Shown here: one piece after another, positions 1 to 61,736 of the stretch | Position numbering within the stretch: the stretch's first letter is position 1 | Layout of the letters: each line of letters begins with the position of its first letter | Assembly (NCBI GenBank): GCA_029879245.1 | Contig: JAOUQQ010000004.1 | Coordinates: forward strand, 1 to 61,736 | Direction of reading: 5' to 3' | From: Chromatiales bacterium | GTDB lineage: Bacteria; Pseudomonadota; Gammaproteobacteria; Thiohalomonadales; Thiohalomonadaceae | Length of the DNA stretch: 61,736 nucleotides | Notes under the pieces: generated by a model | Told to the model about the DNA's origin: nothing | Database searches by the model: none | Seen by the model: only the letters and a program-made list of their open reading frames with translations | Position numbers and translations under genes: made by a program

Positions 1-423
1 CGATACGGCGAAGACCCTCTCCTTCGCGAGGCGGGCGATACGGGGCGGGGTGCCGTGCAGGCGCTGACAGCGGGTGACATCGAGAAAGGCCTCATCGACG
101 GAGAAGACCTCCATATCGGGGCAGATACTCTCCAGCCCCGCCATGATTGCGGTGGAGACCTCGGCATAGACCTTCGGGCGGGTGGGGCGCTGTATCAGTT
201 GTGGGCAGCGTTCTCGCGCCTCTTTGAGCCGCATCCCGGTGCGGATGCCGTAGGCACGGGCCTCGTAGGAGCTGGTGATGATGGTGGTGCCCTGAATACC
301 GTTGGTGACGGCGACGGGGCGACCGCGCAACTCGGGGAAGTCGCGCTGCTCAATGCTGGCGAAGAAGGCGTTCATATCGACCAGAATGATAGCGCGTGGC
401 CAGTAGAGGGGGCTGTGGGGCAT
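1..423 (-). CDS. dinB: Y-family DNA polymerase (DNA polymerase IV / DinB-like), 5' part only
   Basis: The first 141 codons are present; the gene runs off the left edge. The start is the ATG at 421-423, preceded by AAGGAGAA seven or so bases upstream. The N-terminus has the Y-family palm signature: the metal-binding Asp in ILVDMNAFFASIEQ, followed by the nucleotide-binding region TSSYEARAYGI and the second acidic motif FSVDEAFLDV. These polymerases carry out translesion synthesis on damaged DNA and lack proofreading. With only about a third of the protein visible, DinB cannot be separated with certainty from other Y-family members. The partner gene context is outside the window. The 159 bases to the divergent histidine kinase gene hold no evident terminator. 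Confidence 0.88.
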   Translation of the reverse strand, partial: MPHSPLYWPRAIILVDMNAFFASIEQRDFPELRGRPVAVTNGIQGTTIITSSYEARAYGIRTGMRLKEARERCPQLIQRPTRPKVYAEVSTAIMAGLESICPDMEVFSVDEAFLDVTRCQRLHGTPPRIARLAKERVFAVS

Positions 424-582
424 AGGTTCTCCTTGCGTTCTCCTTATGGTAGAGAACAAACAAAGAACGATCAATCTGTTAATATGCCGGTCCCGACCAC
501 CGATTCTCTTAACCGTTTACCGTTGTAAATTGGCCAAAAGCATCCATTTACATAGCTTGAATACCTGGAAACATTCGCCGTT

Positions 583-3500
583 ATGCCTGATAACCGTCAA
601 ATAACTACTGCGACCGCGACACTGTGGCAGCGTCTCTTACGCTATCCACTGATCCTGGGAGGGGGGTTCAGTACCCTGCTGTTTGTCCTGGTGATCCAGA
701 TCAGTGTGGGTGAGCTCGAGCGCGATTTTACGGTTGCCGCTGAAGGGGCGGCGATAGACTTTCGTGAGCATCTGCACGAAGGGGAGGTGGTGCTGAACGG
801 TATCAATCTCTTCTTTCGTGCATCGCAGCACGTGGATAACGAAGAGTTCACCCTCTTTTTACACGATCAGCTAAATAGCCACACTGAGATCAAGTCGGTG
901 CAGTTTCTTGCCCACGGTGGGGGGGGGCATGGCTATGCCAGGCCGGAATCGCAGTCAGCGATGATGGCCAGTATAGAGATTGACGGGGAGCGCTTTCCGC
1001 TCTACTCCCTCTACCGCATCACACCTTCAGACAACAGTTTCAGTGAGCCGGGCTGGGAGGTGTGGAATGCCCCACGCACTACCGAGGCGTTGCGTGAGAC
1101 GATCATCAGCGGCGAGATCACCCTGGGCGATATGGTGGTACTGGACGAAGGTACCGTCGCCTTTAGTCAGTATAAGGCGGTCTATAGTCGGGAGAGTGAG
1201 AACCAGCTGCTGGGGGTGATTGCGGTACTGTTTCGCCCCGCGGAGATACTGACACATGTGGGTGTCGATTATCGGCTGAACAGTTCACTGCGTGTCGGTG
1301 AGCGTGCCGCGGGTGGGGCCAGTTGTTGCCTGGAGCAGAGCGAGCCGTTGTTGCCTTTGCTCAGTTATGAAGAGGAATTTGAATTTTATGGTGTACCACT
1401 GCGGCTAACCTTTAGTCGGGGTCTCGGCTGGGCAGACATACACATGAAGCTGGCAGTGCTGGCCTTTGTGATAGGGGCGCTGCTGAGTGTGGCGATGCAG
1501 CGTCTGCGTATGGCTAACCTGGAGCGCACGCAATTGCTGATAGAGCGTAATCGCACCATCAAGCGTCAGGTAGACCAGCAGACCAGGGAGTTACGTCAGC
1601 TTAATGCAGAGCTGACGCAACAGAAGGCTGCGCTGGATGAGCACGCCATTGTCAGCATTGCCGACACCTCGGGTAACATCATCTATGTCAACGAAAAGTT
1701 CTGTGAGGCGAGTGGTTACAGTGGTGAAGAGTTGCTGGGGCATAACCACCGTATCGTCAAATCGGATCTGCACCCGGCCACCTTCTACAATGAGATGTGG
1801 GGCACGATCACCCAGGGAAAAATCTGGCATGGCGTCGTCTGTAATCGGCGCAAAGATGGTAAGGCGTATTGGGTCAACTCCACGATAGTCCCTTTCCTTG
1901 ATGAGAAGGGGGTCCCCTATCAGTATGTTTCGATACGCACCGATGTGACCCATATGGTAGAGACGGAGCGCGCACTGCAGCAGAATGAAGAGCGACTGCG
2001 CCGTAGTCAGAACTTTGCCAACATCGGCACCTGGGACTGGAATATCCAGAGCGGTGATCTCTTCTGGTCAGAGCGCATCGCGCCGCTGTTTGGTTATGGG
2101 GTGGGAGAACTGGAGACCACCTATGAGAACTTTATCAATGCCGTACACCCCGAAGATCGTGAGCTGGTGACCTCTGCGGTAGGGGCCTGTGTGGAGTCGG
2201 GGGCGGAGTACAACATTGAGCACCGCGTGGTGTGGCCGGATGGTACCGTGCGCTGGCTCTCAGAGAAGGGCGATGTGGTGCGTGACGCACAGGGCCAGCC
2301 GCTGCACATGCTGGGGGTTGTCACAGATATTCATGAGCGCAAGATGGCGGAGTTACAACTTAACCGTTTCAAGACCACACTGGATGTGACCCAGGATGGC
2401 GTCTTTATGTTCGACCCGCAGACACTGCACTTTTTCTATGTCAATTATGGGGCGACAGAACAGGTGGGCTACAGCAGGGAGGAGCTGATGTGTATGCACC
2501 CTTACGACCTTAAGCCCGATTATAATGAGGAGGCGTTCCGCGCCCTGATCGCACCGTTAATCGAGAGTCGTGGTGGCTCGCTAACCTTTGACACGGAGCA
2601 TCAGCACAGAAACGGTAGCTGTTTTCCTGCGGAGATCTCGCTGCAATATATCGCTCCGGAAAATGAGCCCGCCCGTTTTGTATCGATTGTGCGAAATATC
2701 ACCGAGCGCAAACAGATGCAGCAGAAACTGGTGGAGGCGAAGGAGCAGGCGGAACTGGCCAATAAGGCAAAATCGGAGTTCCTCTCCAGCATGAGCCATG
2801 AGTTGCGCACCCCCCTTAACGCCATCCTCGGTTTTACCCAGCTGCTGAAGGGGGATGAGAATATTACCGATGATCAACAGGAGAGTCTGAACGATATCTC
2901 CACCGCGGGCGGGCACCTGCTGGATCTGATCAATGATGTGCTGGACCTGGCGAAGATCGAGGCGGGCAAGATGGAGCTCTCCATTGACAGCGTGGCGGTG
3001 GCCGATGTGATGGGGGCGGCACAAAAACTGATCGTACCGATGGCGCAGAAGCGGGGTATGAGTCTGCGGTTTGCAGAGAACTGTTTTGCGCAACACTTTA
3101 TCAGGGCGGACTTTACGCGGGTGAAGCAGGTGGTGCTCAACCTGCTCTCCAATGCGGTGAAATACAATCGCGACGAGGGTGTGATTAGCGTGAGCTGTGA
3201 GCAGCAGCCGAGCGGCTATATGCGTATTAGCGTCAGTGATACCGGTCGTGGCATCCCGGAGATCAAGCGTAAGGGGCTGTTTGAGGCCTTCAATCGCCTG
3301 GATGCCGAGGGGAGCAATATTGAGGGCACCGGCATCGGGCTGGTGATCACCCGTCAGCTGGTGGAGCTGATGGGGGGACAGATCGGTGTTGAGAGTGTAG
3401 TCGATGAGGGTTCTACCTTCTGGTTTGAGTTGCCCCGTGGGGTAGAAGGGGCAGTGAGAGAGAGAAGGGCGGAGAAGGAGTCGGTTAGTAATAATGTGAT

Positions 3501-3879
3501 GCTGGGCGCGGGGCGTCGAGTCCTCTACATCGAGGATAACCCGGTCAACCTGAAACTGGTGAGCAAGATGATCGAAAAGCGCACGGCGATCACGCTGTTA
3601 AGCGCGGAGGAGCCGGTGGCTGGACTACAGCTGGCAGCTGAGAATCAACCGGACCTGATCCTGCTCGATATTAATCTGCCGCAGATGAGTGGTTATGAGG
3701 TGTTGCGCCACCTGCGTGAGATGGCGGAGACTAGGGAGATACCGGTGATCGCCCTGAGTGCCAACGCGATGGTTGAGGATCTGCGCCGTGGCGAAGAGGC
3801 CGGCTTTAACGGTTATCTCACCAAGCCGATTAACGTAAAAGAGTTCTTTGCTGTGTTAGAGCACTATCTGGGTGCCTAA
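583..3879 (+). CDS. CHASE-PAS hybrid sensor histidine kinase with C-terminal receiver
   Basis: This 1098-residue membrane sensor has a first membrane segment at about residues 21-41, a periplasmic CHASE-type domain (about 70-250) and a second membrane segment at about 288-305. Three PAS domains follow (about 345-460, 470-590 and 595-710). The dimerisation domain carries the phospho-acceptor His739 in the HELRTP motif. The ATPase domain has the N-box NLLSNAVKY, DTGRGIP and GTGIGLVI. The receiver starts near 981 with Glu984/Asp985 and the phospho-acceptor Asp1029. CHASE domains bind small extracellular ligands; the ligand here is unknown. There is no output domain, so the signal presumably passes to a separate protein through a phosphorelay. 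No cognate regulator lies next to it. Its stop overlaps the stop of the convergent rnd gene (CTAA at 3876-3879). The Shine-Dalgarno sequence is weak. Confidence 0.9.
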   Translation: MPDNRQITTATATLWQRLLRYPLILGGGFSTLLFVLVIQISVGELERDFTVAAEGAAIDFREHLHEGEVVLNGINLFFRASQHVDNEEFTLFLHDQLNSHTEIKSVQFLAHGGGGHGYARPESQSAMMASIEIDGERFPLYSLYRITPSDNSFSEPGWEVWNAPRTTEALRETIISGEITLGDMVVLDEGTVAFSQYKAVYSRESENQLLGVIAVLFRPAEILTHVGVDYRLNSSLRVGERAAGGASCCLEQSEPLLPLLSYEEEFEFYGVPLRLTFSRGLGWADIHMKLAVLAFVIGALLSVAMQRLRMANLERTQLLIERNRTIKRQVDQQTRELRQLNAELTQQKAALDEHAIVSIADTSGNIIYVNEKFCEASGYSGEELLGHNHRIVKSDLHPATFYNEMWGTITQGKIWHGVVCNRRKDGKAYWVNSTIVPFLDEKGVPYQYVSIRTDVTHMVETERALQQNEERLRRSQNFANIGTWDWNIQSGDLFWSERIAPLFGYGVGELETTYENFINAVHPEDRELVTSAVGACVESGAEYNIEHRVVWPDGTVRWLSEKGDVVRDAQGQPLHMLGVVTDIHERKMAELQLNRFKTTLDVTQDGVFMFDPQTLHFFYVNYGATEQVGYSREELMCMHPYDLKPDYNEEAFRALIAPLIESRGGSLTFDTEHQHRNGSCFPAEISLQYIAPENEPARFVSIVRNITERKQMQQKLVEAKEQAELANKAKSEFLSSMSHELRTPLNAILGFTQLLKGDENITDDQQESLNDISTAGGHLLDLINDVLDLAKIEAGKMELSIDSVAVADVMGAAQKLIVPMAQKRGMSLRFAENCFAQHFIRADFTRVKQVVLNLLSNAVKYNRDEGVISVSCEQQPSGYMRISVSDTGRGIPEIKRKGLFEAFNRLDAEGSNIEGTGIGLVITRQLVELMGGQIGVESVVDEGSTFWFELPRGVEGAVRERRAEKESVSNNVMLGAGRRVLYIEDNPVNLKLVSKMIEKRTAITLLSAEEPVAGLQLAAENQPDLILLDINLPQMSGYEVLRHLREMAETREIPVIALSANAMVEDLRRGEEAGFNGYLTKPINVKEFFAVLEHYLGA

Positions 3880-5030
3880 CAGGTTTCAACCTGCAGCCGC
3901 CCATCACGTACCGCAAGGCGTAGACGTCCCTCCAGCAGGGCGAGCAGGCTCTCACCCGCCACCTCGCCGCGCCAGCCGTGTAGCAGCGGCGTGTCGCGCT
4001 CACCCATGATCAGTTTTTCAAGGTCACGCCGCCCGGCAACGGCGGCGGGGCTGATCGCCTGCTCGCGGCAGCGCTCGCGCAGCAGCGCCATCAACACATC
4101 GACCAGGGCATCCTGCTCGGCGGGCAGACGAGGTCCCTGTTTGATGGTGGGCCACTGCGCCTTTGGCATCACTTGCCCGGCGTTGATCGCCTCAAGGATC
4201 GCCTGACCGCTGCGCTTGACCGTCCCCTCCTCCAGGCCACGAATGCGCTGCATCCCACGGCTATCCTTTGGCATGTGGCGGGCGAGGTCGAGCAGCACCT
4301 CATCCTTCAGGATCCAGCGCCGCGGCCGGTCACTCAGCTGCGCCTGCTCTTCACGCCAGGCGGCCACGGTTTGTAATACCGCCAGCTGTACCCCGCGCAG
4401 GCGGTTGGCCCCCTTGAGGCGCTGCCACGCCTCCTCGGGGGGATTGCGGTAACGCTCTGCGCTGGTCATTTCCGCAAAGTCGGCGGCGAGCCACGCCTCG
4501 CGCCCCAGCTCCTGCAGTTTTGTCCGTTGATGGTGGTAGACGTCGCGCAGGTAGCGCACATCGTCGGCGGCGTAGGCGAGCTGGTCGGCATCGAGCGGAC
4601 GCTGACACCAGTCGGCACGGGCGTGGGCCTTGGTGAGCTCCACCCCCAGCACCTCCTTCACCAGATTGCCGTAGCCGATCTGCTCGCCCTGCCCCAGCAG
4701 GGTGGCGGCGATCTGGGTATCGAAGATGGGGCCGGGTACCGTGCCGCGCATATCGAAGAAGATCTCCAGGTCCTGGTGGGCGGCGTGCAGCACCTTGGTG
4801 ATCCCCTCGTCATAGAGCAGATCGAGCAGCGGGCCGAGATCGGGCAGGGCGAGCGGGTCGATGCAGGCGATAACATCAGGGTTGGCCACCTGCAGCAGAC
4901 AGAGGCGGGCGCGGTAGGTCTTCTCGCGCAGAAACTCGGTGTCGAGGGTGAACCAGTCGTGGCGGCGCAGTTGCTCACAGAGCTGTTGCAGCGCCTCGGG
5001 GGTATCGATATAGAGTGCGGTCTCGTTCAT
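3876..5030 (-). CDS. rnd: Ribonuclease D
   Basis: A 3'-5' exoribonuclease that trims the 3' ends of tRNA precursors and other small RNAs in the cytoplasm. The N-terminal DEDD exonuclease domain shows motif I (Asp30 and Glu32 in LDTEFLRE), motif II (AHQDLEIF) and motif III (YAADDVRYLRDVY). One or two HRDC domains follow from about residue 215. I chose the ATG at 5028-5030 because homologues begin a few residues before the first exonuclease strand; a longer reading to 5102 adds 24 residues of non-conserved sequence. The resulting length of 384 residues matches the family (about 375). The gene is convergent with the hybrid kinase gene and the two stop codons overlap. Confidence 0.95.
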   Translation of the reverse strand: MNETALYIDTPEALQQLCEQLRRHDWFTLDTEFLREKTYRARLCLLQVANPDVIACIDPLALPDLGPLLDLLYDEGITKVLHAAHQDLEIFFDMRGTVPGPIFDTQIAATLLGQGEQIGYGNLVKEVLGVELTKAHARADWCQRPLDADQLAYAADDVRYLRDVYHHQRTKLQELGREAWLAADFAEMTSAERYRNPPEEAWQRLKGANRLRGVQLAVLQTVAAWREEQAQLSDRPRRWILKDEVLLDLARHMPKDSRGMQRIRGLEEGTVKRSGQAILEAINAGQVMPKAQWPTIKQGPRLPAEQDALVDVLMALLRERCREQAISPAAVAGRRDLEKLIMGERDTPLLHGWRGEVAGESLLALLEGRLRLAVRDGRLQVETC

Positions 5031-5136
5031 CGTGCCAGTATAACGTTTATGTAATTGGCTGATTGTTGTTTTTGCCGCACAGACGGTATCATGCCGATTC
5101 ATTTTTCAGAGTTATCGTGGAGGCAGGCAGCAGAAG

Positions 5137-5664
5137 ATGGAGACCCTGATTCAGGCATTTTTCCGTATCCTGATGCTGCGCGCCGGGCCACAGACTATTC
5201 CCCCCTCAGCTACGTTGATGTGGCTGATATTACTTCTGCATATTGCGATCGGATTTCTGCTGACCATCTTTACCCATACACTGGGCTATTCGCTCTTCAC
5301 ATCGCTGATCGGTACTCTGGTGATGGTGGCGGTGGTGCATGGGTTATTGTTGCTGCTCAACCGGCGTGAACGTTATCTGCAGACGATTACCGCACTGGCC
5401 GGTTGTGAGGTGATTCTGGGGATAATGTTGTTACCCCTGCCGATTAACGAACTCTACTTTGGTGAGGATGCGGGAACGGAGATACGTTTTCTCATCGCCA
5501 TCACCGGTCTGGTGATCGTGGGCTGGAATGTGGCGCTGGCGGCGCACATCTTTCGTCACGCCCTCTCAACCTCGATGGGGTGGGGGTTACTCTGCAGCAT
5601 CGGCTACTTTGCCATTAGCATCACCGTGGGTGACATAATGAGTGGGATGGGGACACCTCAATGA
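5137..5664 (+). CDS. Small inner-membrane protein, unknown function
   Basis: A 175-residue hydrophobic protein with about four predicted membrane helices (roughly residues 28-50, 53-75, 85-105 and 120-165 as two segments). I do not recognise a named family with confidence. It shows no catalytic motif. Its stop overlaps the start of mpl (ATGA at 5661-5664), so it is probably translationally coupled to that cell-wall recycling gene. The role is unknown. Confidence 0.75.
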   Translation: METLIQAFFRILMLRAGPQTIPPSATLMWLILLLHIAIGFLLTIFTHTLGYSLFTSLIGTLVMVAVVHGLLLLLNRRERYLQTITALAGCEVILGIMLLPLPINELYFGEDAGTEIRFLIAITGLVIVGWNVALAAHIFRHALSTSMGWGLLCSIGYFAISITVGDIMSGMGTPQ

Positions 5665-6998
5665 AGATTCATATTCTCGGCATCTGCGGCACCTTTATGG
5701 GGGGTATGGCGCTGCTGGCCCGCGCCCAGGGCCATCAGGTGAGCGGTCAGGATGCCGGTGTCTACCCGCCGATGAGCACCCAGCTCGCCGAGCAGGGGAT
5801 CGCCCTGCACGAGGGGTATGAGCCGACGGCGATCCCTGATGATGTCGATATGGTGGTGATCGGTAACGCCCTCTCTCGCGGTAACCCGGCGGTGGAGTAT
5901 GTGCTCAACCGGGGGCTCCCCTACACCTCGGGGGCACAGTGGCTGAGTGATAATTTTTTGCAGGGAAAATGGGTGCTGGCGGTGGCCGGTACCCACGGCA
6001 AGACCACCACCGCCTCGATGCTCGCCTGGATCCTGGAGTATGCGGGGATGAGGCCCGGCTTTCTCATCGGCGGCATCCCGCACAACTTCGGCCTCTCGGC
6101 CCGTGCCGGTGAGACGCCGTTTTTCGTGGTCGAGGCGGACGAGTACGACACCGCCTTTTTCGACAAGCGCTCCAAGTTTGTCCACTACCGTCCGCGCACG
6201 TTAATCCTCAACAACCTGGAGTTCGACCACGCCGATATCTTCGATGACCTGGCCGCGATCCAGCGACAGTTTCACCATCTGGTACGCACCGTACCGGGAG
6301 AGGGATTGATCCTTTCGCCCGCAGATGACGCGAATCTCGATGCGGTACTGGAGAAGGGGTGCTGGACGCCGCTGGAAGCGTTTGGCGGTAAGGGCGGCTG
6401 GTCGGCCCGAAACGGTAGTGTAGATGGTAGCCGCTTTGAGGTCTGGTTCGGTGATGAGAAACAGGGCGTGGTTGAATGGCCGCTGCTCGGTGAGCACAAC
6501 GTGAATAATGCCCTGGCCGCCATCGGCGCGGCGCGTCACAGCGGGGTACCGGCGGTGCAGGCGTGTGCCGCGCTGTGTGAATTCCAGAATGTGAAGCGGC
6601 GCATGGAACTACGCGGTGAGGTAAACGGCATTCGTGTCTACGACGACTTCGCCCACCACCCCACCGCCATTACTACGACCCTGGCCGGGCTGCGTAACAA
6701 GGTGGGCAGTGAGCGTATCATCGCCATCCTTGAGCCGCGTTCCAACACCATGCGGATGGGGGTGCATAAAGAGACCTTACTGCCTTCGCTCAAGGGGGCT
6801 GACAAGACCTTTATCTACACCCCGCCCGATCTCGGCTGGCGGCTCCCTGACGACAGCCCCTGTTCGGTTACTGCCTGTGATGATTTTGATACGTTATTAG
6901 CTTCTGTAATTACTGAGGCGAAGCCGGGCGATCATTTATTGGTGATGAGCAATGGCGGCTTTAACGGCATCCACCTAAAGTTGCTGGAGAGGTTGTAG
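5661..6998 (+). CDS. mpl: UDP-N-acetylmuramate:L-alanyl-gamma-D-glutamyl-meso-diaminopimelate ligase
   Basis: Mpl reattaches the tripeptide released during peptidoglycan turnover to UDP-MurNAc, feeding it back into cell-wall synthesis in the cytoplasm. The 445-residue protein has the Mur-ligase layout: an N-terminal Rossmann region with the GICGTFMGGMA loop, the ATP-binding P-loop AGTHGKTTTASM at about residue 111, the metal/substrate motif EADEYDTAFFDKR, and the C-terminal domain with DDFAHHPTAI. The EADEYDTAFFDKRSKF signature separates Mpl from MurC. A strong intrinsic terminator follows at 7032-7052. It is coupled to the upstream membrane-protein gene by a 4-base overlap. Confidence 0.95.
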   Translation: MKIHILGICGTFMGGMALLARAQGHQVSGQDAGVYPPMSTQLAEQGIALHEGYEPTAIPDDVDMVVIGNALSRGNPAVEYVLNRGLPYTSGAQWLSDNFLQGKWVLAVAGTHGKTTTASMLAWILEYAGMRPGFLIGGIPHNFGLSARAGETPFFVVEADEYDTAFFDKRSKFVHYRPRTLILNNLEFDHADIFDDLAAIQRQFHHLVRTVPGEGLILSPADDANLDAVLEKGCWTPLEAFGGKGGWSARNGSVDGSRFEVWFGDEKQGVVEWPLLGEHNVNNALAAIGAARHSGVPAVQACAALCEFQNVKRRMELRGEVNGIRVYDDFAHHPTAITTTLAGLRNKVGSERIIAILEPRSNTMRMGVHKETLLPSLKGADKTFIYTPPDLGWRLPDDSPCSVTACDDFDTLLASVITEAKPGDHLLVMSNGGFNGIHLKLLERL

Positions 6999-7031
6999 CA
7001 AGCTACTTAAAGAGACCTCGTAAAAAGGAAA

Positions 7032-7052
7032 CCCCGCGCTGCGGGGTTTTTT
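7032..7052 (+). terminator. Intrinsic terminator after mpl
   Basis: A perfect 6-bp GC stem (CCCCGC / GCGGGG) with a 3-base loop is followed by six T. It lies 33 bases after the mpl stop and also separates mpl from the convergent ccsB gene. On the minus strand the stem is followed by a less regular T-rich stretch, so it may act in both directions. Confidence 0.85.
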
Positions 7053-7069
7053 GTCTGGAATGAATCGCG

Positions 7070-8236
7070 CTACAGTGTGCCGTAGGAGTGCAGTCCGGAG
7101 AGGAACATATTTACCCCGAGGAAGGCGAAGAGGGTGACGAAGAGGCCGACGATGGCCCACCAGGCGAGCGGTACGCCGCGCCACCCTTTGGTCAGGCGCA
7201 GGTGGAGCCAGGCGGCGTAGTTGAGCCAGACGATGAGTGCCCAGGTCTCCTTCGGGTCCCAGCTCCAGTAACCGCCCCACGCCTCGGCGGCCCACATCGC
7301 CCCCAGCACCGTGGCGACGGTGAAGAAGGCGAAGCCGAGGGCGATCGCCTTGTACATAATGTCGTCGAGGATCTCCAGACTGGGTAGACGGCGTGCCAGC
7401 AGCCCCCCGGGCTTTCGATCAATTAACAGATAGGCAACCCCCAGCATCGCCGCCAGCGCAAACGCCCCATAACCGACAAAGTTGGCAGGCACATGGATCT
7501 TCATCCAGTAGCTCTGCAGTGCCGGGACTAACGGCTGGATGTGGTGCGCCTCGCGATCGAAGGTGTACCAGAGGATGAAGGCGACGGCGGCACTGATCAC
7601 GGTCAGCACAAAGGCGCCCATGGCACGATTGTTATAGCGTCGCTCGTAGGTGAGGTAGAGCAGGGCGGTCATTACTGCAAACAGGACAAAGACCTCATAG
7701 AGATTGCTCACCGGGATATGGCCGATGTCGGCCCCCATCAGATAGGACTCGCGCCAGCGCACCATCAGCCCTACCGAGCCCATCACCGTGGCCGACCAGG
7801 TCATGGCGCTACCGACGCGGCCGCTAAAGGAAGAGCCGGAGAGGATCTCAAAGATGTAGGCAAAGGTGGCCATCACATAGAGGGCGCTCATCCACATAAT
7901 CGCCGACTGGCTGGAGATGAGGAACTTGAGGAAGAAATTGCTATTGCCGTTTGTCAGCTCGCTACCGTAGAGGGCGATGGCGGCGAGGCTGAGCAGGGCG
8001 ACGGCGAGGCTGAAGCCGCGCATCGGCTTCCAGCCCCAGCCGAGCCAGATAAGACCGGCAGCGGTGCCGTAGAGGATCCCCACCTCATAGCCATCCATGA
8101 AGTCGCTGTAGAGGCGATGCGCCGCGACCGCGCCGATGAGTACCAGTGCGGCCCACACCCAGTCGAAGGCCCCCAGCCGCTTGAGGAAGGGGGTGGTGTC
8201 GAGCCCACGGTGCATAATTTCAGGGTTGGCGGACAT
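7070..8236 (-). CDS. ccsB: System II cytochrome c maturation protein, WWD type (CcsB/CcsA/ResC)
   Basis: A polytopic inner-membrane protein of 388 residues that, with ResB, carries heme to the periplasmic side and helps ligate it to apocytochrome c. The C-terminal third holds the tryptophan-rich WWD heme-handling motif (WGGYWSWDPKETW) flanked by hydrophobic helices. Conserved His residues are seen in LHSYG near the C-terminus and in the DREAHHIQP loop. Naming differs between systems: this protein is ResC in Bacillus and CcsA in plastids. It sits 34 bases downstream of the resB gene on the same strand, and both lie next to cytochromes c4 and c5. I take this as the general maturation pair of the organism. 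Confidence 0.93.
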   Translation of the reverse strand: MSANPEIMHRGLDTTPFLKRLGAFDWVWAALVLIGAVAAHRLYSDFMDGYEVGILYGTAAGLIWLGWGWKPMRGFSLAVALLSLAAIALYGSELTNGNSNFFLKFLISSQSAIMWMSALYVMATFAYIFEILSGSSFSGRVGSAMTWSATVMGSVGLMVRWRESYLMGADIGHIPVSNLYEVFVLFAVMTALLYLTYERRYNNRAMGAFVLTVISAAVAFILWYTFDREAHHIQPLVPALQSYWMKIHVPANFVGYGAFALAAMLGVAYLLIDRKPGGLLARRLPSLEILDDIMYKAIALGFAFFTVATVLGAMWAAEAWGGYWSWDPKETWALIVWLNYAAWLHLRLTKGWRGVPLAWWAIVGLFVTLFAFLGVNMFLSGLHSYGTL

Positions 8237-8270
8237 GGAAACCTCGCTTCTATCCGGTATCTATCGGGTG

Positions 8271-10274
8271 TCAGTTGGCTTGCGCGCTACTGTGTTGACG
8301 CAGATCACCACACATTAGTTCAAATTCATGATCAAAGTCACTGCGCTCACGGTGCCCTGCTGCGGCAAGCAGGATGGTGGCGTGACCATCCTGCTCCTCG
8401 ATACGCAACCAGAGGCGACGGTGGTGAAGATAGAACATAAAGAAGACCCCCGCCATCAGCATCACACAGCCGAGGTAGACGATATTCTGCCCCGGTGCCC
8501 TGGCGATCTGCAGACCGGTCGCCTCCACGTGTTTGTACTCCTCCAGCTTGAGGAACATCGGCGAGCCGTAGGGGCCGAGCAGGGAGAAGGCGTTGAGGGC
8601 ATCGTCGAAGTACTGCGCCTGAGTCGCATCGACCCCCTCACTGAGATCGATACCCTCGCCCTGCAATAGCTCCACGTAGACCGAGCCGAGCAGCCCCTGC
8701 ACCAGTTTGATGTAGGAGGAGATCGCCTCGTTGTGCTTCTCCTCGGGCACCCTGCGCTCGGCAAGCTCTACCACCGCGTCGATACCCTCATTGATAAAGA
8801 GCTGCTGCAGCTCGACCAGCGAGGTGACAAAGTCGTTAAAGTTGGGATCCTCGGGTGTCATATCGAAGTCGCTCGTGGTCAGGCGGCGGGCGATGCGCTC
8901 GATTAACGCCCGATCACGGGCCAGGGTAAGAAAGCGCATAAAGCGGTTGATGCCCCCATCGCTATCGATCGGAATATGGAGGAAGCGGTACTCCTCCGCG
9001 GGGGTGTCACGCATGCCGCTTAGCAGGAAGTGGCGCCCCTCTACGCTTATCGGTACCTGGTAGTTAACGTACTCACGCGCCTCACCATTGGCGGCGCGCA
9101 GTTTGAAGATAACGCTGGGGCCGTAGTTGTGGAACTCTTTGCCGCTCCCCTCTTCGGCTGGGAAGACATTAAAGGGTTTGAAGTCAGTGACCTCGAGTGC
9201 GTAGTCGCCGCGCGGGGTGACAAGCTGGTTAGTCTCTTTGACCACCCCGTCGATCAGCAGCGGCTCGGCGTCGGGTTTGTCCAGTGACCACGCTTTGAGC
9301 TTTATCTCGGAACCGCCATCGGAAAAGCTTGCCTGGTAGATGGCGTAGCCCTTGTAGACCCAGGGGTGATTTACCTTGATGGTTTGGCGCAGAGGCTCTT
9401 TCTCATCGGGGTCGATGATAATAAGGTCACTCTCGAACGATTTGGGCATCCCCGAGGGGTAGTGCTCGATACGAAAATCCTCCAGTGCAACGGTGAAGGG
9501 GAGTTGCTGCAGCAGGTAGCCGTCACGAACCTGAAGAAAAACAAAATTGGCACGACTTCCCTCTGGGATCTCTACGCTGCCACGGAAAGAGCTGTTGTCG
9601 GTACCCAAAGTACTGTTAGCGGCAATTTCACTGACAGGGATATTTCTCTTCTCTATCTGAATCTCACCACGCATCTCCGCCAGCTTCAGCGGCAGGTTAC
9701 CGTCAATGGCACCACCGAGGCAGATCACCACGATGGAGAGGTGGGAGAGGATGTAGCCGAGTCGTCCAAGACCGCCGCGCATCGCTGCCACCATACGATA
9801 ACCGTCGTGCTGCTTGTGGCGTACCTGATAGCCGTGCTGTTGCAGTCGTGTCCCCAGTGTGGTGACAAGCACTTCGCCGGAGAGCTCGCTCTGCCACTCA
9901 TCACGGTGCTTGAAGGCGCGTAACGACTTCTCCTGCACATCGAGGCGAAAGTGGCGCATGTCGCGGATGATCGCCGGGGTATTACGGTAGACGCAGATGG
10001 TGGTAGAGATGAGCAGGAAGCCGAGCAGCAGCCAGAACCAGCCGGTACCGTAGATATCAAACAGGCCGAGGCCCTTGAACACCTCGAACCAGTAGGGACC
10101 GAATTTGATGATGTAGTCGTTATAGGGTTGGTTCTGCTGCAGTACGGTGCCGATGATGGCGGCGATGGCGATCACCACCAGCAGAGTGATCGCAAGATTC
10201 ATTGAGCCAAGAAACTCAATGAGGATGCTACCAAGGCTGCGGCGACGGCGCAGGGAGTGATCTGGTGGACTCAA
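8271..10274 (-). CDS. resB: System II cytochrome c maturation protein ResB
   Basis: A 667-residue ResB-family protein, partner of the adjacent CcsB. Three N-terminal membrane helices (about residues 25-45, 70-110 and 170-190) precede a large periplasmic domain of about 400 residues and a last helix near 600-620. The N-terminus has the family pattern EFLGSMNLAITLL. The periplasmic loop contains INHPWVYKG-like sequence (VNHPWVYKGYAIYQASF), typical of ResB. The first in-frame start is TTG at 10272-10274; the Shine-Dalgarno sequence is weak, so the exact start is uncertain, but it must lie before the first helix near 10202. It is longer than the ResB copies in the cytochrome region (340 and 553 residues). 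Confidence 0.9.
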   Translation of the reverse strand: MSPPDHSLRRRRSLGSILIEFLGSMNLAITLLVVIAIAAIIGTVLQQNQPYNDYIIKFGPYWFEVFKGLGLFDIYGTGWFWLLLGFLLISTTICVYRNTPAIIRDMRHFRLDVQEKSLRAFKHRDEWQSELSGEVLVTTLGTRLQQHGYQVRHKQHDGYRMVAAMRGGLGRLGYILSHLSIVVICLGGAIDGNLPLKLAEMRGEIQIEKRNIPVSEIAANSTLGTDNSSFRGSVEIPEGSRANFVFLQVRDGYLLQQLPFTVALEDFRIEHYPSGMPKSFESDLIIIDPDEKEPLRQTIKVNHPWVYKGYAIYQASFSDGGSEIKLKAWSLDKPDAEPLLIDGVVKETNQLVTPRGDYALEVTDFKPFNVFPAEEGSGKEFHNYGPSVIFKLRAANGEAREYVNYQVPISVEGRHFLLSGMRDTPAEEYRFLHIPIDSDGGINRFMRFLTLARDRALIERIARRLTTSDFDMTPEDPNFNDFVTSLVELQQLFINEGIDAVVELAERRVPEEKHNEAISSYIKLVQGLLGSVYVELLQGEGIDLSEGVDATQAQYFDDALNAFSLLGPYGSPMFLKLEEYKHVEATGLQIARAPGQNIVYLGCVMLMAGVFFMFYLHHRRLWLRIEEQDGHATILLAAAGHRERSDFDHEFELMCGDLRQHSSAQAN

Positions 10275-10370
10275 ATTTGTGTTACCGGCGGTTATCTTGA
10301 TGGACAGCGTTCACTGGATGTCACTCGATGATGAAAAGTGGCATCGAATGAAGGCTGTGGTACAAAGAAC

Positions 10371-10396
10371 AAAGGGCGGCCCGAGGACCGCCCTTT
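10371..10396 (-). terminator. Intrinsic terminator after the cytochrome c4 gene
   Basis: A perfect 9-bp inverted repeat (AAAGGGCGG / CCGCCCTTT) with an 8-base loop lies 27 bases downstream of the c4 stop on the minus strand. It is followed there by a T-rich stretch. It should end the c5-c4 transcript before resB. Confidence 0.75.
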
Positions 10397-10422
10397 ATCA
10401 CAATAACAACTGAGTGTCGTGC

Positions 10423-11028
10423 TTACTTCAACGCGTTGATGTAGGCAGCAACGGCCGCGATGTCTTTGTCGCTCATCCTGGCCGCGATGTCGCGCATCAT
10501 GCTGTTGGGGTCGTTAGCACGGGCACCGTTACGGAAGTCCTTCAAGGTCTTCTCGGTGTAGGCGGCGTTCTGACCACTCAGGGCGGGGAACTTGGCACCG
10601 GGGTTACCGGCACCACTAGGACCATGACAGGCCATACAGGCAGAAACGCCCTTGGCCTTGTCACCAGCTTCGTAGATCTTCTTACCAGCCGCTACGGCCT
10701 CTGCATCAGCAGAACCAACCGATTTCTCCTGGGTGGCGAAGTAGGCACCGATATCGGCCATATCTTCTTCACTCAGGGCACCAGCCATCCCCATCATGAT
10801 GGGATCCTGGCGAGTACCGGATTTGAAATCAGCCAGTTGCTGGGCAATGTAGGAGGCGTGCTGACCGGCCAGCTTGGGATAAGTCGGCGCAGTGGTGGCA
10901 CTGCCGGTTGCACCGTGGCAGCCTGCACATGCAGCAGTCTTGCCCTGACCAGCAGCGGCGTTACCCGCTGCGTGAACGGTGCTTGCGGCACCAAACATTA
11001 CCAAAGCGGCAAAAGCTAGTTTTTTCAT
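10423..11028 (-). CDS. Cytochrome c4, diheme
   Basis: A periplasmic, often membrane-attached electron carrier of 201 residues that feeds electrons to terminal oxidases. A signal peptide (MKKLAFAALVMFGAASTVHA) is followed by two similar class I cytochrome domains, each with one heme site (CAGCHG near residue 35 and CMACHG near 131) and a Met ligand in the MMGMAG and MMRD regions. The length and tandem-domain plan match c4. It lies 39 bases downstream of the c5 gene on the same strand and is probably co-transcribed with it. The same c4-c5-engB-polA order is known from pseudomonads. Confidence 0.93.
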   Translation of the reverse strand: MKKLAFAALVMFGAASTVHAAGNAAAGQGKTAACAGCHGATGSATTAPTYPKLAGQHASYIAQQLADFKSGTRQDPIMMGMAGALSEEDMADIGAYFATQEKSVGSADAEAVAAGKKIYEAGDKAKGVSACMACHGPSGAGNPGAKFPALSGQNAAYTEKTLKDFRNGARANDPNSMMRDIAARMSDKDIAAVAAYINALK

Positions 11029-11067
11029 CGGTTCCCCGTTTAGATTGTTGTTTGACCTCAGAAAGCC

Positions 11068-11382
11068 TTACTGGCTGTTAGAGACCATGTACTCAACAGC
11101 GGCATCAACGTCTGCGTCGGCGAGGTCGGCACGACCACCCTTGGCAGGCATGAAGCCGGCGTCACCCTTAAAACCCTCTCTGGCGTGCTGCTTCAGCATA
11201 TCCATGCCCTTGGCGATGCGCGCTGCCCAGGCGGCCTTGTCGCCAAGTTTGGGCGCACCGGCGGCACCGGTAGCGTGACAGGCGAAACAGGCGCTGTCAT
11301 AGGTGGCCTTGCCATCTGCCATGGCCTGACCGGAAATTGCGAAGCTGGCTGCAATGGCAGCGGCGATAATGCTCTTCTTCAT
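11068..11382 (-). CDS. Cytochrome c5 family protein, monoheme
   Basis: A 104-residue periplasmic monoheme cytochrome. The signal peptide ends at about QAMA-DG. The heme site CFACHATGAAGAP and the Met ligand in GFMPAKGG are typical of the c5/c-555 family, which contributes to high-potential electron transfer to oxidases. It is first in a two-gene unit with c4. It is divergent from engB, with 233 bases between them that should hold both promoters. Confidence 0.92.
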   Translation of the reverse strand: MKKSIIAAAIAASFAISGQAMADGKATYDSACFACHATGAAGAPKLGDKAAWAARIAKGMDMLKQHAREGFKGDAGFMPAKGGRADLADADVDAAVEYMVSNSQ

Positions 11383-11615
11383 TGTATAAACTCCTCGATG
11401 GAATTGATTATTCTCCCCCCCTGCCCATTACCTCAGACCGGTGGCGTTAAACATCATTAGTTATTCAGTTCAACCGACAGGCAGTTTGGTTCTGACCTGG
11501 CAGCGCGCATGTTACCATTGACCGCGCGACAGAGAAACCAAAATGGCCGACTTATATATCAGTTTTTCCTCATATAGGTCAATGTTAGTAAAACCCTTCC
11601 CGGAAGCCGTCGAAG

Positions 11616-12236
11616 ATGAGTGACAAGCAACGCAGGAACCCCTTCCGTCAGGCGCAGTTCTTCACCAGTGCCAACAAGATCAACCAGTTACCACCGGATG
11701 AGGGGGCAGAGGTGGCCTTCGCCGGGCGATCTAACGCGGGCAAGTCAACCGCGTTAAATGCCATTACCGATAACAGAACCCTGGCCAAGACCAGTAAGAC
11801 CCCGGGCCGCACCCAGCTAATCAACTTCTTCTCGCTGGATGAGTCGCACCATCTGGTGGACCTGCCCGGCTACGGCTATGCCAAGGTGCCGATGTCGGTA
11901 AAGCTGCACTGGCAGCAGGTACTCTCTACCTACCTGCAGCAGCGCCAGAGCCTGAAGGGGCTGGTGCTGCTGATGGATGTGCGCCATCCGTTAAAAGAGT
12001 ATGACCACCAGATGCTCGATTGGTGCCGTCATCAACAGATGCCGGTTCATATTTTATTAACCAAAGCAGACAAGCTGAAACGGGGAGCGGCCAGTCAGGC
12101 GTTGTTGCAGGTGCGCAAGGCGCTAAAAGAGGAGCACCCGCAGGCGACGGTACAGCTCTTCTCGGCCCCCGCTAAACAGGGGGTTGATGAGGCGCGACAC
12201 AAGCTGGAACAGTGGTTGGCAATTGCGGAGGAGTAG
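11616..12236 (+). CDS. engB: Ribosome biogenesis GTPase EngB (YihA/YsxC)
   Basis: An essential small GTPase (206 residues) that acts in assembly of the large ribosomal subunit. G motifs are all visible: G1 GRSNAGKST at about residue 37, the switch region [10 protein letters not shown] with the conserved G2 Thr, G3 [11 protein letters not shown], and G4 TKADKLKRG. The length matches the family. It faces the cytochrome c5 gene across a shared promoter region and is followed by the polA terminator and putative small RNA on the opposite strand. No separate terminator for engB itself was seen. Confidence 0.95.
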
Positions 12237-12246
12237 AGAGTGTTGG

Positions 12247-12293
12247 AAAAAAATGGCCCCGTCGGCGGAATTGGATACTTGCCGACGGGGCCA
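12247..12293 (-). terminator. Strong intrinsic terminator after polA / candidate sRNA
   Basis: A perfect 13-bp inverted repeat (TGGCCCCGTCGGC / GCCGACGGGGCCA, 12254-12266 and 12281-12293) has a 14-base loop. On the minus strand it is followed directly by seven T (12247-12253). On the plus strand no T run follows, so it serves the polA side and not engB. It lies about 130 bases beyond the polA stop, which leaves room for a separate small RNA. Confidence 0.88.
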
Positions 12294-12405
12294 AGAGTGA
12301 ACCGGCCCTTGGGGGAAAACCGGACACCAATATGCCCGTTAAGGAGTCAAACGGGACAGTGCTTCAACACTGTACTGGTGTGACTATGGTCGAAGAAAAA
12401 GGTTC
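12247..12405 (-). ncRNA. Candidate small RNA in the polA-engB gap (position of Spot 42 / ErsA)
   Basis: The gap between polA and engB carries, on the polA strand, a series of hairpins: ACAGTG/CACTGT (6 bp, 6-base loop), then CCCGTT/AACGGG (6 bp, 9-base loop), a CCGG/CCGG pair closing a C-rich stretch, and a strong terminator. In enterobacteria the Spot 42 RNA gene (spf), and in Pseudomonas aeruginosa the ErsA RNA gene, occupy exactly this position. The presence of a U-rich stretch near the 5' side and an unpaired C-rich segment is compatible with an Hfq-dependent regulator. No good promoter was recognised, so the 5' end is a guess, and it could instead be a structured polA 3' UTR. The conserved position and hairpins are seen; function is inference. 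Confidence 0.5.
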
Positions 12406-12421
12406 ACTCGATATACAACGC

Positions 12422-15127
12422 TCAGTGAGCCTCATCCCAGTTGGCACCCACCCCCGCCTCCACCAGTAGCGGCACCCGCAGCTCGGCGGCGGCCGACATC
12501 AGCTCGATGATCCTGAGTTTTGCCTTCTCCACGCGATCATCAGGCAGCTCAAACACCAGCTCGTCGTGCACCTGCATCACCATCTTGATCTCCGGCTCGT
12601 CCTGCAGCCAGCCATCCACCGCCAGCATCGCCCGCTTGATGATATCGGCGGCAGTACCCTGCATCGGGGCATTGATCGCGGTGCGCTCGGCGTACTGGCG
12701 GCGCTGGCCGTTGCTTGAGTTGATGTCGGGGATGTAGAGGCGACGGCCGAACACCGTCTCCACGTAGCCCTGCTCCTTCGCCTGCTCGCGGGTGGCGTCC
12801 ATATAGGCCTTCACCCCGGGGTAGCGGGCGAAGTAGAGGTTCACATACTCCTGAGCGGCTGCGCGGTCGATATCCAGCTGTTTTGCCAGGCCGAAGGCCG
12901 ACATGCCATAGATAAGACCGAAGTTGATCGCCTTGGCACTGCGACGCTGCTCGGATGTCACCTCGGCCAGCGGTGTCTCAAACACCTCGGCGGCGGTGGC
13001 ACGGTGGACATCCTCCCCGGCGGCGAAGGCGTTAAGCAGCCCCTCATCACCCGAGAGGTGGGCCATAATGCGCAACTCGATCTGCGAGTAGTCAGCGGCG
13101 AGGATGCAGTGACCCGGCGGGGCGATGAAGGCCTGGCGGATCCGTCGTCCCTCCTCGGAGCGCACCGGGATATTCTGCAGGTTGGGGTCGGAGGAGGATA
13201 ACCGCCCGGTGGCCGCCACCGCCTGGTGGTAGGAGGTATGGACACGCCCGGTGTGAGGGCTCACCATCAAGGGAAGCTTGTCGGTATAGGTCGATTTGAG
13301 TTTCGACATCGAGCGGTGCTCAAGGATCAGCCGTGGCAACGGGTAGTCCTGCGCCAGTTCGCTCAGCACCTCCTCGGCGGTGGAGGGCGCCCCCTTGGGG
13401 GTCTTCTTCAATACCGGCAGTTGCAAGCGATCGAACAGGATCTCCTGGATCTGCTTCGGCGAGGCGAGGTTAAACGGCCCGCCCGCCTCCTCGTGGGCGG
13501 CGGTCTCGATCTCCACCATCTTCTGCGCCAGTTCACCGCTCTGCTGCTGCAGCATTCCGGCATCGATCAGCACCCCGTTGCGTTCGATGTGTGACAACAC
13601 AGAGAGTAGCGGTACCTCCACACCTTTATATAGATTGGCCAGGTCGGGGATCTCCTCCAGCCTCGGCCACAGTGTCTGGTGCAGGCGCAGGGTGATGTCG
13701 GCATCTTCGGCGGCGTAGGGGGCTGCCTGCTCCAACGCCACCTCGTTAAAGCCGATCTGCTTCGCTCCTTTGCCCGCCACCTCCTCATATTTAATGGTCT
13801 TGTGGCCCAGGTACTTGAGCGACAGGGAGTCCATGTCGTGGCGGGTGGCGGTAGAGTCGAGCACGTAAGACTGCAGCATCGTGTCGTGGGCGATGCCGCG
13901 TAGGGTAATGCCGTAGTTGGCCAGCACGCTCATATCGTATTTGAGGTTCTGCCCCACCTTGGGGTGCTCCGTGCTCTCCAGCAGCGGCTTTAGCCTTGCC
14001 AGCACCTCGTCACGCGGCAACTGTACCGGGGCACCGGGGTAGTTGTGGGCGAGCGGCAGATAGGCCGCCCTGCCCGCCTCGATAGAGAAACTGAGGCCGA
14101 CGATGGCGGCGTCCATGTAGTCGAGGCTGGTGGTCTCGCTGTCGAAGGCGAAGAGTGGGGCTTGTTGCAGTTGGTCTAGCCATGCGTCGAACTGCGACCA
14201 CTCCAGGATAGTTTCGTAGTCGGCCTCGGTGAGGGCTGCGGTTGAGTCCGCATTGTCTTCATCGGCGGTACCAGCCAGCTCAGCCAACCAGCTCTTGAAC
14301 TCCATCTCGCTGTAGTACTGTTTCAGGACAGTGCTATCGGCGGGATTGAGTTGTAAATTGGCCGGCCCCTGCTCAAGTGGTACATCACACTTGATAGTCA
14401 CCAGTACTCGTGAGAGGGCGAGTTGCCCTGATTGAATGGTTTCTCGCAGGTACTCACCTACCTTGCCTTTAATATCATCGGCAGCGGCGATTATGGCATC
14501 GAGCGAACCGTACTGCTGCAGCCACTTGGCGGCCGTCTTCGGCCCACACTTGGGCACACCCGGTACGTTGTCCGAGGTGTCACCGATCAGGGCGAGGTAA
14601 TCGATGATCTGCTCCGGCCTCACACCAAACTTCTCTTCCACCCCATCCACATCCATCACGGTGTCGGTCATGGTGTTGACCAGGGTGATGTGGTCACTGA
14701 CCAACTGGGCGATATCCTTATCCCCCGTCGATATCAGTACCGGCATCCCCTGCGCCTCGGCCTGCCGCGCCAGGGTACCGATCACATCATCGGCCTCCAC
14801 CCCCTCGACCATCAACAGTGGGAACCCCATCGCCTTGACCATCGCATGGATTGGTGCAATCTGGCTGCACAGCTCCTGTGGCATCGGTGGGCGGTGTGCC
14901 TTGTAGTCGGCAAACAGATCATCGCGAAAGGTCTTGCCCCTGGCATCGAATACCACGGCTACACGTTCAGGTGAGTAGTCGTTGAGCAGGCGGCGCAGCA
15001 TATTGATCACCCCATAGGCGGCGCCGGTTGGTTCTCCCCGTGAGTTAGTGAGTGCTGGCATCGCGTGAAAGGCACGATAGAGGTAGGAGGAGCCGTCTAC
15101 CAGAACGAGTGGAGTTGTCTCAGACAT
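12422..15127 (-). CDS. polA: DNA polymerase I
   Basis: A 901-residue repair and Okazaki-fragment polymerase. The order is a 5'-3' exonuclease domain (about 1-290, with [11 protein letters not shown] and GDTSDNVPG), a 3'-5' exonuclease domain (about 310-490) and the polymerase domain (to the end). Proofreading looks intact: [10 protein letters not shown] supplies Asp and Glu, QNLKYDMSV an Asp, and [11 protein letters not shown] another. Polymerase motifs A (DYSQIELR), B ([10 protein letters not shown]) and C (QVHDELV) are present. I chose the ATG at 15125-15127, which puts [22 protein letters not shown] at the start as in homologues; an upstream start would add 15 unusual residues. In related genomes its neighbour is the DUF2782-thrB pair, here displaced by 26 kb. 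Confidence 0.96.
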
Positions 15128-15261
15128 GGTGTTGTGTTTCATCATAGTTGTAAGGGGGTGAGGATAAACCAAAGCCGATAAAGAGTGTAAACAGGTTAAT
15201 TAAGTAGTTAATAAATTAATAATTATCTTTATAATCATAATCTTATACTTCACCATTTATA

Positions 15262-15290
15262 TTGACTTCCCAATTTAGAGAAGGTTTAAT
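15262..15290 (+). promoter_or_regulatory. Candidate sigma-70 promoter for the cytochrome region
   Basis: TTGACT at 15262-15267 and TTTAAT at 15285-15290 are separated by 17 bases, matching the sigma-70 consensus at 9 or 10 of 12 positions. They lie in the AT-rich gap between polA and the first cytochrome gene, about 145 bases before its start. The rest of this 307-base gap (15128-15434) holds an AT-rich block at 15195-15250, the palindrome at 15349-15360, and no gene that I can see. Confidence 0.5.
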
Positions 15291-15348
15291 CTGTTAAAGC
15301 CTTACAAAAGTACGGGTTATATTGTAGTGAAATGCTGGGTTATATGAA

Positions 15349-15360
15349 CCAGTGCACTGG
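15349..15360. promoter_or_regulatory. 12-bp palindrome, possible operator
   Basis: CCAGTGCACTGG is a perfect 12-bp palindrome about 60 bases downstream of the candidate promoter and 75 bases before the first cytochrome start. Its position suits an operator or transcript-leader site. No known regulator is recognised from it. Confidence 0.3.
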
Positions 15361-15434
15361 GCAGGCAGGGTGACAACATACGCTATCTCTGCCGTCGAAG
15401 TAACAGCTCCTTGAGAGCAATGAAGGGGGAGTCA

Positions 15435-16169
15435 ATGATAAATCAAATTAGACTATTAACCGCGCTTTCGCTCGGGTTATTCGTTCTTGGCGGTAGTGCT
15501 GTAGCCGGTGTGGTGGGTTCGGCGCACGACCTGACCACGATAAACGCCAATACCAATCAGGTGTGTGTCTTCTGTCACACCCCCCACGGTTCGGACTCTA
15601 CGGTGACAGCAGCACCGTTGTGGAATAAAGCACTGCCTACCGATACCTATACCGAGTACAGCAGCTCCACCATGGATGGCACCGCCAGCCTGACCAATAG
15701 CGTCTCGCTCGCCTGTCTCTCCTGTCACGATGGTGCCAACGCGGTGGATACCGTTATCAACGCCCCGACCTCGGTTACCAAGACCTACAACTACACTGCG
15801 GGGGGGGCTGTCATCGGTGGTGTTGCAGGTACCAATATGGCTACTACCAACCCGGTACCGGCAGTGGCGGGTGATGCGGCCTCACTGCAGAACGACCACC
15901 CGGTCAGTACACCGTATGGCGGCGGCGGTGCAGCTTTTGGGGCTAACGTAGCAGCTGGCGCCACCACTGACCCTGCTTTTACCGCAGTAGTAGGTTCTGG
16001 GGGGGCGACGGGTACGAGTAAGGTAGGTGTGTTGCCGCTCTACAACAAAGGTGATGTGGCCTTCGTTGAGTGTGCCTCCTGTCACGACCCACACGATAAC
16101 ACCAATGTGCCCTTCCTGCGTGTCAGTAGTGCCTCAAGCGCCATATGCACAACCTGTCACGTTAAATAA
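15435..16169 (+). CDS. Tetraheme cytochrome c, secreted (doubled-CXXCH / OmcE-like plan)
   Basis: A 244-residue protein with a signal peptide (MINQIRLLTALSLGLFVLGG..AVA) and four heme sites: CVFCH, CLSCH, CASCH and CTTCH. The N-terminal module reads VVGSAHDL.., CVFCHTPH, PLWN, YTEY, CLSCHDG and LQNDHPVS. The same string of motifs recurs in the 11-heme protein at 24637 and the pentaheme protein at 38458. The spacing and size resemble secreted tetraheme cytochromes of the type that polymerise in Geobacter (OmcE), but polymer formation is inference. I chose the ATG at 15435, with GGGGGAG just upstream, over an ATG 15 bases earlier. An intrinsic terminator follows at 16190-16223, so it may be made in excess over the genes behind it. 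Confidence 0.85.
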   Translation: MINQIRLLTALSLGLFVLGGSAVAGVVGSAHDLTTINANTNQVCVFCHTPHGSDSTVTAAPLWNKALPTDTYTEYSSSTMDGTASLTNSVSLACLSCHDGANAVDTVINAPTSVTKTYNYTAGGAVIGGVAGTNMATTNPVPAVAGDAASLQNDHPVSTPYGGGGAAFGANVAAGATTDPAFTAVVGSGGATGTSKVGVLPLYNKGDVAFVECASCHDPHDNTNVPFLRVSSASSAICTTCHVK

Positions 16170-16189
16170 GTAAAATCTTGATTGCAGAC

Positions 16190-16223
16190 AGGGCTCGTCT
16201 CCGCAAGGGGGTGAGCCCTTTTT
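16190..16223 (+). terminator. Intrinsic terminator after the tetraheme cytochrome gene
   Basis: AGGGCTC at 16190-16196 pairs with GAGCCCT at 16213-16219, followed by TTTT. The loop is 16 bases. It lies 21 bases after the stop and separates the tetraheme gene from the PPIase gene. Confidence 0.75.
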
Positions 16224-16282
16224 CACCTTTGCAGTAAGGCCCCATACGTTGCGGAGGCCGATAACAATAAGTCGAGGCAACT

Positions 16283-17260
16283 GTGGTCCGTATCTCTATT
16301 CTCACATTACTGTTCGCCCTTGGTCTCTCCTGTGCAATAGCAGACGATACTAGCTTATCCGATAACTCGACCTTTGCCGTGGTAAATGGGGAGTCGATAA
16401 GTGCAGAGAGATATCTAATAGAGCTTAGCCGTGGCATGCGTCAACGCTTCTACCACGGCAATATCCCCGCCGAGCAGCTTGCACAATTTAGACAGGAGAT
16501 AGCCGATCGCCTGATCGACGAAACGCTCCTGCTGCAGGAGGCTGGGCGCAGGGGGGTTGAGGCGGATCATAAGGAGGTAGAGCAGCAGCTAGAGCAGTAT
16601 GAAAAGCGATATGCGGGTAGTGAACAGTGGCAGTCACGGCGCGGGACACTGATGCCGCAGTTGCGTGAAGAGCTTGAAGGTAAGAGCAGACTTTCACGCA
16701 TCAGGGAACATTTGAAAGAGACAGGTCCCATTAGCAGAAAGGCTGCCATGCAATACTATCGGGCCAATCCCGATAAATTCACCTCACCAGAGAGACGAAA
16801 GATCTCGCTCATCCTGCTTAAGGTTGACCCCTCCTCGCCAGCAAGCTCGTGGGATAACGCCCGTAGTGAGGGGGCCGCACTGGTGGCGAGGATCAAGGGT
16901 GGTGAGTCGTTTGCGGAACTGGCAAAGCTCCACTCCGCTGATGGTGCCTCGGCGAGCAAAGGGGGGGACATGGGATTTCTGCATAAGGGGATGCTGGCGG
17001 AGAGTGTTGAGTCAGCCATTGAGCAGTTAAAGGAGGGGGAGACTTCAGCGCCCATCACCACGCTGCAGGGTATTGTCGTTGTCAGACTGGAGAAGCGTCT
17101 TGGTGCACAGCTGAACAGTTTTGACACGGTTGAAGAGCGCGCCGTCGCACTAGTGAAAAGGGAGAGGGCGGAACAGCAGTATCTGATGGCAATGGGTGAA
17201 CTCAGAAAAGGTGCATCGTTAAAGGTAAACAATGGGTTGATCGAACAGAGACAGCCTTGA
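16283..17260 (+). CDS. Periplasmic parvulin-type peptidyl-prolyl isomerase (SurA/PpiC-like)
   Basis: A 325-residue chaperone/isomerase with a signal peptide (ends near SCAIA-DD), a helical SurA-type N-terminal region (about 25-165) containing FAVVNGESIS and ADRLIDETLLLQEA, and one parvulin domain (about 170-270) with ISLILLKVD, SFAELAKLHS and GGDMGFLHKG. SurA-like proteins keep outer-membrane proteins soluble in the periplasm and assist barrel assembly. The start is GTG at 16283 with GAGG six bases upstream. The gene directly precedes a beta-barrel gene, so it probably serves that barrel; isomerases also accompany some porin-cytochrome conduit operons. Only one parvulin domain is seen, against two in E. 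coli SurA. Confidence 0.87.
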   Translation: MVRISILTLLFALGLSCAIADDTSLSDNSTFAVVNGESISAERYLIELSRGMRQRFYHGNIPAEQLAQFRQEIADRLIDETLLLQEAGRRGVEADHKEVEQQLEQYEKRYAGSEQWQSRRGTLMPQLREELEGKSRLSRIREHLKETGPISRKAAMQYYRANPDKFTSPERRKISLILLKVDPSSPASSWDNARSEGAALVARIKGGESFAELAKLHSADGASASKGGDMGFLHKGMLAESVESAIEQLKEGETSAPITTLQGIVVVRLEKRLGAQLNSFDTVEERAVALVKRERAEQQYLMAMGELRKGASLKVNNGLIEQRQP

Positions 17261-17312
17261 CGCTCTGCTGCCAGTGCTAAATGAGCCACAACCGCTAGAG
17301 TGGAAAACGGTA

Positions 17313-19058
17313 ATGAAACTGGGGGCAAAAGAGATCATATTCTGTGGCGTTGCCGTACTGGCAGCCCCCGGATATGCATCAGCAGAACTGCTCTCGACGA
17401 GTGACTGGTGGGGTAGCATAGGCCTGGCCTATCAAAACTATACCGATGAGGTGCAGGCGAGTGAGATAAAGAGCCAGTTTATGGCGGATGTAAACGGGAA
17501 ATATTACATATGGCAGCCCTGGTTCATTAGCGGAAAGATGCGTGTGATAACATCAGCCGACACTACTAGTAACTCGGGGGGGGCAGAACGTAAGAATACA
17601 TCACTGGGTGGTGAGTTGTCGGCTACCGTGTTGCCATTAAGCAAGTTCCCACTGGCCATGGGATACAGTAAATCAGAAAATGTGATCGCAATAGATAATG
17701 GGCCAGCATCAGGGGTATCAGGTGGTGGGCTGTTACAGGTTGGACAAACGATATCTGCAACAAACTACTATCTAATACAGCAATACCTGGAAAATCGTTA
17801 CCGAATCTCACTCGGTTATGATGTGAGTGAAAATGAGAACAGTATTACAGGAAGGTATATCAGTAGAAAAAAACGCTTTGAGGCAGTAAGGCGGGATCCT
17901 GGAAGTAATCTTAATGTTACCGTTCAGCATCAGGAAGAAGAGCGTGAGATGCAGAACGAATCCAGAGACAACAGGTTGATGTTGTTAACACATGATTACC
18001 AGCCGACTGAGAGGATTACGGTGGCAACGAGTGGAAGTAAGATTGATCAACTGGATATGATTGATCTGAATGGAGATGGTATTCCTGACGAATACCATAA
18101 TGCTATCGACCAGGTGGTGAGTACGCTGACATGGCGTAGTGAAGACATGCGAACACACGTTAATGCAAATCTGAGATATACCGGTATTTATACAAACAGG
18201 CTGGCCGTAGATTACATAGATGAGAGTACAACTGTTGGGATAGGTGTAAGGCGACGTATCAACGACAATATTAACGTGATGGGATCAGCCAGCCATGCAG
18301 AGGTATTTCGAAACGGAGTCTCTGGTTATAACAATAGTTATGATGTAAGTGCGCAATATAGATCGGACACGATCATGTTGGGAGAGTATGGCTACGTGAT
18401 TGGCGCTACAACGGGGGGATCCGTACACCAGACCGAGGCATCAGAAGATAGTCGTACAACAGTCGGTGTAGATCATATCATTTCACGGAACTGGATAGTT
18501 GGCAGGAAAGGTCAGGTTAGATTTAGTGCAGACCAGGCGCTTACAAGAGAGAGTAATGCAACGTATGATGAGCGTGGATTTATCAAAAATGGCTTACGTA
18601 TTGGCTATTCCAGAACAGATAAAGATGGAACCGTCTATGCTCAGACAAACCTGGCAGATAGTCGCGCAGTCAGCGGGGAGACCGAAGAGACGCAACAGGC
18701 AAGTATACAGCTTAGTCGCATGCATAAGCTTGGCATGCGTACAAGTATTAATGGGAATTTATCCCATCAAATAAATAGGTTCACAAACACTCAGCAAAAA
18801 ATTGAAAGCAGGAATAGTAGCGCTACGATTAGTTATATGCATACAGTGAATTATACGTTCCAGACATTAAATCTGAGTTCAAATCTAGTGTATAACAAAT
18901 TTGAGTCTAACATGGCAGAGAGCAAAGATTCATATTCATGGGATAACGTACTAAAACACAATATCGGGCAGTTATATAGCAGCATAACCGTGCGCACGCA
19001 GAATGTGGATGACAGGCGTTCAAATTTAATATTAATTAACGTGACACGTAGATTTTAA
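17313..19058 (+). CDS. Outer-membrane beta-barrel protein, candidate porin of an electron conduit
   Basis: A protein of 581 residues from the ATG at 17313, which gives a clean signal peptide (MKLGAKEIIFCGVAVLAAPGY..). The mature part has no cysteine and no heme motif. It has a repeated pattern of alternating polar and hydrophobic 9-11-residue strands and ends in VTRRF, with the C-terminal Phe expected of BAM substrates. It does not have the N-terminal CXXC of the MtrB/PioB family, so I place it only as a porin-like barrel. Its surroundings (isomerase before it, three c7-type cytochromes and NHL proteins after it) suggest the barrel of an outer-membrane electron conduit. The DNA from here to about 24.6 kb is distinctly AT-rich with many ATA and AGA codons. 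Confidence 0.75.
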   Translation: MKLGAKEIIFCGVAVLAAPGYASAELLSTSDWWGSIGLAYQNYTDEVQASEIKSQFMADVNGKYYIWQPWFISGKMRVITSADTTSNSGGAERKNTSLGGELSATVLPLSKFPLAMGYSKSENVIAIDNGPASGVSGGGLLQVGQTISATNYYLIQQYLENRYRISLGYDVSENENSITGRYISRKKRFEAVRRDPGSNLNVTVQHQEEEREMQNESRDNRLMLLTHDYQPTERITVATSGSKIDQLDMIDLNGDGIPDEYHNAIDQVVSTLTWRSEDMRTHVNANLRYTGIYTNRLAVDYIDESTTVGIGVRRRINDNINVMGSASHAEVFRNGVSGYNNSYDVSAQYRSDTIMLGEYGYVIGATTGGSVHQTEASEDSRTTVGVDHIISRNWIVGRKGQVRFSADQALTRESNATYDERGFIKNGLRIGYSRTDKDGTVYAQTNLADSRAVSGETEETQQASIQLSRMHKLGMRTSINGNLSHQINRFTNTQQKIESRNSSATISYMHTVNYTFQTLNLSSNLVYNKFESNMAESKDSYSWDNVLKHNIGQLYSSITVRTQNVDDRRSNLILINVTRRF

Positions 19059-19091
19059 TATAAAACATTTTGATATAGACGGGAGTATACG

Positions 19092-19493
19092 ATGAACAGG
19101 TTAAGCATAAGAAATATAAAGCTAGTTAGCCTAATGACTGTTGCCTTGTTAATCGGAATATTTAGTACATCAGGAAGTGCAGAGTATGGTGATGTGGTGA
19201 TCAATAACTATTCCGATGCTGAGGGTATGCGGCCGGTGATATTTCCTCACTGGTTTCATCGAATACGCTATCGTTGCAAAACATGCCATGCCGATCTGGG
19301 GTTTAAGTTAAAGTCTGGTGGTAATGATATTACGATGGCAAAGATCATTGATGGGCAATATTGTGGGGGATGTCACAATGGTGAAATTGCATGGGCGGTA
19401 GAGAATTGTGATATTTGCCACTCAGGGATCCCGGGAACGCCAACACAGGTACATGGAGATACATCAAAGCCTGCAATCAATAAAAAGAGATAG
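19092..19493 (+). CDS. Triheme c7-type periplasmic cytochrome
   Basis: A 133-residue protein with a signal peptide (to about SGSA-EY), preceded by GGGAG. Three heme sites are present (CKTCH, CGGCH and CDICH). The histidines in FPHWFHRIRYRCKTCH are typical sixth ligands of c7/c3-type cytochromes, which use bis-His coordination at low potential. The motif order F.H..H..Y.C..CH, MAKI..G.YCGGCH.G and C.ICHS matches the c(7)-type triheme domain. Such carriers ferry electrons across the periplasm. It is the first of three triheme proteins here and the shortest, with no N-terminal extension. It is 33 bases downstream of the barrel gene. Confidence 0.88.
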   Translation: MNRLSIRNIKLVSLMTVALLIGIFSTSGSAEYGDVVINNYSDAEGMRPVIFPHWFHRIRYRCKTCHADLGFKLKSGGNDITMAKIIDGQYCGGCHNGEIAWAVENCDICHSGIPGTPTQVHGDTSKPAINKKR

Positions 19494-19506
19494 ATAGGAG
19501 GCAAGC

Positions 19507-20139
19507 GTGAAGAAATCATACACAATATTGCTTCTAACTATGCTGATGGGAATTAATTCCTTTGTAGTTAAGGCTGAAACCTCAAATGAGGCCAGTAACA
19601 AGGGTGTGTCTAATGTTAATAGTTTTAATCGGCTGCTGAAAAAAGAATCCAAAACCAATCCGCCGCCGATGGAAGATGGGATACACGATGCTGATAATCC
19701 TGGAACAGCATTGTTACAGGCACCTGCCACTGCCTTTGAAACATTGGATAAAAGTAAGCATGGTAATCACATAAACTGGGTCTCTTCCCTGGATGCAGCA
19801 AAAATCGCTCCGCGATGGGATCGTAGCGATCCTACAATACAGCCGATTGTATTTGACCTTAATATCATACGTGAAGTGAAAGGCTCCATGCCTAATGTGA
19901 TCTATCCGCACAAGGCGCATACCGAGTGGCTCGACTGTTCGAATTGTCATCCCGATATATTCATTCCGCAAAAGGGAGCGAACCAGATAAGTATGGCATC
20001 AATTATGTTGGGAGAAAAATGTGGTGTTTGTCACGGCACCGTGGCTTTTCCTGTGACCACTTCAACATGTAGCCTTTGTCACACACAGTCGAAGGGAAAT
20101 GTGCAACTTCCACGTAGTCAGGCGAGTAACTCACAATGA
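19507..20139 (+). CDS. Triheme c7-type cytochrome with N-terminal extension (paralogue A)
   Basis: A 210-residue secreted cytochrome starting at GTG 19507, five bases after AGGAGG. An extension of about 110 residues includes MEDGIHDADNPGTALLQ and INWVSSLD. The triheme domain follows: HKAHTEWLDCSNCH, LGEKCGVCHG.VAFP and CSLCH. It is a clear paralogue of the protein at 22157, sharing the GIHD..NP..LLQ motif, the WV.S motif and the heme domain. Its stop overlaps the start of the helical protein at 20136 by 4 bases. The extension may dock to a partner that differs between the two paralogues; that is inference. Confidence 0.87.
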   Translation: MKKSYTILLLTMLMGINSFVVKAETSNEASNKGVSNVNSFNRLLKKESKTNPPPMEDGIHDADNPGTALLQAPATAFETLDKSKHGNHINWVSSLDAAKIAPRWDRSDPTIQPIVFDLNIIREVKGSMPNVIYPHKAHTEWLDCSNCHPDIFIPQKGANQISMASIMLGEKCGVCHGTVAFPVTTSTCSLCHTQSKGNVQLPRSQASNSQ

Positions 20140-20966
20140 GGAATCTGGTACTTTTAGTTATTACGGTGTTCGTAACGAATTTGGCGATTGCTGGCTATGA
20201 AATGCAGTTACCGATCAAACTGGATTATGCCGAAGGGGTTTTGATGCGGTCGTCGACAGCTGAGCGGATTCGTACAAGAGGAAGCGATGAGGCGAAAGCG
20301 ATGTTGGAAAAGGCGCGTAACACGTATAAGGAGGCACGTATTGCTCAGCAAAGTGGAAAATTCGCGCTTGCTAATACAAAGGCAGATGAGTCACTACGGC
20401 TGGTAAATGCGGCAGTACTCCTGGTGCCCAATAAATTTGATGAAGAGAGGGCGGCAAAAAGACGTTATGCGGAATTATTGCATCAGGTGGAGACATATCT
20501 TCAATGGGACCACGAGCACAGTGTTATAGATGCGGACACACAAAATGAGTTAGACAAAACGGTAATAGAAATGGAGGAGGCGGCGAAATATGCGTCAAGT
20601 TCCGATTATAAAAAAGCAAATGAATTCTTAAATATGGCGCTGGCTATTGTGATTAGTGCAAGAAACAAATCGCTTAAAGAGCGTACTTTTGTTTACGACC
20701 TTAACTTTGAGACACCTATTGATGAATATAATTATGAAGAGACACGTAATGAAGATTATCAGAGGCTAGTGCCGGTTGCTATTACACAGCGCGACCCTCC
20801 GGCAGGTATCCAGAGTTTAATGCAGAGATTCGTAGATAAGGCATTAATAAAAAGACATGATGCTGAGGCACTCTTTAAGGATAAATCTTATGAACAGGCC
20901 GTTAGCAAAATGCAGGAGTCGACAACGGACTTGCTTAAGGCATTAAAGTTGGCTGGGGTTCAGTAG
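20136..20966 (+). CDS. Secreted helical repeat protein, unknown family (paralogue A)
   Basis: A 276-residue protein with a signal peptide (MRNLVLLVITVFVTNLAIA) and no cysteine. It is almost entirely helical, with TPR-like helix pairs such as AKAMLEKARNTYKEAR and KANEFLNMALAIVISA. Near residue 188 it has LNFETPIDEYNYEETRNEDY, which matches LHFNTPEEEYHYELDRNDTY in the next gene. I do not recognise a named family. It lies between two triheme cytochrome paralogues with a 4-base overlap on its left side. A periplasmic scaffold for the cytochromes or the barrel would fit, but function is unknown. Confidence 0.72.
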   Translation: MRNLVLLVITVFVTNLAIAGYEMQLPIKLDYAEGVLMRSSTAERIRTRGSDEAKAMLEKARNTYKEARIAQQSGKFALANTKADESLRLVNAAVLLVPNKFDEERAAKRRYAELLHQVETYLQWDHEHSVIDADTQNELDKTVIEMEEAAKYASSSDYKKANEFLNMALAIVISARNKSLKERTFVYDLNFETPIDEYNYEETRNEDYQRLVPVAITQRDPPAGIQSLMQRFVDKALIKRHDAEALFKDKSYEQAVSKMQESTTDLLKALKLAGVQ

Positions 20967-20978
20967 GGGGAGGATGAT

Positions 20979-22148
20979 ATGAGATATCATCTGAGGAGTA
21001 TTTATTTCCTGATGTTGGCGGCGTTTGCTGTGTGGCAGTTGCCCACGGCATCTGCGGTGAAAAACTTTGATCGGCCTTTGACGCCAGCTAGCGTCGCACA
21101 AGCATTACAGTTTGCGCATAAGTTAATCAATGACTCAACATTAGCGCGTACTATTGAAAAAGATAAATTCGCCCCAGCAATGGCGTATCTAAATGAGGCA
21201 AGAAGACTCCATGAGGACGCACTTGATCATCTCAGAGAAAATAATTTAATAGTTGCTATGGAGCGTCGCGATGAGGCTATTCGACTTGCCTTTGAAGCGG
21301 GTCATTTGACGCAGATGGCTGGGCAGCAGAAAGACAAACCAACAAATGATTTTGATCACAAAATGAGAAGTATCAATGCTCTGCTAAATGCCCATGCGAC
21401 ACTGGCGGAGAAACAGGGGCTGGCTGGAGATAATTTAAAACTTCGAGAGCAGATTAAGGATAATGTGCGTAGTGCCACTGCCATGCGGGAGTCGGGGGAT
21501 TATGTAACTGGTCTTAATATACTTAGCAGTGTCTATGACGAAGTAAAAAGAGCTGTTAGTAAGATTCGAGGTGGGGATGAAGTTGAGTTAACTGTGCAGT
21601 CAGCAGATAGTCATGAATCACTGGTTGGTAAATATGAGACGACACTACATAGTGTAAATGCACTGTTCTCAGCTCAGCAGCGTATTGCTAAAGAAAAAGG
21701 TGACAAGAAGTCGGCTGAGGGTCTAAAGCGTACGGTAACTGGCTTACTCGAGTCCGCTGAGAAAAATGCCCTGGGCAACAAATACGAACAGGCGGTGACC
21801 TATCTAAATCAGGCATATGAGACTGTCGCAGGGTCGATTGAGCAGATGCGTGGAGGTGAAACGCTGGTACGTACACTTCACTTCAATACGCCGGAAGAGG
21901 AGTACCACTACGAGCTGGATCGTAATGACACCTACAAAATGCTGATCCGGTCTTTGATTGAAGATAAGAAGACGATGCAGGTTACAGAGAGGGTGCAGGG
22001 ATATCTTGACCAGGCAGACGAGTTGCGTGCACTAGCTGAGCAGCAGGCTGGTAATGGTGATTTTAGTGACGCCATTAAGTCACTAGAGAAATCAACAAAA
22101 AATCTCATTTTTGCGATGCGTAATGCAGGATTCTTTATACCAGGGTGA
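20979..22148 (+). CDS. Secreted helical repeat protein, unknown family (paralogue B)
   Basis: A 389-residue paralogue of the preceding protein, with a strong ribosome-binding site (GGGGGAGG) and a signal peptide (ends near TASA-VK). It contains three similar helical units: AMAYLNEARRLHEDAL, ATAMRESGDYVTGLNIL and AVTYLNQAYETVAGS. The shared motif L.F.TP..EY.YE..RN..Y lies at about residue 307. It ends in ALAEQQAGNGDFSDAIKSLEKSTKNL, resembling the end of paralogue A (EQAVSKMQESTTDLLKALKLAG). It has no cysteine and no heme site. It is longer than A by an extra N-terminal helical unit. Function is unknown. Confidence 0.72.
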   Translation: MRYHLRSIYFLMLAAFAVWQLPTASAVKNFDRPLTPASVAQALQFAHKLINDSTLARTIEKDKFAPAMAYLNEARRLHEDALDHLRENNLIVAMERRDEAIRLAFEAGHLTQMAGQQKDKPTNDFDHKMRSINALLNAHATLAEKQGLAGDNLKLREQIKDNVRSATAMRESGDYVTGLNILSSVYDEVKRAVSKIRGGDEVELTVQSADSHESLVGKYETTLHSVNALFSAQQRIAKEKGDKKSAEGLKRTVTGLLESAEKNALGNKYEQAVTYLNQAYETVAGSIEQMRGGETLVRTLHFNTPEEEYHYELDRNDTYKMLIRSLIEDKKTMQVTERVQGYLDQADELRALAEQQAGNGDFSDAIKSLEKSTKNLIFAMRNAGFFIPG

Positions 22149-22156
22149 TAGTGGCG

Positions 22157-22672
22157 ATGATGCGTATATTTGTAACAATTGCGTTTTCTTTTCTCTACGG
22201 TAGTGCGGTTGCCGCAGAGTTGATCGCAATACCCTTAAAAGCAGATGGATTGCATGATACTAGTAATCCTGCGTATGAGCTGTTGCAGGAGCCAGCAGAG
22301 GCGCTCTCACTATTGCCGGTTGACCAAAATGGGAAAACGGATTGGGTCAGAAGTATCCAAAATGGTTATATACAACCTCGTACAGGGCTCACGGGTAAGG
22401 AGGCCATGAAAGAACTTGAGCTAGAGATTGTAATGAAAAATACTGCCTCAATGCCTCACGTGATGTTTAGTCACAGTGTACATACGCAGTGGTTAACATG
22501 TAGCAGCTGTCATTCACGTATCTTTCTACCACAAATTGGTGCAAATTTTATTACTGAAAAGCGTATTAAGGCTGGAGAGTATTGCGGTGTCTGTCATGGT
22601 AAGGTCGCTTTTTCTACAGAACAGTGTGAACGCTGTCATACGGTTACTAATGAGATAACAGGCCTGAGGTAG
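22157..22672 (+). CDS. Triheme c7-type cytochrome with N-terminal extension (paralogue B)
   Basis: A 171-residue secreted cytochrome (a GTG at 22145 would add four residues; the ATG at 22157 is about nine bases from AGGGTG). A signal peptide is followed by GLHDTSNPAYELLQEP and DWVRSIQN, then the heme domain FSHSVHTQWLTCSSCH, AGEYCGVCHGKVAF and CERCH. It shares this plan with the protein at 19507. Together with the two helical paralogues the order is c7-A, helical-A, helical-B, c7-B, all on one strand. This points to duplication of a two-gene unit with later rearrangement. It is 1 base from the next gene. Confidence 0.87.
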   Translation: MMRIFVTIAFSFLYGSAVAAELIAIPLKADGLHDTSNPAYELLQEPAEALSLLPVDQNGKTDWVRSIQNGYIQPRTGLTGKEAMKELELEIVMKNTASMPHVMFSHSVHTQWLTCSSCHSRIFLPQIGANFITEKRIKAGEYCGVCHGKVAFSTEQCERCHTVTNEITGLR

Positions 22673-22673
22673 T

Positions 22674-23603
22674 ATGCGAATTGTACTGCTCTTTCTGTTT
22701 ACAATATCGCACGTATGCCATGCAGGGATTAAGCTGCCAGGACAAATCGTACATGAGGAGTCTATAACTCGTATAGCTATACAACGTACTATTCCTCAGC
22801 GATTAGCCGGTGTAGATGAATTTATTACCATCACATCGCCGGGTGTGTTCGCTGTCCGTGGTGAATTACTCTATCTTTACGATACTGCACGTCAGTTACT
22901 CTATCGTTACAATCGAAGCACGCATGCTGTTAGTGCCATAGAAGGTGTCGTCCAGCATCTCAAGGGGCCGCCTTCTGCCCTCCATGTTGGCGCAAATGGC
23001 GATATATACATCGCGGATCCATTTGGTCATCGGGTACTGTTGTTTAACTCTGCCGGCGACCTCATTCGAGATTTTTCCGATTCGCTCAATCTTAATAATC
23101 CCGTGGCGATCGTTACAGGCATTGAAGGGAATGTTTATATTGCAGACGGGCTGTTTTCTCATATAGTTGTCTTTAGCCCATCTGGTGTCGCCTTGCGCGC
23201 GCTCTCACTGCGTGATGAAAACATTAAGCTTCACCAGATTGCCGATATGGCATCTGGGCCACAAGGCTATTACATTTTGGACAAGATTCATAAATATATT
23301 GTTGTCATCTCTGCTGATGGTTCACTTGTGTCAGAGGTGCCACGTCTTGAGGTGACCGACCCCACATCAATTACCATTGATAGTTATGGTGATATCTATA
23401 TTAGTGATGAGGCCGATGACACGATAAAGGTCTATGGGCAGAATCGTCTTAAATACATTTATGGTGGTACGGGTTCACAACACGGTTACTTTCGTATGAT
23501 ACGTGGCATCCAGGCTGAGTTGAATTCACTCTATGTTGCGGACAGTGCTAATAATCGTATTCAGATCTTTCGTATACAGCCTTCTTATGAGGGGATAGAG
23601 TGA
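22674..23603 (+). CDS. Secreted NHL-repeat beta-propeller protein
   Basis: A 309-residue protein with a short signal peptide (ends near CHA-GI; this CH is not a heme site). It has about six NHL blades, visible from repeats such as NGDIYIADPFGHRVLLFNS, EGNVYIADGLFSHIVVFS and YGDIYISDEADDTIKVYG. NHL propellers are usually binding or docking platforms. It is coupled to a second NHL gene by a 1-base overlap and follows the c7 gene by one base. A structural role in a cytochrome complex at the outer membrane is inferred from context. Confidence 0.85.
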   Translation: MRIVLLFLFTISHVCHAGIKLPGQIVHEESITRIAIQRTIPQRLAGVDEFITITSPGVFAVRGELLYLYDTARQLLYRYNRSTHAVSAIEGVVQHLKGPPSALHVGANGDIYIADPFGHRVLLFNSAGDLIRDFSDSLNLNNPVAIVTGIEGNVYIADGLFSHIVVFSPSGVALRALSLRDENIKLHQIADMASGPQGYYILDKIHKYIVVISADGSLVSEVPRLEVTDPTSITIDSYGDIYISDEADDTIKVYGQNRLKYIYGGTGSQHGYFRMIRGIQAELNSLYVADSANNRIQIFRIQPSYEGIE

Positions 23604-24634
23604 TGCGCTCAGGCGTGCTCCTGCTAGTACTCCTTATGACTGGATGTAGCAGTACGGTCGTTCGCCAATTTACCTATCACAACGATAATTCAAACATTAT
23701 CTGGCCGTCATCTTCCGAGATGCCACGCTACAGACTGGTAGGTGAGCTTTATGGAGAGAGTAACTTCCCATCCGAAGATGAGGGGCCGTCACTACTACAG
23801 ATTATAACGGGTTTCTTCACCGGTGATGGTCGCGCAAATGTATTACAACGGCCTCAAAGTGGCTACACAGACAACGATGGCAGGGTCTATGTTACTGATC
23901 TGAGCCGACAGGCTGTACTGGTGTTTGATATACCAGGCAATAAATTACTTCAATTTACCATGATTAGTAATGAGCTCCCCTTTATCAGTCCTGTTGCCAT
24001 TACTGAAGCACCGGGGGGTGATCTCTATGTCTCGGATTCAGAACATAGGGTTGTAGCGAGGTTGGACAGGAGTGGCGAGCCGGTTTCTCTGATCGGAAAA
24101 GGTATTCTCAATCGTCCTACCGGTATCGCTTATAATGCCGAAAAGCGTCATCTCTTCGTTGCTGATACCCATAGCCATGATATTAAGGTTTTTGATGAGC
24201 GTGGGACTTTTATCGAAAGTATTGGACAACGTGGGGAAGAGGTGGGTCAGTTTAACTTTCCTACCCACCTCAGTTTTCGTCACGGCAGACTCTATGTTAC
24301 CGATGCCATGAATGCCCGAATTCAGATAATGGACTCAACGGGTCACTTTATCTCTACATTCGGAAAACGCGGCCTGTTTATCGGTAACATTCCTCACCCC
24401 AAAGGGATTGGGGTAGATGGTGATGGGAATATCTACGTCTCTGAATCCTACTACGATACAGTTCTGGTATATAATGCTGAAGGAGAGCTACTGTTACCCA
24501 TTGCGGGGGGCGTGTCGGATCTCAAACCGTTCTATCTCCCAGCAGGGATCTGGAGTGATAAAAACAATCGCATCTATATTGCAGATATGTTTAACGGTCG
24601 AGTCGTCGTATTACAATTTCTGGGGGGTGAGTAG
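23603..24634 (+). CDS. NHL-repeat beta-propeller lipoprotein
   Basis: A 343-residue protein with a lipoprotein signal (VLLLVLLMTGCSS, lipid on the Cys at about 15) and NHL blades such as GGDLYVSDSEHRVVARLD, KRHLFVADTHSHDIKVFD, HGRLYVTDAMNARIQIMD and DGNIYVSESYYDTVLVYN. It is probably attached to the outer membrane. It is paralogous in plan to the lipoprotein at 37394 (shared fingerprint RVYVTDLSRQAVLVFDIPG here and VYVSDTIHRGVVMFDIPG there). The start is ATG at 23603, which overlaps the previous stop; GTG at 23600 is an alternative. Confidence 0.87.
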   Translation: MRSGVLLLVLLMTGCSSTVVRQFTYHNDNSNIIWPSSSEMPRYRLVGELYGESNFPSEDEGPSLLQIITGFFTGDGRANVLQRPQSGYTDNDGRVYVTDLSRQAVLVFDIPGNKLLQFTMISNELPFISPVAITEAPGGDLYVSDSEHRVVARLDRSGEPVSLIGKGILNRPTGIAYNAEKRHLFVADTHSHDIKVFDERGTFIESIGQRGEEVGQFNFPTHLSFRHGRLYVTDAMNARIQIMDSTGHFISTFGKRGLFIGNIPHPKGIGVDGDGNIYVSESYYDTVLVYNAEGELLLPIAGGVSDLKPFYLPAGIWSDKNNRIYIADMFNGRVVVLQFLGGE

Positions 24635-24636
24635 CC

Positions 24637-27093
24637 ATGATCGATGTGCGAATAGCCATGCTTTTACCGCTACTGGTGCTCCTGTCTTCTATTAAGGTCT
24701 ATGCGGGACAGGTCGCAGATGTGGCCTCCAGCAAGCACAATCTCTCCTCTGGACCGGTGGTTACCACTGGCGATACCGACCGTATTTGTGTCTTTTGTCA
24801 TACACCACACGCGTCCACCATGGATGGAGCCAATCCAACACCACTATGGAATCGTGAACTCTCAGCTCAAACATATACCCTGTATGATGACAACACCACA
24901 GATGCTCTGAAGGGGATGTCGATTGACGCTACGCTGGGACAACCCGGTGGCAGCTCCAAGCTCTGCCTCTCCTGTCATGATGGCACTATCGCAATTGGTA
25001 AGGTCAACATCTTTAATGGCGCCGCAGCTACATTCACCATGTCGGGAACGGATCCAGACGGGACGATGCCCTCTGGCAGCGGTGTGACGACGGGGTTTAC
25101 CAGTGACCTGGGGGTAAGTCTGCAAAATGATCACCCCATCTCATTTACCTACGACACCGCACTTGCCACTAGCGATGGTGAACTCTATGACCCGGCAACG
25201 AGTACGCATATCGCCAATCGAATCACCAGTAACACGAGACCCCTGGTGCCTCTGGATAGTGATAAGGTACAGTGTACAACCTGCCATGACCCACATGTGG
25301 TTGATGATACTGATGCAGCGGTTAGCGTTAAATTTATTCGTGAAGGATTAAATCGATTTCAGACAGCGTCCGGCCCGGCTAGTGATACCGCATTTAACAG
25401 TAACAATGACCTCCTCTGTCTGGCCTGTCATAAAAAGGTGGGGTGGTCCTCGTCGGCACATGCCATGAGCAGTGTCGCTAATGAGACCTATACCGACCCC
25501 GCGGCGGCGCAGCGTGACTTTCCCAGCGGTATCGCGGTGTGGCAGGCGGCCTGCATGAACTGTCACGACACCCATACCGTACAGGGCGCAAGAAAGTTAC
25601 TGCGTGAGGCCACAGACAGTACAGCTAGTCCCAAGGTTGGAGGTAATCCGGCACAGGAAGAGACCTGTTATCAGTGTCACGATGTGAACGGAGACGTCTC
25701 TAATGTGTTGACTGGCGGTGCGGGCAATCTGACACCGGACATCAAGAGTGACTTTACACTGACCCTCTATCACATGCCCATAACCACTGCCGAGCAGCAG
25801 GCGGGTAGTGAGCAGCATGCCATCACTGACAAGGACTTCACGGAGGTGCCGGGCCAACTGGGCAAAACATCGCTGGTCAATCGACATGCGGAGTGTACCG
25901 ACTGCCACAACCCCCACCGGGTTAAGAAAAATCGCCTGTTTAACGACGCGACCGGCACACCCGATTTGGCAGGGACTCACGACCATTTTGCGACAGGTGG
26001 CCACACCAATATTGCATCTGGCGTACTCTCTGGCGCATCCGGTGTTGAACCAACCTACACCGTAGATACGTGGGGCCAGCCGGATGCCAATATTACTTTT
26101 ACAGATATAGGTAATCAGAAGAAGGGGCCTGCTGGTGCTGGCACGGCCAAAACACAGGGTTATGTTACGCGTGAGTATCAGATCTGCCTCAAGTGCCATT
26201 CAAACTACGCCTGGCCGAATGGCACACCACCATCGATAGGCCCCTCAATAGGTCAGAATGGGGTGAACCAATACACGAATCAGGCAATGGAGTTTCATGC
26301 CCCGGTTGCCGATCGTGGAGAGGGCACTGCGACACATAGTTCGTGGCATCCGGTGATGGAGGCGACGGGGAGAACGGCGGCTGTGAGGGGGATGAACGCC
26401 ACTTCTACTAATCAGCCTTTCCTCTCTCCGTGGAATGATGCTACAGGTACTAATATCGGCAATCAGACAATGTACTGCTCGGACTGCCATGGGTCTGCTG
26501 TAACATCGGTTACCTCTGTCGTGCCGGATGGGGGTGAAGATGGCAAGCCATGGGGACCGCACGGTTCAACCAATCCGTTCCTGCTAAAGGGTAGCTGGGA
26601 TACAAACACCGGACTGACTAACGACGCACTCTGTTTTCGCTGTCACGAGTGGGGGCAGTATGCTGATCCTGCCGCTACCGTCTTTAAGAACAGTGGCTTC
26701 AGCTGCAATGGATGTACTGGCACCGCTGGTGGCGGTGGCGGTGGTGGCGGTGGTGGTGGGGGTGGTGGCGGCGGCGGCTGCAACATGAATGCGCAATATG
26801 AGCCAAACCTCCATCTCGGGCACGCCAATATTTTGGGTAAACTGCGTTGTACCTGGTGCCATACCGCACTACCTCACGGCTGGAAGAATAAGGCGTTGCT
26901 GGTCAATATTAATGGTGACGGAGATTGCGGAGGGGCAGTGCCCTGCAATGTCGGCCCCTATTATCAAAATGCCTATCTGGGGGGCAATGCGGGTGGCGTC
27001 ACCTGGAAGACAAGTGGGCAATGGCTGCCCGCTGACTGTGGCAGCGTACAGCAGGGGGGGTATATGTCCCAGACCTGCAATAATCTGCCGTAA
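24637..27093 (+). CDS. Large secreted multiheme cytochrome c, 11 CXXCH sites, poly-Gly linker
   Basis: An 818-residue protein with a signal peptide (ends near KVYA-GQ). Eleven CXXCH sites are seen: CVFCH, CLSCH, CTTCH, CLACH, CMNCH, CYQCH, CTDCH, CLKCH, CSDCH, CFRCH and CTWCH. The N-terminal module (SSKHNLSSG, CVFCHTPH, PLWN, CLSCHDG, LQNDHPIS) is the same as in the tetraheme protein at 15435. Between sites 10 and 11 there is CNGCT (Cys690-Thr694), a CXXC without the ligand His, followed by 17 glycines (698-714) and Cys715. The tail adds four more cysteines. It is probably the extracellular or outer-surface partner of the conduit. A ResB/CcsA pair follows 8 bases later, which suggests dedicated maturation. 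Base composition returns to near the genome average here. Confidence 0.87.
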   Translation: MIDVRIAMLLPLLVLLSSIKVYAGQVADVASSKHNLSSGPVVTTGDTDRICVFCHTPHASTMDGANPTPLWNRELSAQTYTLYDDNTTDALKGMSIDATLGQPGGSSKLCLSCHDGTIAIGKVNIFNGAAATFTMSGTDPDGTMPSGSGVTTGFTSDLGVSLQNDHPISFTYDTALATSDGELYDPATSTHIANRITSNTRPLVPLDSDKVQCTTCHDPHVVDDTDAAVSVKFIREGLNRFQTASGPASDTAFNSNNDLLCLACHKKVGWSSSAHAMSSVANETYTDPAAAQRDFPSGIAVWQAACMNCHDTHTVQGARKLLREATDSTASPKVGGNPAQEETCYQCHDVNGDVSNVLTGGAGNLTPDIKSDFTLTLYHMPITTAEQQAGSEQHAITDKDFTEVPGQLGKTSLVNRHAECTDCHNPHRVKKNRLFNDATGTPDLAGTHDHFATGGHTNIASGVLSGASGVEPTYTVDTWGQPDANITFTDIGNQKKGPAGAGTAKTQGYVTREYQICLKCHSNYAWPNGTPPSIGPSIGQNGVNQYTNQAMEFHAPVADRGEGTATHSSWHPVMEATGRTAAVRGMNATSTNQPFLSPWNDATGTNIGNQTMYCSDCHGSAVTSVTSVVPDGGEDGKPWGPHGSTNPFLLKGSWDTNTGLTNDALCFRCHEWGQYADPAATVFKNSGFSCNGCTGTAGGGGGGGGGGGGGGGGGCNMNAQYEPNLHLGHANILGKLRCTWCHTALPHGWKNKALLVNINGDGDCGGAVPCNVGPYYQNAYLGGNAGGVTWKTSGQWLPADCGSVQQGGYMSQTCNNLP
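26728..26778 (+). repeat. Tandem GGN codons encoding 17 glycines
   Basis: Seventeen consecutive glycine codons, a mix of GGT, GGC and GGG, lie inside the 11-heme cytochrome gene. The frame is open on both sides and the protein regains a heme site downstream, so it is a real linker and not a frame error. Such a tract could vary in length by replication slippage in units of three bases. Confidence 0.8.
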
Positions 27094-27101
27094 TCGATAG
27101 T

Positions 27102-28124
27102 ATGCAGAGTGCCGATCTGGTTAGTGCTGCGGTGTTTCCACGCCTGCTCGTCTGGTTGAGGACTCTGGCGTCGTTGCGACTAACACTTATTATCATTGTC
27201 GTGTTTGCGCTCTCTATCGGCATTTACTATTTCAGTGACAGACGTTACGAGTGGATCCTCGCTATGCCGCTTACCCTGCTGGCGATAAATCTTTCTGCTG
27301 CAATTGTCACCCACCCTACATTCCGCTATCGCACACCACTACTGCTCTTTCACCTCGCCCTGCTGATGCTTCTACTGCTGGTGGTGGCAGGTCGTTTGAG
27401 CTATCTCCGGGCCGAGGTGGAGGTGACTAGCGGTAGCCAATTTGCGGGCTCCTTTGATCGCAGCGAAAGTGGTCCACTGCATCAGCCAGGTTATCAACAA
27501 CTGCACTTTTTGCTTCACGACTTCACCATTCACTATGCCCCAGGTATTCAGCGTGAGGAGACAGAGGCACAGATAGAGTGGCGAGATGATAGTGGACGTC
27601 GAATGAGTACGACTATCGGTGATCATCACCCCCTGCGCCTGAACGGTTATCGCTTCTACACCACACCTAACAAGGGCTTCGCCGCCCTTTTTCTCTGGCA
27701 GCCCACCGCAACGGCGAGTGCACAACGTGGAACGGTCCACTTTCCTGCATATCCCGCCCATGAGTTTCGCCAGGCGCAACGCTGGGTAACGCCCGATCTG
27801 CGGCTTGAGCTGTGGGGGCAACTCGACTTTGATGAAATACTCCTCGACCCGGAGCATCCATCACAGTTTCGCTTGCCACAACAACAGCGTCTGACTATTC
27901 GCACAAATGATAAACGCTACTCCCTGCAGCCTGGGGAGAGTATCTCCCTTCCGCAGGGGACGCTGCGATACGAAGGTTTGCGCAAGTGGATGGGATTCAA
28001 GGTCTTTTATGACTGGACGCTGCCCTGGCTGCTGGCCTGTGGTGTGGTGGCTGTCCTGTCGCTGGGGTGGCACTATTGGCGTATCTTTTCTGCAGACCCA
28101 TGGTTGCGAGAGGGCAAAGAGTAG
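27102..28124 (+). CDS. Short ResB-family cytochrome c maturation protein (module A)
   Basis: A 340-residue ResB-like protein: two or three N-terminal helices (about residues 25-45, 50-70 and 78-98), a periplasmic domain (about 100-300) with LRLNGYRFYTTPNKGFAALFLW and RYEGLRKWMGFKVFYDW, and a C-terminal helix (about 305-325). It is much shorter than the ResB copies at 8271 and 30898. It pairs with the following CcsA-like protein, which starts right after its stop. Its position directly behind the 11-heme gene suggests a maturation factor for that cytochrome. Specialised CcsBA versions for odd heme motifs are known in Wolinella; a similar role here is inference. Confidence 0.82.
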   Translation: MQSADLVSAAVFPRLLVWLRTLASLRLTLIIIVVFALSIGIYYFSDRRYEWILAMPLTLLAINLSAAIVTHPTFRYRTPLLLFHLALLMLLLLVVAGRLSYLRAEVEVTSGSQFAGSFDRSESGPLHQPGYQQLHFLLHDFTIHYAPGIQREETEAQIEWRDDSGRRMSTTIGDHHPLRLNGYRFYTTPNKGFAALFLWQPTATASAQRGTVHFPAYPAHEFRQAQRWVTPDLRLELWGQLDFDEILLDPEHPSQFRLPQQQRLTIRTNDKRYSLQPGESISLPQGTLRYEGLRKWMGFKVFYDWTLPWLLACGVVAVLSLGWHYWRIFSADPWLREGKE

Positions 28125-28937
28125 GTGGAGCGAGAACTTTTACTATTGTGGGTGGCAATAACTCTGTACGTTCTATGCGGAGTTATTGCTATCTTCTCGG
28201 TGATATTGGGTAAACGTCAGGAGAGAACCGTGTTGGCGCTGCTCGTTACGAGTTTGCTGTTACACGGGGGGGCGATCCTGCTGCGCTGGCAGCGCCTCGA
28301 CCACGGCCCCTATCTCACCATGTTCGAGATCCTCTCCAGCAATGTCTGGAGTTTGCTCTTTATCTACAGTCTGGCCTACTGGAGATATCGTCCCATTAGA
28401 CCGACGGCGGCAATCATCTTACCAGTTATGTTCATTATGATGGGCTGGTTGATGCTTTCCAGCCCTGAGGAGGGCCATCTACCGCCTACCTACGATACCA
28501 CGTGGCTTGTTATTCATATTCTGTTCGGCAAGGTCTTTCTCGGAGCGGTATTGATCGCGGTGGGTATGGCGGTGGTGATTTTATTGCGCCACTATCATAT
28601 TGGCGTGCAGCGGCTACAGCGCCTGCCGGACAACACACGTCTTGATGATCTTGCTTACCGTTTTATGGCGCTGGGAATCATCTTTGATACCCTGATGTTG
28701 ATCGCCGGGGCGATCTGGGCGCAGGATGCCTGGGGACGTTACTGGGCCTGGGACAAACTGGAGACATGGTCTTTCATCACCTGGCTTACCCTCGCCTTTG
28801 CCCTGCATTTGCGTGTCACCTATCGACCAAATCCACTGCGCGGGGCGGTGCTGATTGTGATGGTCTTTATCCTCGCCTTTCTCACCTTCTTTGGTGTGCC
28901 GTTTGTGACGATGGTGCCGCATCAGGGGGCGATCTAA
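28125..28937 (+). CDS. CcsA-type WWD-domain cytochrome c maturation protein (module A)
   Basis: A 270-residue polytopic protein with about eight helices. The WWD motif reads WGRYWAWDKLETW, against WGGYWSWDPKETW in the two other copies of this window: the Pro-Lys after Asp is Lys-Leu here. Flanking histidines are seen in LVIHILFGKVF and MVPHQGAI. It starts with GTG at 28125, immediately after the stop of the ResB-like gene. Compared with the 338- and 388-residue copies it lacks the long N-terminal part. I read it as the CcsA half of a divergent, probably specialised, System II pair. Confidence 0.87.
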   Translation: MERELLLLWVAITLYVLCGVIAIFSVILGKRQERTVLALLVTSLLLHGGAILLRWQRLDHGPYLTMFEILSSNVWSLLFIYSLAYWRYRPIRPTAAIILPVMFIMMGWLMLSSPEEGHLPPTYDTTWLVIHILFGKVFLGAVLIAVGMAVVILLRHYHIGVQRLQRLPDNTRLDDLAYRFMALGIIFDTLMLIAGAIWAQDAWGRYWAWDKLETWSFITWLTLAFALHLRVTYRPNPLRGAVLIVMVFILAFLTFFGVPFVTMVPHQGAI

Positions 28938-30229
28938 TGGTGTCTCGTCACGACACTACGGCTAACCGCTATAGCAGACGCTGGCTCTGGCTGGCACTAA
29001 CCGCCATCGGCCTCTCCGCCCTCTTTGCGATGCTGCTGGTGGTGGCCCGTACCCCACTATTGCAACAGCTCTTTGGTGGTGCCGATCTGTTCCACACCGT
29101 GCTGGTACTGCATGTTAATTTTTCGGTGCTGGTGTGGCTGCTCGCCTTTGGTGCGCTGCTCTGGTCTCTGGAGAAAGGGGGAGAGCTGCCGTTACTCGAC
29201 TCGCTGGCCTTTTTGCTGGCGGTTGTCGGGGCGATATTGATCAGCCTCTCGCCGCTACTCACCCCACCACCGCAACCGGTGATGAGCAACTATATTCCTA
29301 TTCTGCATAGCCCCGCCTTTCTCAGCGGGCTGTCTATCTTTGGCGTCGGAGTGGGGCTCTATGCCATGCGTCGCCTCTATTTCTCACGAGATGGTAGTGG
29401 TGCCATGGCGGCGCTACTGCTTCTCGCTGCACTGCTGCTATTTGTGGTAACTGCCCTGCGCCTGCCTGCACCGCTCGATACAGCGATGAGGTTTGAATCG
29501 CTCTTCTGGGGTGGAGGTCACCTGCTGCAGTTTGTCTACCTGATGTTGTTGCTCACCTGCTGGCAGGGGCTGCTACACCATGTGGGAGTAAAATTGGTGT
29601 TACACCGGGGGTTGATGCCGTTGGTCGTGGTGATCATGACGGCTGCGCTGCTAACAGGTCTGCTCGTTGAGCCCGGAAGTGATCTCTCACGCAGTGCCTA
29701 TACCTGGCTAATGGCGCTGGGTTCGCCGCTGCTCCTTGCTTTGCCGCTATGGCGCCTGTGGTGGCATCGCAGGGCGCTCCCGATCGAGATTGTACTGTCG
29801 GTAGCACTGTTGCTTGTTGGCCTGCTCCTGGGGGCGCTGATCCGCAGTGATAACGTCACCGTGACGGCCCACTATCACGCCACCAATGCGGCGATCACAA
29901 TCGCCTTTATGGGGCTGACCTATCGGCTCTTGCCGCAACTGGGTATAGGGGAGGTAAGGGCGGTGTGGGCCGCGCGACAGTTGTTACTCTATTTTAGCGG
30001 GATGGTGATCTACATTGGCGGGATGGCCCTGTCGGGGTGGCTTGATGTGCCACGGAAGGTGGCGTTGCAGGCAGAGGGGGTACAGGCCCTCTCTCTCGGT
30101 CTGATGGGGTTGGGGGGGCTGGTGGCGATCAGCGCCACCACCCTCTTTGTCCTGCTGCTGATCCAGGCAGCCCGCAGGACATCACCGGTGATTCTGGTAA
30201 AGGGGGAAGGGCATGGCACCACGTCGTGA
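28937..30229 (+). CDS. 12-helix heme-copper oxidase subunit I-like protein lacking the CuB His pair
   Basis: A 430-residue membrane protein whose ATG overlaps the previous stop (TAATG). It has 12 predicted helices in the layout of oxidase subunit I. Histidines sit where heme-copper oxidases have them: His59 in helix II (low-spin heme), His195 in WGGGH of helix VI (a CuB ligand), and His312-Tyr-His314 in helix X (high-spin and low-spin heme ligands). Helix VII (MPLVVVIMTAALLTGLL) has no His-His pair, so two of three CuB ligands are missing. An HH at about 215 is only 20 residues after His195 and cannot replace it. I infer a diheme b-type membrane protein that is not an oxidase, perhaps a quinol- or heme-linked partner of the maturation or conduit system. 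The family assignment needs a profile search. Confidence 0.68.
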   Translation: MVSRHDTTANRYSRRWLWLALTAIGLSALFAMLLVVARTPLLQQLFGGADLFHTVLVLHVNFSVLVWLLAFGALLWSLEKGGELPLLDSLAFLLAVVGAILISLSPLLTPPPQPVMSNYIPILHSPAFLSGLSIFGVGVGLYAMRRLYFSRDGSGAMAALLLLAALLLFVVTALRLPAPLDTAMRFESLFWGGGHLLQFVYLMLLLTCWQGLLHHVGVKLVLHRGLMPLVVVIMTAALLTGLLVEPGSDLSRSAYTWLMALGSPLLLALPLWRLWWHRRALPIEIVLSVALLLVGLLLGALIRSDNVTVTAHYHATNAAITIAFMGLTYRLLPQLGIGEVRAVWAARQLLLYFSGMVIYIGGMALSGWLDVPRKVALQAEGVQALSLGLMGLGGLVAISATTLFVLLLIQAARRTSPVILVKGEGHGTTS

Positions 30230-30812
30230 TCGGCGCCTGCTGGCGCTGGCCCTGACCGTAGGTGCGGTCGGCATAATTGGTGGTGTGGTCACCCTGCTGC
30301 CGGCGGTACAGCCACAGCAGGTATCGCGGCAGCTTGCGCAACCTCTGGTGATTGCCGATGGGGGTAGTGCGCCACAGCAACATGCCCATGATGCACGTGG
30401 TGCTGAGGTTGAGATGCGTTTTCAGCAGGCGATTGCGATGCTGCACGCCAGAGAGTACGACTACGCGGTGAAGGCGCTGCACCGGGTACTGGAGCTCTCA
30501 CCGCGACTGGTCGAGGCGCACGTGAACATGGGGTATGCCCTGATCGGGCTCGGGGAGTACAAGGCGGCGCACGATTTCTTTTCCTCGGCCATTGCACTCC
30601 GCCCCGAGCAGGTGAACGCCTACTACGGACTGGCGGTTGCCCTTGAGGGGGTGGGTGACCTGGGGGGGGCGCTGGGGGCGATGCGAACCTTTATTCACCT
30701 TAGCCCCCAGGATGACCCCTTCATTCCCAGGGCGCGCGCGGCGCTGTGGGAGTGGCAGGATCGCCAGTCGAGTGAGAGCGGTGATGGCAAGAGTAGTTCG
30801 TCGGGCGAGTAG
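30213..30812 (+). CDS. Membrane-anchored TPR protein
   Basis: A 199-residue protein with an Arg-rich start, one membrane helix (about 8-30) and a periplasmic part with about three TPR units: AMLHAREYDYAVKALHRVLELSP, AHVNMGYALIGLGEYKAAHDFFSSAIALRP and AYYGLAVALEGVGDLGGALGA. It resembles the TPR parts of CcmI/NrfG, which hold apocytochromes during maturation. It overlaps the preceding gene by 17 bases and lies between two maturation pairs, so an apocytochrome chaperone is likely, by inference. Its C-terminus is a Ser-rich tail. Confidence 0.78.
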   Translation: MAPRRDRRLLALALTVGAVGIIGGVVTLLPAVQPQQVSRQLAQPLVIADGGSAPQQHAHDARGAEVEMRFQQAIAMLHAREYDYAVKALHRVLELSPRLVEAHVNMGYALIGLGEYKAAHDFFSSAIALRPEQVNAYYGLAVALEGVGDLGGALGAMRTFIHLSPQDDPFIPRARAALWEWQDRQSSESGDGKSSSSGE

Positions 30813-30897
30813 TTTGGAGTGGTCTTTTTGCACCACCGGTGCTACAGTCGAAATTTAAAAAATTTAATAATAACAATGAAATAGCGTAACTGAGAGA

Positions 30898-32559
30898 ATG
30901 AGTAACGACCCTGAAAACAGAACCCCCGATAACAGCCAGGCGAGCGGCATTGCGGTGCGTCTGATCCGCTTCCTCTCCTCAATGCCGGTGGCGGTGACAC
31001 TGCTCTGTCTGGTGGCGCTGGCCAGTACCATCGGTACCGTGCTGGTGCAGAATCGTGAGCCCGACTACTACATCGCCAATCTGGGGCCGAGCTGGTACCG
31101 GTTGCTTGATGCCCTCGATTTTTTCGATATGTACGGCTCCTGGTGGTTTATCACCATCATGACCCTGCTGGTTCTCTCAGTCAGTGCGGCGCTGCTGCGC
31201 CATGGCCCCCGTTTCTGGCACGTATCGCGTCCGCTGCAGGCGATGCGTCCCTGGCCGAAGCGGAGTGACGGCGGTTTTACCCTTGCGACACCGCTGGCCG
31301 CAGACACGCAGGCGGTAGAGGGGGTGCTGCGTCGGCTAGGTTATACCGAGTTTCGCTCCGGTGAAGAGCAGGGCAGGCCACTGTTGCTGGCACGCAAGGG
31401 GCGCTACAGCCGCCTCGGTTTCTTCTTTGTCCATGGCGGGGTGGTACTGATCTGTATCGGTGGGTTGATCACCTCGCAGCTTGGTTTTCGCGGCGTGATG
31501 AACCTGCCGGAGGCTGAGAGCGATGACAAGGTCTATGTGCAGGATGGTAACAGCTACCGCACCCTGCAGTTGCCGTTCAAGGTGCGCAACGATGACTTTG
31601 CGATCAGCTTCTACAAAACCGGTATGCCGAGTGAGTACTCCAGTCAGCTGACGCTGCACGGCGAGGATGGGGATATTATCTCCAAGCGGATTACCGTTAA
31701 CGACCCGCTGCGCTATCAGGGGATCACCTTCTATCAGGCCTCCTTTGGTGATGCTGGTTCCGGTGTCAATTTTACTATCCATGACCTCACAACACCGGGA
31801 TTTCCCGAACAGCGGGTGGAGAGTGCGGTACACAAGGAGCTGGAGGATGGTATGGGTCTGAAACTCACCATCAAAGAGTTGCGCCAGCACAATGTGATGA
31901 ACATGGCGACCGAGGAGGGGAAGACAGACCTGCAGGATGCCGGTGCCTCGCTCGATATCCACCTCTCCTCCCCTAGTAGCGGCAACATTACCTATCGGAT
32001 TTACATGGCCTATCCGCACATGCTGGCCTTTGGTCGCACCGGTGATGAGGAGATGACCTATGACAATCTCGGCTTTGCCCCGGCAGAGCGAGAGAAGCTG
32101 CAGTTGCTGGAGGCCTATCTGGCCGAGGTGGGTCAGCTAAAAGTGCGCGACCCGGACAGTAATCGTGCCGCCTTCACCCAGGCGATGGAGAAACTGCAGC
32201 TACCGCTGAGCCGTGCGACGGAGTTGGGTACAGCGGTCGCCACCGCTGAGAGTGCGCTGCGTACCCACAAGTTACCGATGCTCTTTACCTTCAGCGGCTA
32301 TAAGCCGAAAATGTACACGGGATTGCAGGTGGCGCGCGACCCGGGTTCCCCACTGGTGTGGAGTGCCTGTGCACTACTGGTGATCGGCCTCTACATGATG
32401 ATCTATATGCACGAGAAGCGGATCTGGGTTCGCTTCGACAGGGAGCAACAACAACTTGAGGTGTGTGCCCTGCTTTCGGGCAAAGACAAACACCCACTCA
32501 ATACCACCCTGGCGCGGCTACAGCAGGAGCTGGGTAGCGCGTCGAGCACTACAGGTTGA
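30898..32559 (+). CDS. resB: ResB-family cytochrome c maturation protein (module B)
   Basis: A 553-residue ResB protein. The N-terminus reads LIRFLSSMPVAVTLL, close to the pattern of the 8271 copy. Helices at about 27-47, 75-100 and 175-195 are followed by a periplasmic domain with VNDPLRYQGITFYQASFGDAG and a last helix at about 485-505. It is intermediate in length between the other two ResB copies. The gene before it ends 85 bases upstream, and the gap is AT-rich (AAATTTAAAAAATTT) and may hold a promoter, so a new transcript could begin here. Confidence 0.9.
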   Translation: MSNDPENRTPDNSQASGIAVRLIRFLSSMPVAVTLLCLVALASTIGTVLVQNREPDYYIANLGPSWYRLLDALDFFDMYGSWWFITIMTLLVLSVSAALLRHGPRFWHVSRPLQAMRPWPKRSDGGFTLATPLAADTQAVEGVLRRLGYTEFRSGEEQGRPLLLARKGRYSRLGFFFVHGGVVLICIGGLITSQLGFRGVMNLPEAESDDKVYVQDGNSYRTLQLPFKVRNDDFAISFYKTGMPSEYSSQLTLHGEDGDIISKRITVNDPLRYQGITFYQASFGDAGSGVNFTIHDLTTPGFPEQRVESAVHKELEDGMGLKLTIKELRQHNVMNMATEEGKTDLQDAGASLDIHLSSPSSGNITYRIYMAYPHMLAFGRTGDEEMTYDNLGFAPAEREKLQLLEAYLAEVGQLKVRDPDSNRAAFTQAMEKLQLPLSRATELGTAVATAESALRTHKLPMLFTFSGYKPKMYTGLQVARDPGSPLVWSACALLVIGLYMMIYMHEKRIWVRFDREQQQLEVCALLSGKDKHPLNTTLARLQQELGSASSTTG

Positions 32560-32574
32560 GAAGTGAGGTAGTCA

Positions 32575-33591
32575 ATGAATAACACAACGGTTATTAACGG
32601 AGCCCCCGTGCAGCCCCCCAGAAGTATCTGGGGTTACTGGCTGGCTATGCTGGTGCTCACCCTGGGGCTGGCGGGGTTGGCGATCACCGGTGAGGCGGAC
32701 AGGCTTGCCCCCGGGATTCCCTTTATTGATCTCCTCTCCTACAAGTTGACCGGCTATGCCAACGTGCTGTTGGGTGCCGCCACCCTGCTCTATCTGGCCC
32801 ACCTCTGGTTTACCCAGCCAGCGGTCGGCAAGTGGGCCACCGGGCTGGCCACCGCCGGGATGATTGGTCTGCTGGTGGCGCTGCTGACACGCTGGTTTGA
32901 GACACATCAGGTGCTGGAGGAGGGGCATGTGCCGATCAGTAACCTCTATGAGGTGACAATCTTCTTTACCGCCCTGACCACACTGATCTACCTGATCCTC
33001 GAATCGCTTTCGCGTAACCGTCATCCCGGCGCCTTTGTACTGCCTATCGTGATGGCAGGGATCGCCTTTGAGCTGTGGCTGGTGAGCCGTGGCCAGGCGG
33101 GACCACAGAATCTGGTGCCTGCACTGAAGAGTTACTGGATGCACGCCCATGTGCTGGCTAACTTTATCGGTTACGGCGCCTTTGCCGTCGCCTGCGGCGG
33201 CGGGGTGATGTATCTGGTGCGCCAGCGTGCCGAGGCGCGCGGCAACAGTGATGGCATGGTGATGCGAGTGGTGCCGGGGCTGGGTGAGTGTGACAACCTG
33301 ATGTATCGTTCCATCGCCATCGGTTTTATCACCTTCACTATCGCCACGATCCTCGGGGCAGCCTGGGCCTACGATGCGTGGGGCGGATACTGGTCGTGGG
33401 ACCCCAAGGAGACCTGGTCGCTGATCGTCTGGATCACCTATGCGGTCTATCTGCATCTGCGTTTTGTGAAGGGGTGGGCCGGCAGTCGCATGGCGTGGTG
33501 GGCGATCCTCGGCTTTGGCGTAACACTCTTCTGTTTTATCGGCGTAAATATGTTCCTCTCGGGGCTTCACTCTTATGGTCAACTTAGTTAA
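32575..33591 (+). CDS. ccsB: System II cytochrome c maturation protein, WWD type (module B)
   Basis: A 338-residue polytopic protein with the standard WWD motif WGGYWSWDPKETW and nearby IGYGAFAVA and LSGLHSYG. The last motif and the VPISNLYEVTIFF stretch are nearly identical to those in the 7070 copy, so these two copies are close relatives. It starts with ATG 32575 after GTGAGG. It overlaps the next gene by 17 bases. With the ResB 15 bases upstream it forms the second maturation pair of the region. Confidence 0.93.
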   Translation: MNNTTVINGAPVQPPRSIWGYWLAMLVLTLGLAGLAITGEADRLAPGIPFIDLLSYKLTGYANVLLGAATLLYLAHLWFTQPAVGKWATGLATAGMIGLLVALLTRWFETHQVLEEGHVPISNLYEVTIFFTALTTLIYLILESLSRNRHPGAFVLPIVMAGIAFELWLVSRGQAGPQNLVPALKSYWMHAHVLANFIGYGAFAVACGGGVMYLVRQRAEARGNSDGMVMRVVPGLGECDNLMYRSIAIGFITFTIATILGAAWAYDAWGGYWSWDPKETWSLIVWITYAVYLHLRFVKGWAGSRMAWWAILGFGVTLFCFIGVNMFLSGLHSYGQLS

Positions 33592-34072
33592 ACAATTATT
33601 TCCCGTCGCCGTGGCGATGGTGGTACTCGCCTGCAGCGAGCAGGCAGAGGTGGTCGACCTTGGTCCGGTAGAGATGCCGGCTGAGCATGAGACGCTGGCC
33701 AATCCTGAACCTCAGCCAAAGGGGCCGCGTCAGGTGGTGGTGCCAGAGGAGCTGAAGGGTAAATACACCAGCGTGGTAATGAGGGTGCAACTGCCAAGGA
33801 TGGTCGAGTCGGTGAGCATAGAGCTGCCACTTAACGGTGAGCCGCAGTCGGGCGATTACGGTACCCTGCGGGTGCGCGACTACCTGCCCGCCTTTCTGAT
33901 CAGCGGCAATACCATCACCAGCGAGGGGCTGGAGGAGAGCAATCCCGCTATCTGGGCAGAGTGGCAACGGGATGGTCAGCCGGTCTTCGCCGGCTGGCTG
34001 TTTCGTGACTACCCAACCCTCAACCCGATGAAGCTACCGGAGCATCAGCTCATCTTCATCGGTGTGAAGTAA
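33575..34072 (+). CDS. Lipoprotein, possibly DUF2155-like
   Basis: A 165-residue protein with a lipoprotein signal (VAVAMVVLACSEQ, lipid on Cys20). The C-terminal half contains RVRDYLPAFLISG, PAIWAEWQRDGQPVFAGWLFRDYPTLNPMKLPEHQL, which resembles DUF2155 proteins with their FAGWMF..P.LNALEHP string. No catalytic residues are recognised. It sits between a CcsB gene and a TlpA/ResA-like gene, so a role around cytochrome maturation is likely only by position. Confidence 0.68.
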   Translation: MVNLVKQLFPVAVAMVVLACSEQAEVVDLGPVEMPAEHETLANPEPQPKGPRQVVVPEELKGKYTSVVMRVQLPRMVESVSIELPLNGEPQSGDYGTLRVRDYLPAFLISGNTITSEGLEESNPAIWAEWQRDGQPVFAGWLFRDYPTLNPMKLPEHQLIFIGVK

Positions 34073-34082
34073 CGGAGGGGTT

Positions 34083-34628
34083 ATGGTGGTAAAGCGATTA
34101 GCGATAGCCATTTTGCTGCTGCCTAGCCTGCTACTAAATGGCTGTGGCGATGAGGTGAAGGTGGTGGCGCCAAAGATTGGCGAGGCGGTGGCCGATGCCC
34201 GTTTTGTCGGCCTGGATGGAGGGGATACCTCCCTGGCGGAGCATAGCGGCAAGGTGGTGATGGTTCACTTCTGGGCCACCTGGTGTGCCCCATGCCGTAA
34301 GGAGATGCCGAGCCTGGAGCGACTGGCGCAAAAACTTGATAGCAGCAGATTTGCCCTGATCGGCGTCTCGGTGGATCAGGACATTAATCTGGTGAAGGAG
34401 TTCAAGCTTAAGTATGGCATCAAGTTCGCTAACCATATCGACCTCGATATGGACGTGGCGCAGGGGCAGTTTGGTGCCAGCGCCTTTCCAGAGAGCTTCC
34501 TGATCGGCCGTGATGGCAAGCTGGTGCGCCACATGATAGGTGAACACGACTGGGACACCCCGGCGATGATGCAGCTATTTAATGACGCCTACAGTGGCGT
34601 AGAGACCCGTTCTGGGGCCTACTGGTAA
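34083..34628 (+). CDS. TlpA/ResA-type thioredoxin lipoprotein
   Basis: A 181-residue lipoprotein (LLLNGCGDE) with a thioredoxin fold of the ResA/TlpA/CcmG group. The active site is WCAPC in HFWATWCAPCRKEMP, with the cis-Pro in ASAFPESFLI. These proteins reduce the Cys pair of apocytochrome heme sites so that heme can be attached, which makes it the expected third part of System II. It has a strong ribosome-binding site (GGAGGGG). Its stop overlaps the start of the monoheme cytochrome gene (TAATG). Confidence 0.9.
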   Translation: MVVKRLAIAILLLPSLLLNGCGDEVKVVAPKIGEAVADARFVGLDGGDTSLAEHSGKVVMVHFWATWCAPCRKEMPSLERLAQKLDSSRFALIGVSVDQDINLVKEFKLKYGIKFANHIDLDMDVAQGQFGASAFPESFLIGRDGKLVRHMIGEHDWDTPAMMQLFNDAYSGVETRSGAYW

Positions 34629-34921
34629 TGCGTACGCTGCTGGCCGCTCTGCTATGGTTGACACTCGTTAATGTCGAGGCGGGTGACCCATTTAATGGCC
34701 ACCGCATCTACGGTGAACACTGCCTGCAGTGTCACGGTGATGACGGCAGTGGCCTGTTGGTTGGGATCCCAGATTTTACGCGCGGCGAGGGGTTACTAAA
34801 ATCGGATCTGGAGCTGGTTGAGCAGCTCAAGCGCGGTGTGGGCACAATGCCCGCCTATCAGGGGCTGCTTAGTGAGAATGAGCTGGCCGATGTCATTACC
34901 TACACAAGAACCCTGCAATAA
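34628..34921 (+). CDS. Small monoheme cytochrome c
   Basis: A 97-residue class I cytochrome with a signal peptide (ends near NVEA-GD), one heme site (CLQCHGDDGSG) and a Met ligand in GVGTMPAYQGLLSENE, the usual plan of a small periplasmic carrier. It is translationally coupled to the thioredoxin gene by a 1-base overlap. It might supply or drain electrons for one of the other proteins of the region. Confidence 0.88.
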   Translation: MRTLLAALLWLTLVNVEAGDPFNGHRIYGEHCLQCHGDDGSGLLVGIPDFTRGEGLLKSDLELVEQLKRGVGTMPAYQGLLSENELADVITYTRTLQ

Positions 34922-34939
34922 ATTCCACGAGGGGAGAGG

Positions 34940-36055
34940 ATGAGAGGCAAGATAACTGGCGTTGTTGTGCTGGCGTTGCTGCTATTTGGTTGTAGTGACG
35001 ATGTCACCGAGTTGCCACCACAACAGGGTGGTGAGGTGAAAGCCGTTGCCCCAACCCAGGCTGCGGTGCGCTATAAACTGCTCGATACCTTTAATGTCGG
35101 TGAGAGTGTGGTGGCGCGCTCGTTGGCGCTGGAGGCGGCGACAAATACCCTCTGGGTGGGCACCTCGGGTGGGGTGATGGAGATCGACCTGACCACCCTG
35201 CAGCCGCGTAACACCTATACCCGTGACCACGGCCTGGCCAATGAGTATGTCTTCGGTATCTTTGTCGATTCACAGGGCAACAAGTGGTTCGGCACCAATG
35301 GCGGGGGTGTCTCACGCTTTAAGGGCGGGGAGTGGAAGACCTTCTTCCCGATGCACGGTCTGGCCGATTACTGGATCTACACCTTCACAGAGCAGGCCGA
35401 CGGTACCCTCTGGATCGGTACCTGGGCCGGCGCCAACAGCTACGACCCGAAGAGCGAAACCTTCAACACCTATGTGAAGGAGTTGATCAACGAGTGGGTC
35501 TACGGCCTCGATATCGACTCAAAGCAGCGTGTCTGGTTCGGTACCGAGGGCGGGGTCTCGATGTTTGATGGTAAGCAGTGGCGCGAGTGGAGCCACGACG
35601 ATGGGATGGGAGCGCCAAATAGCGAGGCACTGCCTGCCAGTACCAATACCGGACTCGGTACCCGCTCGCGGCACGACCTGACCACCCTGCAGCTCGGCTC
35701 GAGAACCTATAATCCCAACTACGTCTTTTCCGTGCTGGTCGATGAGAGGGACCATGTCTGGGTGGGCACTTGGGGTGGCGGGGTTTCGCGTTTCGACGGC
35801 GAGAAGTGGCACAACCTGACAACTGCCGATGGCCTGGCGGGGAATATCGTCTACAGCATCGAACGTGATCGGGAGGGGGCCTTCTGGTTTGGTACCGATG
35901 CGGGGTTGTCGCGTTACGATGGCAGCAACTGGCAGAGCTTTAACACCGGCAACGGGCTGGCCGGCAATCATGTCTATGCAATTCAGCTTAGTACTGGCGG
36001 TGAGATTTGGGCGGCGACACAGGGTGGTGTCTCACGCCTCGGTACACAGCAGTAG
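34940..36055 (+). CDS. Reg_prop-type beta-propeller lipoprotein
   Basis: A 371-residue protein with a lipoprotein signal (VVVLALLLFGCSD) and about seven repeats of the type found in the sensor part of two-component regulator propellers: LWVGTSGGVMEID, KWFGTNGGGVSRFKGG, LWIGTWAGANSYD, VWFGTEGGVSMFDG, VWVGTWGGGVSRFDG, FWFGTDAGLSRYDG and IWAATQGGVSRL. No kinase or DNA-binding domain is attached. It is closely similar to the next protein. A surface-exposed binding or scaffolding function is likely; the partner is unknown. Confidence 0.85.
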   Translation: MRGKITGVVVLALLLFGCSDDVTELPPQQGGEVKAVAPTQAAVRYKLLDTFNVGESVVARSLALEAATNTLWVGTSGGVMEIDLTTLQPRNTYTRDHGLANEYVFGIFVDSQGNKWFGTNGGGVSRFKGGEWKTFFPMHGLADYWIYTFTEQADGTLWIGTWAGANSYDPKSETFNTYVKELINEWVYGLDIDSKQRVWFGTEGGVSMFDGKQWREWSHDDGMGAPNSEALPASTNTGLGTRSRHDLTTLQLGSRTYNPNYVFSVLVDERDHVWVGTWGGGVSRFDGEKWHNLTTADGLAGNIVYSIERDREGAFWFGTDAGLSRYDGSNWQSFNTGNGLAGNHVYAIQLSTGGEIWAATQGGVSRLGTQQ

Positions 36056-36081
36056 ATAATAAAGAGTGGTAAGGGGGAAAG

Positions 36082-37332
36082 ATGAATATTGATATGAAGG
36101 GGGCGGCGATCATCGCCGTTGCCACCGCGGGGATCGCTGCCGGTGCCTATACGCTGGGTAAACAGCAGGGGGGCAATAAAGGGGTAACGCCACAGGCGAG
36201 CGCTCCATTGAGCAGTGCCCCGGCGCCACAGGTGGCGACGGGACTTCCCTCCGCCCACCCTAGCATCGATGCCCCGGCAGCCACTGGAACGGCCACCGCG
36301 GGGGCCGACCCCAACGCAGCGTTTACCCACTTTCGCGTAGGCAATCGCAACGTAAAGAGTATCTATGCCGATGGCGATCTGATGTGGATCGGTACCTCCG
36401 GTGGGGTGATCCGCTACGATGTCAAAACTGATCAATACAAGCTCTTCGACAACCGCAGTGGTCTGCTCTCAAACGGTGTCTTCTATGTTGGAAAACTGGG
36501 TGAGCGGATCGCCATCGGTACCTATGGTGGCGGTCTCTCGCTACTCGATCCGCGGACCGAGCAGTGGAGTAACTACAATGTCCCCCATGGCCTCGCCGAT
36601 GCCTTTGTTTACGAAGTGCTTGAGGCCGCCAATGGGGATCTCTGGATTGCCACCTGGTCGGGTGCCAATCGCATTCGTGGCGGCAGGCTGGATGATCGAG
36701 GCGCATGGGATACCTACACCGTTGAGAACACCTCAGGTGGTCTGCCCAATGACTGGGTCTACGGGCTTGATGAGGGGCCGGATGGTACCATCTGGCTCGG
36801 TACCGAGGGGGGGCTGGCCCGATTTAAAGATGGCAAGTGGGAGAACTGGCAGCACGCAGATGGTCTGGGTGAGAAATACGATCTGGTGAAGGGGGATATC
36901 CAGTTCACTAACGACCCGGGCAAGGCCTCCAGCCACCATGCGCGGCAGAAGAGTGAACAGGGGCTGGAGAATGTCGATATCGCCTATAACCCCAACTACA
37001 TCATCTCAATGGCGGTAGATAAAGAGGGTGTGGTCTGGTGCGGCACCTGGGGGGGCGGCCTGGCCCGCTTTGACAACGGTAAGTGGAGAAACTTCACCGT
37101 AAAGGATGGCCTGCCCGCTAACCACATCTTTATGTTGCGTGAGGATGAGGCGGGCCAGCTCTGGGTGGGTACCAGCGGTGGTCTGGTCGCCTTTAAAGAG
37201 GGGCAATCGAAAGTCTACACCACTGCAGATGGACTCTTTTCCAACAACGTCTTCTCCATGGCGGAGGGGCCAAACAACAGTCGCTGGGTCGGCAGTTACG
37301 GCGGTGTTGCCCGTATCGTTGCGTTGCAGTAA
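36082..37332 (+). CDS. Membrane-anchored Reg_prop-type beta-propeller protein
   Basis: A 416-residue paralogue of the preceding lipoprotein. Instead of a lipobox it has an N-terminal hydrophobic segment (about 6-22) followed by a Pro/Ala/Ser-rich linker (about 30-80), so it is probably anchored in the inner membrane or cleaved. Blades include MWIGTSGGVIRYD, AIGTYGGGLSLLD, WIATWSGANRIRGG, IWLGTEGGLARFKDG, VWCGTWGGGLARFDNG and LWVGTSGGLVAFKEG. The two propellers could occupy different membranes of one complex; this is inference. A hairpin terminator follows. Confidence 0.84.
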   Translation: MNIDMKGAAIIAVATAGIAAGAYTLGKQQGGNKGVTPQASAPLSSAPAPQVATGLPSAHPSIDAPAATGTATAGADPNAAFTHFRVGNRNVKSIYADGDLMWIGTSGGVIRYDVKTDQYKLFDNRSGLLSNGVFYVGKLGERIAIGTYGGGLSLLDPRTEQWSNYNVPHGLADAFVYEVLEAANGDLWIATWSGANRIRGGRLDDRGAWDTYTVENTSGGLPNDWVYGLDEGPDGTIWLGTEGGLARFKDGKWENWQHADGLGEKYDLVKGDIQFTNDPGKASSHHARQKSEQGLENVDIAYNPNYIISMAVDKEGVVWCGTWGGGLARFDNGKWRNFTVKDGLPANHIFMLREDEAGQLWVGTSGGLVAFKEGQSKVYTTADGLFSNNVFSMAEGPNNSRWVGSYGGVARIVALQ

Positions 37333-37348
37333 TCCCACAAAAGAGAGA

Positions 37349-37365
37349 CCGCACCGATGGTGCGG
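37349..37365. terminator. Bidirectional intrinsic terminator between convergent propeller genes
   Basis: CCGCACC and GGTGCGG form a perfect 7-bp stem with a 3-base loop. The minus-strand side is followed by TCTCTCTTTT and the plus-strand side by CCTTCTGGTTT. It sits between the stops of the 36082 and 37394 genes. Confidence 0.7.
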
Positions 37366-37393
37366 CCTTCTGGTTTATCGAGAGACTCCTTTA

Positions 37394-38482
37394 CTACTTC
37401 TCCGGCTTGATGCCGGCAAAGCCCTCCTCCTTTTTCATCGCATAGGGACGAAAGATCTCAACCTTGCCGTAGAATTGGTCAACCACATAGATCCTACCAT
37501 CCTCATCCACATCGATCCCCGCCAGCAGACCGAACTTGGCGGGTTCATTGACCTCACCTCTGCCGCCGATAAACATCAACAGCTCACCACTATTATTAAA
37601 GATCTGAAAATTGCTGAAGGAGGCGTCGGTAACGTAGATATTCCCCTCACCATCGACCGCAAGCCCTTTGGGACGGGCAAACTGACCAAAGCGAATCCCC
37701 ACCTCACCAAAGGTGGAGTGGAACTTGTCGTTTTCATCAAAGCGCTGCACACGGAAGTTTCCGCTATCCATGATGTAGGTGTTGCCTTTGGCATCAGCAT
37801 CGATCATTAGCGGTAGATTGAACTCCCCCTCTTCGACTCCGCGTTTACCGATGGTAGCAAGGCGTTTGCCGCTGTTGGCATCGTAGACCTGCACGCGATG
37901 GTTCTGACTACTTACCCCGCCGGTATCTACTACATAGACCCTTGAGCCGGAGACGGCAAGACCCGCCGGGCGATCGAGATCGGCCTTGCCGGCAAAGGCA
38001 CGCAGGTAGTTACCATCGGCGCTGTAGACGGCGACGCGATGAGCTCCATTGTCGAGTACAAAGACCTCTCCGTTTTCCGCCACATCAATGCCGATCGGTT
38101 TAAACAGCGCCCCCTTACCTTCGGTGCCAAAGATTTTGAAACGCTTTCCAGGAATGTCAAACATCACCACACCACGGTGAATGGTATCGCTGACGTAGAC
38201 GCGTCCCTGGTGTACTGCTACATCGTACGGTTTAGCCAGCCCTTTGACCTTTTTACTCTGACCGGTGGCAAAGAATTTGAATTTATCAGCACTACTCAAA
38301 CCTTCGACATCGGCACTACTCATCAGGGTGCGATCATAGATGTAGCGAGGTGTCTCCGGTTCGGCAGGGAATATCGGTGGCTCAAACTCCTTTTGCGGGG
38401 CTGCACAACCTGCTGCCAGCAGGATGAGAAGTAATGATAGCGGGCCGATAGATTTTCTTAGTTGGTATGGCAGGTTATGCAT
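37394..38482 (-). CDS. NHL-repeat beta-propeller lipoprotein
   Basis: A 362-residue protein from the ATG at 38480-38482, which is preceded by GGGGGAGA. The lipoprotein signal reads LSLLLILLAAGCAAP. About six NHL blades follow, for example VYVSDTIHRGVVMFD, GEVFVLDNGAHRVAVYS, SRVYVVDTGG, GNTYIMDSGNFRVQRFD, GNIYVTDASFSNFQIF and GRIYVVDQFYGKVEIF. It is the closest relative in this window of the NHL lipoprotein at 23603. Its start lies inside the 3' end of the pentaheme cytochrome gene (25-base overlap), so the two are translated as a unit. Confidence 0.87.
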   Translation of the reverse strand: MHNLPYQLRKSIGPLSLLLILLAAGCAAPQKEFEPPIFPAEPETPRYIYDRTLMSSADVEGLSSADKFKFFATGQSKKVKGLAKPYDVAVHQGRVYVSDTIHRGVVMFDIPGKRFKIFGTEGKGALFKPIGIDVAENGEVFVLDNGAHRVAVYSADGNYLRAFAGKADLDRPAGLAVSGSRVYVVDTGGVSSQNHRVQVYDANSGKRLATIGKRGVEEGEFNLPLMIDADAKGNTYIMDSGNFRVQRFDENDKFHSTFGEVGIRFGQFARPKGLAVDGEGNIYVTDASFSNFQIFNNSGELLMFIGGRGEVNEPAKFGLLAGIDVDEDGRIYVVDQFYGKVEIFRPYAMKKEEGFAGIKPEK

Positions 38483-39264
38483 AGTGTCTCCCCCTCTGTG
38501 CGTAACATCATCGGTGAATCCGGGTTGTGAATATCGTGACAGGTGGCGCACTCGATGTTCCCGTCAAACAGTTTTACCCCGTTTTTAAATCCCTGTGGTG
38601 AGTCTGCGGCACGAAATCCCTTGATGCTGAGATCCAGGCCGGCATAACGAATAGAGATGGGGTGGTCGTTTCTTAAATCAGTTCCTATTGCCTTCATCTT
38701 TATGTTGTGTGCTACCGCGCCATCATGACACTTACCGCAGCTTTGCAGGTTATCGGCATCACTAAGCCGCATATGTAGTGACATATCAATGCCACTCTGC
38801 CAGCTTTGCGGCTTATGTATCACCCGGTCAACAGCCAGCGTGCCGTCGTGACAGGAGAGGCAGAGCAGGCTTATGTCATTGGGGCGACTCGGCGTGGAGT
38901 CAAAATTGCGGCTGCTGTAGAGTTCGTACTTAGTGGTGTCGGGACGGACCCGGTTCCATCCGGCGATCTGCCCAGGCACTGGTGCTGCGAGCTCTTTTTC
39001 TGGCGGCAGGTGACAATAGACGCAGGCATTTTCAAAATCGCTGTATGCCACACCTTCCATTGCGGCTGCGCCGGCACGTTGGTTAAGTGTGGTCAGGTCA
39101 TGTTTTGACCCCAGAATTCGGTTCATGTCGGCGGTGTCTGCGGCGGTTGCGGACGTGATGAATAGCGTGCATATTACCGCCGCTGCAGTACCCGCTCTTC
39201 TCCTGCGCAGGGGGCGATTAATATCCGAGAAGAACCTTTGTGTATGCAAATGAGAGTGCCTCAT
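38458..39264 (-). CDS. Pentaheme cytochrome c, secreted
   Basis: Five CXXCH sites are seen: CVYCH, CLSCH, CGKCH, CATCH and CITCH. The first part (ILGSKHDLTTLNQ, CVYCH, WNRV, YELY, CLSCHDG and LRNDHPIS) is the same module as in the cytochromes at 15435 and 24637. From the ATG at 39264 the length is 268 residues, with an Arg-rich stretch (RPLRRRRAG) before a hydrophobic signal segment ending near TSATA-AD. The start is uncertain: in-frame starts at 39294 and 39333 are possible and none has a strong ribosome-binding site. It shares a divergent promoter region with the multi-domain cytochrome at 39490. Confidence 0.83.
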   Translation of the reverse strand: MRHSHLHTQRFFSDINRPLRRRRAGTAAAVICTLFITSATAADTADMNRILGSKHDLTTLNQRAGAAAMEGVAYSDFENACVYCHLPPEKELAAPVPGQIAGWNRVRPDTTKYELYSSRNFDSTPSRPNDISLLCLSCHDGTLAVDRVIHKPQSWQSGIDMSLHMRLSDADNLQSCGKCHDGAVAHNIKMKAIGTDLRNDHPISIRYAGLDLSIKGFRAADSPQGFKNGVKLFDGNIECATCHDIHNPDSPMMLRTEGETLCITCHTN

Positions 39265-39430
39265 CCGTGCAATCAATGGGGAGGCTCTCTCCATCACAAT
39301 GCAGGAAATTTCTACGGCAACCTCTACAATCAATCCCTGCTCAATTGAGGCCGTTCGCAGCGTCTCTCTTACGACGGTGAGCGCCTCACGCGCTATTGAG
39401 GTAACCTTACGCTTTAGACTCCATATAGTC

Positions 39431-39445
39431 TGGTATACTATACCA
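39431..39445. promoter_or_regulatory. 15-bp palindrome in a divergent promoter region
   Basis: TGGTATACTATACCA is a perfect palindrome with 7-base arms. It contains TATACT (39434-39439), which resembles a -10 element for the plus-strand gene at 39490. The site lies 45 bases before that start and about 165 bases from the opposite cytochrome start. An operator overlapping a promoter is the likely reading; the regulator is unknown. Confidence 0.4.
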
Positions 39446-39489
39446 ACATAAATAATAATGCCATTGAGTCACAACCGATTACTAACATT

Positions 39490-40569
39490 ATGATTTCACT
39501 ATCTACATCGGCAAAATGGCTGCTTGCTATAGGCGTGTTGCTCTCTACCAGCCTCGCCTATGCTGAGGAGAAGAACGGGACCAACGCCCCCCTGCTCTAC
39601 CACAACTACTGTTCGGTCTGTCATGGTGATCGTGGCAACGGGCAGAGCAAGGCCAATATGGCACTCAATCCGCCACCACGTGACTTTGGTTCAGCCTCCT
39701 CCAGGCGTGAGTTGACACGCGAGCGGATCATTCATGCCATTGCCAACGGGCGACCCAATACTGCAATGGTCGGATGGAGCAGTCAGCTTAGTGGGAAGGA
39801 GACCGCGGCGCTGGCCGATTATTTGCTGGAGAACTTTATCCACCCGCAGGATGTGGTGGCAAAACACCCAGGAAAGTCGATCTATGAGCAGAACTGCGCA
39901 GTGTGTCATGGTGATTACGGCAGTGGCGGGCGCTGGACTACGGGGATGAATATTCAGCCGCGGGACTTTACCTCGGAGCGCGGCCGCAGCCTGAGCCGCG
40001 AGACGATGCTCGATGCGGTTCGTAATGGCCGTCCCGGCACGGCGATGGCACCGTTCCGCGATCAGCTCTCGGCCGAGCAGATGGGCGATGTGGTCGACTA
40101 CATCCGTGTCGCCTTTATGTCACTGCCCGAAGAGATTGAGGGGCTATCCGGTACCTACGCGCACGGTAAGGTGGCGCCGGCGGACAGTTCCACCTCAAAG
40201 GAGGCTGAAAAGCCCGTCAATATGAATGCCCCAATGCCACGCGGACTTAAGGGGAACCTGGTAGCTGGGCGCGACTTCTACATGGGCAACTGTTTTACCT
40301 GTCATGGGGTGAAGGGTGACGGCCAGGGGCCACGCGCCTATTTCATTCGCCCCAAGCCGGCCAACTTTTTCGATGAAAAGTACCAGCAGGGATTTAACCG
40401 AGAGGCGATCTTCAACGCCATTCGTGATGGCAAGCTGGGTACCGAGATGCCCGCCTGGGGCAAGGTGCTGAATGAGCAGCAGCTCGCCGATATCACCGAG
40501 TTTGTCTTCCGTGCCTACATACAGCGCGATCAGGGCGTCATCAGTGGTGAGGAGAAAAAAAAAGAGTAG
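39490..40569 (+). CDS. Triheme class I cytochrome c; probably the N-terminal half of a hexaheme protein
   Basis: A 359-residue product with a signal peptide (ends near LAYA-EE) and three tandem cytochrome c domains of about 100 residues: CSVCHGDRGNG, CAVCHGDYGSG and CFTCHGVKGDG. Each is followed by R.R.ETML.A..NGRPGTAM-type sequence containing the Met ligand. The frame ends at a TAG two codons after a run of nine A (40555-40563). The reading frame shifted by -1 continues without a break into three more cytochrome domains of the same kind. Either the gene is a broken or phase-variable hexaheme cytochrome, or the ribosome or polymerase slips on the A run, or an A was miscalled. The domains look like those of electron-accepting cytochromes in dissimilatory respiration. 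Confidence 0.85.
   Translation: MISLSTSAKWLLAIGVLLSTSLAYAEEKNGTNAPLLYHNYCSVCHGDRGNGQSKANMALNPPPRDFGSASSRRELTRERIIHAIANGRPNTAMVGWSSQLSGKETAALADYLLENFIHPQDVVAKHPGKSIYEQNCAVCHGDYGSGGRWTTGMNIQPRDFTSERGRSLSRETMLDAVRNGRPGTAMAPFRDQLSAEQMGDVVDYIRVAFMSLPEEIEGLSGTYAHGKVAPADSSTSKEAEKPVNMNAPMPRGLKGNLVAGRDFYMGNCFTCHGVKGDGQGPRAYFIRPKPANFFDEKYQQGFNREAIFNAIRDGKLGTEMPAWGKVLNEQQLADITEFVFRAYIQRDQGVISGEEKKKE
40555..40563 (+). other. A9 homopolymer at the frame change (possible slippage site)
   Basis: Nine A in a row encode Lys-Lys-Lys in the zero frame (AAA AAA AAA GAG TAG). A -1 slip, or one extra A in the transcript or genome, joins the upstream cytochrome to the downstream frame. The site offers A_AAA_AAA heptamers suitable for -1 slipping and is directly preceded by GAGGAG. 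A sequencing error in the homopolymer gives the same picture. Confidence 0.55.
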
Positions 40570-41492
40570 CGACTGAGGAGGCGGCGGTACGCCATGAGCG
40601 CGGCCGTCACATCTACAACTTCCGCTGCTACTATTGTCACGGCTACTCCGGTGACGCGAAAACCCTCGCCACCACCTTTCTCGCCCCGCCACCGCGCAAC
40701 TTCAGCGCTACCCCTCTGGATGTAGTGAGTCGTGAGCAGATGCTGGATGCGGTGCGCAACGGCCGCCCCGGTACGGCGATGAAGTCGTTCAGCAATATGC
40801 TCACCCCTGAAGAGGAGGGGCTGGTGGTCGACTTTATCCGCCGCGAGTTTATGGAACAGGGGGCGATGAATACCCGCTACCACACCGCCGAGAATGGCTG
40901 GCCCGACCACCAGCGCTATAAGGTTGCCTACCCCTTTGCCCTTGGCACCCTCGCGTTAGACACCCCGGACGGGGAGTTGAGCGAGGAGCAGCGGCGCGGC
41001 AAGCGGCTCTTTCTTACCAGTTGTATCAGCTGCCATGACCGTGCCCGGGTCAATGAAGAGGGAGAGGTATGGGACAGACAGGCGGTCTCATTTCCGCGAC
41101 GTCACTATTCGCACCGCGATGAGAATCCTGCCCCTACCCCTGATACGCTAACAGGCGCTACCCCTTACGCGATTCATGATATCCCCCCCAGGCTGGAGGG
41201 GTTGAGTGAAGAGGAGAGGGAGGGAGAGCGCCTGTTTCAGGCTAACTGTGCCTTCTGTCACGCGGCCGACGGCACCGGTAAGAACTGGATTGGCACCTTT
41301 CTGGAGCCCCATGCGCGTGATCTGACCGATCCGCAGATTATGGGTAGTATGAGCCGCGAGCGGATGCGAATGACGATTGAGGAGGGCTTGCCCGCTACCT
41401 CAATGCCTGCATGGAAACAGGTGCTCTCGAGCGAAGAGATCACCGCGATAATCGCCTACGTTAACCTCGCCTTTCATCCCCTGCGCAATTAG
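40563..41492 (+). CDS. C-terminal half of the frame-split hexaheme cytochrome (three heme domains)
   Basis: This frame encodes about 309 residues with heme sites CYYCH (from 40626), CISCH and CAFCH and the same NGRPGTAM-type Met regions as the gene upstream. It has no signal peptide. Its first possible start codon, a GTG at 40725, lies 85 bases after the first heme site, so it cannot be an independent secreted cytochrome with all three domains. It is therefore best read as the continuation of the 39490 gene through the A9 run, giving a protein of about 667 residues and six hemes. If only the GTG is used, the product would be a cytoplasmic fragment. Confidence 0.72.
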   Translation, partial: RVATEEAAVRHERGRHIYNFRCYYCHGYSGDAKTLATTFLAPPPRNFSATPLDVVSREQMLDAVRNGRPGTAMKSFSNMLTPEEEGLVVDFIRREFMEQGAMNTRYHTAENGWPDHQRYKVAYPFALGTLALDTPDGELSEEQRRGKRLFLTSCISCHDRARVNEEGEVWDRQAVSFPRRHYSHRDENPAPTPDTLTGATPYAIHDIPPRLEGLSEEEREGERLFQANCAFCHAADGTGKNWIGTFLEPHARDLTDPQIMGSMSRERMRMTIEEGLPATSMPAWKQVLSSEEITAIIAYVNLAFHPLRN

Positions 41493-41544
41493 GCGTAGCA
41501 ACGTATAATGATGAGAGCAACCAAATAAACAGACAGAGAGTCCT

Positions 41545-41892
41545 ATGCAGAGTCATATCGCACTTGCCATCACATTTCTCTTTTATGCAGGAGCTGCTTT
41601 GGCCGAGGAGGATAACGACATCTCTCCCCCGCCACTTCAGTCTGAGTCTGCCGAGGAGGTCTACAACCAGGTAGAGGAGGAGTTGGGAGAGGAGCCGGTC
41701 ACGATCAGGAGGAGAGGCGAGGTGACAATTGAGGAGTACCGTCGCAATGGGCGACTCTACATGGTGAAGATCATCCCCGGAAAGGGAGTACCCTACTATT
41801 TGATCGACAGTGATGGTGACGGCTCACTGGAGACGCGACGCAATTCTCTGGATGACCCTGAGGTGGTCAAGTGGCGCCTCTTTAGCTGGTAA
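41545..41892 (+). CDS. DUF2782 family protein
   Basis: A 115-residue protein with a signal peptide (ends near AALA-EE), an acidic segment, and the DUF2782 core VTIRRRGEVTIEEYRRNGRLYMVKIIPGKGVPYYLIDSDGDG. The function is unknown. In pseudomonads and relatives this gene lies between polA and thrB. Here thrB follows at 41979 as expected, but polA is 26 kb away, which marks the boundary of the cytochrome region. Confidence 0.86.
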   Translation: MQSHIALAITFLFYAGAALAEEDNDISPPPLQSESAEEVYNQVEEELGEEPVTIRRRGEVTIEEYRRNGRLYMVKIIPGKGVPYYLIDSDGDGSLETRRNSLDDPEVVKWRLFSW

Positions 41893-41978
41893 CAAAACGA
41901 TTTTTTTCCCATTGACTATGTCTTTCCGCCGTCCAGGCGGATAAGATTACGCCACACCAATAACCCGACCAATTCGTT

Positions 41979-42935
41979 ATGTCTGTCTACACCCTGGTGG
42001 AAAGGGACGAACTTGAAACCTTCCTGCAGAACTACTCGCTCGGCGAGCTGGTGGAGTATGAGGGGATCAGCGCCGGTATCGAGAATACCAACTATTTTGT
42101 CACCACCAGTGAACAGCAGATGGTCCTCACCCTGTTCGAAAACCACACTGCGGAAGAGTTGGGCTACTTTCTCGACCTGATGGCGTTCCTCGCTGAACAC
42201 GATGTCCCCAGTGCCCACCCGCTGGCCGATAATCAGGGGAACTATCTGCGTGAGTTGAACGGCAAGCCAGCCGCCCTGGTCATGCGCTTGAGTGGCGGTG
42301 TTATTGATGAGCCGAGTGTGGCCCAGTGTGCGGCAATCGGTAAGGCGCTGGCCCACCTCCATGTGGAGGGGCAGCAGTTTGCTGGACGGCGCGACAACGA
42401 TAGAGGCCCACGCTGGTGGCGAACCACCCGCGATGCAGTCTATGAGTGGATGAGCGGGGATGAGCAGGCGCTCCTTGAGGAGGAGCTGAGCTTTCAGACC
42501 TCGCACCGCTTTGACACACTGCCACGTGGGGTGATCCACGCCGACCTTTTTCGTGACAACGCCCTGTTTGCTGGCGATATCCTGACCGGTCTTATCGACT
42601 TCTACTACGCCTGCAACGATGTACTGCTCTACGATGTGGCGGTTACCGTCAATGACTGGTGCAGTAATGAAGAGGGTAGTATGGATGAGACCAGGGCATC
42701 AGCACTGCTTGGGTCCTACTACGGGGTTCGCCCTATCAGTGAGGCTGAGGAGCAGGCGTGGCCGGTGATGTTACGTGCTGCGGCGCTGCGCTTCTGGTTA
42801 TCTCGACTGCAGGATATGCACTTCCCGCGTGAGGGGGAGCTTACCCACATCAAGGATCCGAAGGTATTTGAGCGCATCCTTTGTCAGCGCAAGGCGGCAG
42901 GGAGTGATCTCAATCGTCTCTGGCACCAGGGGTAG
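41979..42935 (+). CDS. thrB: Homoserine kinase, choline kinase-like type
   Basis: A 318-residue enzyme that phosphorylates homoserine in threonine synthesis. It belongs to the aminoglycoside phosphotransferase fold, not the GHMP kinases. Motifs are ISAGIENTNYFVTT (glycine-rich loop), the catalytic GVIHADLFRDNALF and the metal site GLIDFYYA. The length fits the family. The ribosome-binding site is weak. It is the last gene before the putative origin. Confidence 0.93.
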   Translation: MSVYTLVERDELETFLQNYSLGELVEYEGISAGIENTNYFVTTSEQQMVLTLFENHTAEELGYFLDLMAFLAEHDVPSAHPLADNQGNYLRELNGKPAALVMRLSGGVIDEPSVAQCAAIGKALAHLHVEGQQFAGRRDNDRGPRWWRTTRDAVYEWMSGDEQALLEEELSFQTSHRFDTLPRGVIHADLFRDNALFAGDILTGLIDFYYACNDVLLYDVAVTVNDWCSNEEGSMDETRASALLGSYYGVRPISEAEEQAWPVMLRAAALRFWLSRLQDMHFPREGELTHIKDPKVFERILCQRKAAGSDLNRLWHQG

Positions 42936-42943
42936 TGCCGGGG

Positions 42944-43776
42944 TTATCAACAGTCTGATGTGGTGAGGCAATACGGGAGTGATCTCTGCGCTCACATCTG
43001 AATGAGGTTATTTTATTTAAATAATCAATAAGTTATAGCTTGCACCCTGTGTCAGAGCACTGGCACGACGCCCATCCCCTCCTCATATTGTTCACTTTTC
43101 GTGCAACAGAAAGGTCGAGATCCCCACTTTTTGAACCAAATGGTGCGATGAGAGCGATATAACGTCGTGATAGCGGCACTGACCAGCCGGGTCCAGTTGG
43201 TAGGTTAATAATGGGGTGAATAGTGGCTAATACATTGAAATTCTAAGGAAATAATTTTATGCACAAAAACTGTGGATAAGTTTGTGGATTAATGGTGTGA
43301 ATCATGCGATGTGCCCTGTAATAGCTTCCGTCTGAACAGAATGACGATTTTTTATACAAGAAGACAAATCCAATAATATTCAATTAGTTATATTGTTTTT
43401 GTAGCGTTGGACAGGGTTATTTTACACCAACAGGAAACGATATCGCGCAATGTTGCTGAAATGTGCATAAGGGGTTCTGTGAGTCAATAGCAGAGTGAAA
43501 TAAATTTAACGATTTAACAAAAATAGCTGCGGTGGGCAGTTGTCATGTTGTTGTAGGAGAAACACCGACACTTACGACGAAATGCCACCCTCTTCATCAA
43601 CATATATCGCTAACTTGTTGTCGTATCGTGAGTTTCCCTGTTATCCACATATTTTGTGGATAACTCTGTGGACATAATGGGAAAATAGCCGTGGAACAGG
43701 CATTGTTATGCGTTATGTGACAAATTGATTACAATCTACGCAGTATATTTAATTTATTTAAATCAATGGGTTATAG
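42944..43776. other. Candidate chromosomal replication origin (oriC)
   Basis: This gap of about 1 kb between thrB and the TRAP genes has no credible gene. It has five exact TTATNCACA DnaA boxes: 43257-43265 (+), 43271-43279 (-), 43462-43470 (-), 43641-43649 (+) and 43655-43663 (-). Near matches lie at 42944-42952, 43283-43291 and 43296-43304. AT-rich blocks that could unwind lie at 43009-43038 and 43742-43776, and these two share a similar sequence. The neighbouring genes form the two blocks that flank the origin in pseudomonads. No dnaA, dnaN or gidA gene lies beside it, which is unusual for an origin in this class. Boxes are seen; origin function is inferred. Confidence 0.72.
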
Positions 43777-43826
43777 GTGGTGAATGATTTTTCAAGGGGT
43801 GAGTAAGCACTATCTTTTCAGCCCTA

Positions 43827-43855
43827 TTGACACCACTATCGCGAGTGTGAATAAA
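43827..43855 (+). promoter_or_regulatory. Candidate promoter for the TRAP transporter genes
   Basis: TTGACA at 43827-43832 is a perfect -35 element. Seventeen bases later AATAAA (43850-43855) matches the -10 consensus at four of six positions. It is about 100 bases before the GTG start at 43957. Confidence 0.42.
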
Positions 43856-43956
43856 CTCGGTCTAAATCCCTCTCAACAGGTGACTTCCCCTGTTGTCCCC
43901 CCTTCTCTACAATGGCCCTCCTTTTCCCTTAACGTAAGAATGGATACGGCGTCCCG

Positions 43957-44496
43957 GTGGATAGAGTCATCCAGCAAATCGAACGCATCAGCGAGTGGAC
44001 GGGCCGCCTGGTCGCAGGGCTGACCTTTATTATGGTCCTGGTCACCTTCAAGGTGGTTGTTCTACGCTATGTTTTTGACCTCGGTTCCATCGCCCTGCAG
44101 GAGTCGATCACCTACATGCACGCTATGGTCTTTATGCTGGGGGCGGCCTATACCCTGCGTCACGAGGGGCACGTGCGAGTCGATATCTTCTACCGCCGCT
44201 TTGGGCCACGAGGGCGCGCCTGGGTTGATTTGCTGGGGGTAGTGTTGCTGCTGATGCCTGTCGCCACCTTTGTTATCTGGAGCAGCTGGGATTACGTGGC
44301 CAGTAGCTGGGTACAGCCCGATGGCAGCCGAGAGGGTTCGCGCGAGGCGGGTGGTCTGCCGCTGGTCTTTCTACTGAAGAGCGTGATCCCTCTTATGGGG
44401 CTGCTGCTGCTGCTACAGGGGATAGCCATGGGGTTGCGGGCGTTTTCTGTTCTAAATGGGCGCGTCGAGTCGCAGGATGGGGCCGATGGCGCCTGA
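43957..44496 (+). CDS. TRAP transporter small permease (DctQ type)
   Basis: A 179-residue membrane protein with four helices (about 17-37, 48-68, 88-113 and 138-160), the DctQ plan, including FDLGSIALQESITYMHAMVF and HEGHVRVDIFY. It is the small membrane subunit of a substrate-binding-protein-dependent, ion-driven transporter. The start is GTG at 43957; the ribosome-binding site is weak. It overlaps the large permease gene. No DctP or TAXI binding-protein gene is present in the window, so the substrate cannot be inferred. Confidence 0.88.
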   Translation: MDRVIQQIERISEWTGRLVAGLTFIMVLVTFKVVVLRYVFDLGSIALQESITYMHAMVFMLGAAYTLRHEGHVRVDIFYRRFGPRGRAWVDLLGVVLLLMPVATFVIWSSWDYVASSWVQPDGSREGSREAGGLPLVFLLKSVIPLMGLLLLLQGIAMGLRAFSVLNGRVESQDGADGA

Positions 44497-45874
44497 AATG
44501 ATAGCGTTGCTACTCTTTGCCGTTGTCTGCCTCGTTCTGATGGCGGGTTACCCGGTCGCCTTCTCGCTGGCGGGAACAGCACTCATCTTTGCCGTTGCAG
44601 GTGAGGCGGCAGGGGTGTTTGATGCCAATATTCTCATGGCACTGCCCAACCGCCTCTATGGCATCATGACCAATGAGACCTTGATCGCCGTGCCGCTCTT
44701 TGTCTTCATGGGGGTAATGCTGGAGCGTTCACGTGTGGCGGAGGAGTTGCTGGAGACGATGGCGGCTCTGTTTGGCCCATTGCGTGGCGGGCTTGGGATC
44801 TCGGTCACCCTGGTGGGGATGCTGCTCGCTGCCAGTACCGGCATCGTCGGTGCCACTGTGGTCACCATGGGGCTGCTCTCCCTGCCGACGATGATGAAGC
44901 GAGGCTATAGCATTCCCCTGGCCACAGGGACCATCTGCGCCTCCGGTACTCTGGGGCAGATCATCCCTCCTTCGATTATCCTGATCCTGCTGGGTGATGT
45001 GCTTGCCTCCGCCAATCAGCAGGCGCAGCTAGCGATGGGCAATTTCTCCCCCGATACCGTCTCGGTAGGTGACCTCTTCGCCGGGGCGCTGATCCCCGGT
45101 CTGCTGCTGGTGCTGTTTTACATCATCTACCTGATAGGAATGGCCTGGTTCAGGCCGGAGACAAGCCCGGCGATCCCCGCCGCAGAGCGCAGTGGGTACG
45201 ACAGGTCACTGCTTTGGCGAGCCATCAAGGTGTTGCTGCCACCGCTCGGGCTTATCGTCGCGGTGCTGGGCTCCATTCTGGCCGGTGCTGCCACCCCTAC
45301 CGAGGCCGCTTCGGTAGGTGCTGTTGGTGCCATCCTCCTCGCGGTTGCGCGCAATGCCTTTAACAGGGAGACGTTGCAGGAGGTGATGACCTCAACGACG
45401 CGTATCACCTCAATGGTCTTTCTCATCTTTATCGGTGCCTCGCTCTTCTCGCTGGTGTTTCGTGGCTACGGCGGTGATGAACTGGTCAAGGCGCTGCTGA
45501 GTGATCTGCCCGGTGGCGTATTTGGCGCGGTGGTGGTGGTGATGGTGATTATGTTCCTGCTCGGTTTTATTCTCGACTTTATCGAGATCACCTTTGTCGT
45601 GGTGCCTATTGTCGCCCCGATCCTGCTGATGATGGGGCTAGACCCCGTCTGGCTCGGTGTGATGATCGCCATCAACCTGCAGACCTCCTTCCTCACCCCC
45701 CCCTTCGGCTTTGCCCTCTTCTATCTGCGTGGCGTCGCCCCAGCCGAGGTAAGCACTGTCGATATTTACAGAGGTGTTGCGCCGTTTATTGTGATCCAGT
45801 TATTCGCACTGGCGGCGCTGGGGGCATGGCCTGAGCTGGCAACATGGTTGCCGGGGGTGGTGTATGGGGAGTGA
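44486..45874 (+). CDS. TRAP transporter large permease (DctM type)
   Basis: A 462-residue protein with 11-13 helices. Family motifs are seen: FVFMGVMLERS, GLGISVTLVGMLLAASTGIVGATVVTMGLLSLP, TGTICASGTLGQIIPPSI and MMGLDPVWLGVMIAINLQTSFLTPPFGFALFYLRG. The start is ATG 44486, which overlaps the DctQ end by 11 bases, with AGGATGGGG upstream. It carries the transport path. The long acidic-free central loop and PPSI/PPFG motifs are intact. Substrate unknown. Confidence 0.92.
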   Translation: MAPEMIALLLFAVVCLVLMAGYPVAFSLAGTALIFAVAGEAAGVFDANILMALPNRLYGIMTNETLIAVPLFVFMGVMLERSRVAEELLETMAALFGPLRGGLGISVTLVGMLLAASTGIVGATVVTMGLLSLPTMMKRGYSIPLATGTICASGTLGQIIPPSIILILLGDVLASANQQAQLAMGNFSPDTVSVGDLFAGALIPGLLLVLFYIIYLIGMAWFRPETSPAIPAAERSGYDRSLLWRAIKVLLPPLGLIVAVLGSILAGAATPTEAASVGAVGAILLAVARNAFNRETLQEVMTSTTRITSMVFLIFIGASLFSLVFRGYGGDELVKALLSDLPGGVFGAVVVVMVIMFLLGFILDFIEITFVVVPIVAPILLMMGLDPVWLGVMIAINLQTSFLTPPFGFALFYLRGVAPAEVSTVDIYRGVAPFIVIQLFALAALGAWPELATWLPGVVYGE

Positions 45875-45878
45875 GGTG

Positions 45879-45911
45879 ACAGGATGGGGCACATAATGTG
45901 ACCCACCCTGT
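45879..45911. terminator. Imperfect 16-bp inverted repeat between convergent genes
   Basis: ACAGGATGGGGCACAT at 45879-45894 pairs with the segment ending at 45911 with two mismatches and almost no loop. It lies between the stops of the DctM gene and the lipoprotein gene. There is no T run on either side, so it may only be a transcript-end stabilising hairpin. Confidence 0.35.
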
Positions 45912-45921
45912 AAGTTGACTG

Positions 45922-46701
45922 TTATGGTATTGCCGCGATGGTGGCGCTGGTTAATTCATCGGTGTTGGTGACTTCTACAGTTCCACCGATGACCGGGACG
46001 GTATAGGTAGCATGGAGTATCGATTTAACCACACCAACACTTTCATTTACCCAAACCGTATTCGTTGTAGTTATATCAAGTGTGTTGGGGGTGAAGGTAG
46101 CATCAAATACCATCTTGGTGGTTGAATAGCTACCGGCGGGAACCGTAATGGTTTCAGTTACCGCGGGGCTATTCATAAGTAGAGTCATGGTGCCATCCGT
46201 TACGGTAGGATCGACGTAATTGACATTAAAAAGGTAAGCCTGTCCCACAGTGGCTGAAGGGCAGAGGCGCATGGCTGGTACGTGCGTTGTAGTGGCATCC
46301 AGAGTGGTTCCTGTATATTCCTTGGTGTCGGTAAGTTCCAGAACGGTTGGTGTGCTGGTTTGGGTATGGATGGCTGAATAGGCAGCATTAAAAGTGTCAG
46401 TGGTTTTCATCGTGACGACATCTCCAGTGACACCTGTGACCGTGCGCGTTAAGTCATAGTTTTCGCTGGCGCTGGTGAGATTTAGGATACTGAGAATTAG
46501 ATTTGTTATAGTTGGGTCACCTATACTGGACGTTTGTACAGACGTATGTCTGTATATCAGCTGATCACCAACCGTATATGTGGGGCAGTTAAGACTTATG
46601 ACGGGGTTGCCACCACCACCACCACCACCACCACCACCACCACAGGCACTCAATACCAGCGTACTTACAAGGGTAAGGAATGATTTTGATAATGTTTTCA
46701 T
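45922..46701 (-). CDS. Poly-Gly lipoprotein, unknown function
   Basis: A 259-residue protein with a lipoprotein signal (TLVLSAC) whose lipidated Cys is followed by eleven glycines, a common flexible tether of surface or outer-membrane lipoproteins. The rest is Thr-rich beta sequence, with no recognised domain and one Cys pair candidate (LNCPTY and RLCPSA). GGGAGA precedes the ATG. It has no evident link to the TRAP genes it faces or to the tsaC gene behind it. Confidence 0.72.
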   Translation of the reverse strand: MKTLSKSFLTLVSTLVLSACGGGGGGGGGGGNPVISLNCPTYTVGDQLIYRHTSVQTSSIGDPTITNLILSILNLTSASENYDLTRTVTGVTGDVVTMKTTDTFNAAYSAIHTQTSTPTVLELTDTKEYTGTTLDATTTHVPAMRLCPSATVGQAYLFNVNYVDPTVTDGTMTLLMNSPAVTETITVPAGSYSTTKMVFDATFTPNTLDITTTNTVWVNESVGVVKSILHATYTVPVIGGTVEVTNTDELTSATIAAIP

Positions 46702-46879
46702 AGTGTTCTCCCTGTTATTCAGTCTTGGACCCGATTCTATCCATCCGTACGACCTCGCAAGGTAGACCTGTAGGCACAGTACAACAGGAGTTCATACTAC
46801 TCCTGAATCACGATTACGCAAATAGAGTGTGATGCAAAGTAAATGGACGACAGGGCGCAGCAGAGTAGTCGGTAAAGTC

Positions 46880-47434
46880 TTATCTTATAAGTTGGTTGCT
46901 GATTAAGCTGCGAATAGTCGTTGGCTTTTCTGCCCCCCCCAACTCACCGTGCAGACAATAGTCGATCGAGTTTCCTAGTTCACGTTGCACTTTTAATGAT
47001 GTTCTGGCTGGAATCATGCCTGCTCGGTTAGCACTGGTGGAGACTATGGCTCCACCAAAGGTATTGCATAGATATTGTACTAATTGATGTGAAGTGACCC
47101 TGACCGCAACGGTTGTGTGGGAGCCACGTATCCACTCGGGGCACTTTTCGCTGGCGGGGATCAGCCAGGTGTTTGGGCCGGGCCAGGTTTCATCCAGTCT
47201 GGATTGATACTCTGCGGCAATGGGCTGTATGTAGGGTTGAAGTTGTTTGATACTGGCGGCAATGAGGATCATCCCCTTCTGCCAGGGACGCTGCTTTAAT
47301 GACAACAGCCGTTCGACCGCCTCAGGGTTCAGTGGGTCGCATCCGAGACCGTATACCGCCTCTGTAGGGTAGGCGATGATACCACCGTCCTTGAGTACAC
47401 GTGCGGCCTCTCGAATGTGGTAAGGGGTTGCCAC
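46880..47434 (-). CDS. tsaC: Threonylcarbamoyl-AMP synthase (YrdC/TsaC)
   Basis: A 184-residue YrdC-domain protein that makes threonylcarbamoyl-AMP for the t6A modification of ANN-decoding tRNAs. Motifs are IAYPTEAVYGLGCDP, LKQRPWQKGMIL and IVSTSANRAGM. Its length matches TsaC, not the longer Sua5. It starts 12 bases after the topA stop on the same strand, so it is probably co-transcribed with topA and the genes upstream. Confidence 0.92.
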   Translation of the reverse strand: MATPYHIREAARVLKDGGIIAYPTEAVYGLGCDPLNPEAVERLLSLKQRPWQKGMILIAASIKQLQPYIQPIAAEYQSRLDETWPGPNTWLIPASEKCPEWIRGSHTTVAVRVTSHQLVQYLCNTFGGAIVSTSANRAGMIPARTSLKVQRELGNSIDYCLHGELGGAEKPTTIRSLISNQLIR

Positions 47435-47446
47435 GGTGTTATCGGT

Positions 47447-49756
47447 CTATTCGGAATCGGCCTCTTCGGCCTCCTCCCGCTCAAAGGGTTCTGTGAAGCC
47501 GCACTCTTTCTGTGGACAGACCTTTTCTGTTCCCTTGCGCTTGGTGGTCTTGATGGTGAGGATCGGCCAGCCGCAGTCGGGACAGGGCTCATCCACTGGT
47601 TCGTTCCACACGGCATAGTCGCAGTCGGGGTAGGTGGAACAGGAGAAGAAAATTTTGCCGCGGCGTGACTTGCGGCGCACCATCGTCCCCTTGTTGCATT
47701 GTGGACATTTGACACCGGTGTCCTGTGGTTGCTCCAGAGGTTCGATGTGTTTGCAGTTGGGATACGCCGAGCAGCCGATAAACTTGCCGTAACGTCCCTC
47801 ACGGATCAGCAGTGGTGAGTCGCATTCGGGACAGCTACGCCCCTCTACCACTTCAGGCTCGGCGCGTTTCTGTTCGCCGTCAACGTTGCGGGTGTAGCTA
47901 CAGTCGGGGTATCCGGTACAGGCGACGAAGCGGCCACGCTTGCCGAGCTTGGTGACCAGTGGATTGCCACACTCGGGGCAGTTTTCATCCATCGCTTCTT
48001 CGGTGACATCCCTGCGTGAGACGCTGCTCTCCTTATCGACTACCAGCTCCTTGAACGGGCCCCAGAACTTTTTCATCAGGGGAATCCACTCCTCCTCGCC
48101 GCGGGAGACGGCGTCGAGTTCGTCTTCAAGCTTTGCAGTAAAGTCGTAGTCCACATACTGGGTGAAGTGCTGGGTGAGAAATTTGTTCACCACACGCCCC
48201 ACATCGGTAGGGATAAAGCGGCGCTTATCCATCTCGACATACTCGCGGTTCTGCAGTGTAGAGATGATCGAGGCATAAGTTGATGGACGACCAATTCCGT
48301 GCTCCTCCAGCGTCTTTACCAACGAGGCCTCCGAGAAGCGTGGTGGCGGCTCGGTAAAGTGCTGTTCAGGGCGGATCTTGAGCAGCTCGATCTTCTCCCC
48401 CTCGAGCATCTTTGGCAGCAGTTTATTCTCCTCCTTCTTCTCCTTGGCATCGTCCACCGACTCCTGGTAAACAGCCATGAAGCCGGCGTGGACGATGGTG
48501 GAGCCGTTGGCACGCAAGATGTTGCCCTTGCCTGCACTGAGGTCGACCGCTACGGTATCCAGGGTGGCGTGGATCATCTGGCAGGCAACGGTGCGCTTCC
48601 ATACCAGCTCATAGAGACGAAACTGATCCTTGGAGAGGTGCGACTGGATCGACTCGGGCACCCGCTTAACCGAGGTGGGACGGATCGCCTCGTGAGCCTC
48701 CTGGGCGTTCTTCGACTTGGTCTTGAAGATGCGCGCCTCGTCGGGCACATTGTCGGTGCCGTAGCGCATGCCGATAAACTCACGCATCTCCTCCAGGGCA
48801 TCCTGAGAGAGGGTGACCGAATCGGTACGCATATAGGTGATAAGACCCACGGTCTCGCCACCGATGTCGATCCCCTCATAGAGCTGCTGTGCGGTACGCA
48901 TGGTGCGCTGCGCCGAGAAACCAAGCTTGCGCGACGCCTCCTGCTGCAGGGTGGAGGTGGTAAAGGGGGCGGCGGGGTTACGTTTGCGCTGCTTCTTGGT
49001 CACCGACTCAACGGTGAGTTTACCCTCAGCCCCGGCGAGCAACGCAGCCTCCACCACGTCGGCCCGTTCACTGTTGTTGATAGTGAACTGCTCAACCTTC
49101 TCGCCTTCAAACTGCATCAGTTTGGCGCTGAAGTTCTGCGCCGCCTTGGTGACGTCGGCCTCGACGGTCCAGTATTCCTGTGGCTTGAAGGCCTCGATCG
49201 CCTCTTCACGTTCGACGATCATCCGCAGGGCGGGTGATTGCACCCGCCCTGCGGAGAGGCCGCGGCGGATCTTCTTCCACAACAGGGGGGAGAGGTTAAA
49301 ACCGACCAGATAGTCCAGTGCACGACGTGCCTGTTGTGCGTCGATGAGGTCCATAGAGAGTTCGCGCGGATTCGCTACCGCCTCCTGGATCGCCTTCTTG
49401 GTCACCTCGTGGAACACTACCCGGCCTACAGTTTTGTCTTTCAATAGCCCTCGCTTACCCTTGAGGATCTCGTAAAGGTGCCAGGAGATCGCCTCACCCT
49501 CGCGGTCCGGGTCAGTGGCCAGATAGAGGGCGTCGGCCTTGCGTAGTGCCTTGACGATGGCGTCGACATGTTTGGCGTTTTTGTCGATCACCTGATATTT
49601 CATCGAGAAGTCGCTGTCCGGATCGACGGCGCCTTCCTTGGGAAGCAGGTCACGTACGTGGCCATAGGAGGCGAGTACCTCGAAATCTTTACCGAGATAT
49701 TTCTTGATGGTCTTTGCCTTGGCCGGCGACTCTACGATTACCAGATTTTTGCTCAT
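47447..49756 (-). CDS. topA: DNA topoisomerase I
   Basis: A 769-residue type IA topoisomerase that relaxes negative supercoils. Toprim motif LVIVESPAKAKTIKKYLG is at the start, TDPDREGEAI follows near residue 105, and the active-site Tyr is in GLITYMRTDSV. Four C-terminal zinc-ribbon motifs are seen: CPECGNP..C..YPDC, CPECDSP..C..YPNC, CPQCNKG..C..YPDC and CPDCGWP..CPQKEC. The start is ATG 49754-49756; an upstream start would add 13 residues encoded in a terminator hairpin. A hairpin terminator lies 10 bases before the start. Confidence 0.95.
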   Translation of the reverse strand: MSKNLVIVESPAKAKTIKKYLGKDFEVLASYGHVRDLLPKEGAVDPDSDFSMKYQVIDKNAKHVDAIVKALRKADALYLATDPDREGEAISWHLYEILKGKRGLLKDKTVGRVVFHEVTKKAIQEAVANPRELSMDLIDAQQARRALDYLVGFNLSPLLWKKIRRGLSAGRVQSPALRMIVEREEAIEAFKPQEYWTVEADVTKAAQNFSAKLMQFEGEKVEQFTINNSERADVVEAALLAGAEGKLTVESVTKKQRKRNPAAPFTTSTLQQEASRKLGFSAQRTMRTAQQLYEGIDIGGETVGLITYMRTDSVTLSQDALEEMREFIGMRYGTDNVPDEARIFKTKSKNAQEAHEAIRPTSVKRVPESIQSHLSKDQFRLYELVWKRTVACQMIHATLDTVAVDLSAGKGNILRANGSTIVHAGFMAVYQESVDDAKEKKEENKLLPKMLEGEKIELLKIRPEQHFTEPPPRFSEASLVKTLEEHGIGRPSTYASIISTLQNREYVEMDKRRFIPTDVGRVVNKFLTQHFTQYVDYDFTAKLEDELDAVSRGEEEWIPLMKKFWGPFKELVVDKESSVSRRDVTEEAMDENCPECGNPLVTKLGKRGRFVACTGYPDCSYTRNVDGEQKRAEPEVVEGRSCPECDSPLLIREGRYGKFIGCSAYPNCKHIEPLEQPQDTGVKCPQCNKGTMVRRKSRRGKIFFSCSTYPDCDYAVWNEPVDEPCPDCGWPILTIKTTKRKGTEKVCPQKECGFTEPFEREEAEEADSE

Positions 49757-49765
49757 ACGATTCAC

Positions 49766-49796
49766 TAGAAAAAATGCCCGCGTTCCAGCGGGCATT
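49766..49796 (-). terminator. Intrinsic terminator just upstream of topA
   Basis: AATGCCCGC (49773-49781) pairs with GCGGGCATT (49788-49796), a perfect 9-bp stem with a 6-base loop, followed on the minus strand by a T run (49766-49772 are A-rich on plus). It ends transcripts coming from smg. It sits 10 bases before the topA start, so topA must be transcribed through it or from a promoter within the smg-topA gap. Confidence 0.78.
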
Positions 49797-49820
49797 GTGG
49801 GCTATTTTTCCCTGAGAAGA

Positions 49821-50297
49821 TTAGTGTAGCTGTGCTACCACCTCATCAAGTACCAGATCCTCCATCCATGCCACGGCCGCCTCCTGACCAGGCTGATTGA
49901 ACAGCACCATCAGGATCACCCACTTGAGCTGGTCGAGATCGACCTCATCGCTCTCCAGCGCCATGACCCGATCGATCACCATCTCGCGGGTGGCGTGATC
50001 CAGTACACCCATCTGCTCAAGGAAGAGGATAAAGCCGCGGCAGTCTGCATCAAGTTTCTCCAGCTCACGCTCGGAGTAGATGCGAAACGACTGTTGCGGT
50101 GCGCTGGGCTGTACCGAATCATTGCCTGCGAAGGTGAGTGATTCCAGCCAGTCGAAGGCCTTGCCGATCTCGGTACGCTGAAAGCCGACATCGATGAGCT
50201 CCTGCTGCAACGAGTCGCGATCCTGCTCCAGCTCACCATCATCATACATGTAGTTCTCAAAGAGGTAGATCAGGATTTCAAATACGTCTTGCTTCAT
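49821..50297 (-). CDS. smg: Smg family protein (DUF494)
   Basis: A 158-residue cytoplasmic protein of the Smg/DUF494 family, found next to dprA in many gammaproteobacteria. It has MKQDVFEILIYLFENYMYDD at the start and ELDQLKWVILMVLFNQPGQEAA-like sequence (DLDQLKWVILMVL) near the end. The function is unknown. The start is ATG 50295-50297, one base after the dprA stop. Confidence 0.92.
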   Translation of the reverse strand: MKQDVFEILIYLFENYMYDDGELEQDRDSLQQELIDVGFQRTEIGKAFDWLESLTFAGNDSVQPSAPQQSFRIYSERELEKLDADCRGFILFLEQMGVLDHATREMVIDRVMALESDEVDLDQLKWVILMVLFNQPGQEAAVAWMEDLVLDEVVAQLH

Positions 50298-50298
50298 C

Positions 50299-51408
50299 TC
50301 ACGCTCTCTTGGTGGTTCGGGTATAGCCACCAGCTGTGGCCTCCACGTAACCTTGCAGTTCCAGTATTAACAGCATGGAGGAAACCGCCTCCGCCGTCAA
50401 TCCACAGCGTTCTATCATCTGATCAACGCTGGTCGGTTCGTGGCCGACGGCCTGCAGCAGGATGAGGTACTCGCTCTCCAGTGTGTTATGAGGAGACTGA
50501 TGTGTGTTGGCGTCCTTATCACCCTCGACAAGTATGGAGTGAAGTTGTGGTGCGAGCTCCTCAAGGATGTCAGTGGTGCACTCAACCAGTTTTGCCCCCT
50601 GTCGGATCAGCTGATGGCAACCGCGGGCCAGCGGGTTGTGGATGGAGCCGGGGATGGCGAAGACCTCTCTTCCCTGATCTGCGGCAAGGCGGGCGGTGAT
50701 GAGAGAGCCGGAGCGTAGTGCGGCCTGAACTACCAGAGTCCCGAGGGAGAGACCGCTAATGATGCGGTTGCGCTTGGGAAAGTTACCCGCCTGGGGTGGG
50801 GTACCGGGTGGAAACTCAGAGAGCAGGATACCGCCACCCTCAATGATTGCGTGGGCCAGCTCGCGATTGCTCGACGGGTAGACCCGATCCAGTCCGGTAC
50901 CGGCAACGGCAATGGTTTGGCCGCCACCATCCAGTGCCCCCTGATGGCTGGCGGTATCGATACCCAGTGCCAGTCCACTGGTGATCACTATACCGGAGGC
51001 GGCCAGGGCGCGGGCAAAGTCGTGGGCTGTTTCACGACCACTGGCATCGGGGTTACGGGAACCGACCATCGCCAGTTGTGGAGAGGCAAGAAGTCCGGGG
51101 TCACCTCGCAGGAAGAGCAGGGGGGGGGCATCAAAGGTGTCACGCAGCAGTGATGGATAGTGCTCGTCTGCGAGGGTGAGAAGGTGACAGCCAGGCTGTC
51201 CCAGCCACTTAAGGTCGTTATCGACGGCTTGCCAGTTGGGGTTTTTTAGATATCCCCTCAGTTGTTCGCTGTCGCACAGAGAGGGGGAGTCGAACAGGTG
51301 TTGCGGGTTTTCAAACCGTTCTAGAATCTGGCGGAAGCGAACAGGCCCGACACCGGGGGCTCGCAGCAGGGCGAGCCAGTAGCGATTCTGTTGCGGTGCC
51401 TCGCTCAT
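50299..51408 (-). CDS. dprA: DNA-processing protein DprA
   Basis: A 369-residue protein that loads RecA onto incoming single-stranded DNA during natural transformation. The Rossmann-like core has AMVGSRNPD, ITSGLALGIDTASHQGAL, VAGTGLDRVYPSSN and SGLSLGTLVVQA. A C-terminal winged-helix region follows (about 300-365, with VDQMIERCGLTAEAVSSMLLILELQGYV). It lies two bases from smg and 34 bases from the upstream LysM gene on the same strand. Confidence 0.94.
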   Translation of the reverse strand: MSEAPQQNRYWLALLRAPGVGPVRFRQILERFENPQHLFDSPSLCDSEQLRGYLKNPNWQAVDNDLKWLGQPGCHLLTLADEHYPSLLRDTFDAPPLLFLRGDPGLLASPQLAMVGSRNPDASGRETAHDFARALAASGIVITSGLALGIDTASHQGALDGGGQTIAVAGTGLDRVYPSSNRELAHAIIEGGGILLSEFPPGTPPQAGNFPKRNRIISGLSLGTLVVQAALRSGSLITARLAADQGREVFAIPGSIHNPLARGCHQLIRQGAKLVECTTDILEELAPQLHSILVEGDKDANTHQSPHNTLESEYLILLQAVGHEPTSVDQMIERCGLTAEAVSSMLLILELQGYVEATAGGYTRTTKRA

Positions 51409-51442
51409 GTTTATGCCACCTCCCTGTGGCTGAACATTACTG

Positions 51443-52675
51443 CTAAGGGTTGGTAACCTCGTCCATTACACGCATGGTACGGGTGGACTCCATGATAAGC
51501 GCATAGCTGACCCGGTCAAAGACGCGGAAGACCATCGCCAGACCGGCGCGCTCTGTTGGCAGGGTAACCGATGCGTTGCCGGCAACCGTATCCTGAACAG
51601 TGTCCCCCTTTCTGTTAATCGCAAGCACATGCCCGGTACGAATGTCATCCTGACGACCAAGATTGATCACGACGACCTGAAACTGGCCGACCATACTCAC
51701 CCCACCAGGTGCGGCTATGATGCGTCCCTTCACCTGCTTCTCCGGGGCACGAGGGATAAAGTTGTGCGGGATGATTTCGTCCCCCTTGGGGATCAGGCGA
51801 TCACCACGCAGGATCTCACGGCTGCTCTGGATGATCTCCAGAGTAACCGGGTCGCCGGCACGGGTGAGTCTCCCCTCCCCGACGTAGATCGCCTCATAAC
51901 CGAGGATGTCACCCCGATCATCCGGATTGCGATAGACCTCACCGGAGCGGACGATGAGATAGTTGCTCTGCAGCTCGTTCTCCTTAAATCCACGTGCATA
52001 GACCTTGAAGCCATCACCAGAGAGCAGGCGATGATCATCGTTATCCATTACGTAGGGTGCCTTCTCCAGCTCATCTTCCCCAACTACGCGGGGGCGGCTG
52101 AGGAAGGGACCGATGGCATTGATAGAGATGGTGGGGATCGCATCTTCCAGGCCAACTTCGCGGATCCTGGGTGACAGTTTAACTGTAGGATAGGCACCGC
52201 CCGATTCAAACGCTTCAGGAGGTACTGCTGGGCCACTATCTGGAACTTTGTTGCCACCATCACTCTTCGGGGTGGGGCCAAAGGTCTGACCATCACGGGT
52301 GATCTGCATAACGGGGTGCCCATCGACGAAGACGATGCTCAGTATGTCACCCGGATAGATCAGGTGCGGGTTGGCGATATGGGGATTAAAATGCCACAGT
52401 CTGGGCCATTTCCAAGGGTCACGCAGATAGCGGCTGGAGATATCCCACAGGGTGTCCCCCTTGACGACGACATATTTCTCAGGATAAGTGGGTTTGAGCT
52501 GCACCGCTGGCGCTGCCACTGGAGCCGCAGGCTCCTCAATCACCACAGGCTCTTCCTCTATCCACTCCTCATCAGGGGGAGGGCTGGCGCAGCCGGCCAG
52601 TGCCAAAGAGAGCACCAAGGCCAGTTTTAGCGGGAGAAAACGGGTAGAATGAAGATGTGTGGTATCCATGGGCAT
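51443..52675 (-). CDS. LysM-domain lipoprotein
   Basis: A 410-residue lipoprotein (LALAGCASP) with a LysM peptidoglycan-binding domain at about residues 68-115 (YVVVKGDTLWDISSRYL). A longer unnamed region follows. The same LysM gene stands between dprA and def in Pseudomonas-like genomes. It is divergent from def with about 140 bases between them. The exact role is unknown; it probably acts at the cell envelope. Confidence 0.88.
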   Translation of the reverse strand: MPMDTTHLHSTRFLPLKLALVLSLALAGCASPPPDEEWIEEEPVVIEEPAAPVAAPAVQLKPTYPEKYVVVKGDTLWDISSRYLRDPWKWPRLWHFNPHIANPHLIYPGDILSIVFVDGHPVMQITRDGQTFGPTPKSDGGNKVPDSGPAVPPEAFESGGAYPTVKLSPRIREVGLEDAIPTISINAIGPFLSRPRVVGEDELEKAPYVMDNDDHRLLSGDGFKVYARGFKENELQSNYLIVRSGEVYRNPDDRGDILGYEAIYVGEGRLTRAGDPVTLEIIQSSREILRGDRLIPKGDEIIPHNFIPRAPEKQVKGRIIAAPGGVSMVGQFQVVVINLGRQDDIRTGHVLAINRKGDTVQDTVAGNASVTLPTERAGLAMVFRVFDRVSYALIMESTRTMRVMDEVTNP

Positions 52676-52817
52676 CCCTTATTCTATGCTTGTTGAGCCG
52701 AGTTTAGCCAATTTTTCTCCGACCTGGAAGTATGGCGGATGATAGTAAGAATTCAGTATGATCATTACTTTAGCAACAAAAGCTATGGTTTTACTATAAC
52801 TTTTTTACGGAATTAGC

Positions 52818-53321
52818 ATGTCACTCCTTACAATCCTGCACTTTCCCGATGAGCGCCTCCGTACTGTGGCGAGGCCGGTAGAGCGTGTCGATGATAGGCT
52901 GCGCCGCTTCATCGACGATATGTTTCATACCATGTACGAGGCCCCTGGCATTGGCCTGGCGGCAACTCAGGTCGATTTTCACCAGCGTGTGATCGTCATT
53001 GATGTCTCCGAGGAGAAAGATCAGCCACTGGTCTTCATTAACCCCGAAATTCTGCAGAGAGAGGGGGTAGAGGAGATGGATGAGGGGTGTCTCTCGGTGC
53101 CCGGGATCTATGAGAGGGTTGAGCGCGCTGACCGGGTGAAGGTTCGAGCACTGGATCGCAATGGCGATCCATTTGATCTGGAGGCGGAGGGTCTGCTTGC
53201 AGTCTGTATTCAGCATGAGATCGACCACCTGGATGGCAAACTGTTTGTTGACTACCTCTCCAGCCTGAAGCGTCATCGGATAAAGAAAAAGCTGGAAAAA
53301 CAGCTACGTCAGACAATGTAA
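52818..53321 (+). CDS. def: Peptide deformylase
   Basis: A 167-residue metalloenzyme that removes the formyl group from new proteins. The three motifs are intact: [18 protein letters not shown] (metal Cys) and QHEIDHLDG (two metal His). Length is normal. It begins the def-fmt-rsmB operon; fmt follows after 25 bases. Confidence 0.96.
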
Positions 53322-53346
53322 GCACTTGCAGACCTGAACTAATCCA

Positions 53347-54288
53347 ATGAGTAATGCCTTGAATATCGTCTATGCCGGTACCCCGGAGTTTGCCGCCACC
53401 GCCCTGGCGGCGCTCCTTGAGACTGAACACCACATTATTGCCGTCTATACCCAGCCAGACCGCCCCGCTGGGCGCGGCCGAAAGCTCAAGGCGAGCCCGG
53501 TCAAGGGGCTGGCTCTGCAGCACGGCATCGAGGTACGACAGCCCGAATCATTGAAGGGTGCTGAGGCCCAGCAGGCGCTGGCCGCCCTGCAGCCCGATGT
53601 GATGATCGTCGCCGCCTACGGCCTGCTGCTGCCCGCCGAGGTGTTGGCGATCCCACGCCTGGGTTGTCTTAATATCCACGCCTCACTGTTGCCACGCTGG
53701 CGCGGGGCGGCACCGATCCAGCGGGCGATCCTCGAGGGGGACAGAGAGACCGGGATCACCATCATGCAGATGGATGAGGGGCTCGATACCGGTGATATGC
53801 TTTACAAACTCGCCACACCTATCGAAGAGGGTGACACCGCACAGCGTCTGCAGGACCGGCTTGCCGGGCTGGGGGCGCGGGCCATCGTTGAGGCGCTGGC
53901 CGGGTTGCAGGCGGGCAGCCTCACCCCCGAGACGCAGGATGACGGGCTGAGCTGTTATGCGAAGAAGCTCTATAAGGATGAGGCGAAGATCGTGTGGGGC
54001 CAGCCGGCCAGCCGTATCGCCCGCCAGGTGGCCGCCTTTAATCCATGGCCGGTGGCGCAGACCCGGGCGGGGGAGATGGTGCTGCGGATCTGGGAGGCCG
54101 AGGTGCTCGAAGGGAATAGCGCCACAACCCCAGGCAGCGTGGTGAGTGAAACCAAAGCGGGTATCGATGTGGCGTGTGGTGAAGGGGTGCTCCGTATCTT
54201 GCGCCTGCAATTACCGGGGGGCAAACCGCTCAGTGCTGTGGAATTTCTCAACGGCAGAAGCCTGGCGGGAGCGACCCTTGGCGGTTAA
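53347..54288 (+). CDS. fmt: Methionyl-tRNA formyltransferase
   Basis: A 313-residue enzyme that formylates initiator Met-tRNA. Motifs are YAGTPEFAATAL at the start and the catalytic LNIHASLLPRWRGAAPIQRAI, together with TIMQMDEGLDTGDML. The C-terminal OB-like domain is present to the end (LNGRSLAGATLGG). Its end overlaps the rsmB start by 11 bases. Confidence 0.96.
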   Translation: MSNALNIVYAGTPEFAATALAALLETEHHIIAVYTQPDRPAGRGRKLKASPVKGLALQHGIEVRQPESLKGAEAQQALAALQPDVMIVAAYGLLLPAEVLAIPRLGCLNIHASLLPRWRGAAPIQRAILEGDRETGITIMQMDEGLDTGDMLYKLATPIEEGDTAQRLQDRLAGLGARAIVEALAGLQAGSLTPETQDDGLSCYAKKLYKDEAKIVWGQPASRIARQVAAFNPWPVAQTRAGEMVLRIWEAEVLEGNSATTPGSVVSETKAGIDVACGEGVLRILRLQLPGGKPLSAVEFLNGRSLAGATLGG

Positions 54289-55594
54289 GTCAAACCCCAC
54301 TGTCCGCCTGGCAGCCGTCTCGGTAATTAACCGGGTTGCTACCGAGGGGCAGTCGCTTTCATCTCTTCTGCCCCATGCGTTCAAATCGCTCCCGCCAGAG
54401 CGTCGAGCACTGGCGCAGGAGCTTACCTACGGCACCCTGCGCTGGTGGTATCGCCTTGATGCCCTGCTTGCACGGCTGATTGATAAGCCAGTTCGAGGCA
54501 AGGATAGCGATATTCATTGCCTATTGTTGCTGGGGCTATACCAGTTGGAGTACATGACGATCCCGCCCCATGCGGCGGTGTCGGAGACGGTGGAGGTTAC
54601 CGCCAGGCTGAATAAAAAGTGGGCCAGGGGACTGGTCAATGCGGTGCTGCGCCGCTATCAGCGCGAGCGTGAAGAGCTGTCACGAAAGCTCAGTGGCGAT
54701 CTGGAGGCCCGCTATGCCCATCCCGACTGGCTGATCGATGCCCTCAAGCAGGGGTGGCCGGAGCAGTGGCAGGGGATACTGGAGGCCAACAACCAGCGTC
54801 CGCCTATGACACTGCGCTGTGCCCGTAACCGGCTGAACCGTGAGCTCTACCTGCAGGAGCTGGAACAGTCGGGGATCGAGGCATTCGCCACCCCCCACTC
54901 GGTTGATGCCATCACGTTGCAACACCCTCAGGATGTGGAGGGGTTGCCAGGCTTTATGCAGGGAAGGGTGTCTGTGCAGGATGGCGCCGCACAGCTTGCA
55001 GCGACCCTGCTGGCCCCCCAGCCGGGAATGCGGATCCTGGACGCCTGTGCCGCACCCGGGGGGAAGACGGGGCACATCCTGGAACTCTGTCGCGATATTG
55101 AGGTGGTGGCACTCGATGTGGATGAGAGGCGATTGCAGCGCGTTGCCGATAATCTCGCACGGCTTGAGTTGAAGGCGGAACTGCTGTGTGGGGATGCCGC
55201 AAAACCTGATAGCTGGTGGGACAGGAAGCCCTTTGATCGCATTCTGCTCGACGCCCCCTGTTCGGCTACCGGGGTGATACGGCGTCACCCGGATATTAAA
55301 CTGTTGCGCCAGGCTACAGATATCGACTCTCTGGTCACACTTCAGGCAACTATTCTCAATGCGTTATGGCCCCTGCTCAAGCCAGGGGGTATGCTTGTCT
55401 ATTCGACCTGCTCGATACTGCCGCAGGAGAATAATAGACAGATTCAGCACTTTCTTGCTGTGGTGGGTGATGCGCGTGAAAGGGGGCTGGACGTTCAATG
55501 GGGAACCACAGTGGCCGCAGGAAGACAGATCCTGCCGGGTCAGGATGGGATGGATGGCTTCTACTACGCCTGTATTGAAAAGCTTGGGTCATAA
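54278..55594 (+). CDS. rsmB: 16S rRNA (cytosine-967-C5)-methyltransferase RsmB
   Basis: A 438-residue methyltransferase. The N-terminal NusB-like domain (about 1-140, with LPPERRALAQELTYGTLRW) is followed by the catalytic domain with the SAM site LDACAAPGGKTGHIL, the Cys of LDAPCSATGVIRRHPDI and the Cys of YSTCSI. I chose the TTG at 54278, with GGGAG seven bases upstream, because the family begins near AVKSNPTVRLAAVSVI; the reading frame is open further upstream but that stretch overlaps fmt and is not conserved-looking. It overlaps fmt by 11 bases. Confidence 0.94.
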   Translation: MAVKSNPTVRLAAVSVINRVATEGQSLSSLLPHAFKSLPPERRALAQELTYGTLRWWYRLDALLARLIDKPVRGKDSDIHCLLLLGLYQLEYMTIPPHAAVSETVEVTARLNKKWARGLVNAVLRRYQREREELSRKLSGDLEARYAHPDWLIDALKQGWPEQWQGILEANNQRPPMTLRCARNRLNRELYLQELEQSGIEAFATPHSVDAITLQHPQDVEGLPGFMQGRVSVQDGAAQLAATLLAPQPGMRILDACAAPGGKTGHILELCRDIEVVALDVDERRLQRVADNLARLELKAELLCGDAAKPDSWWDRKPFDRILLDAPCSATGVIRRHPDIKLLRQATDIDSLVTLQATILNALWPLLKPGGMLVYSTCSILPQENNRQIQHFLAVVGDARERGLDVQWGTTVAAGRQILPGQDGMDGFYYACIEKLGS

Positions 55595-55595
55595 T

Positions 55596-56147
55596 ATGCT
55601 TCGTCCGCTGGGCTGGTTGGGGCTAGTGATGCTCTGGCTGGCGCCGGGTGTGCAGGCGAGTGACTTCTTCATTACCGGCCTGCACACCGAGGTGAAGGAG
55701 GGGGTCTATCTGCTCGATGCCGATATCGACTACCGCTTTACCGATGATGCCCTGCAGGCACTGAGTAACGGGGTACCGCTGACGGTACAGGTTAATATTG
55801 AGATCGAGCGCGTGCGTAACTGGTGGTTTGATGCCCATGTCGCCACCCTGGAGCAGCGCTACAGTTTGCAGTATCACGCCCTCTCCCACCAGTATCTGCT
55901 ACGTAACCTCAACAGTAGTGCCTTCTACAGTTTTCCTAACTACCGGGCAGCAGTGCAGGCAATGGGAAGGTTGCGCGAATTTCCGCTGGTCGATGCTCAG
56001 CTGATCGTGCCAGACGAGTCGTACCGATTATTGATGAAGGCCGAGCTCGATATCGAAGCGCTCCCCTCTCCGCTACGACCGGTGGCCTACATCACCCCCG
56101 CCTGGCGTCTGAAAAGTGACTGGTACTCATGGTCATTGACACACTAA
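55596..56147 (+). CDS. DUF4390 family secreted protein
   Basis: A 183-residue protein with a signal peptide (ends near VQA-SD). It contains the DUF4390 plan (LDADIDYRFTDDALQALSNGVPLTVQVNIEIER, WRLKSDWYSWSL). Such genes lie between rsmB and an NtrY-like kinase in several gammaproteobacteria. The function is unknown. It begins one base after rsmB and overlaps the next gene by 19 bases, so it belongs to the same transcript. Confidence 0.87.
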   Translation: MLRPLGWLGLVMLWLAPGVQASDFFITGLHTEVKEGVYLLDADIDYRFTDDALQALSNGVPLTVQVNIEIERVRNWWFDAHVATLEQRYSLQYHALSHQYLLRNLNSSAFYSFPNYRAAVQAMGRLREFPLVDAQLIVPDESYRLLMKAELDIEALPSPLRPVAYITPAWRLKSDWYSWSLTH

Positions 56148-58360
56148 AGCGCCTCACCTCCGGTCCCAAGCCGGTTGTCCTGCTGTTTGTGCTCCTGTTT
56201 ACGGCACTCTACCTGATGGGAGCTGCGACACAGAACTCGGAGTTGTTCGGTCGTCTCTATTCGCTACTGCTGGGAGTCAATATCCTGGCACTGCTACTGT
56301 TGCTTACATTGATCGGACGCAATTTGATCACCCTTATCGGTCAGTACCGTGAGAACGCCGCAGGTTCTCGTCTTACCGCACGCATGGTAGTGGTCTTCGT
56401 GATCCTGGCGGTGACCCCAATCTCCGTCCTCTACTACTTCTCACTGCAGTTTATCCATCGCGGTATCGATAGCTGGTTTGACCTACGGGCGGAACAGGCG
56501 TTGGAGGATGCCCTGGAGCTGGGGCGCAGTGCCCTTGATAGTCGTCTGCGTGAGCTGCTGCGTGACAGCCGTGAGGTTGGCCGAGAGTTGGCGGGTAAAC
56601 CTGACAGCACCCTTGTTCTGAGCTTGAACACCATCCGCGAGACGATGGATGCTACCGAGATGACGCTGTTGACGGTCAACGGTCGGGTCTTGAGTAGCAG
56701 TAGCCTCGACCCGGCGACGGTGCTGCCCACCTTACCCAGTCTGGCGATCCTGCAGCAGATGCGGCACGGCCTGGAGTATGCCGCACTGGAGCCGTTACAT
56801 GATCGCGGCCTGCACTACCGTATCGTCCTCTCCATCGCCAACCCGGATCCTCTGGGAGAGCCTCGTCTACTACACGCCATCTACCCCATCCCTGAGCGCA
56901 TTGATACCCTCGCGGCGAGTGTGCAGAGCGCCTTTACCAAGTATCGGGAGTTGAGCTTCCTGCGTCAGCCACTCAAGTACAGCTTTACCCTGACCCTGTC
57001 GTTAGTGCTGTTGCTCAGCCTGCTCACGGCGGTGTGGGCCGCCTTCTTCTCGGCTCGTCGGCTGGTCGCCCCAATCCGCGACCTTGCCGAAGGTACCCGT
57101 GCGGTGGCGGAGGGGGATTACGACATGCGCCTGCCGCTGCCGGGCAAGGATGAGCTGGGGTTTCTGGTGCGGTCCTTCAATGATATGACGCGCAAGCTTT
57201 CACGCGCACGGGATTCGGCACAGAAGAGTCAGGCTCAGGCGGAGGAGCAGCGCGCCTATCTGGAGGCGGTGCTGGCTTGCCTCTCATCTGGGGTGTTTAC
57301 GCTCAATCAGCATGGTGAGCTGCGAACCGCCAATAGCGCGGCAGCGGCGATTCTCGGTATCGAATTGAGTGAGATTAGTGGGCTCACGCTGGAGGAGGCG
57401 GCACTGAAGTACCCACAGATTGAACCGCTGCTTGAGACGATTGCCAGCCATCTGGGGCCTGAGCACGGTAGCTGGCAGGCCGAGGTGACCCTGTTTGGCG
57501 AGGGTGGTCGTCGGGTTCTGATCTCTCGTGGATCGCCCTTACAAAGGGGGGGGGAGCTTGCCGAGGAACATGTTATCGTCTTCGATGATGTGACGGCCCT
57601 GATTCAGGCGCAGCGTGATGCGGCGTGGGGTGAGGTGGCACGGCGTCTTGCCCATGAGATCAAAAACCCCCTTACCCCGATTCAGCTCAGTGCCGAACGG
57701 TTGCGCCACAAATATCTTAAACAGATGTCGGGTGAGGATGCGGAGCTGCTGGATCGCTCAACCCATACCATCGTACAGCAGGTGGAGAGTATGCAGGAGA
57801 TGGTAAAGGCCTTTTCTGACTACGCCCGACCACCTAAATTGCAGTTAATACCGGTCTCGCTCGGCAGGTTGGTGCAGGAGGTGATGGACCTCTATCAGGG
57901 TGACCCTCGTCTGCACCTCTCGCTGGAGAGTCGTGGCGAGATGCCCACCATTGAGGCGGACGTGGGGCGGATTCGTCAGCTGTTGCACAATCTGGTAAAG
58001 AACGCCATTGAGGCACGAACGGATGGTAACCCGATCTCTCTGCGCCTGCTGGTACACTGTGCCGAGAAGGGGAGCTGTCGCTTTGTAGAGCTAAGGTTCG
58101 AGGATAGTGGACCCGGCTTCGATGAGGAGATGCTGGATCAGCTGTTTGAACCCTATGTGACATCGAAACCGAGGGGCACAGGATTGGGGCTGGCGGTGGT
58201 GAAAAAGATCGTCGAAGAGCATGGCGGTATGATCATGGCAGAGAATCATCCCGAGGGTGGGGCGGTGATCACCGTCCGGTTGCCGGTGAGTGTGACACAG
58301 CGGCGCGATATTGGTGGTGAGGGGCCCCTCACCCTGACCGTGCTCAACTCCGAAAAATAA
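56129..58360 (+). CDS. NtrY-like sensor histidine kinase
   Basis: A 743-residue membrane kinase. Helices lie at about residues 16-34, 44-66, 82-105 and 285-310. HAMP (about 310-365), PAS (about 385-490), HisKA with phospho-acceptor His509 (HEIKNPLTPIQLS) and the ATPase domain (NLVKNAIEA, DSGPGFDEEM, GTGLGLAVVKKI) follow. The layout is that of NtrY, the partner of NtrX regulators in nitrogen or redox control. It is in the same unit as the response regulator 19 bases downstream. The ligand is unknown. Confidence 0.92.
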   Translation: MVIDTLKRLTSGPKPVVLLFVLLFTALYLMGAATQNSELFGRLYSLLLGVNILALLLLLTLIGRNLITLIGQYRENAAGSRLTARMVVVFVILAVTPISVLYYFSLQFIHRGIDSWFDLRAEQALEDALELGRSALDSRLRELLRDSREVGRELAGKPDSTLVLSLNTIRETMDATEMTLLTVNGRVLSSSSLDPATVLPTLPSLAILQQMRHGLEYAALEPLHDRGLHYRIVLSIANPDPLGEPRLLHAIYPIPERIDTLAASVQSAFTKYRELSFLRQPLKYSFTLTLSLVLLLSLLTAVWAAFFSARRLVAPIRDLAEGTRAVAEGDYDMRLPLPGKDELGFLVRSFNDMTRKLSRARDSAQKSQAQAEEQRAYLEAVLACLSSGVFTLNQHGELRTANSAAAAILGIELSEISGLTLEEAALKYPQIEPLLETIASHLGPEHGSWQAEVTLFGEGGRRVLISRGSPLQRGGELAEEHVIVFDDVTALIQAQRDAAWGEVARRLAHEIKNPLTPIQLSAERLRHKYLKQMSGEDAELLDRSTHTIVQQVESMQEMVKAFSDYARPPKLQLIPVSLGRLVQEVMDLYQGDPRLHLSLESRGEMPTIEADVGRIRQLLHNLVKNAIEARTDGNPISLRLLVHCAEKGSCRFVELRFEDSGPGFDEEMLDQLFEPYVTSKPRGTGLGLAVVKKIVEEHGGMIMAENHPEGGAVITVRLPVSVTQRRDIGGEGPLTLTVLNSEK

Positions 58361-58379
58361 GAGGGTAACTGGAACCGAG

Positions 58380-59744
58380 ATGAGTACACCGCAACAGATT
58401 CTGGTGGTGGATGATGAGCCCGATATTCGCACCCTGCTCAAGGAGATCCTTGAGGATGAGGGCTACCACGTCACTACGGCAGAGAATGCCGCCGAGGCGA
58501 GACAGGCAAAACTGAATCGTCCGGCACTGGTGCTACTCGATATCTGGATGCCAGATATCGACGGGGTTACCCTGCTCAAGGAGTGGACCGAGACAGAGCC
58601 GCTCGATATTCCGGTGATCATCATGTCGGGTCACGCCACGGTGGAGACCGCGGTGGAGGCAACACGTCTGGGCGCCTACGATTTCATCGAAAAACCTCTC
58701 TCTCTGGCCAAGCTGCTGCTGACCATCGAACATGCGCTGGAGAGCTACAATTTGCAGCGGGAGAACGCGGGACTGCGGCGTGAGGTACAGGCTGTCGATG
58801 AACCGGTGGGCCGCAGCAAACGGCTGGTGCAGTTGCGCGAGCAGACGATTCAACTGGCACAGCACGACACCCCAGTGTTGATCAGCGGCGAGGGGGGGAG
58901 TGGCAAGTCGCTATTTGCCCGCTATCTGCATAGTAATAGCACGCGAAGTGATACCCCCCTCTATCGTGTCGATATCACAGCGATGAACCTCAATGAGGGG
59001 CAACGCCATCTTTTCGGTTATGAAGAGGGTGGTGAGACAGGTTTGGGCGTACTTGAGCAGGCCAGTGGGGCAACCCTCTATATTGATGACGTGGGTGAGC
59101 TGGCTGCTGATGGGCAGGGGCGACTGCTGGAGCTATTACAGAGTGGTAGCTTTACACGCATGGGCGGTTCCACTCCGGTGGGTGTCGATGTACGGATTGT
59201 TGCCGCCAGTCGCCACCCGTTGGAGCAGCTCATTGCGCAGGGGCGGTTTCGTAGTGAGCTCTACTATCAGCTTAATGTGGTATCACTCTATGTACCGGCA
59301 TTGCGAGAGCACAGTGAGGATGTACTCGATCTGATCGCCTTCTACGGTGACTACTTTGTGGAGCGAGAGAAACTCCCCTATCGCAGCTTCACCACCGCCG
59401 CGCAGAATCGGCTGCGTCAGTACGCCTGGCCCGGCAATGTGCGTGAGTTGAAAAACCTGATCCAGCGACTGTTGATCACCGGGCGTGAACGCCAGGTGGA
59501 TCTTGATGAGGTGGAGGAGGCGTTGGGGCAGCAACACAGGGCCCCACTGAGTGATGCCTCCAGCCTTGCCTACGAGCTGCCGATCCGTGAGGCGCGTGAG
59601 CAGTTTGAGCGTAACTATTTCGAGTCGCTGATGCGCCGCTATGAGGGGAGCGTGATCAAGGTGGCGCAACACGCCGGTGTAGAGCGTACCCACCTCTATC
59701 GTAAACTGCGTGCTCTGGGGATCGACCCAAAGGTGAGTCAGTGA
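58380..59744 (+). CDS. NtrX-like response regulator with AAA+ domain and altered GAFTGA loop
   Basis: A 454-residue regulator: receiver domain (about 5-120, phospho-acceptor Asp54 in LLDIWMPD), sigma-54-type AAA+ domain (about 135-370) and a C-terminal Fis-type helix-turn-helix (about 410-450, with VIKVAQHAGVERTHLYRKL). The Walker A motif GEGGSGKS and Walker B LYIDDVGEL are present, and the arginine finger region FRSELYYQLNVVSL is recognisable. The GAFTGA loop that touches sigma-54 is replaced by GGETGL (Gly217-Leu222). It may therefore activate sigma-70 promoters or act as a repressor, as reported for regulators lacking this loop. That is inference. Confidence 0.9.
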   Translation: MSTPQQILVVDDEPDIRTLLKEILEDEGYHVTTAENAAEARQAKLNRPALVLLDIWMPDIDGVTLLKEWTETEPLDIPVIIMSGHATVETAVEATRLGAYDFIEKPLSLAKLLLTIEHALESYNLQRENAGLRREVQAVDEPVGRSKRLVQLREQTIQLAQHDTPVLISGEGGSGKSLFARYLHSNSTRSDTPLYRVDITAMNLNEGQRHLFGYEEGGETGLGVLEQASGATLYIDDVGELAADGQGRLLELLQSGSFTRMGGSTPVGVDVRIVAASRHPLEQLIAQGRFRSELYYQLNVVSLYVPALREHSEDVLDLIAFYGDYFVEREKLPYRSFTTAAQNRLRQYAWPGNVRELKNLIQRLLITGRERQVDLDEVEEALGQQHRAPLSDASSLAYELPIREAREQFERNYFESLMRRYEGSVIKVAQHAGVERTHLYRKLRALGIDPKVSQ

Positions 59745-59828
59745 ACTGTTATGGATGCGCTGCACAGAAGGTCGCGTTAGAATGCGGCGCAATAACCACG
59801 GCAATACGGTAACAGGCAAACAGGCCCG

Positions 59829-61202
59829 ATGAAGATCATCATCCTTGGAGCGGGACAGGTCGGCTCCTCACTGGCAAATCATCTTGCCAGCGAGGCCAAT
59901 GACATCACCGTGGTCGATGTCGACAGCCAATTGTTACTGGATTTGCAGGACCGCCTTGACCTGCGCACTGTGCAGGGGCAGGCCTCTCACCCCGATGTAT
60001 TACAGCGTGCGGGGGCCGAGGATGCAGATATGATCATCGCGGTGACCAACAGCGATGAGACCAACATGGTCGCCTGTCAGGTCGCGTTTACCCTCTATCA
60101 TACCCCCACCAAGATCGCCCGGGTACGCTCTCAGGCCTATCTGGAGCACCCGGAACTCTTTACCCAGGAGTCGCTGTCTGTTGATGTAATTATCAGCCCA
60201 GAACAGCTGGTGACCGATTATGTCCATCGGTTGATCGAGCACCCAGGTGCCCTGCAGGTACTCGACTTCTCCGGCGGTCGGGTGCAACTGGTGGCGGTAA
60301 AGGCCTACTATGGCGGGCCGCTGGTGGGGCACGAGCTGCGTACCCTGCGTGATCACATGCCGGGGGTGCAGACCCGTGTGGCGGCGATCTACCGTCGCGG
60401 CCGAGCCATCAACCCGGAGGGCAATACCGTCATTGAGGCGGACGATGAGGTCTTCTTTATCGCTGCCAAGAAGGATATTCGCGCGGTGATGAGTGAGCTG
60501 CGCAAGCTGGAGAAACCGGTCAAGCGGGTGATCATCGCTGGTGGTGGCAATATCGGCAAGCGACTGGCCCGTGCACTGGAGCAGCGCTATCAGGTGAAGC
60601 TGATCGACCATAACCTGCGCCGTACCCGCGCCATCTCCGAGGAGCTCGACAACACCATCGTATTGCAGGGGGATGCGGCCGATGAGGAGCTGCTGCTGGA
60701 GGAGGGAATTGATCAGACCGATGTCTTCTGTGCCCTGACCAACGACGATGAGGTGAATATCCTCTCTGCGATGCTGGCCAAACGACTCGGGGCGCGCAAG
60801 ACGATGGCGCTGATCAATCGTGCCGCTTATGTGGATCTGGTGCAGAGCGGTGATATCGATATCGCCATCTCACCGCCGCAGGCGACTATCGGCTCACTGC
60901 TGGCCCATGTACGCCGTGGGGACGTGGTGATGGTTCACTCACTGCGTCGTGGGGCGGCCGAGGCGATCGAGGCGATTGCCCATGGTGACCAGGCCTCCTC
61001 AAAGGTGGTGGGGCGTGCCATTGACGATATAAAACTGCCGAAGGGAACCACCATTGGCGCCATTGTACGTGGTGAGGAGGTGCTGATCGCCCACCACGAC
61101 ACGGTGATTGAGGCCGAAGACCACGTGCTACTCTTTGTGGTCGATAAAAAGCGCATTCCCGAGGTCGAGCGGCTCTTCCAGGTCGGCGTGATCTTTCTCT
61201 AG
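59829..61202 (+). CDS. trkA: Trk potassium transporter peripheral subunit TrkA
   Basis: A 457-residue cytoplasmic protein that binds NAD(H) and gates TrkH. It has two RCK units: each starts with a Rossmann nucleotide-binding motif ([13 protein letters not shown] and [14 protein letters not shown]) and ends in a TrkA-C domain. Length matches the family. TrkH follows after 3 bases, giving a trkA-trkH operon. Confidence 0.95.
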
Positions 61203-61205
61203 GCC

Positions 61206-61736
61206 ATGCAGTTTACCTCCATTCAGCGTATCGTCGGGTTGTTGCTGATGCTCTTCAGCACCACCATGCTGCCGCCGTTGCTGGTCTCCCTGATTAGCCA
61301 TGACCAACTCCATATCCCCTTTCTTCTCGCCTTTATCCTGACCTTTGTCACCGGTATGTTTGCCTGGCTGCCGGTGCACCGTGTGCGTAAGGAGCTGCGC
61401 CTGCGCGACGGCTTTATGGTGGTGGTGCTCTTCTGGACGGTACTGGGTCTGTTCGGGGCGCTCCCCTTTGCCATTGCAGATAATCCCCATCTGACGATCA
61501 CCGATGCGGTGTTTGAGTCGATCTCGGGGTTGACCACTACCGGGGCGACGGTGATCACCGCCATCGACAATTTGCCACCAAGCATCCTCTATTACCGGCA
61601 GCAACTGCAGTGGCTGGGGGGGATGGGGATTATCGTTCTCGCGGTGGCGATCCTGCCGATGCTCGGCATTGGTGGTATGCAGCTCTATCGTGCCGAGACC
61701 CCGGGGCCGATGAAAGACACAAGCTTAACCCGCCCA
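61206..61736 (+). CDS. trkH: Trk potassium channel subunit TrkH, 5' part only
   Basis: The first 177 codons of the potassium-channel subunit are present; the gene runs off the right edge. Membrane helices lie at about 7-30, 38-58, 72-90 and 135-153. The first selectivity-filter loop is seen in [15 protein letters not shown], and [32 protein letters not shown] is the conserved stretch after it. It starts with ATG 61206, three bases after trkA. Confidence 0.93.

Follow-up and report, generated by a model that had tools for sequence, protein, structure and literature searches.

The cytochrome gene cluster described here is almost certainly a Uet (undecaheme electron transfer) system, comprising uetABCDEFGHIJ together with resB and ccsA, as indicated by its agreement with the published gene content and order, and two of its cytochromes belong by sequence to the OmcE family of multiheme cytochromes, namely UetA and, in its N-terminal part, UetJ. 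The Uet system, a presumed bacterial route for electrons from cathodes or iron across the outer membrane, already has a name and the locus is a further member of it; what is new is the link of its cytochromes to a nanowire family. The locus very likely functions as an outer-membrane electron conduit. It lies in the window, i.e. the whole stretch of 61,736 nucleotides of a Chromatiales bacterium that was analysed, and comprises the following genes:

15411-16169, forward strand: uetA, tetraheme c-type cytochrome of the OmcE family (4 CXXCH, 252 residues; likely start at the ATG at 15435)
16283-17260, forward strand: uetB, parvulin/SurA-like peptidyl-prolyl isomerase (PF00639, E 2.1e-17; PF13624, E 1.6e-11)
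17274-19058, forward strand: uetC, outer-membrane beta-barrel, predicted to have 28 strands and to be plug-free (AlphaFold2 model)
19092-19493, forward strand: uetD, triheme c7 cytochrome, the best conserved part of the set (TIGR04257, E 1.2e-19)
19507-20139, forward strand: uetE, triheme c7 cytochrome with an N-terminal extension common to UetG (TIGR04257, E 1.8e-16)
20136-20966, forward strand: uetF, first copy, exported all-helical protein (paralogue of uetF2, 27% identity)
20979-22148, forward strand: uetF2, second copy, exported helical-repeat protein with a conserved IPG at its end (model)
22145-22672, forward strand: uetG, triheme c7 cytochrome (TIGR04257, E 9.9e-18)
22674-23603, forward strand: uetH, NHL beta-propeller (PF01436, E 4.6e-11)
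23600-24634, forward strand: uetI, NHL beta-propeller lipoprotein (PF01436, E 1.7e-24; lipobox LMTGC in the sequence)
24637-27093, forward strand: uetJ, undecaheme cytochrome, an OmcE-like tetraheme domain at the N-terminus plus 7 hemes (11 CXXCH, 818 residues)
27102-28124, forward strand: resB-like gene for cytochrome c biogenesis (System II), same operon, kept behind uetJ in relatives
28125-28937, forward strand: ccsA-like gene for cytochrome c biogenesis (System II), same operon, kept behind resB in relatives

The gaps between the genes in 16283-24634 range from -4 to 33 bp, so that these genes look like a single operon, and the arrangement is not due to chance, dozens of genomes having the genes in this order. 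A sequence-only reading of this region had listed an isomerase, a barrel, three triheme c7 cytochromes, two helical proteins and two NHL propellers, all of which were confirmed, the isomerase by PF00639, the propellers by PF01436 and the cytochromes by TIGR04257, with UetD, UetE and UetG each above the TIGR04257 (nanowire_3heme) cut-off. The gene set is thus real; it had been cut short by one cytochrome gene at each end, namely uetA, which ends 113 bp upstream of the uetB start, and uetJ. The accompanying statement that no decaheme gene is adjacent does not hold, because UetJ, with its 11 CXXCH motifs, starts 2 bp downstream of the uetI end. Heme counts refer to CXXCH motifs in the proteins; a DNA-pattern search for heme motifs gave no match. 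The GC content of uetC-uetI is 0.42-0.47, vs 0.53-0.58 in the flanking genes; acquisition of this low-GC core from a distant donor was considered and set aside, as the proteins are close to those of a same-genus genome (JAPHSX01, isolate N3S-Bin_5), in which uetC-uetI has no comparable GC drop. Directly after ccsA, at 28766-30812, the window holds a COX1-like membrane protein and a TPR protein; homologues of this pair are found at 16-17 of the best 80 (of 492) Uet loci.

The same reading had considered the conduit to be of an unnamed type; its content and order are those of the published Uet system (PMC10734462, PMC5371394, PMC12575090). This system has been described for Ca. Tenderia electrophaga and the iron-oxidising Gallionella, with UetA as a tetraheme cytochrome, UetB as a peptidylprolyl isomerase, UetC as a porin, UetDEG as triheme cytochromes, UetHI as NHL proteins and UetJ as an undecaheme cytochrome (PMC10734462), and the cluster name uetABCDEFGHIJ is also used in Tenderiales (PMC12575090). 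In the window the expected gene types were all found in order: tetraheme, isomerase, porin, two triheme, helical/TPR, triheme, two NHL and undecaheme. The Ca. Tenderia electrophaga genes Tel_16515, Tel_16520 and Tel_16530 (triheme), 16525 (TPR) and 16545 (undecaheme) (PMC5371394) fit this order, and a cluster of the same order was seen in a biocathode metagenome-assembled genome (locus L106) compared with the window.

For the search of GTDB contigs UetD was used as the query because the barrel is too divergent (about 15-26% identity between the UetC of the window and its relatives); a scan with UetC alone gave no match. The UetD alignment retrieved 492 relatives, mostly from Beta- and Gammaproteobacteria plus Magnetococcales, the best 80 of which were annotated, and all counts per 80 loci refer to these; the annotated loci belong to the same groups and include one bin labelled Planctomycetota. 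Genes A, B, C, D, E, G, I and J all occur within 10 kb in 42 of the 80. Two layouts recur, one with a single long uetF and both NHL genes and the other with uetF, uetF2 and a second UetD-like gene, and the layout of the window is intermediate between them, having F and F2 and both NHL genes without the second D. Cultured carriers are Aromatoleum, Ramlibacter, Ideonella, Herbaspirillum and Motiliproteus. In five Aromatoleum/Azoarcus loci (L087, L088, L101, L105, L129) the order is rearranged to C G D H I resB ccsA D E F2, and uetJ lies farther off. A triheme-only conduit, suggested by clusters that seemed to lack UetJ or UetA (Aromatoleum L087; L085 and L111 without UetJ), was rejected, since those genomes carry UetJ elsewhere, 12 of the 12 other genomes checked having one.

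A second group of genes, at 34940-41492, probably belongs to the Uet machinery as well, because many other species have homologues of most of them immediately before uetA. It includes:

38458-39333, reverse strand: second OmcE-family cytochrome, 5 hemes (7tfs_A, E 2.8e-17)
37394-38551, reverse strand: further NHL propeller lipoprotein (PF01436, E 2.3e-26), with homologues upstream of uetA elsewhere
39490-41492, forward strand: two multi-domain class I cytochromes c with 3 and 2 hemes (PF13442)

Homologues of the class I cytochromes c occur upstream of uetA in about 30 of the best 80 (of 492) loci. The island also holds two Reg_prop propellers.

UetA aligns over its full length (residues 13-252) with 7tfs_A (phmmer, E 6.4e-27), PDB entry 7TFS being the OmcE nanowire (PMC12954529), and the UetA family profile, searched against the whole PDB, matches only 7tfs_A (E 1e-39) and 9yuq_N (E 2e-40), the latter from a 16-chain entry. 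The distal histidines H39, H59, H163 and H228 of UetA are conserved in 100% of 60 homologues and aligned with those of OmcE, and the same four are invariant in 47 UetJ N-termini. Residues 18-224 of UetJ match 7tfs_A by profile (E 1.9e-34), and seven further hemes follow this domain; across 33 homologues UetJ has 48-54% identity with invariant heme sites, and every full-length homologue carries 11 CXXCH. Between hemes 10 and 11 UetJ has a run of about 17 glycines (encoded around 26710-26780), and some relatives bear Gly/Met-rich inserts there. No lipobox was found in the UetA and UetJ sequences. One of the OmcE hemes takes a histidine ligand from the next subunit (PMC9473688); exactly four spare histidines for four hemes are present in 43 of 57 UetA sequences, so that, if the fold is shared, none would be left to cap an unpolymerised subunit. 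OmcE homology by itself is no proof of UetA polymerisation, and the chance that UetA forms a filament is somewhat less than even; the physiological role of such cytochrome filaments is a matter of dispute (PMC11077965). No statement on the likeness of UetA to OmcE was found in the literature searched, whose scope excluded the primary Uet paper (Eddie 2022).

The barrel had been described as cysteine-free with a C-terminal Phe; UetC indeed ends in Phe and its sole cysteine is in the signal peptide. The AlphaFold2 model, built with 46 homologues, has a mean pLDDT of 92.1, with 28 transmembrane strands by our count and no plug domain, and this large, unplugged predicted barrel supports the earlier proposal of a porin-type conduit with several triheme cytochromes. 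VIA-align puts MtrB (6r2q_B) at the top of the structural matches (Z 16.2, 409 residues, rmsd 11 Å), with unrelated barrels within 1 Z, and Foldseek puts it third; other large barrels are tied with it. By sequence the barrel is distinct from MtrB/PioB: the profile check gave no match of UetC to PF11854 (MtrB_PioB) at E 1 and none in the genome at E 0.001, and the UetC profile matched no PDB sequence at E 10. As modelled, UetC is large enough for an MtrB-like sheath, and would at most be a putative member of that family.

These elements can be combined into a porin-cytochrome model, quite likely correct as a whole, in which UetA and UetJ form a relay into UetC, followed by UetD/E/G and cytochrome c5. 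Electrons would pass from an extracellular donor to UetA, as a filament or a single cytochrome, then to UetJ, through UetC to UetD/E/G, and on to cytochrome c5 and a terminal oxidase. UetC would act as the insulating sheath of a heme chain across the outer membrane; UetJ would be docked in or on it, with the OmcE-like end outward as a base for a UetA stack, whose subunits would each donate a histidine ligand to the neighbour, as in OmcE. On the periplasmic side UetD/E/G would gather electrons and hand them on to cytochrome c5 and the oxidase. UetB may fold the barrel, UetF and the NHL proteins, including the lipoprotein propeller UetI, may be scaffold, and resB/ccsA would attach heme. That UetJ, rather than the triheme proteins, occupies the barrel is put at even odds.

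The topology proposed earlier, a stack of the triheme proteins UetD, UetE and UetG forming a c7 chain within UetC, is the first alternative to be weighed; UetJ and UetA would then sit wholly outside. The c7 modules are known to form multi-domain heme rods, and searches with the UetD and UetE profiles hit the crystal structures 3ov0 and 3oue (UetD against the c7-rod cytochromes of the PDB: 3ov0, E 4e-43); moreover uetD directly follows uetC in 71 of the best 80 (of 492) loci, and no protein of the set is better conserved than UetD, with 50-65% identity across relatives, UetD and UetE being the slowest to evolve and UetC the fastest (mean distance 0.43 for UetD vs 2.20 for the barrel). Against it, a cytochrome c5-like domain is fused to the UetE N-terminus in 27 of 76 homologues (none of the 47 three-heme UetE has it), fusions which suggest that UetE is periplasmic and trades electrons with cytochrome c5. 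A candidate for this partner is encoded in the window:

11068-11382, reverse strand: free-standing protein resembling cytochrome c5, putative electron partner for UetE (40-59% identity to the UetE-fused domain in 27 relatives)

In addition, some genomes in which UetC was not detected (G052, G113) carry uetD-E-F2 modules, which implies that these modules do not require the barrel, and a mirror-tree test on 23 loci revealed no residual co-variation between UetC and UetD (partial r -0.003), vs 0.38 for UetI and 0.29 for UetJ; these links are weak, and the test points only faintly to UetI and UetJ as the partners of the barrel. A c7 chain within the barrel is rather unlikely. The stand-alone uetD-E-F2 modules, with no barrel or uetJ nearby, were seen at five loci (L044, L045, L046, L048, L049; uetD was not seen in L045), and most of their genomes have UetC elsewhere, none being detected in G052. 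At a further locus (L043, 4050-10731; genome G113) a gene for a 24-heme cytochrome adjoins the module. The UetF2 family is present in 42 of 369 genomes of the class; its model (pLDDT 86) is all helix, and no PDB match of the fold was obtained at E 0.001.

In a second alternative UetC serves chiefly as a pore through which a UetA/UetJ filament is assembled or secreted, and electrons follow the secreted wire itself. This would agree with the OmcE-family membership of both cytochromes, with the isomerase and propellers as assembly factors, and with the co-variation of UetC, which is greatest with the lipoprotein UetI and with UetJ; however, secretion needs no three periplasmic triheme cytochromes, yet the operon has them, and the secretins encoded in the genome, a possible T2SS/T4P export route, could export the cytochromes; this function appears improbable.

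As for direction, the porin-cytochrome relay likely works inward, as electron uptake, since RuBisCO is encoded in the genome and the homologous triheme genes Tel_16515/16520/16530 are among the most highly expressed in Ca. Tenderia electrophaga on the cathode (PMC5371394); the biology of Tenderia and Gallionella points the same way. There is only a slim chance that the same machine runs in reverse, with Fe(III), Mn(IV) or another cell as the electron acceptor. In favour of this, Uet is also found in Aromatoleum and Ramlibacter, which are not known as electroautotrophs; OmcE in Geobacter serves metal-oxide reduction (PMC12307469) and an undecaheme cytochrome was reported in manganese-reducing Dechloromonas (PMC13264449), but RuBisCO and the cathode expression argue against it, as do the presence of Uet in iron-oxidising Gallionella (PMC10734462) and of UetJ in Leptothrix relatives.

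A more tentative and rather doubtful extension is that Uet is a nanowire and pore machine, in which an OmcE-type UetA filament would be based on the N-terminal domain of UetJ, whose other seven hemes would lead into UetC. If true, hundreds of proteobacterial species would share a junction, encoded in their genes, that joins a cytochrome nanowire to an outer-membrane conduit. According to a 2025 review, direct biochemical evidence tying conduits to nanowire formation is lacking (PMC12307469). The OmcE-family membership of UetA, the putative outermost cytochrome, links wire and membrane pore within one operon, and an operon encoding an OmcE-family subunit, a larger cytochrome opening with the same domain and a porin makes the wire/conduit junction directly testable.

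Among known systems, MtrCAB, PioAB and MtoAB likewise combine a large outer-membrane barrel with multiheme cytochromes, and MtrB is the top structural match of UetC, tied with other barrels; unlike them, UetC is outside PF11854 and Uet has no MtrA/DmsE-family decaheme, UetJ scoring 39.6 bits against a TIGR03508 cut-off of 192.2. OetABI of syntrophic sulfate reducers (PMC10553843) resembles Uet as a porin conduit encoded with putative nanowire cytochromes (OmcX, OmcS-like), but these are of other cytochrome families, the distinction being drawn by description; identity with OetABI, the first idea, was dropped, since the main text of that article mentions neither an isomerase nor an NHL protein. 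The OmcE nanowire of Geobacter sulfurreducens (7TFS) shares with UetA a full-length alignment, four hemes and four distal histidines, and likewise with the N-terminal domain of UetJ, whereas UetA, whose polymer is putative, is in one operon with a porin, an isomerase and triheme cytochromes. The GSU1996-type c7 rods of Geobacter (3ov0, 3oue) are built from the triheme c7 module of UetD/E/G, which in contrast are individual proteins of one module each, and two of which have an N-terminal extension in common. The Uet system of Ca. Tenderia and Gallionella agrees with the window in all ten gene types and in their order, down to an 11-heme UetJ and a 4-heme UetA; in Ca. Tenderia a single TPR gene lies among the triheme genes, whereas the window has two helical uetF paralogues.
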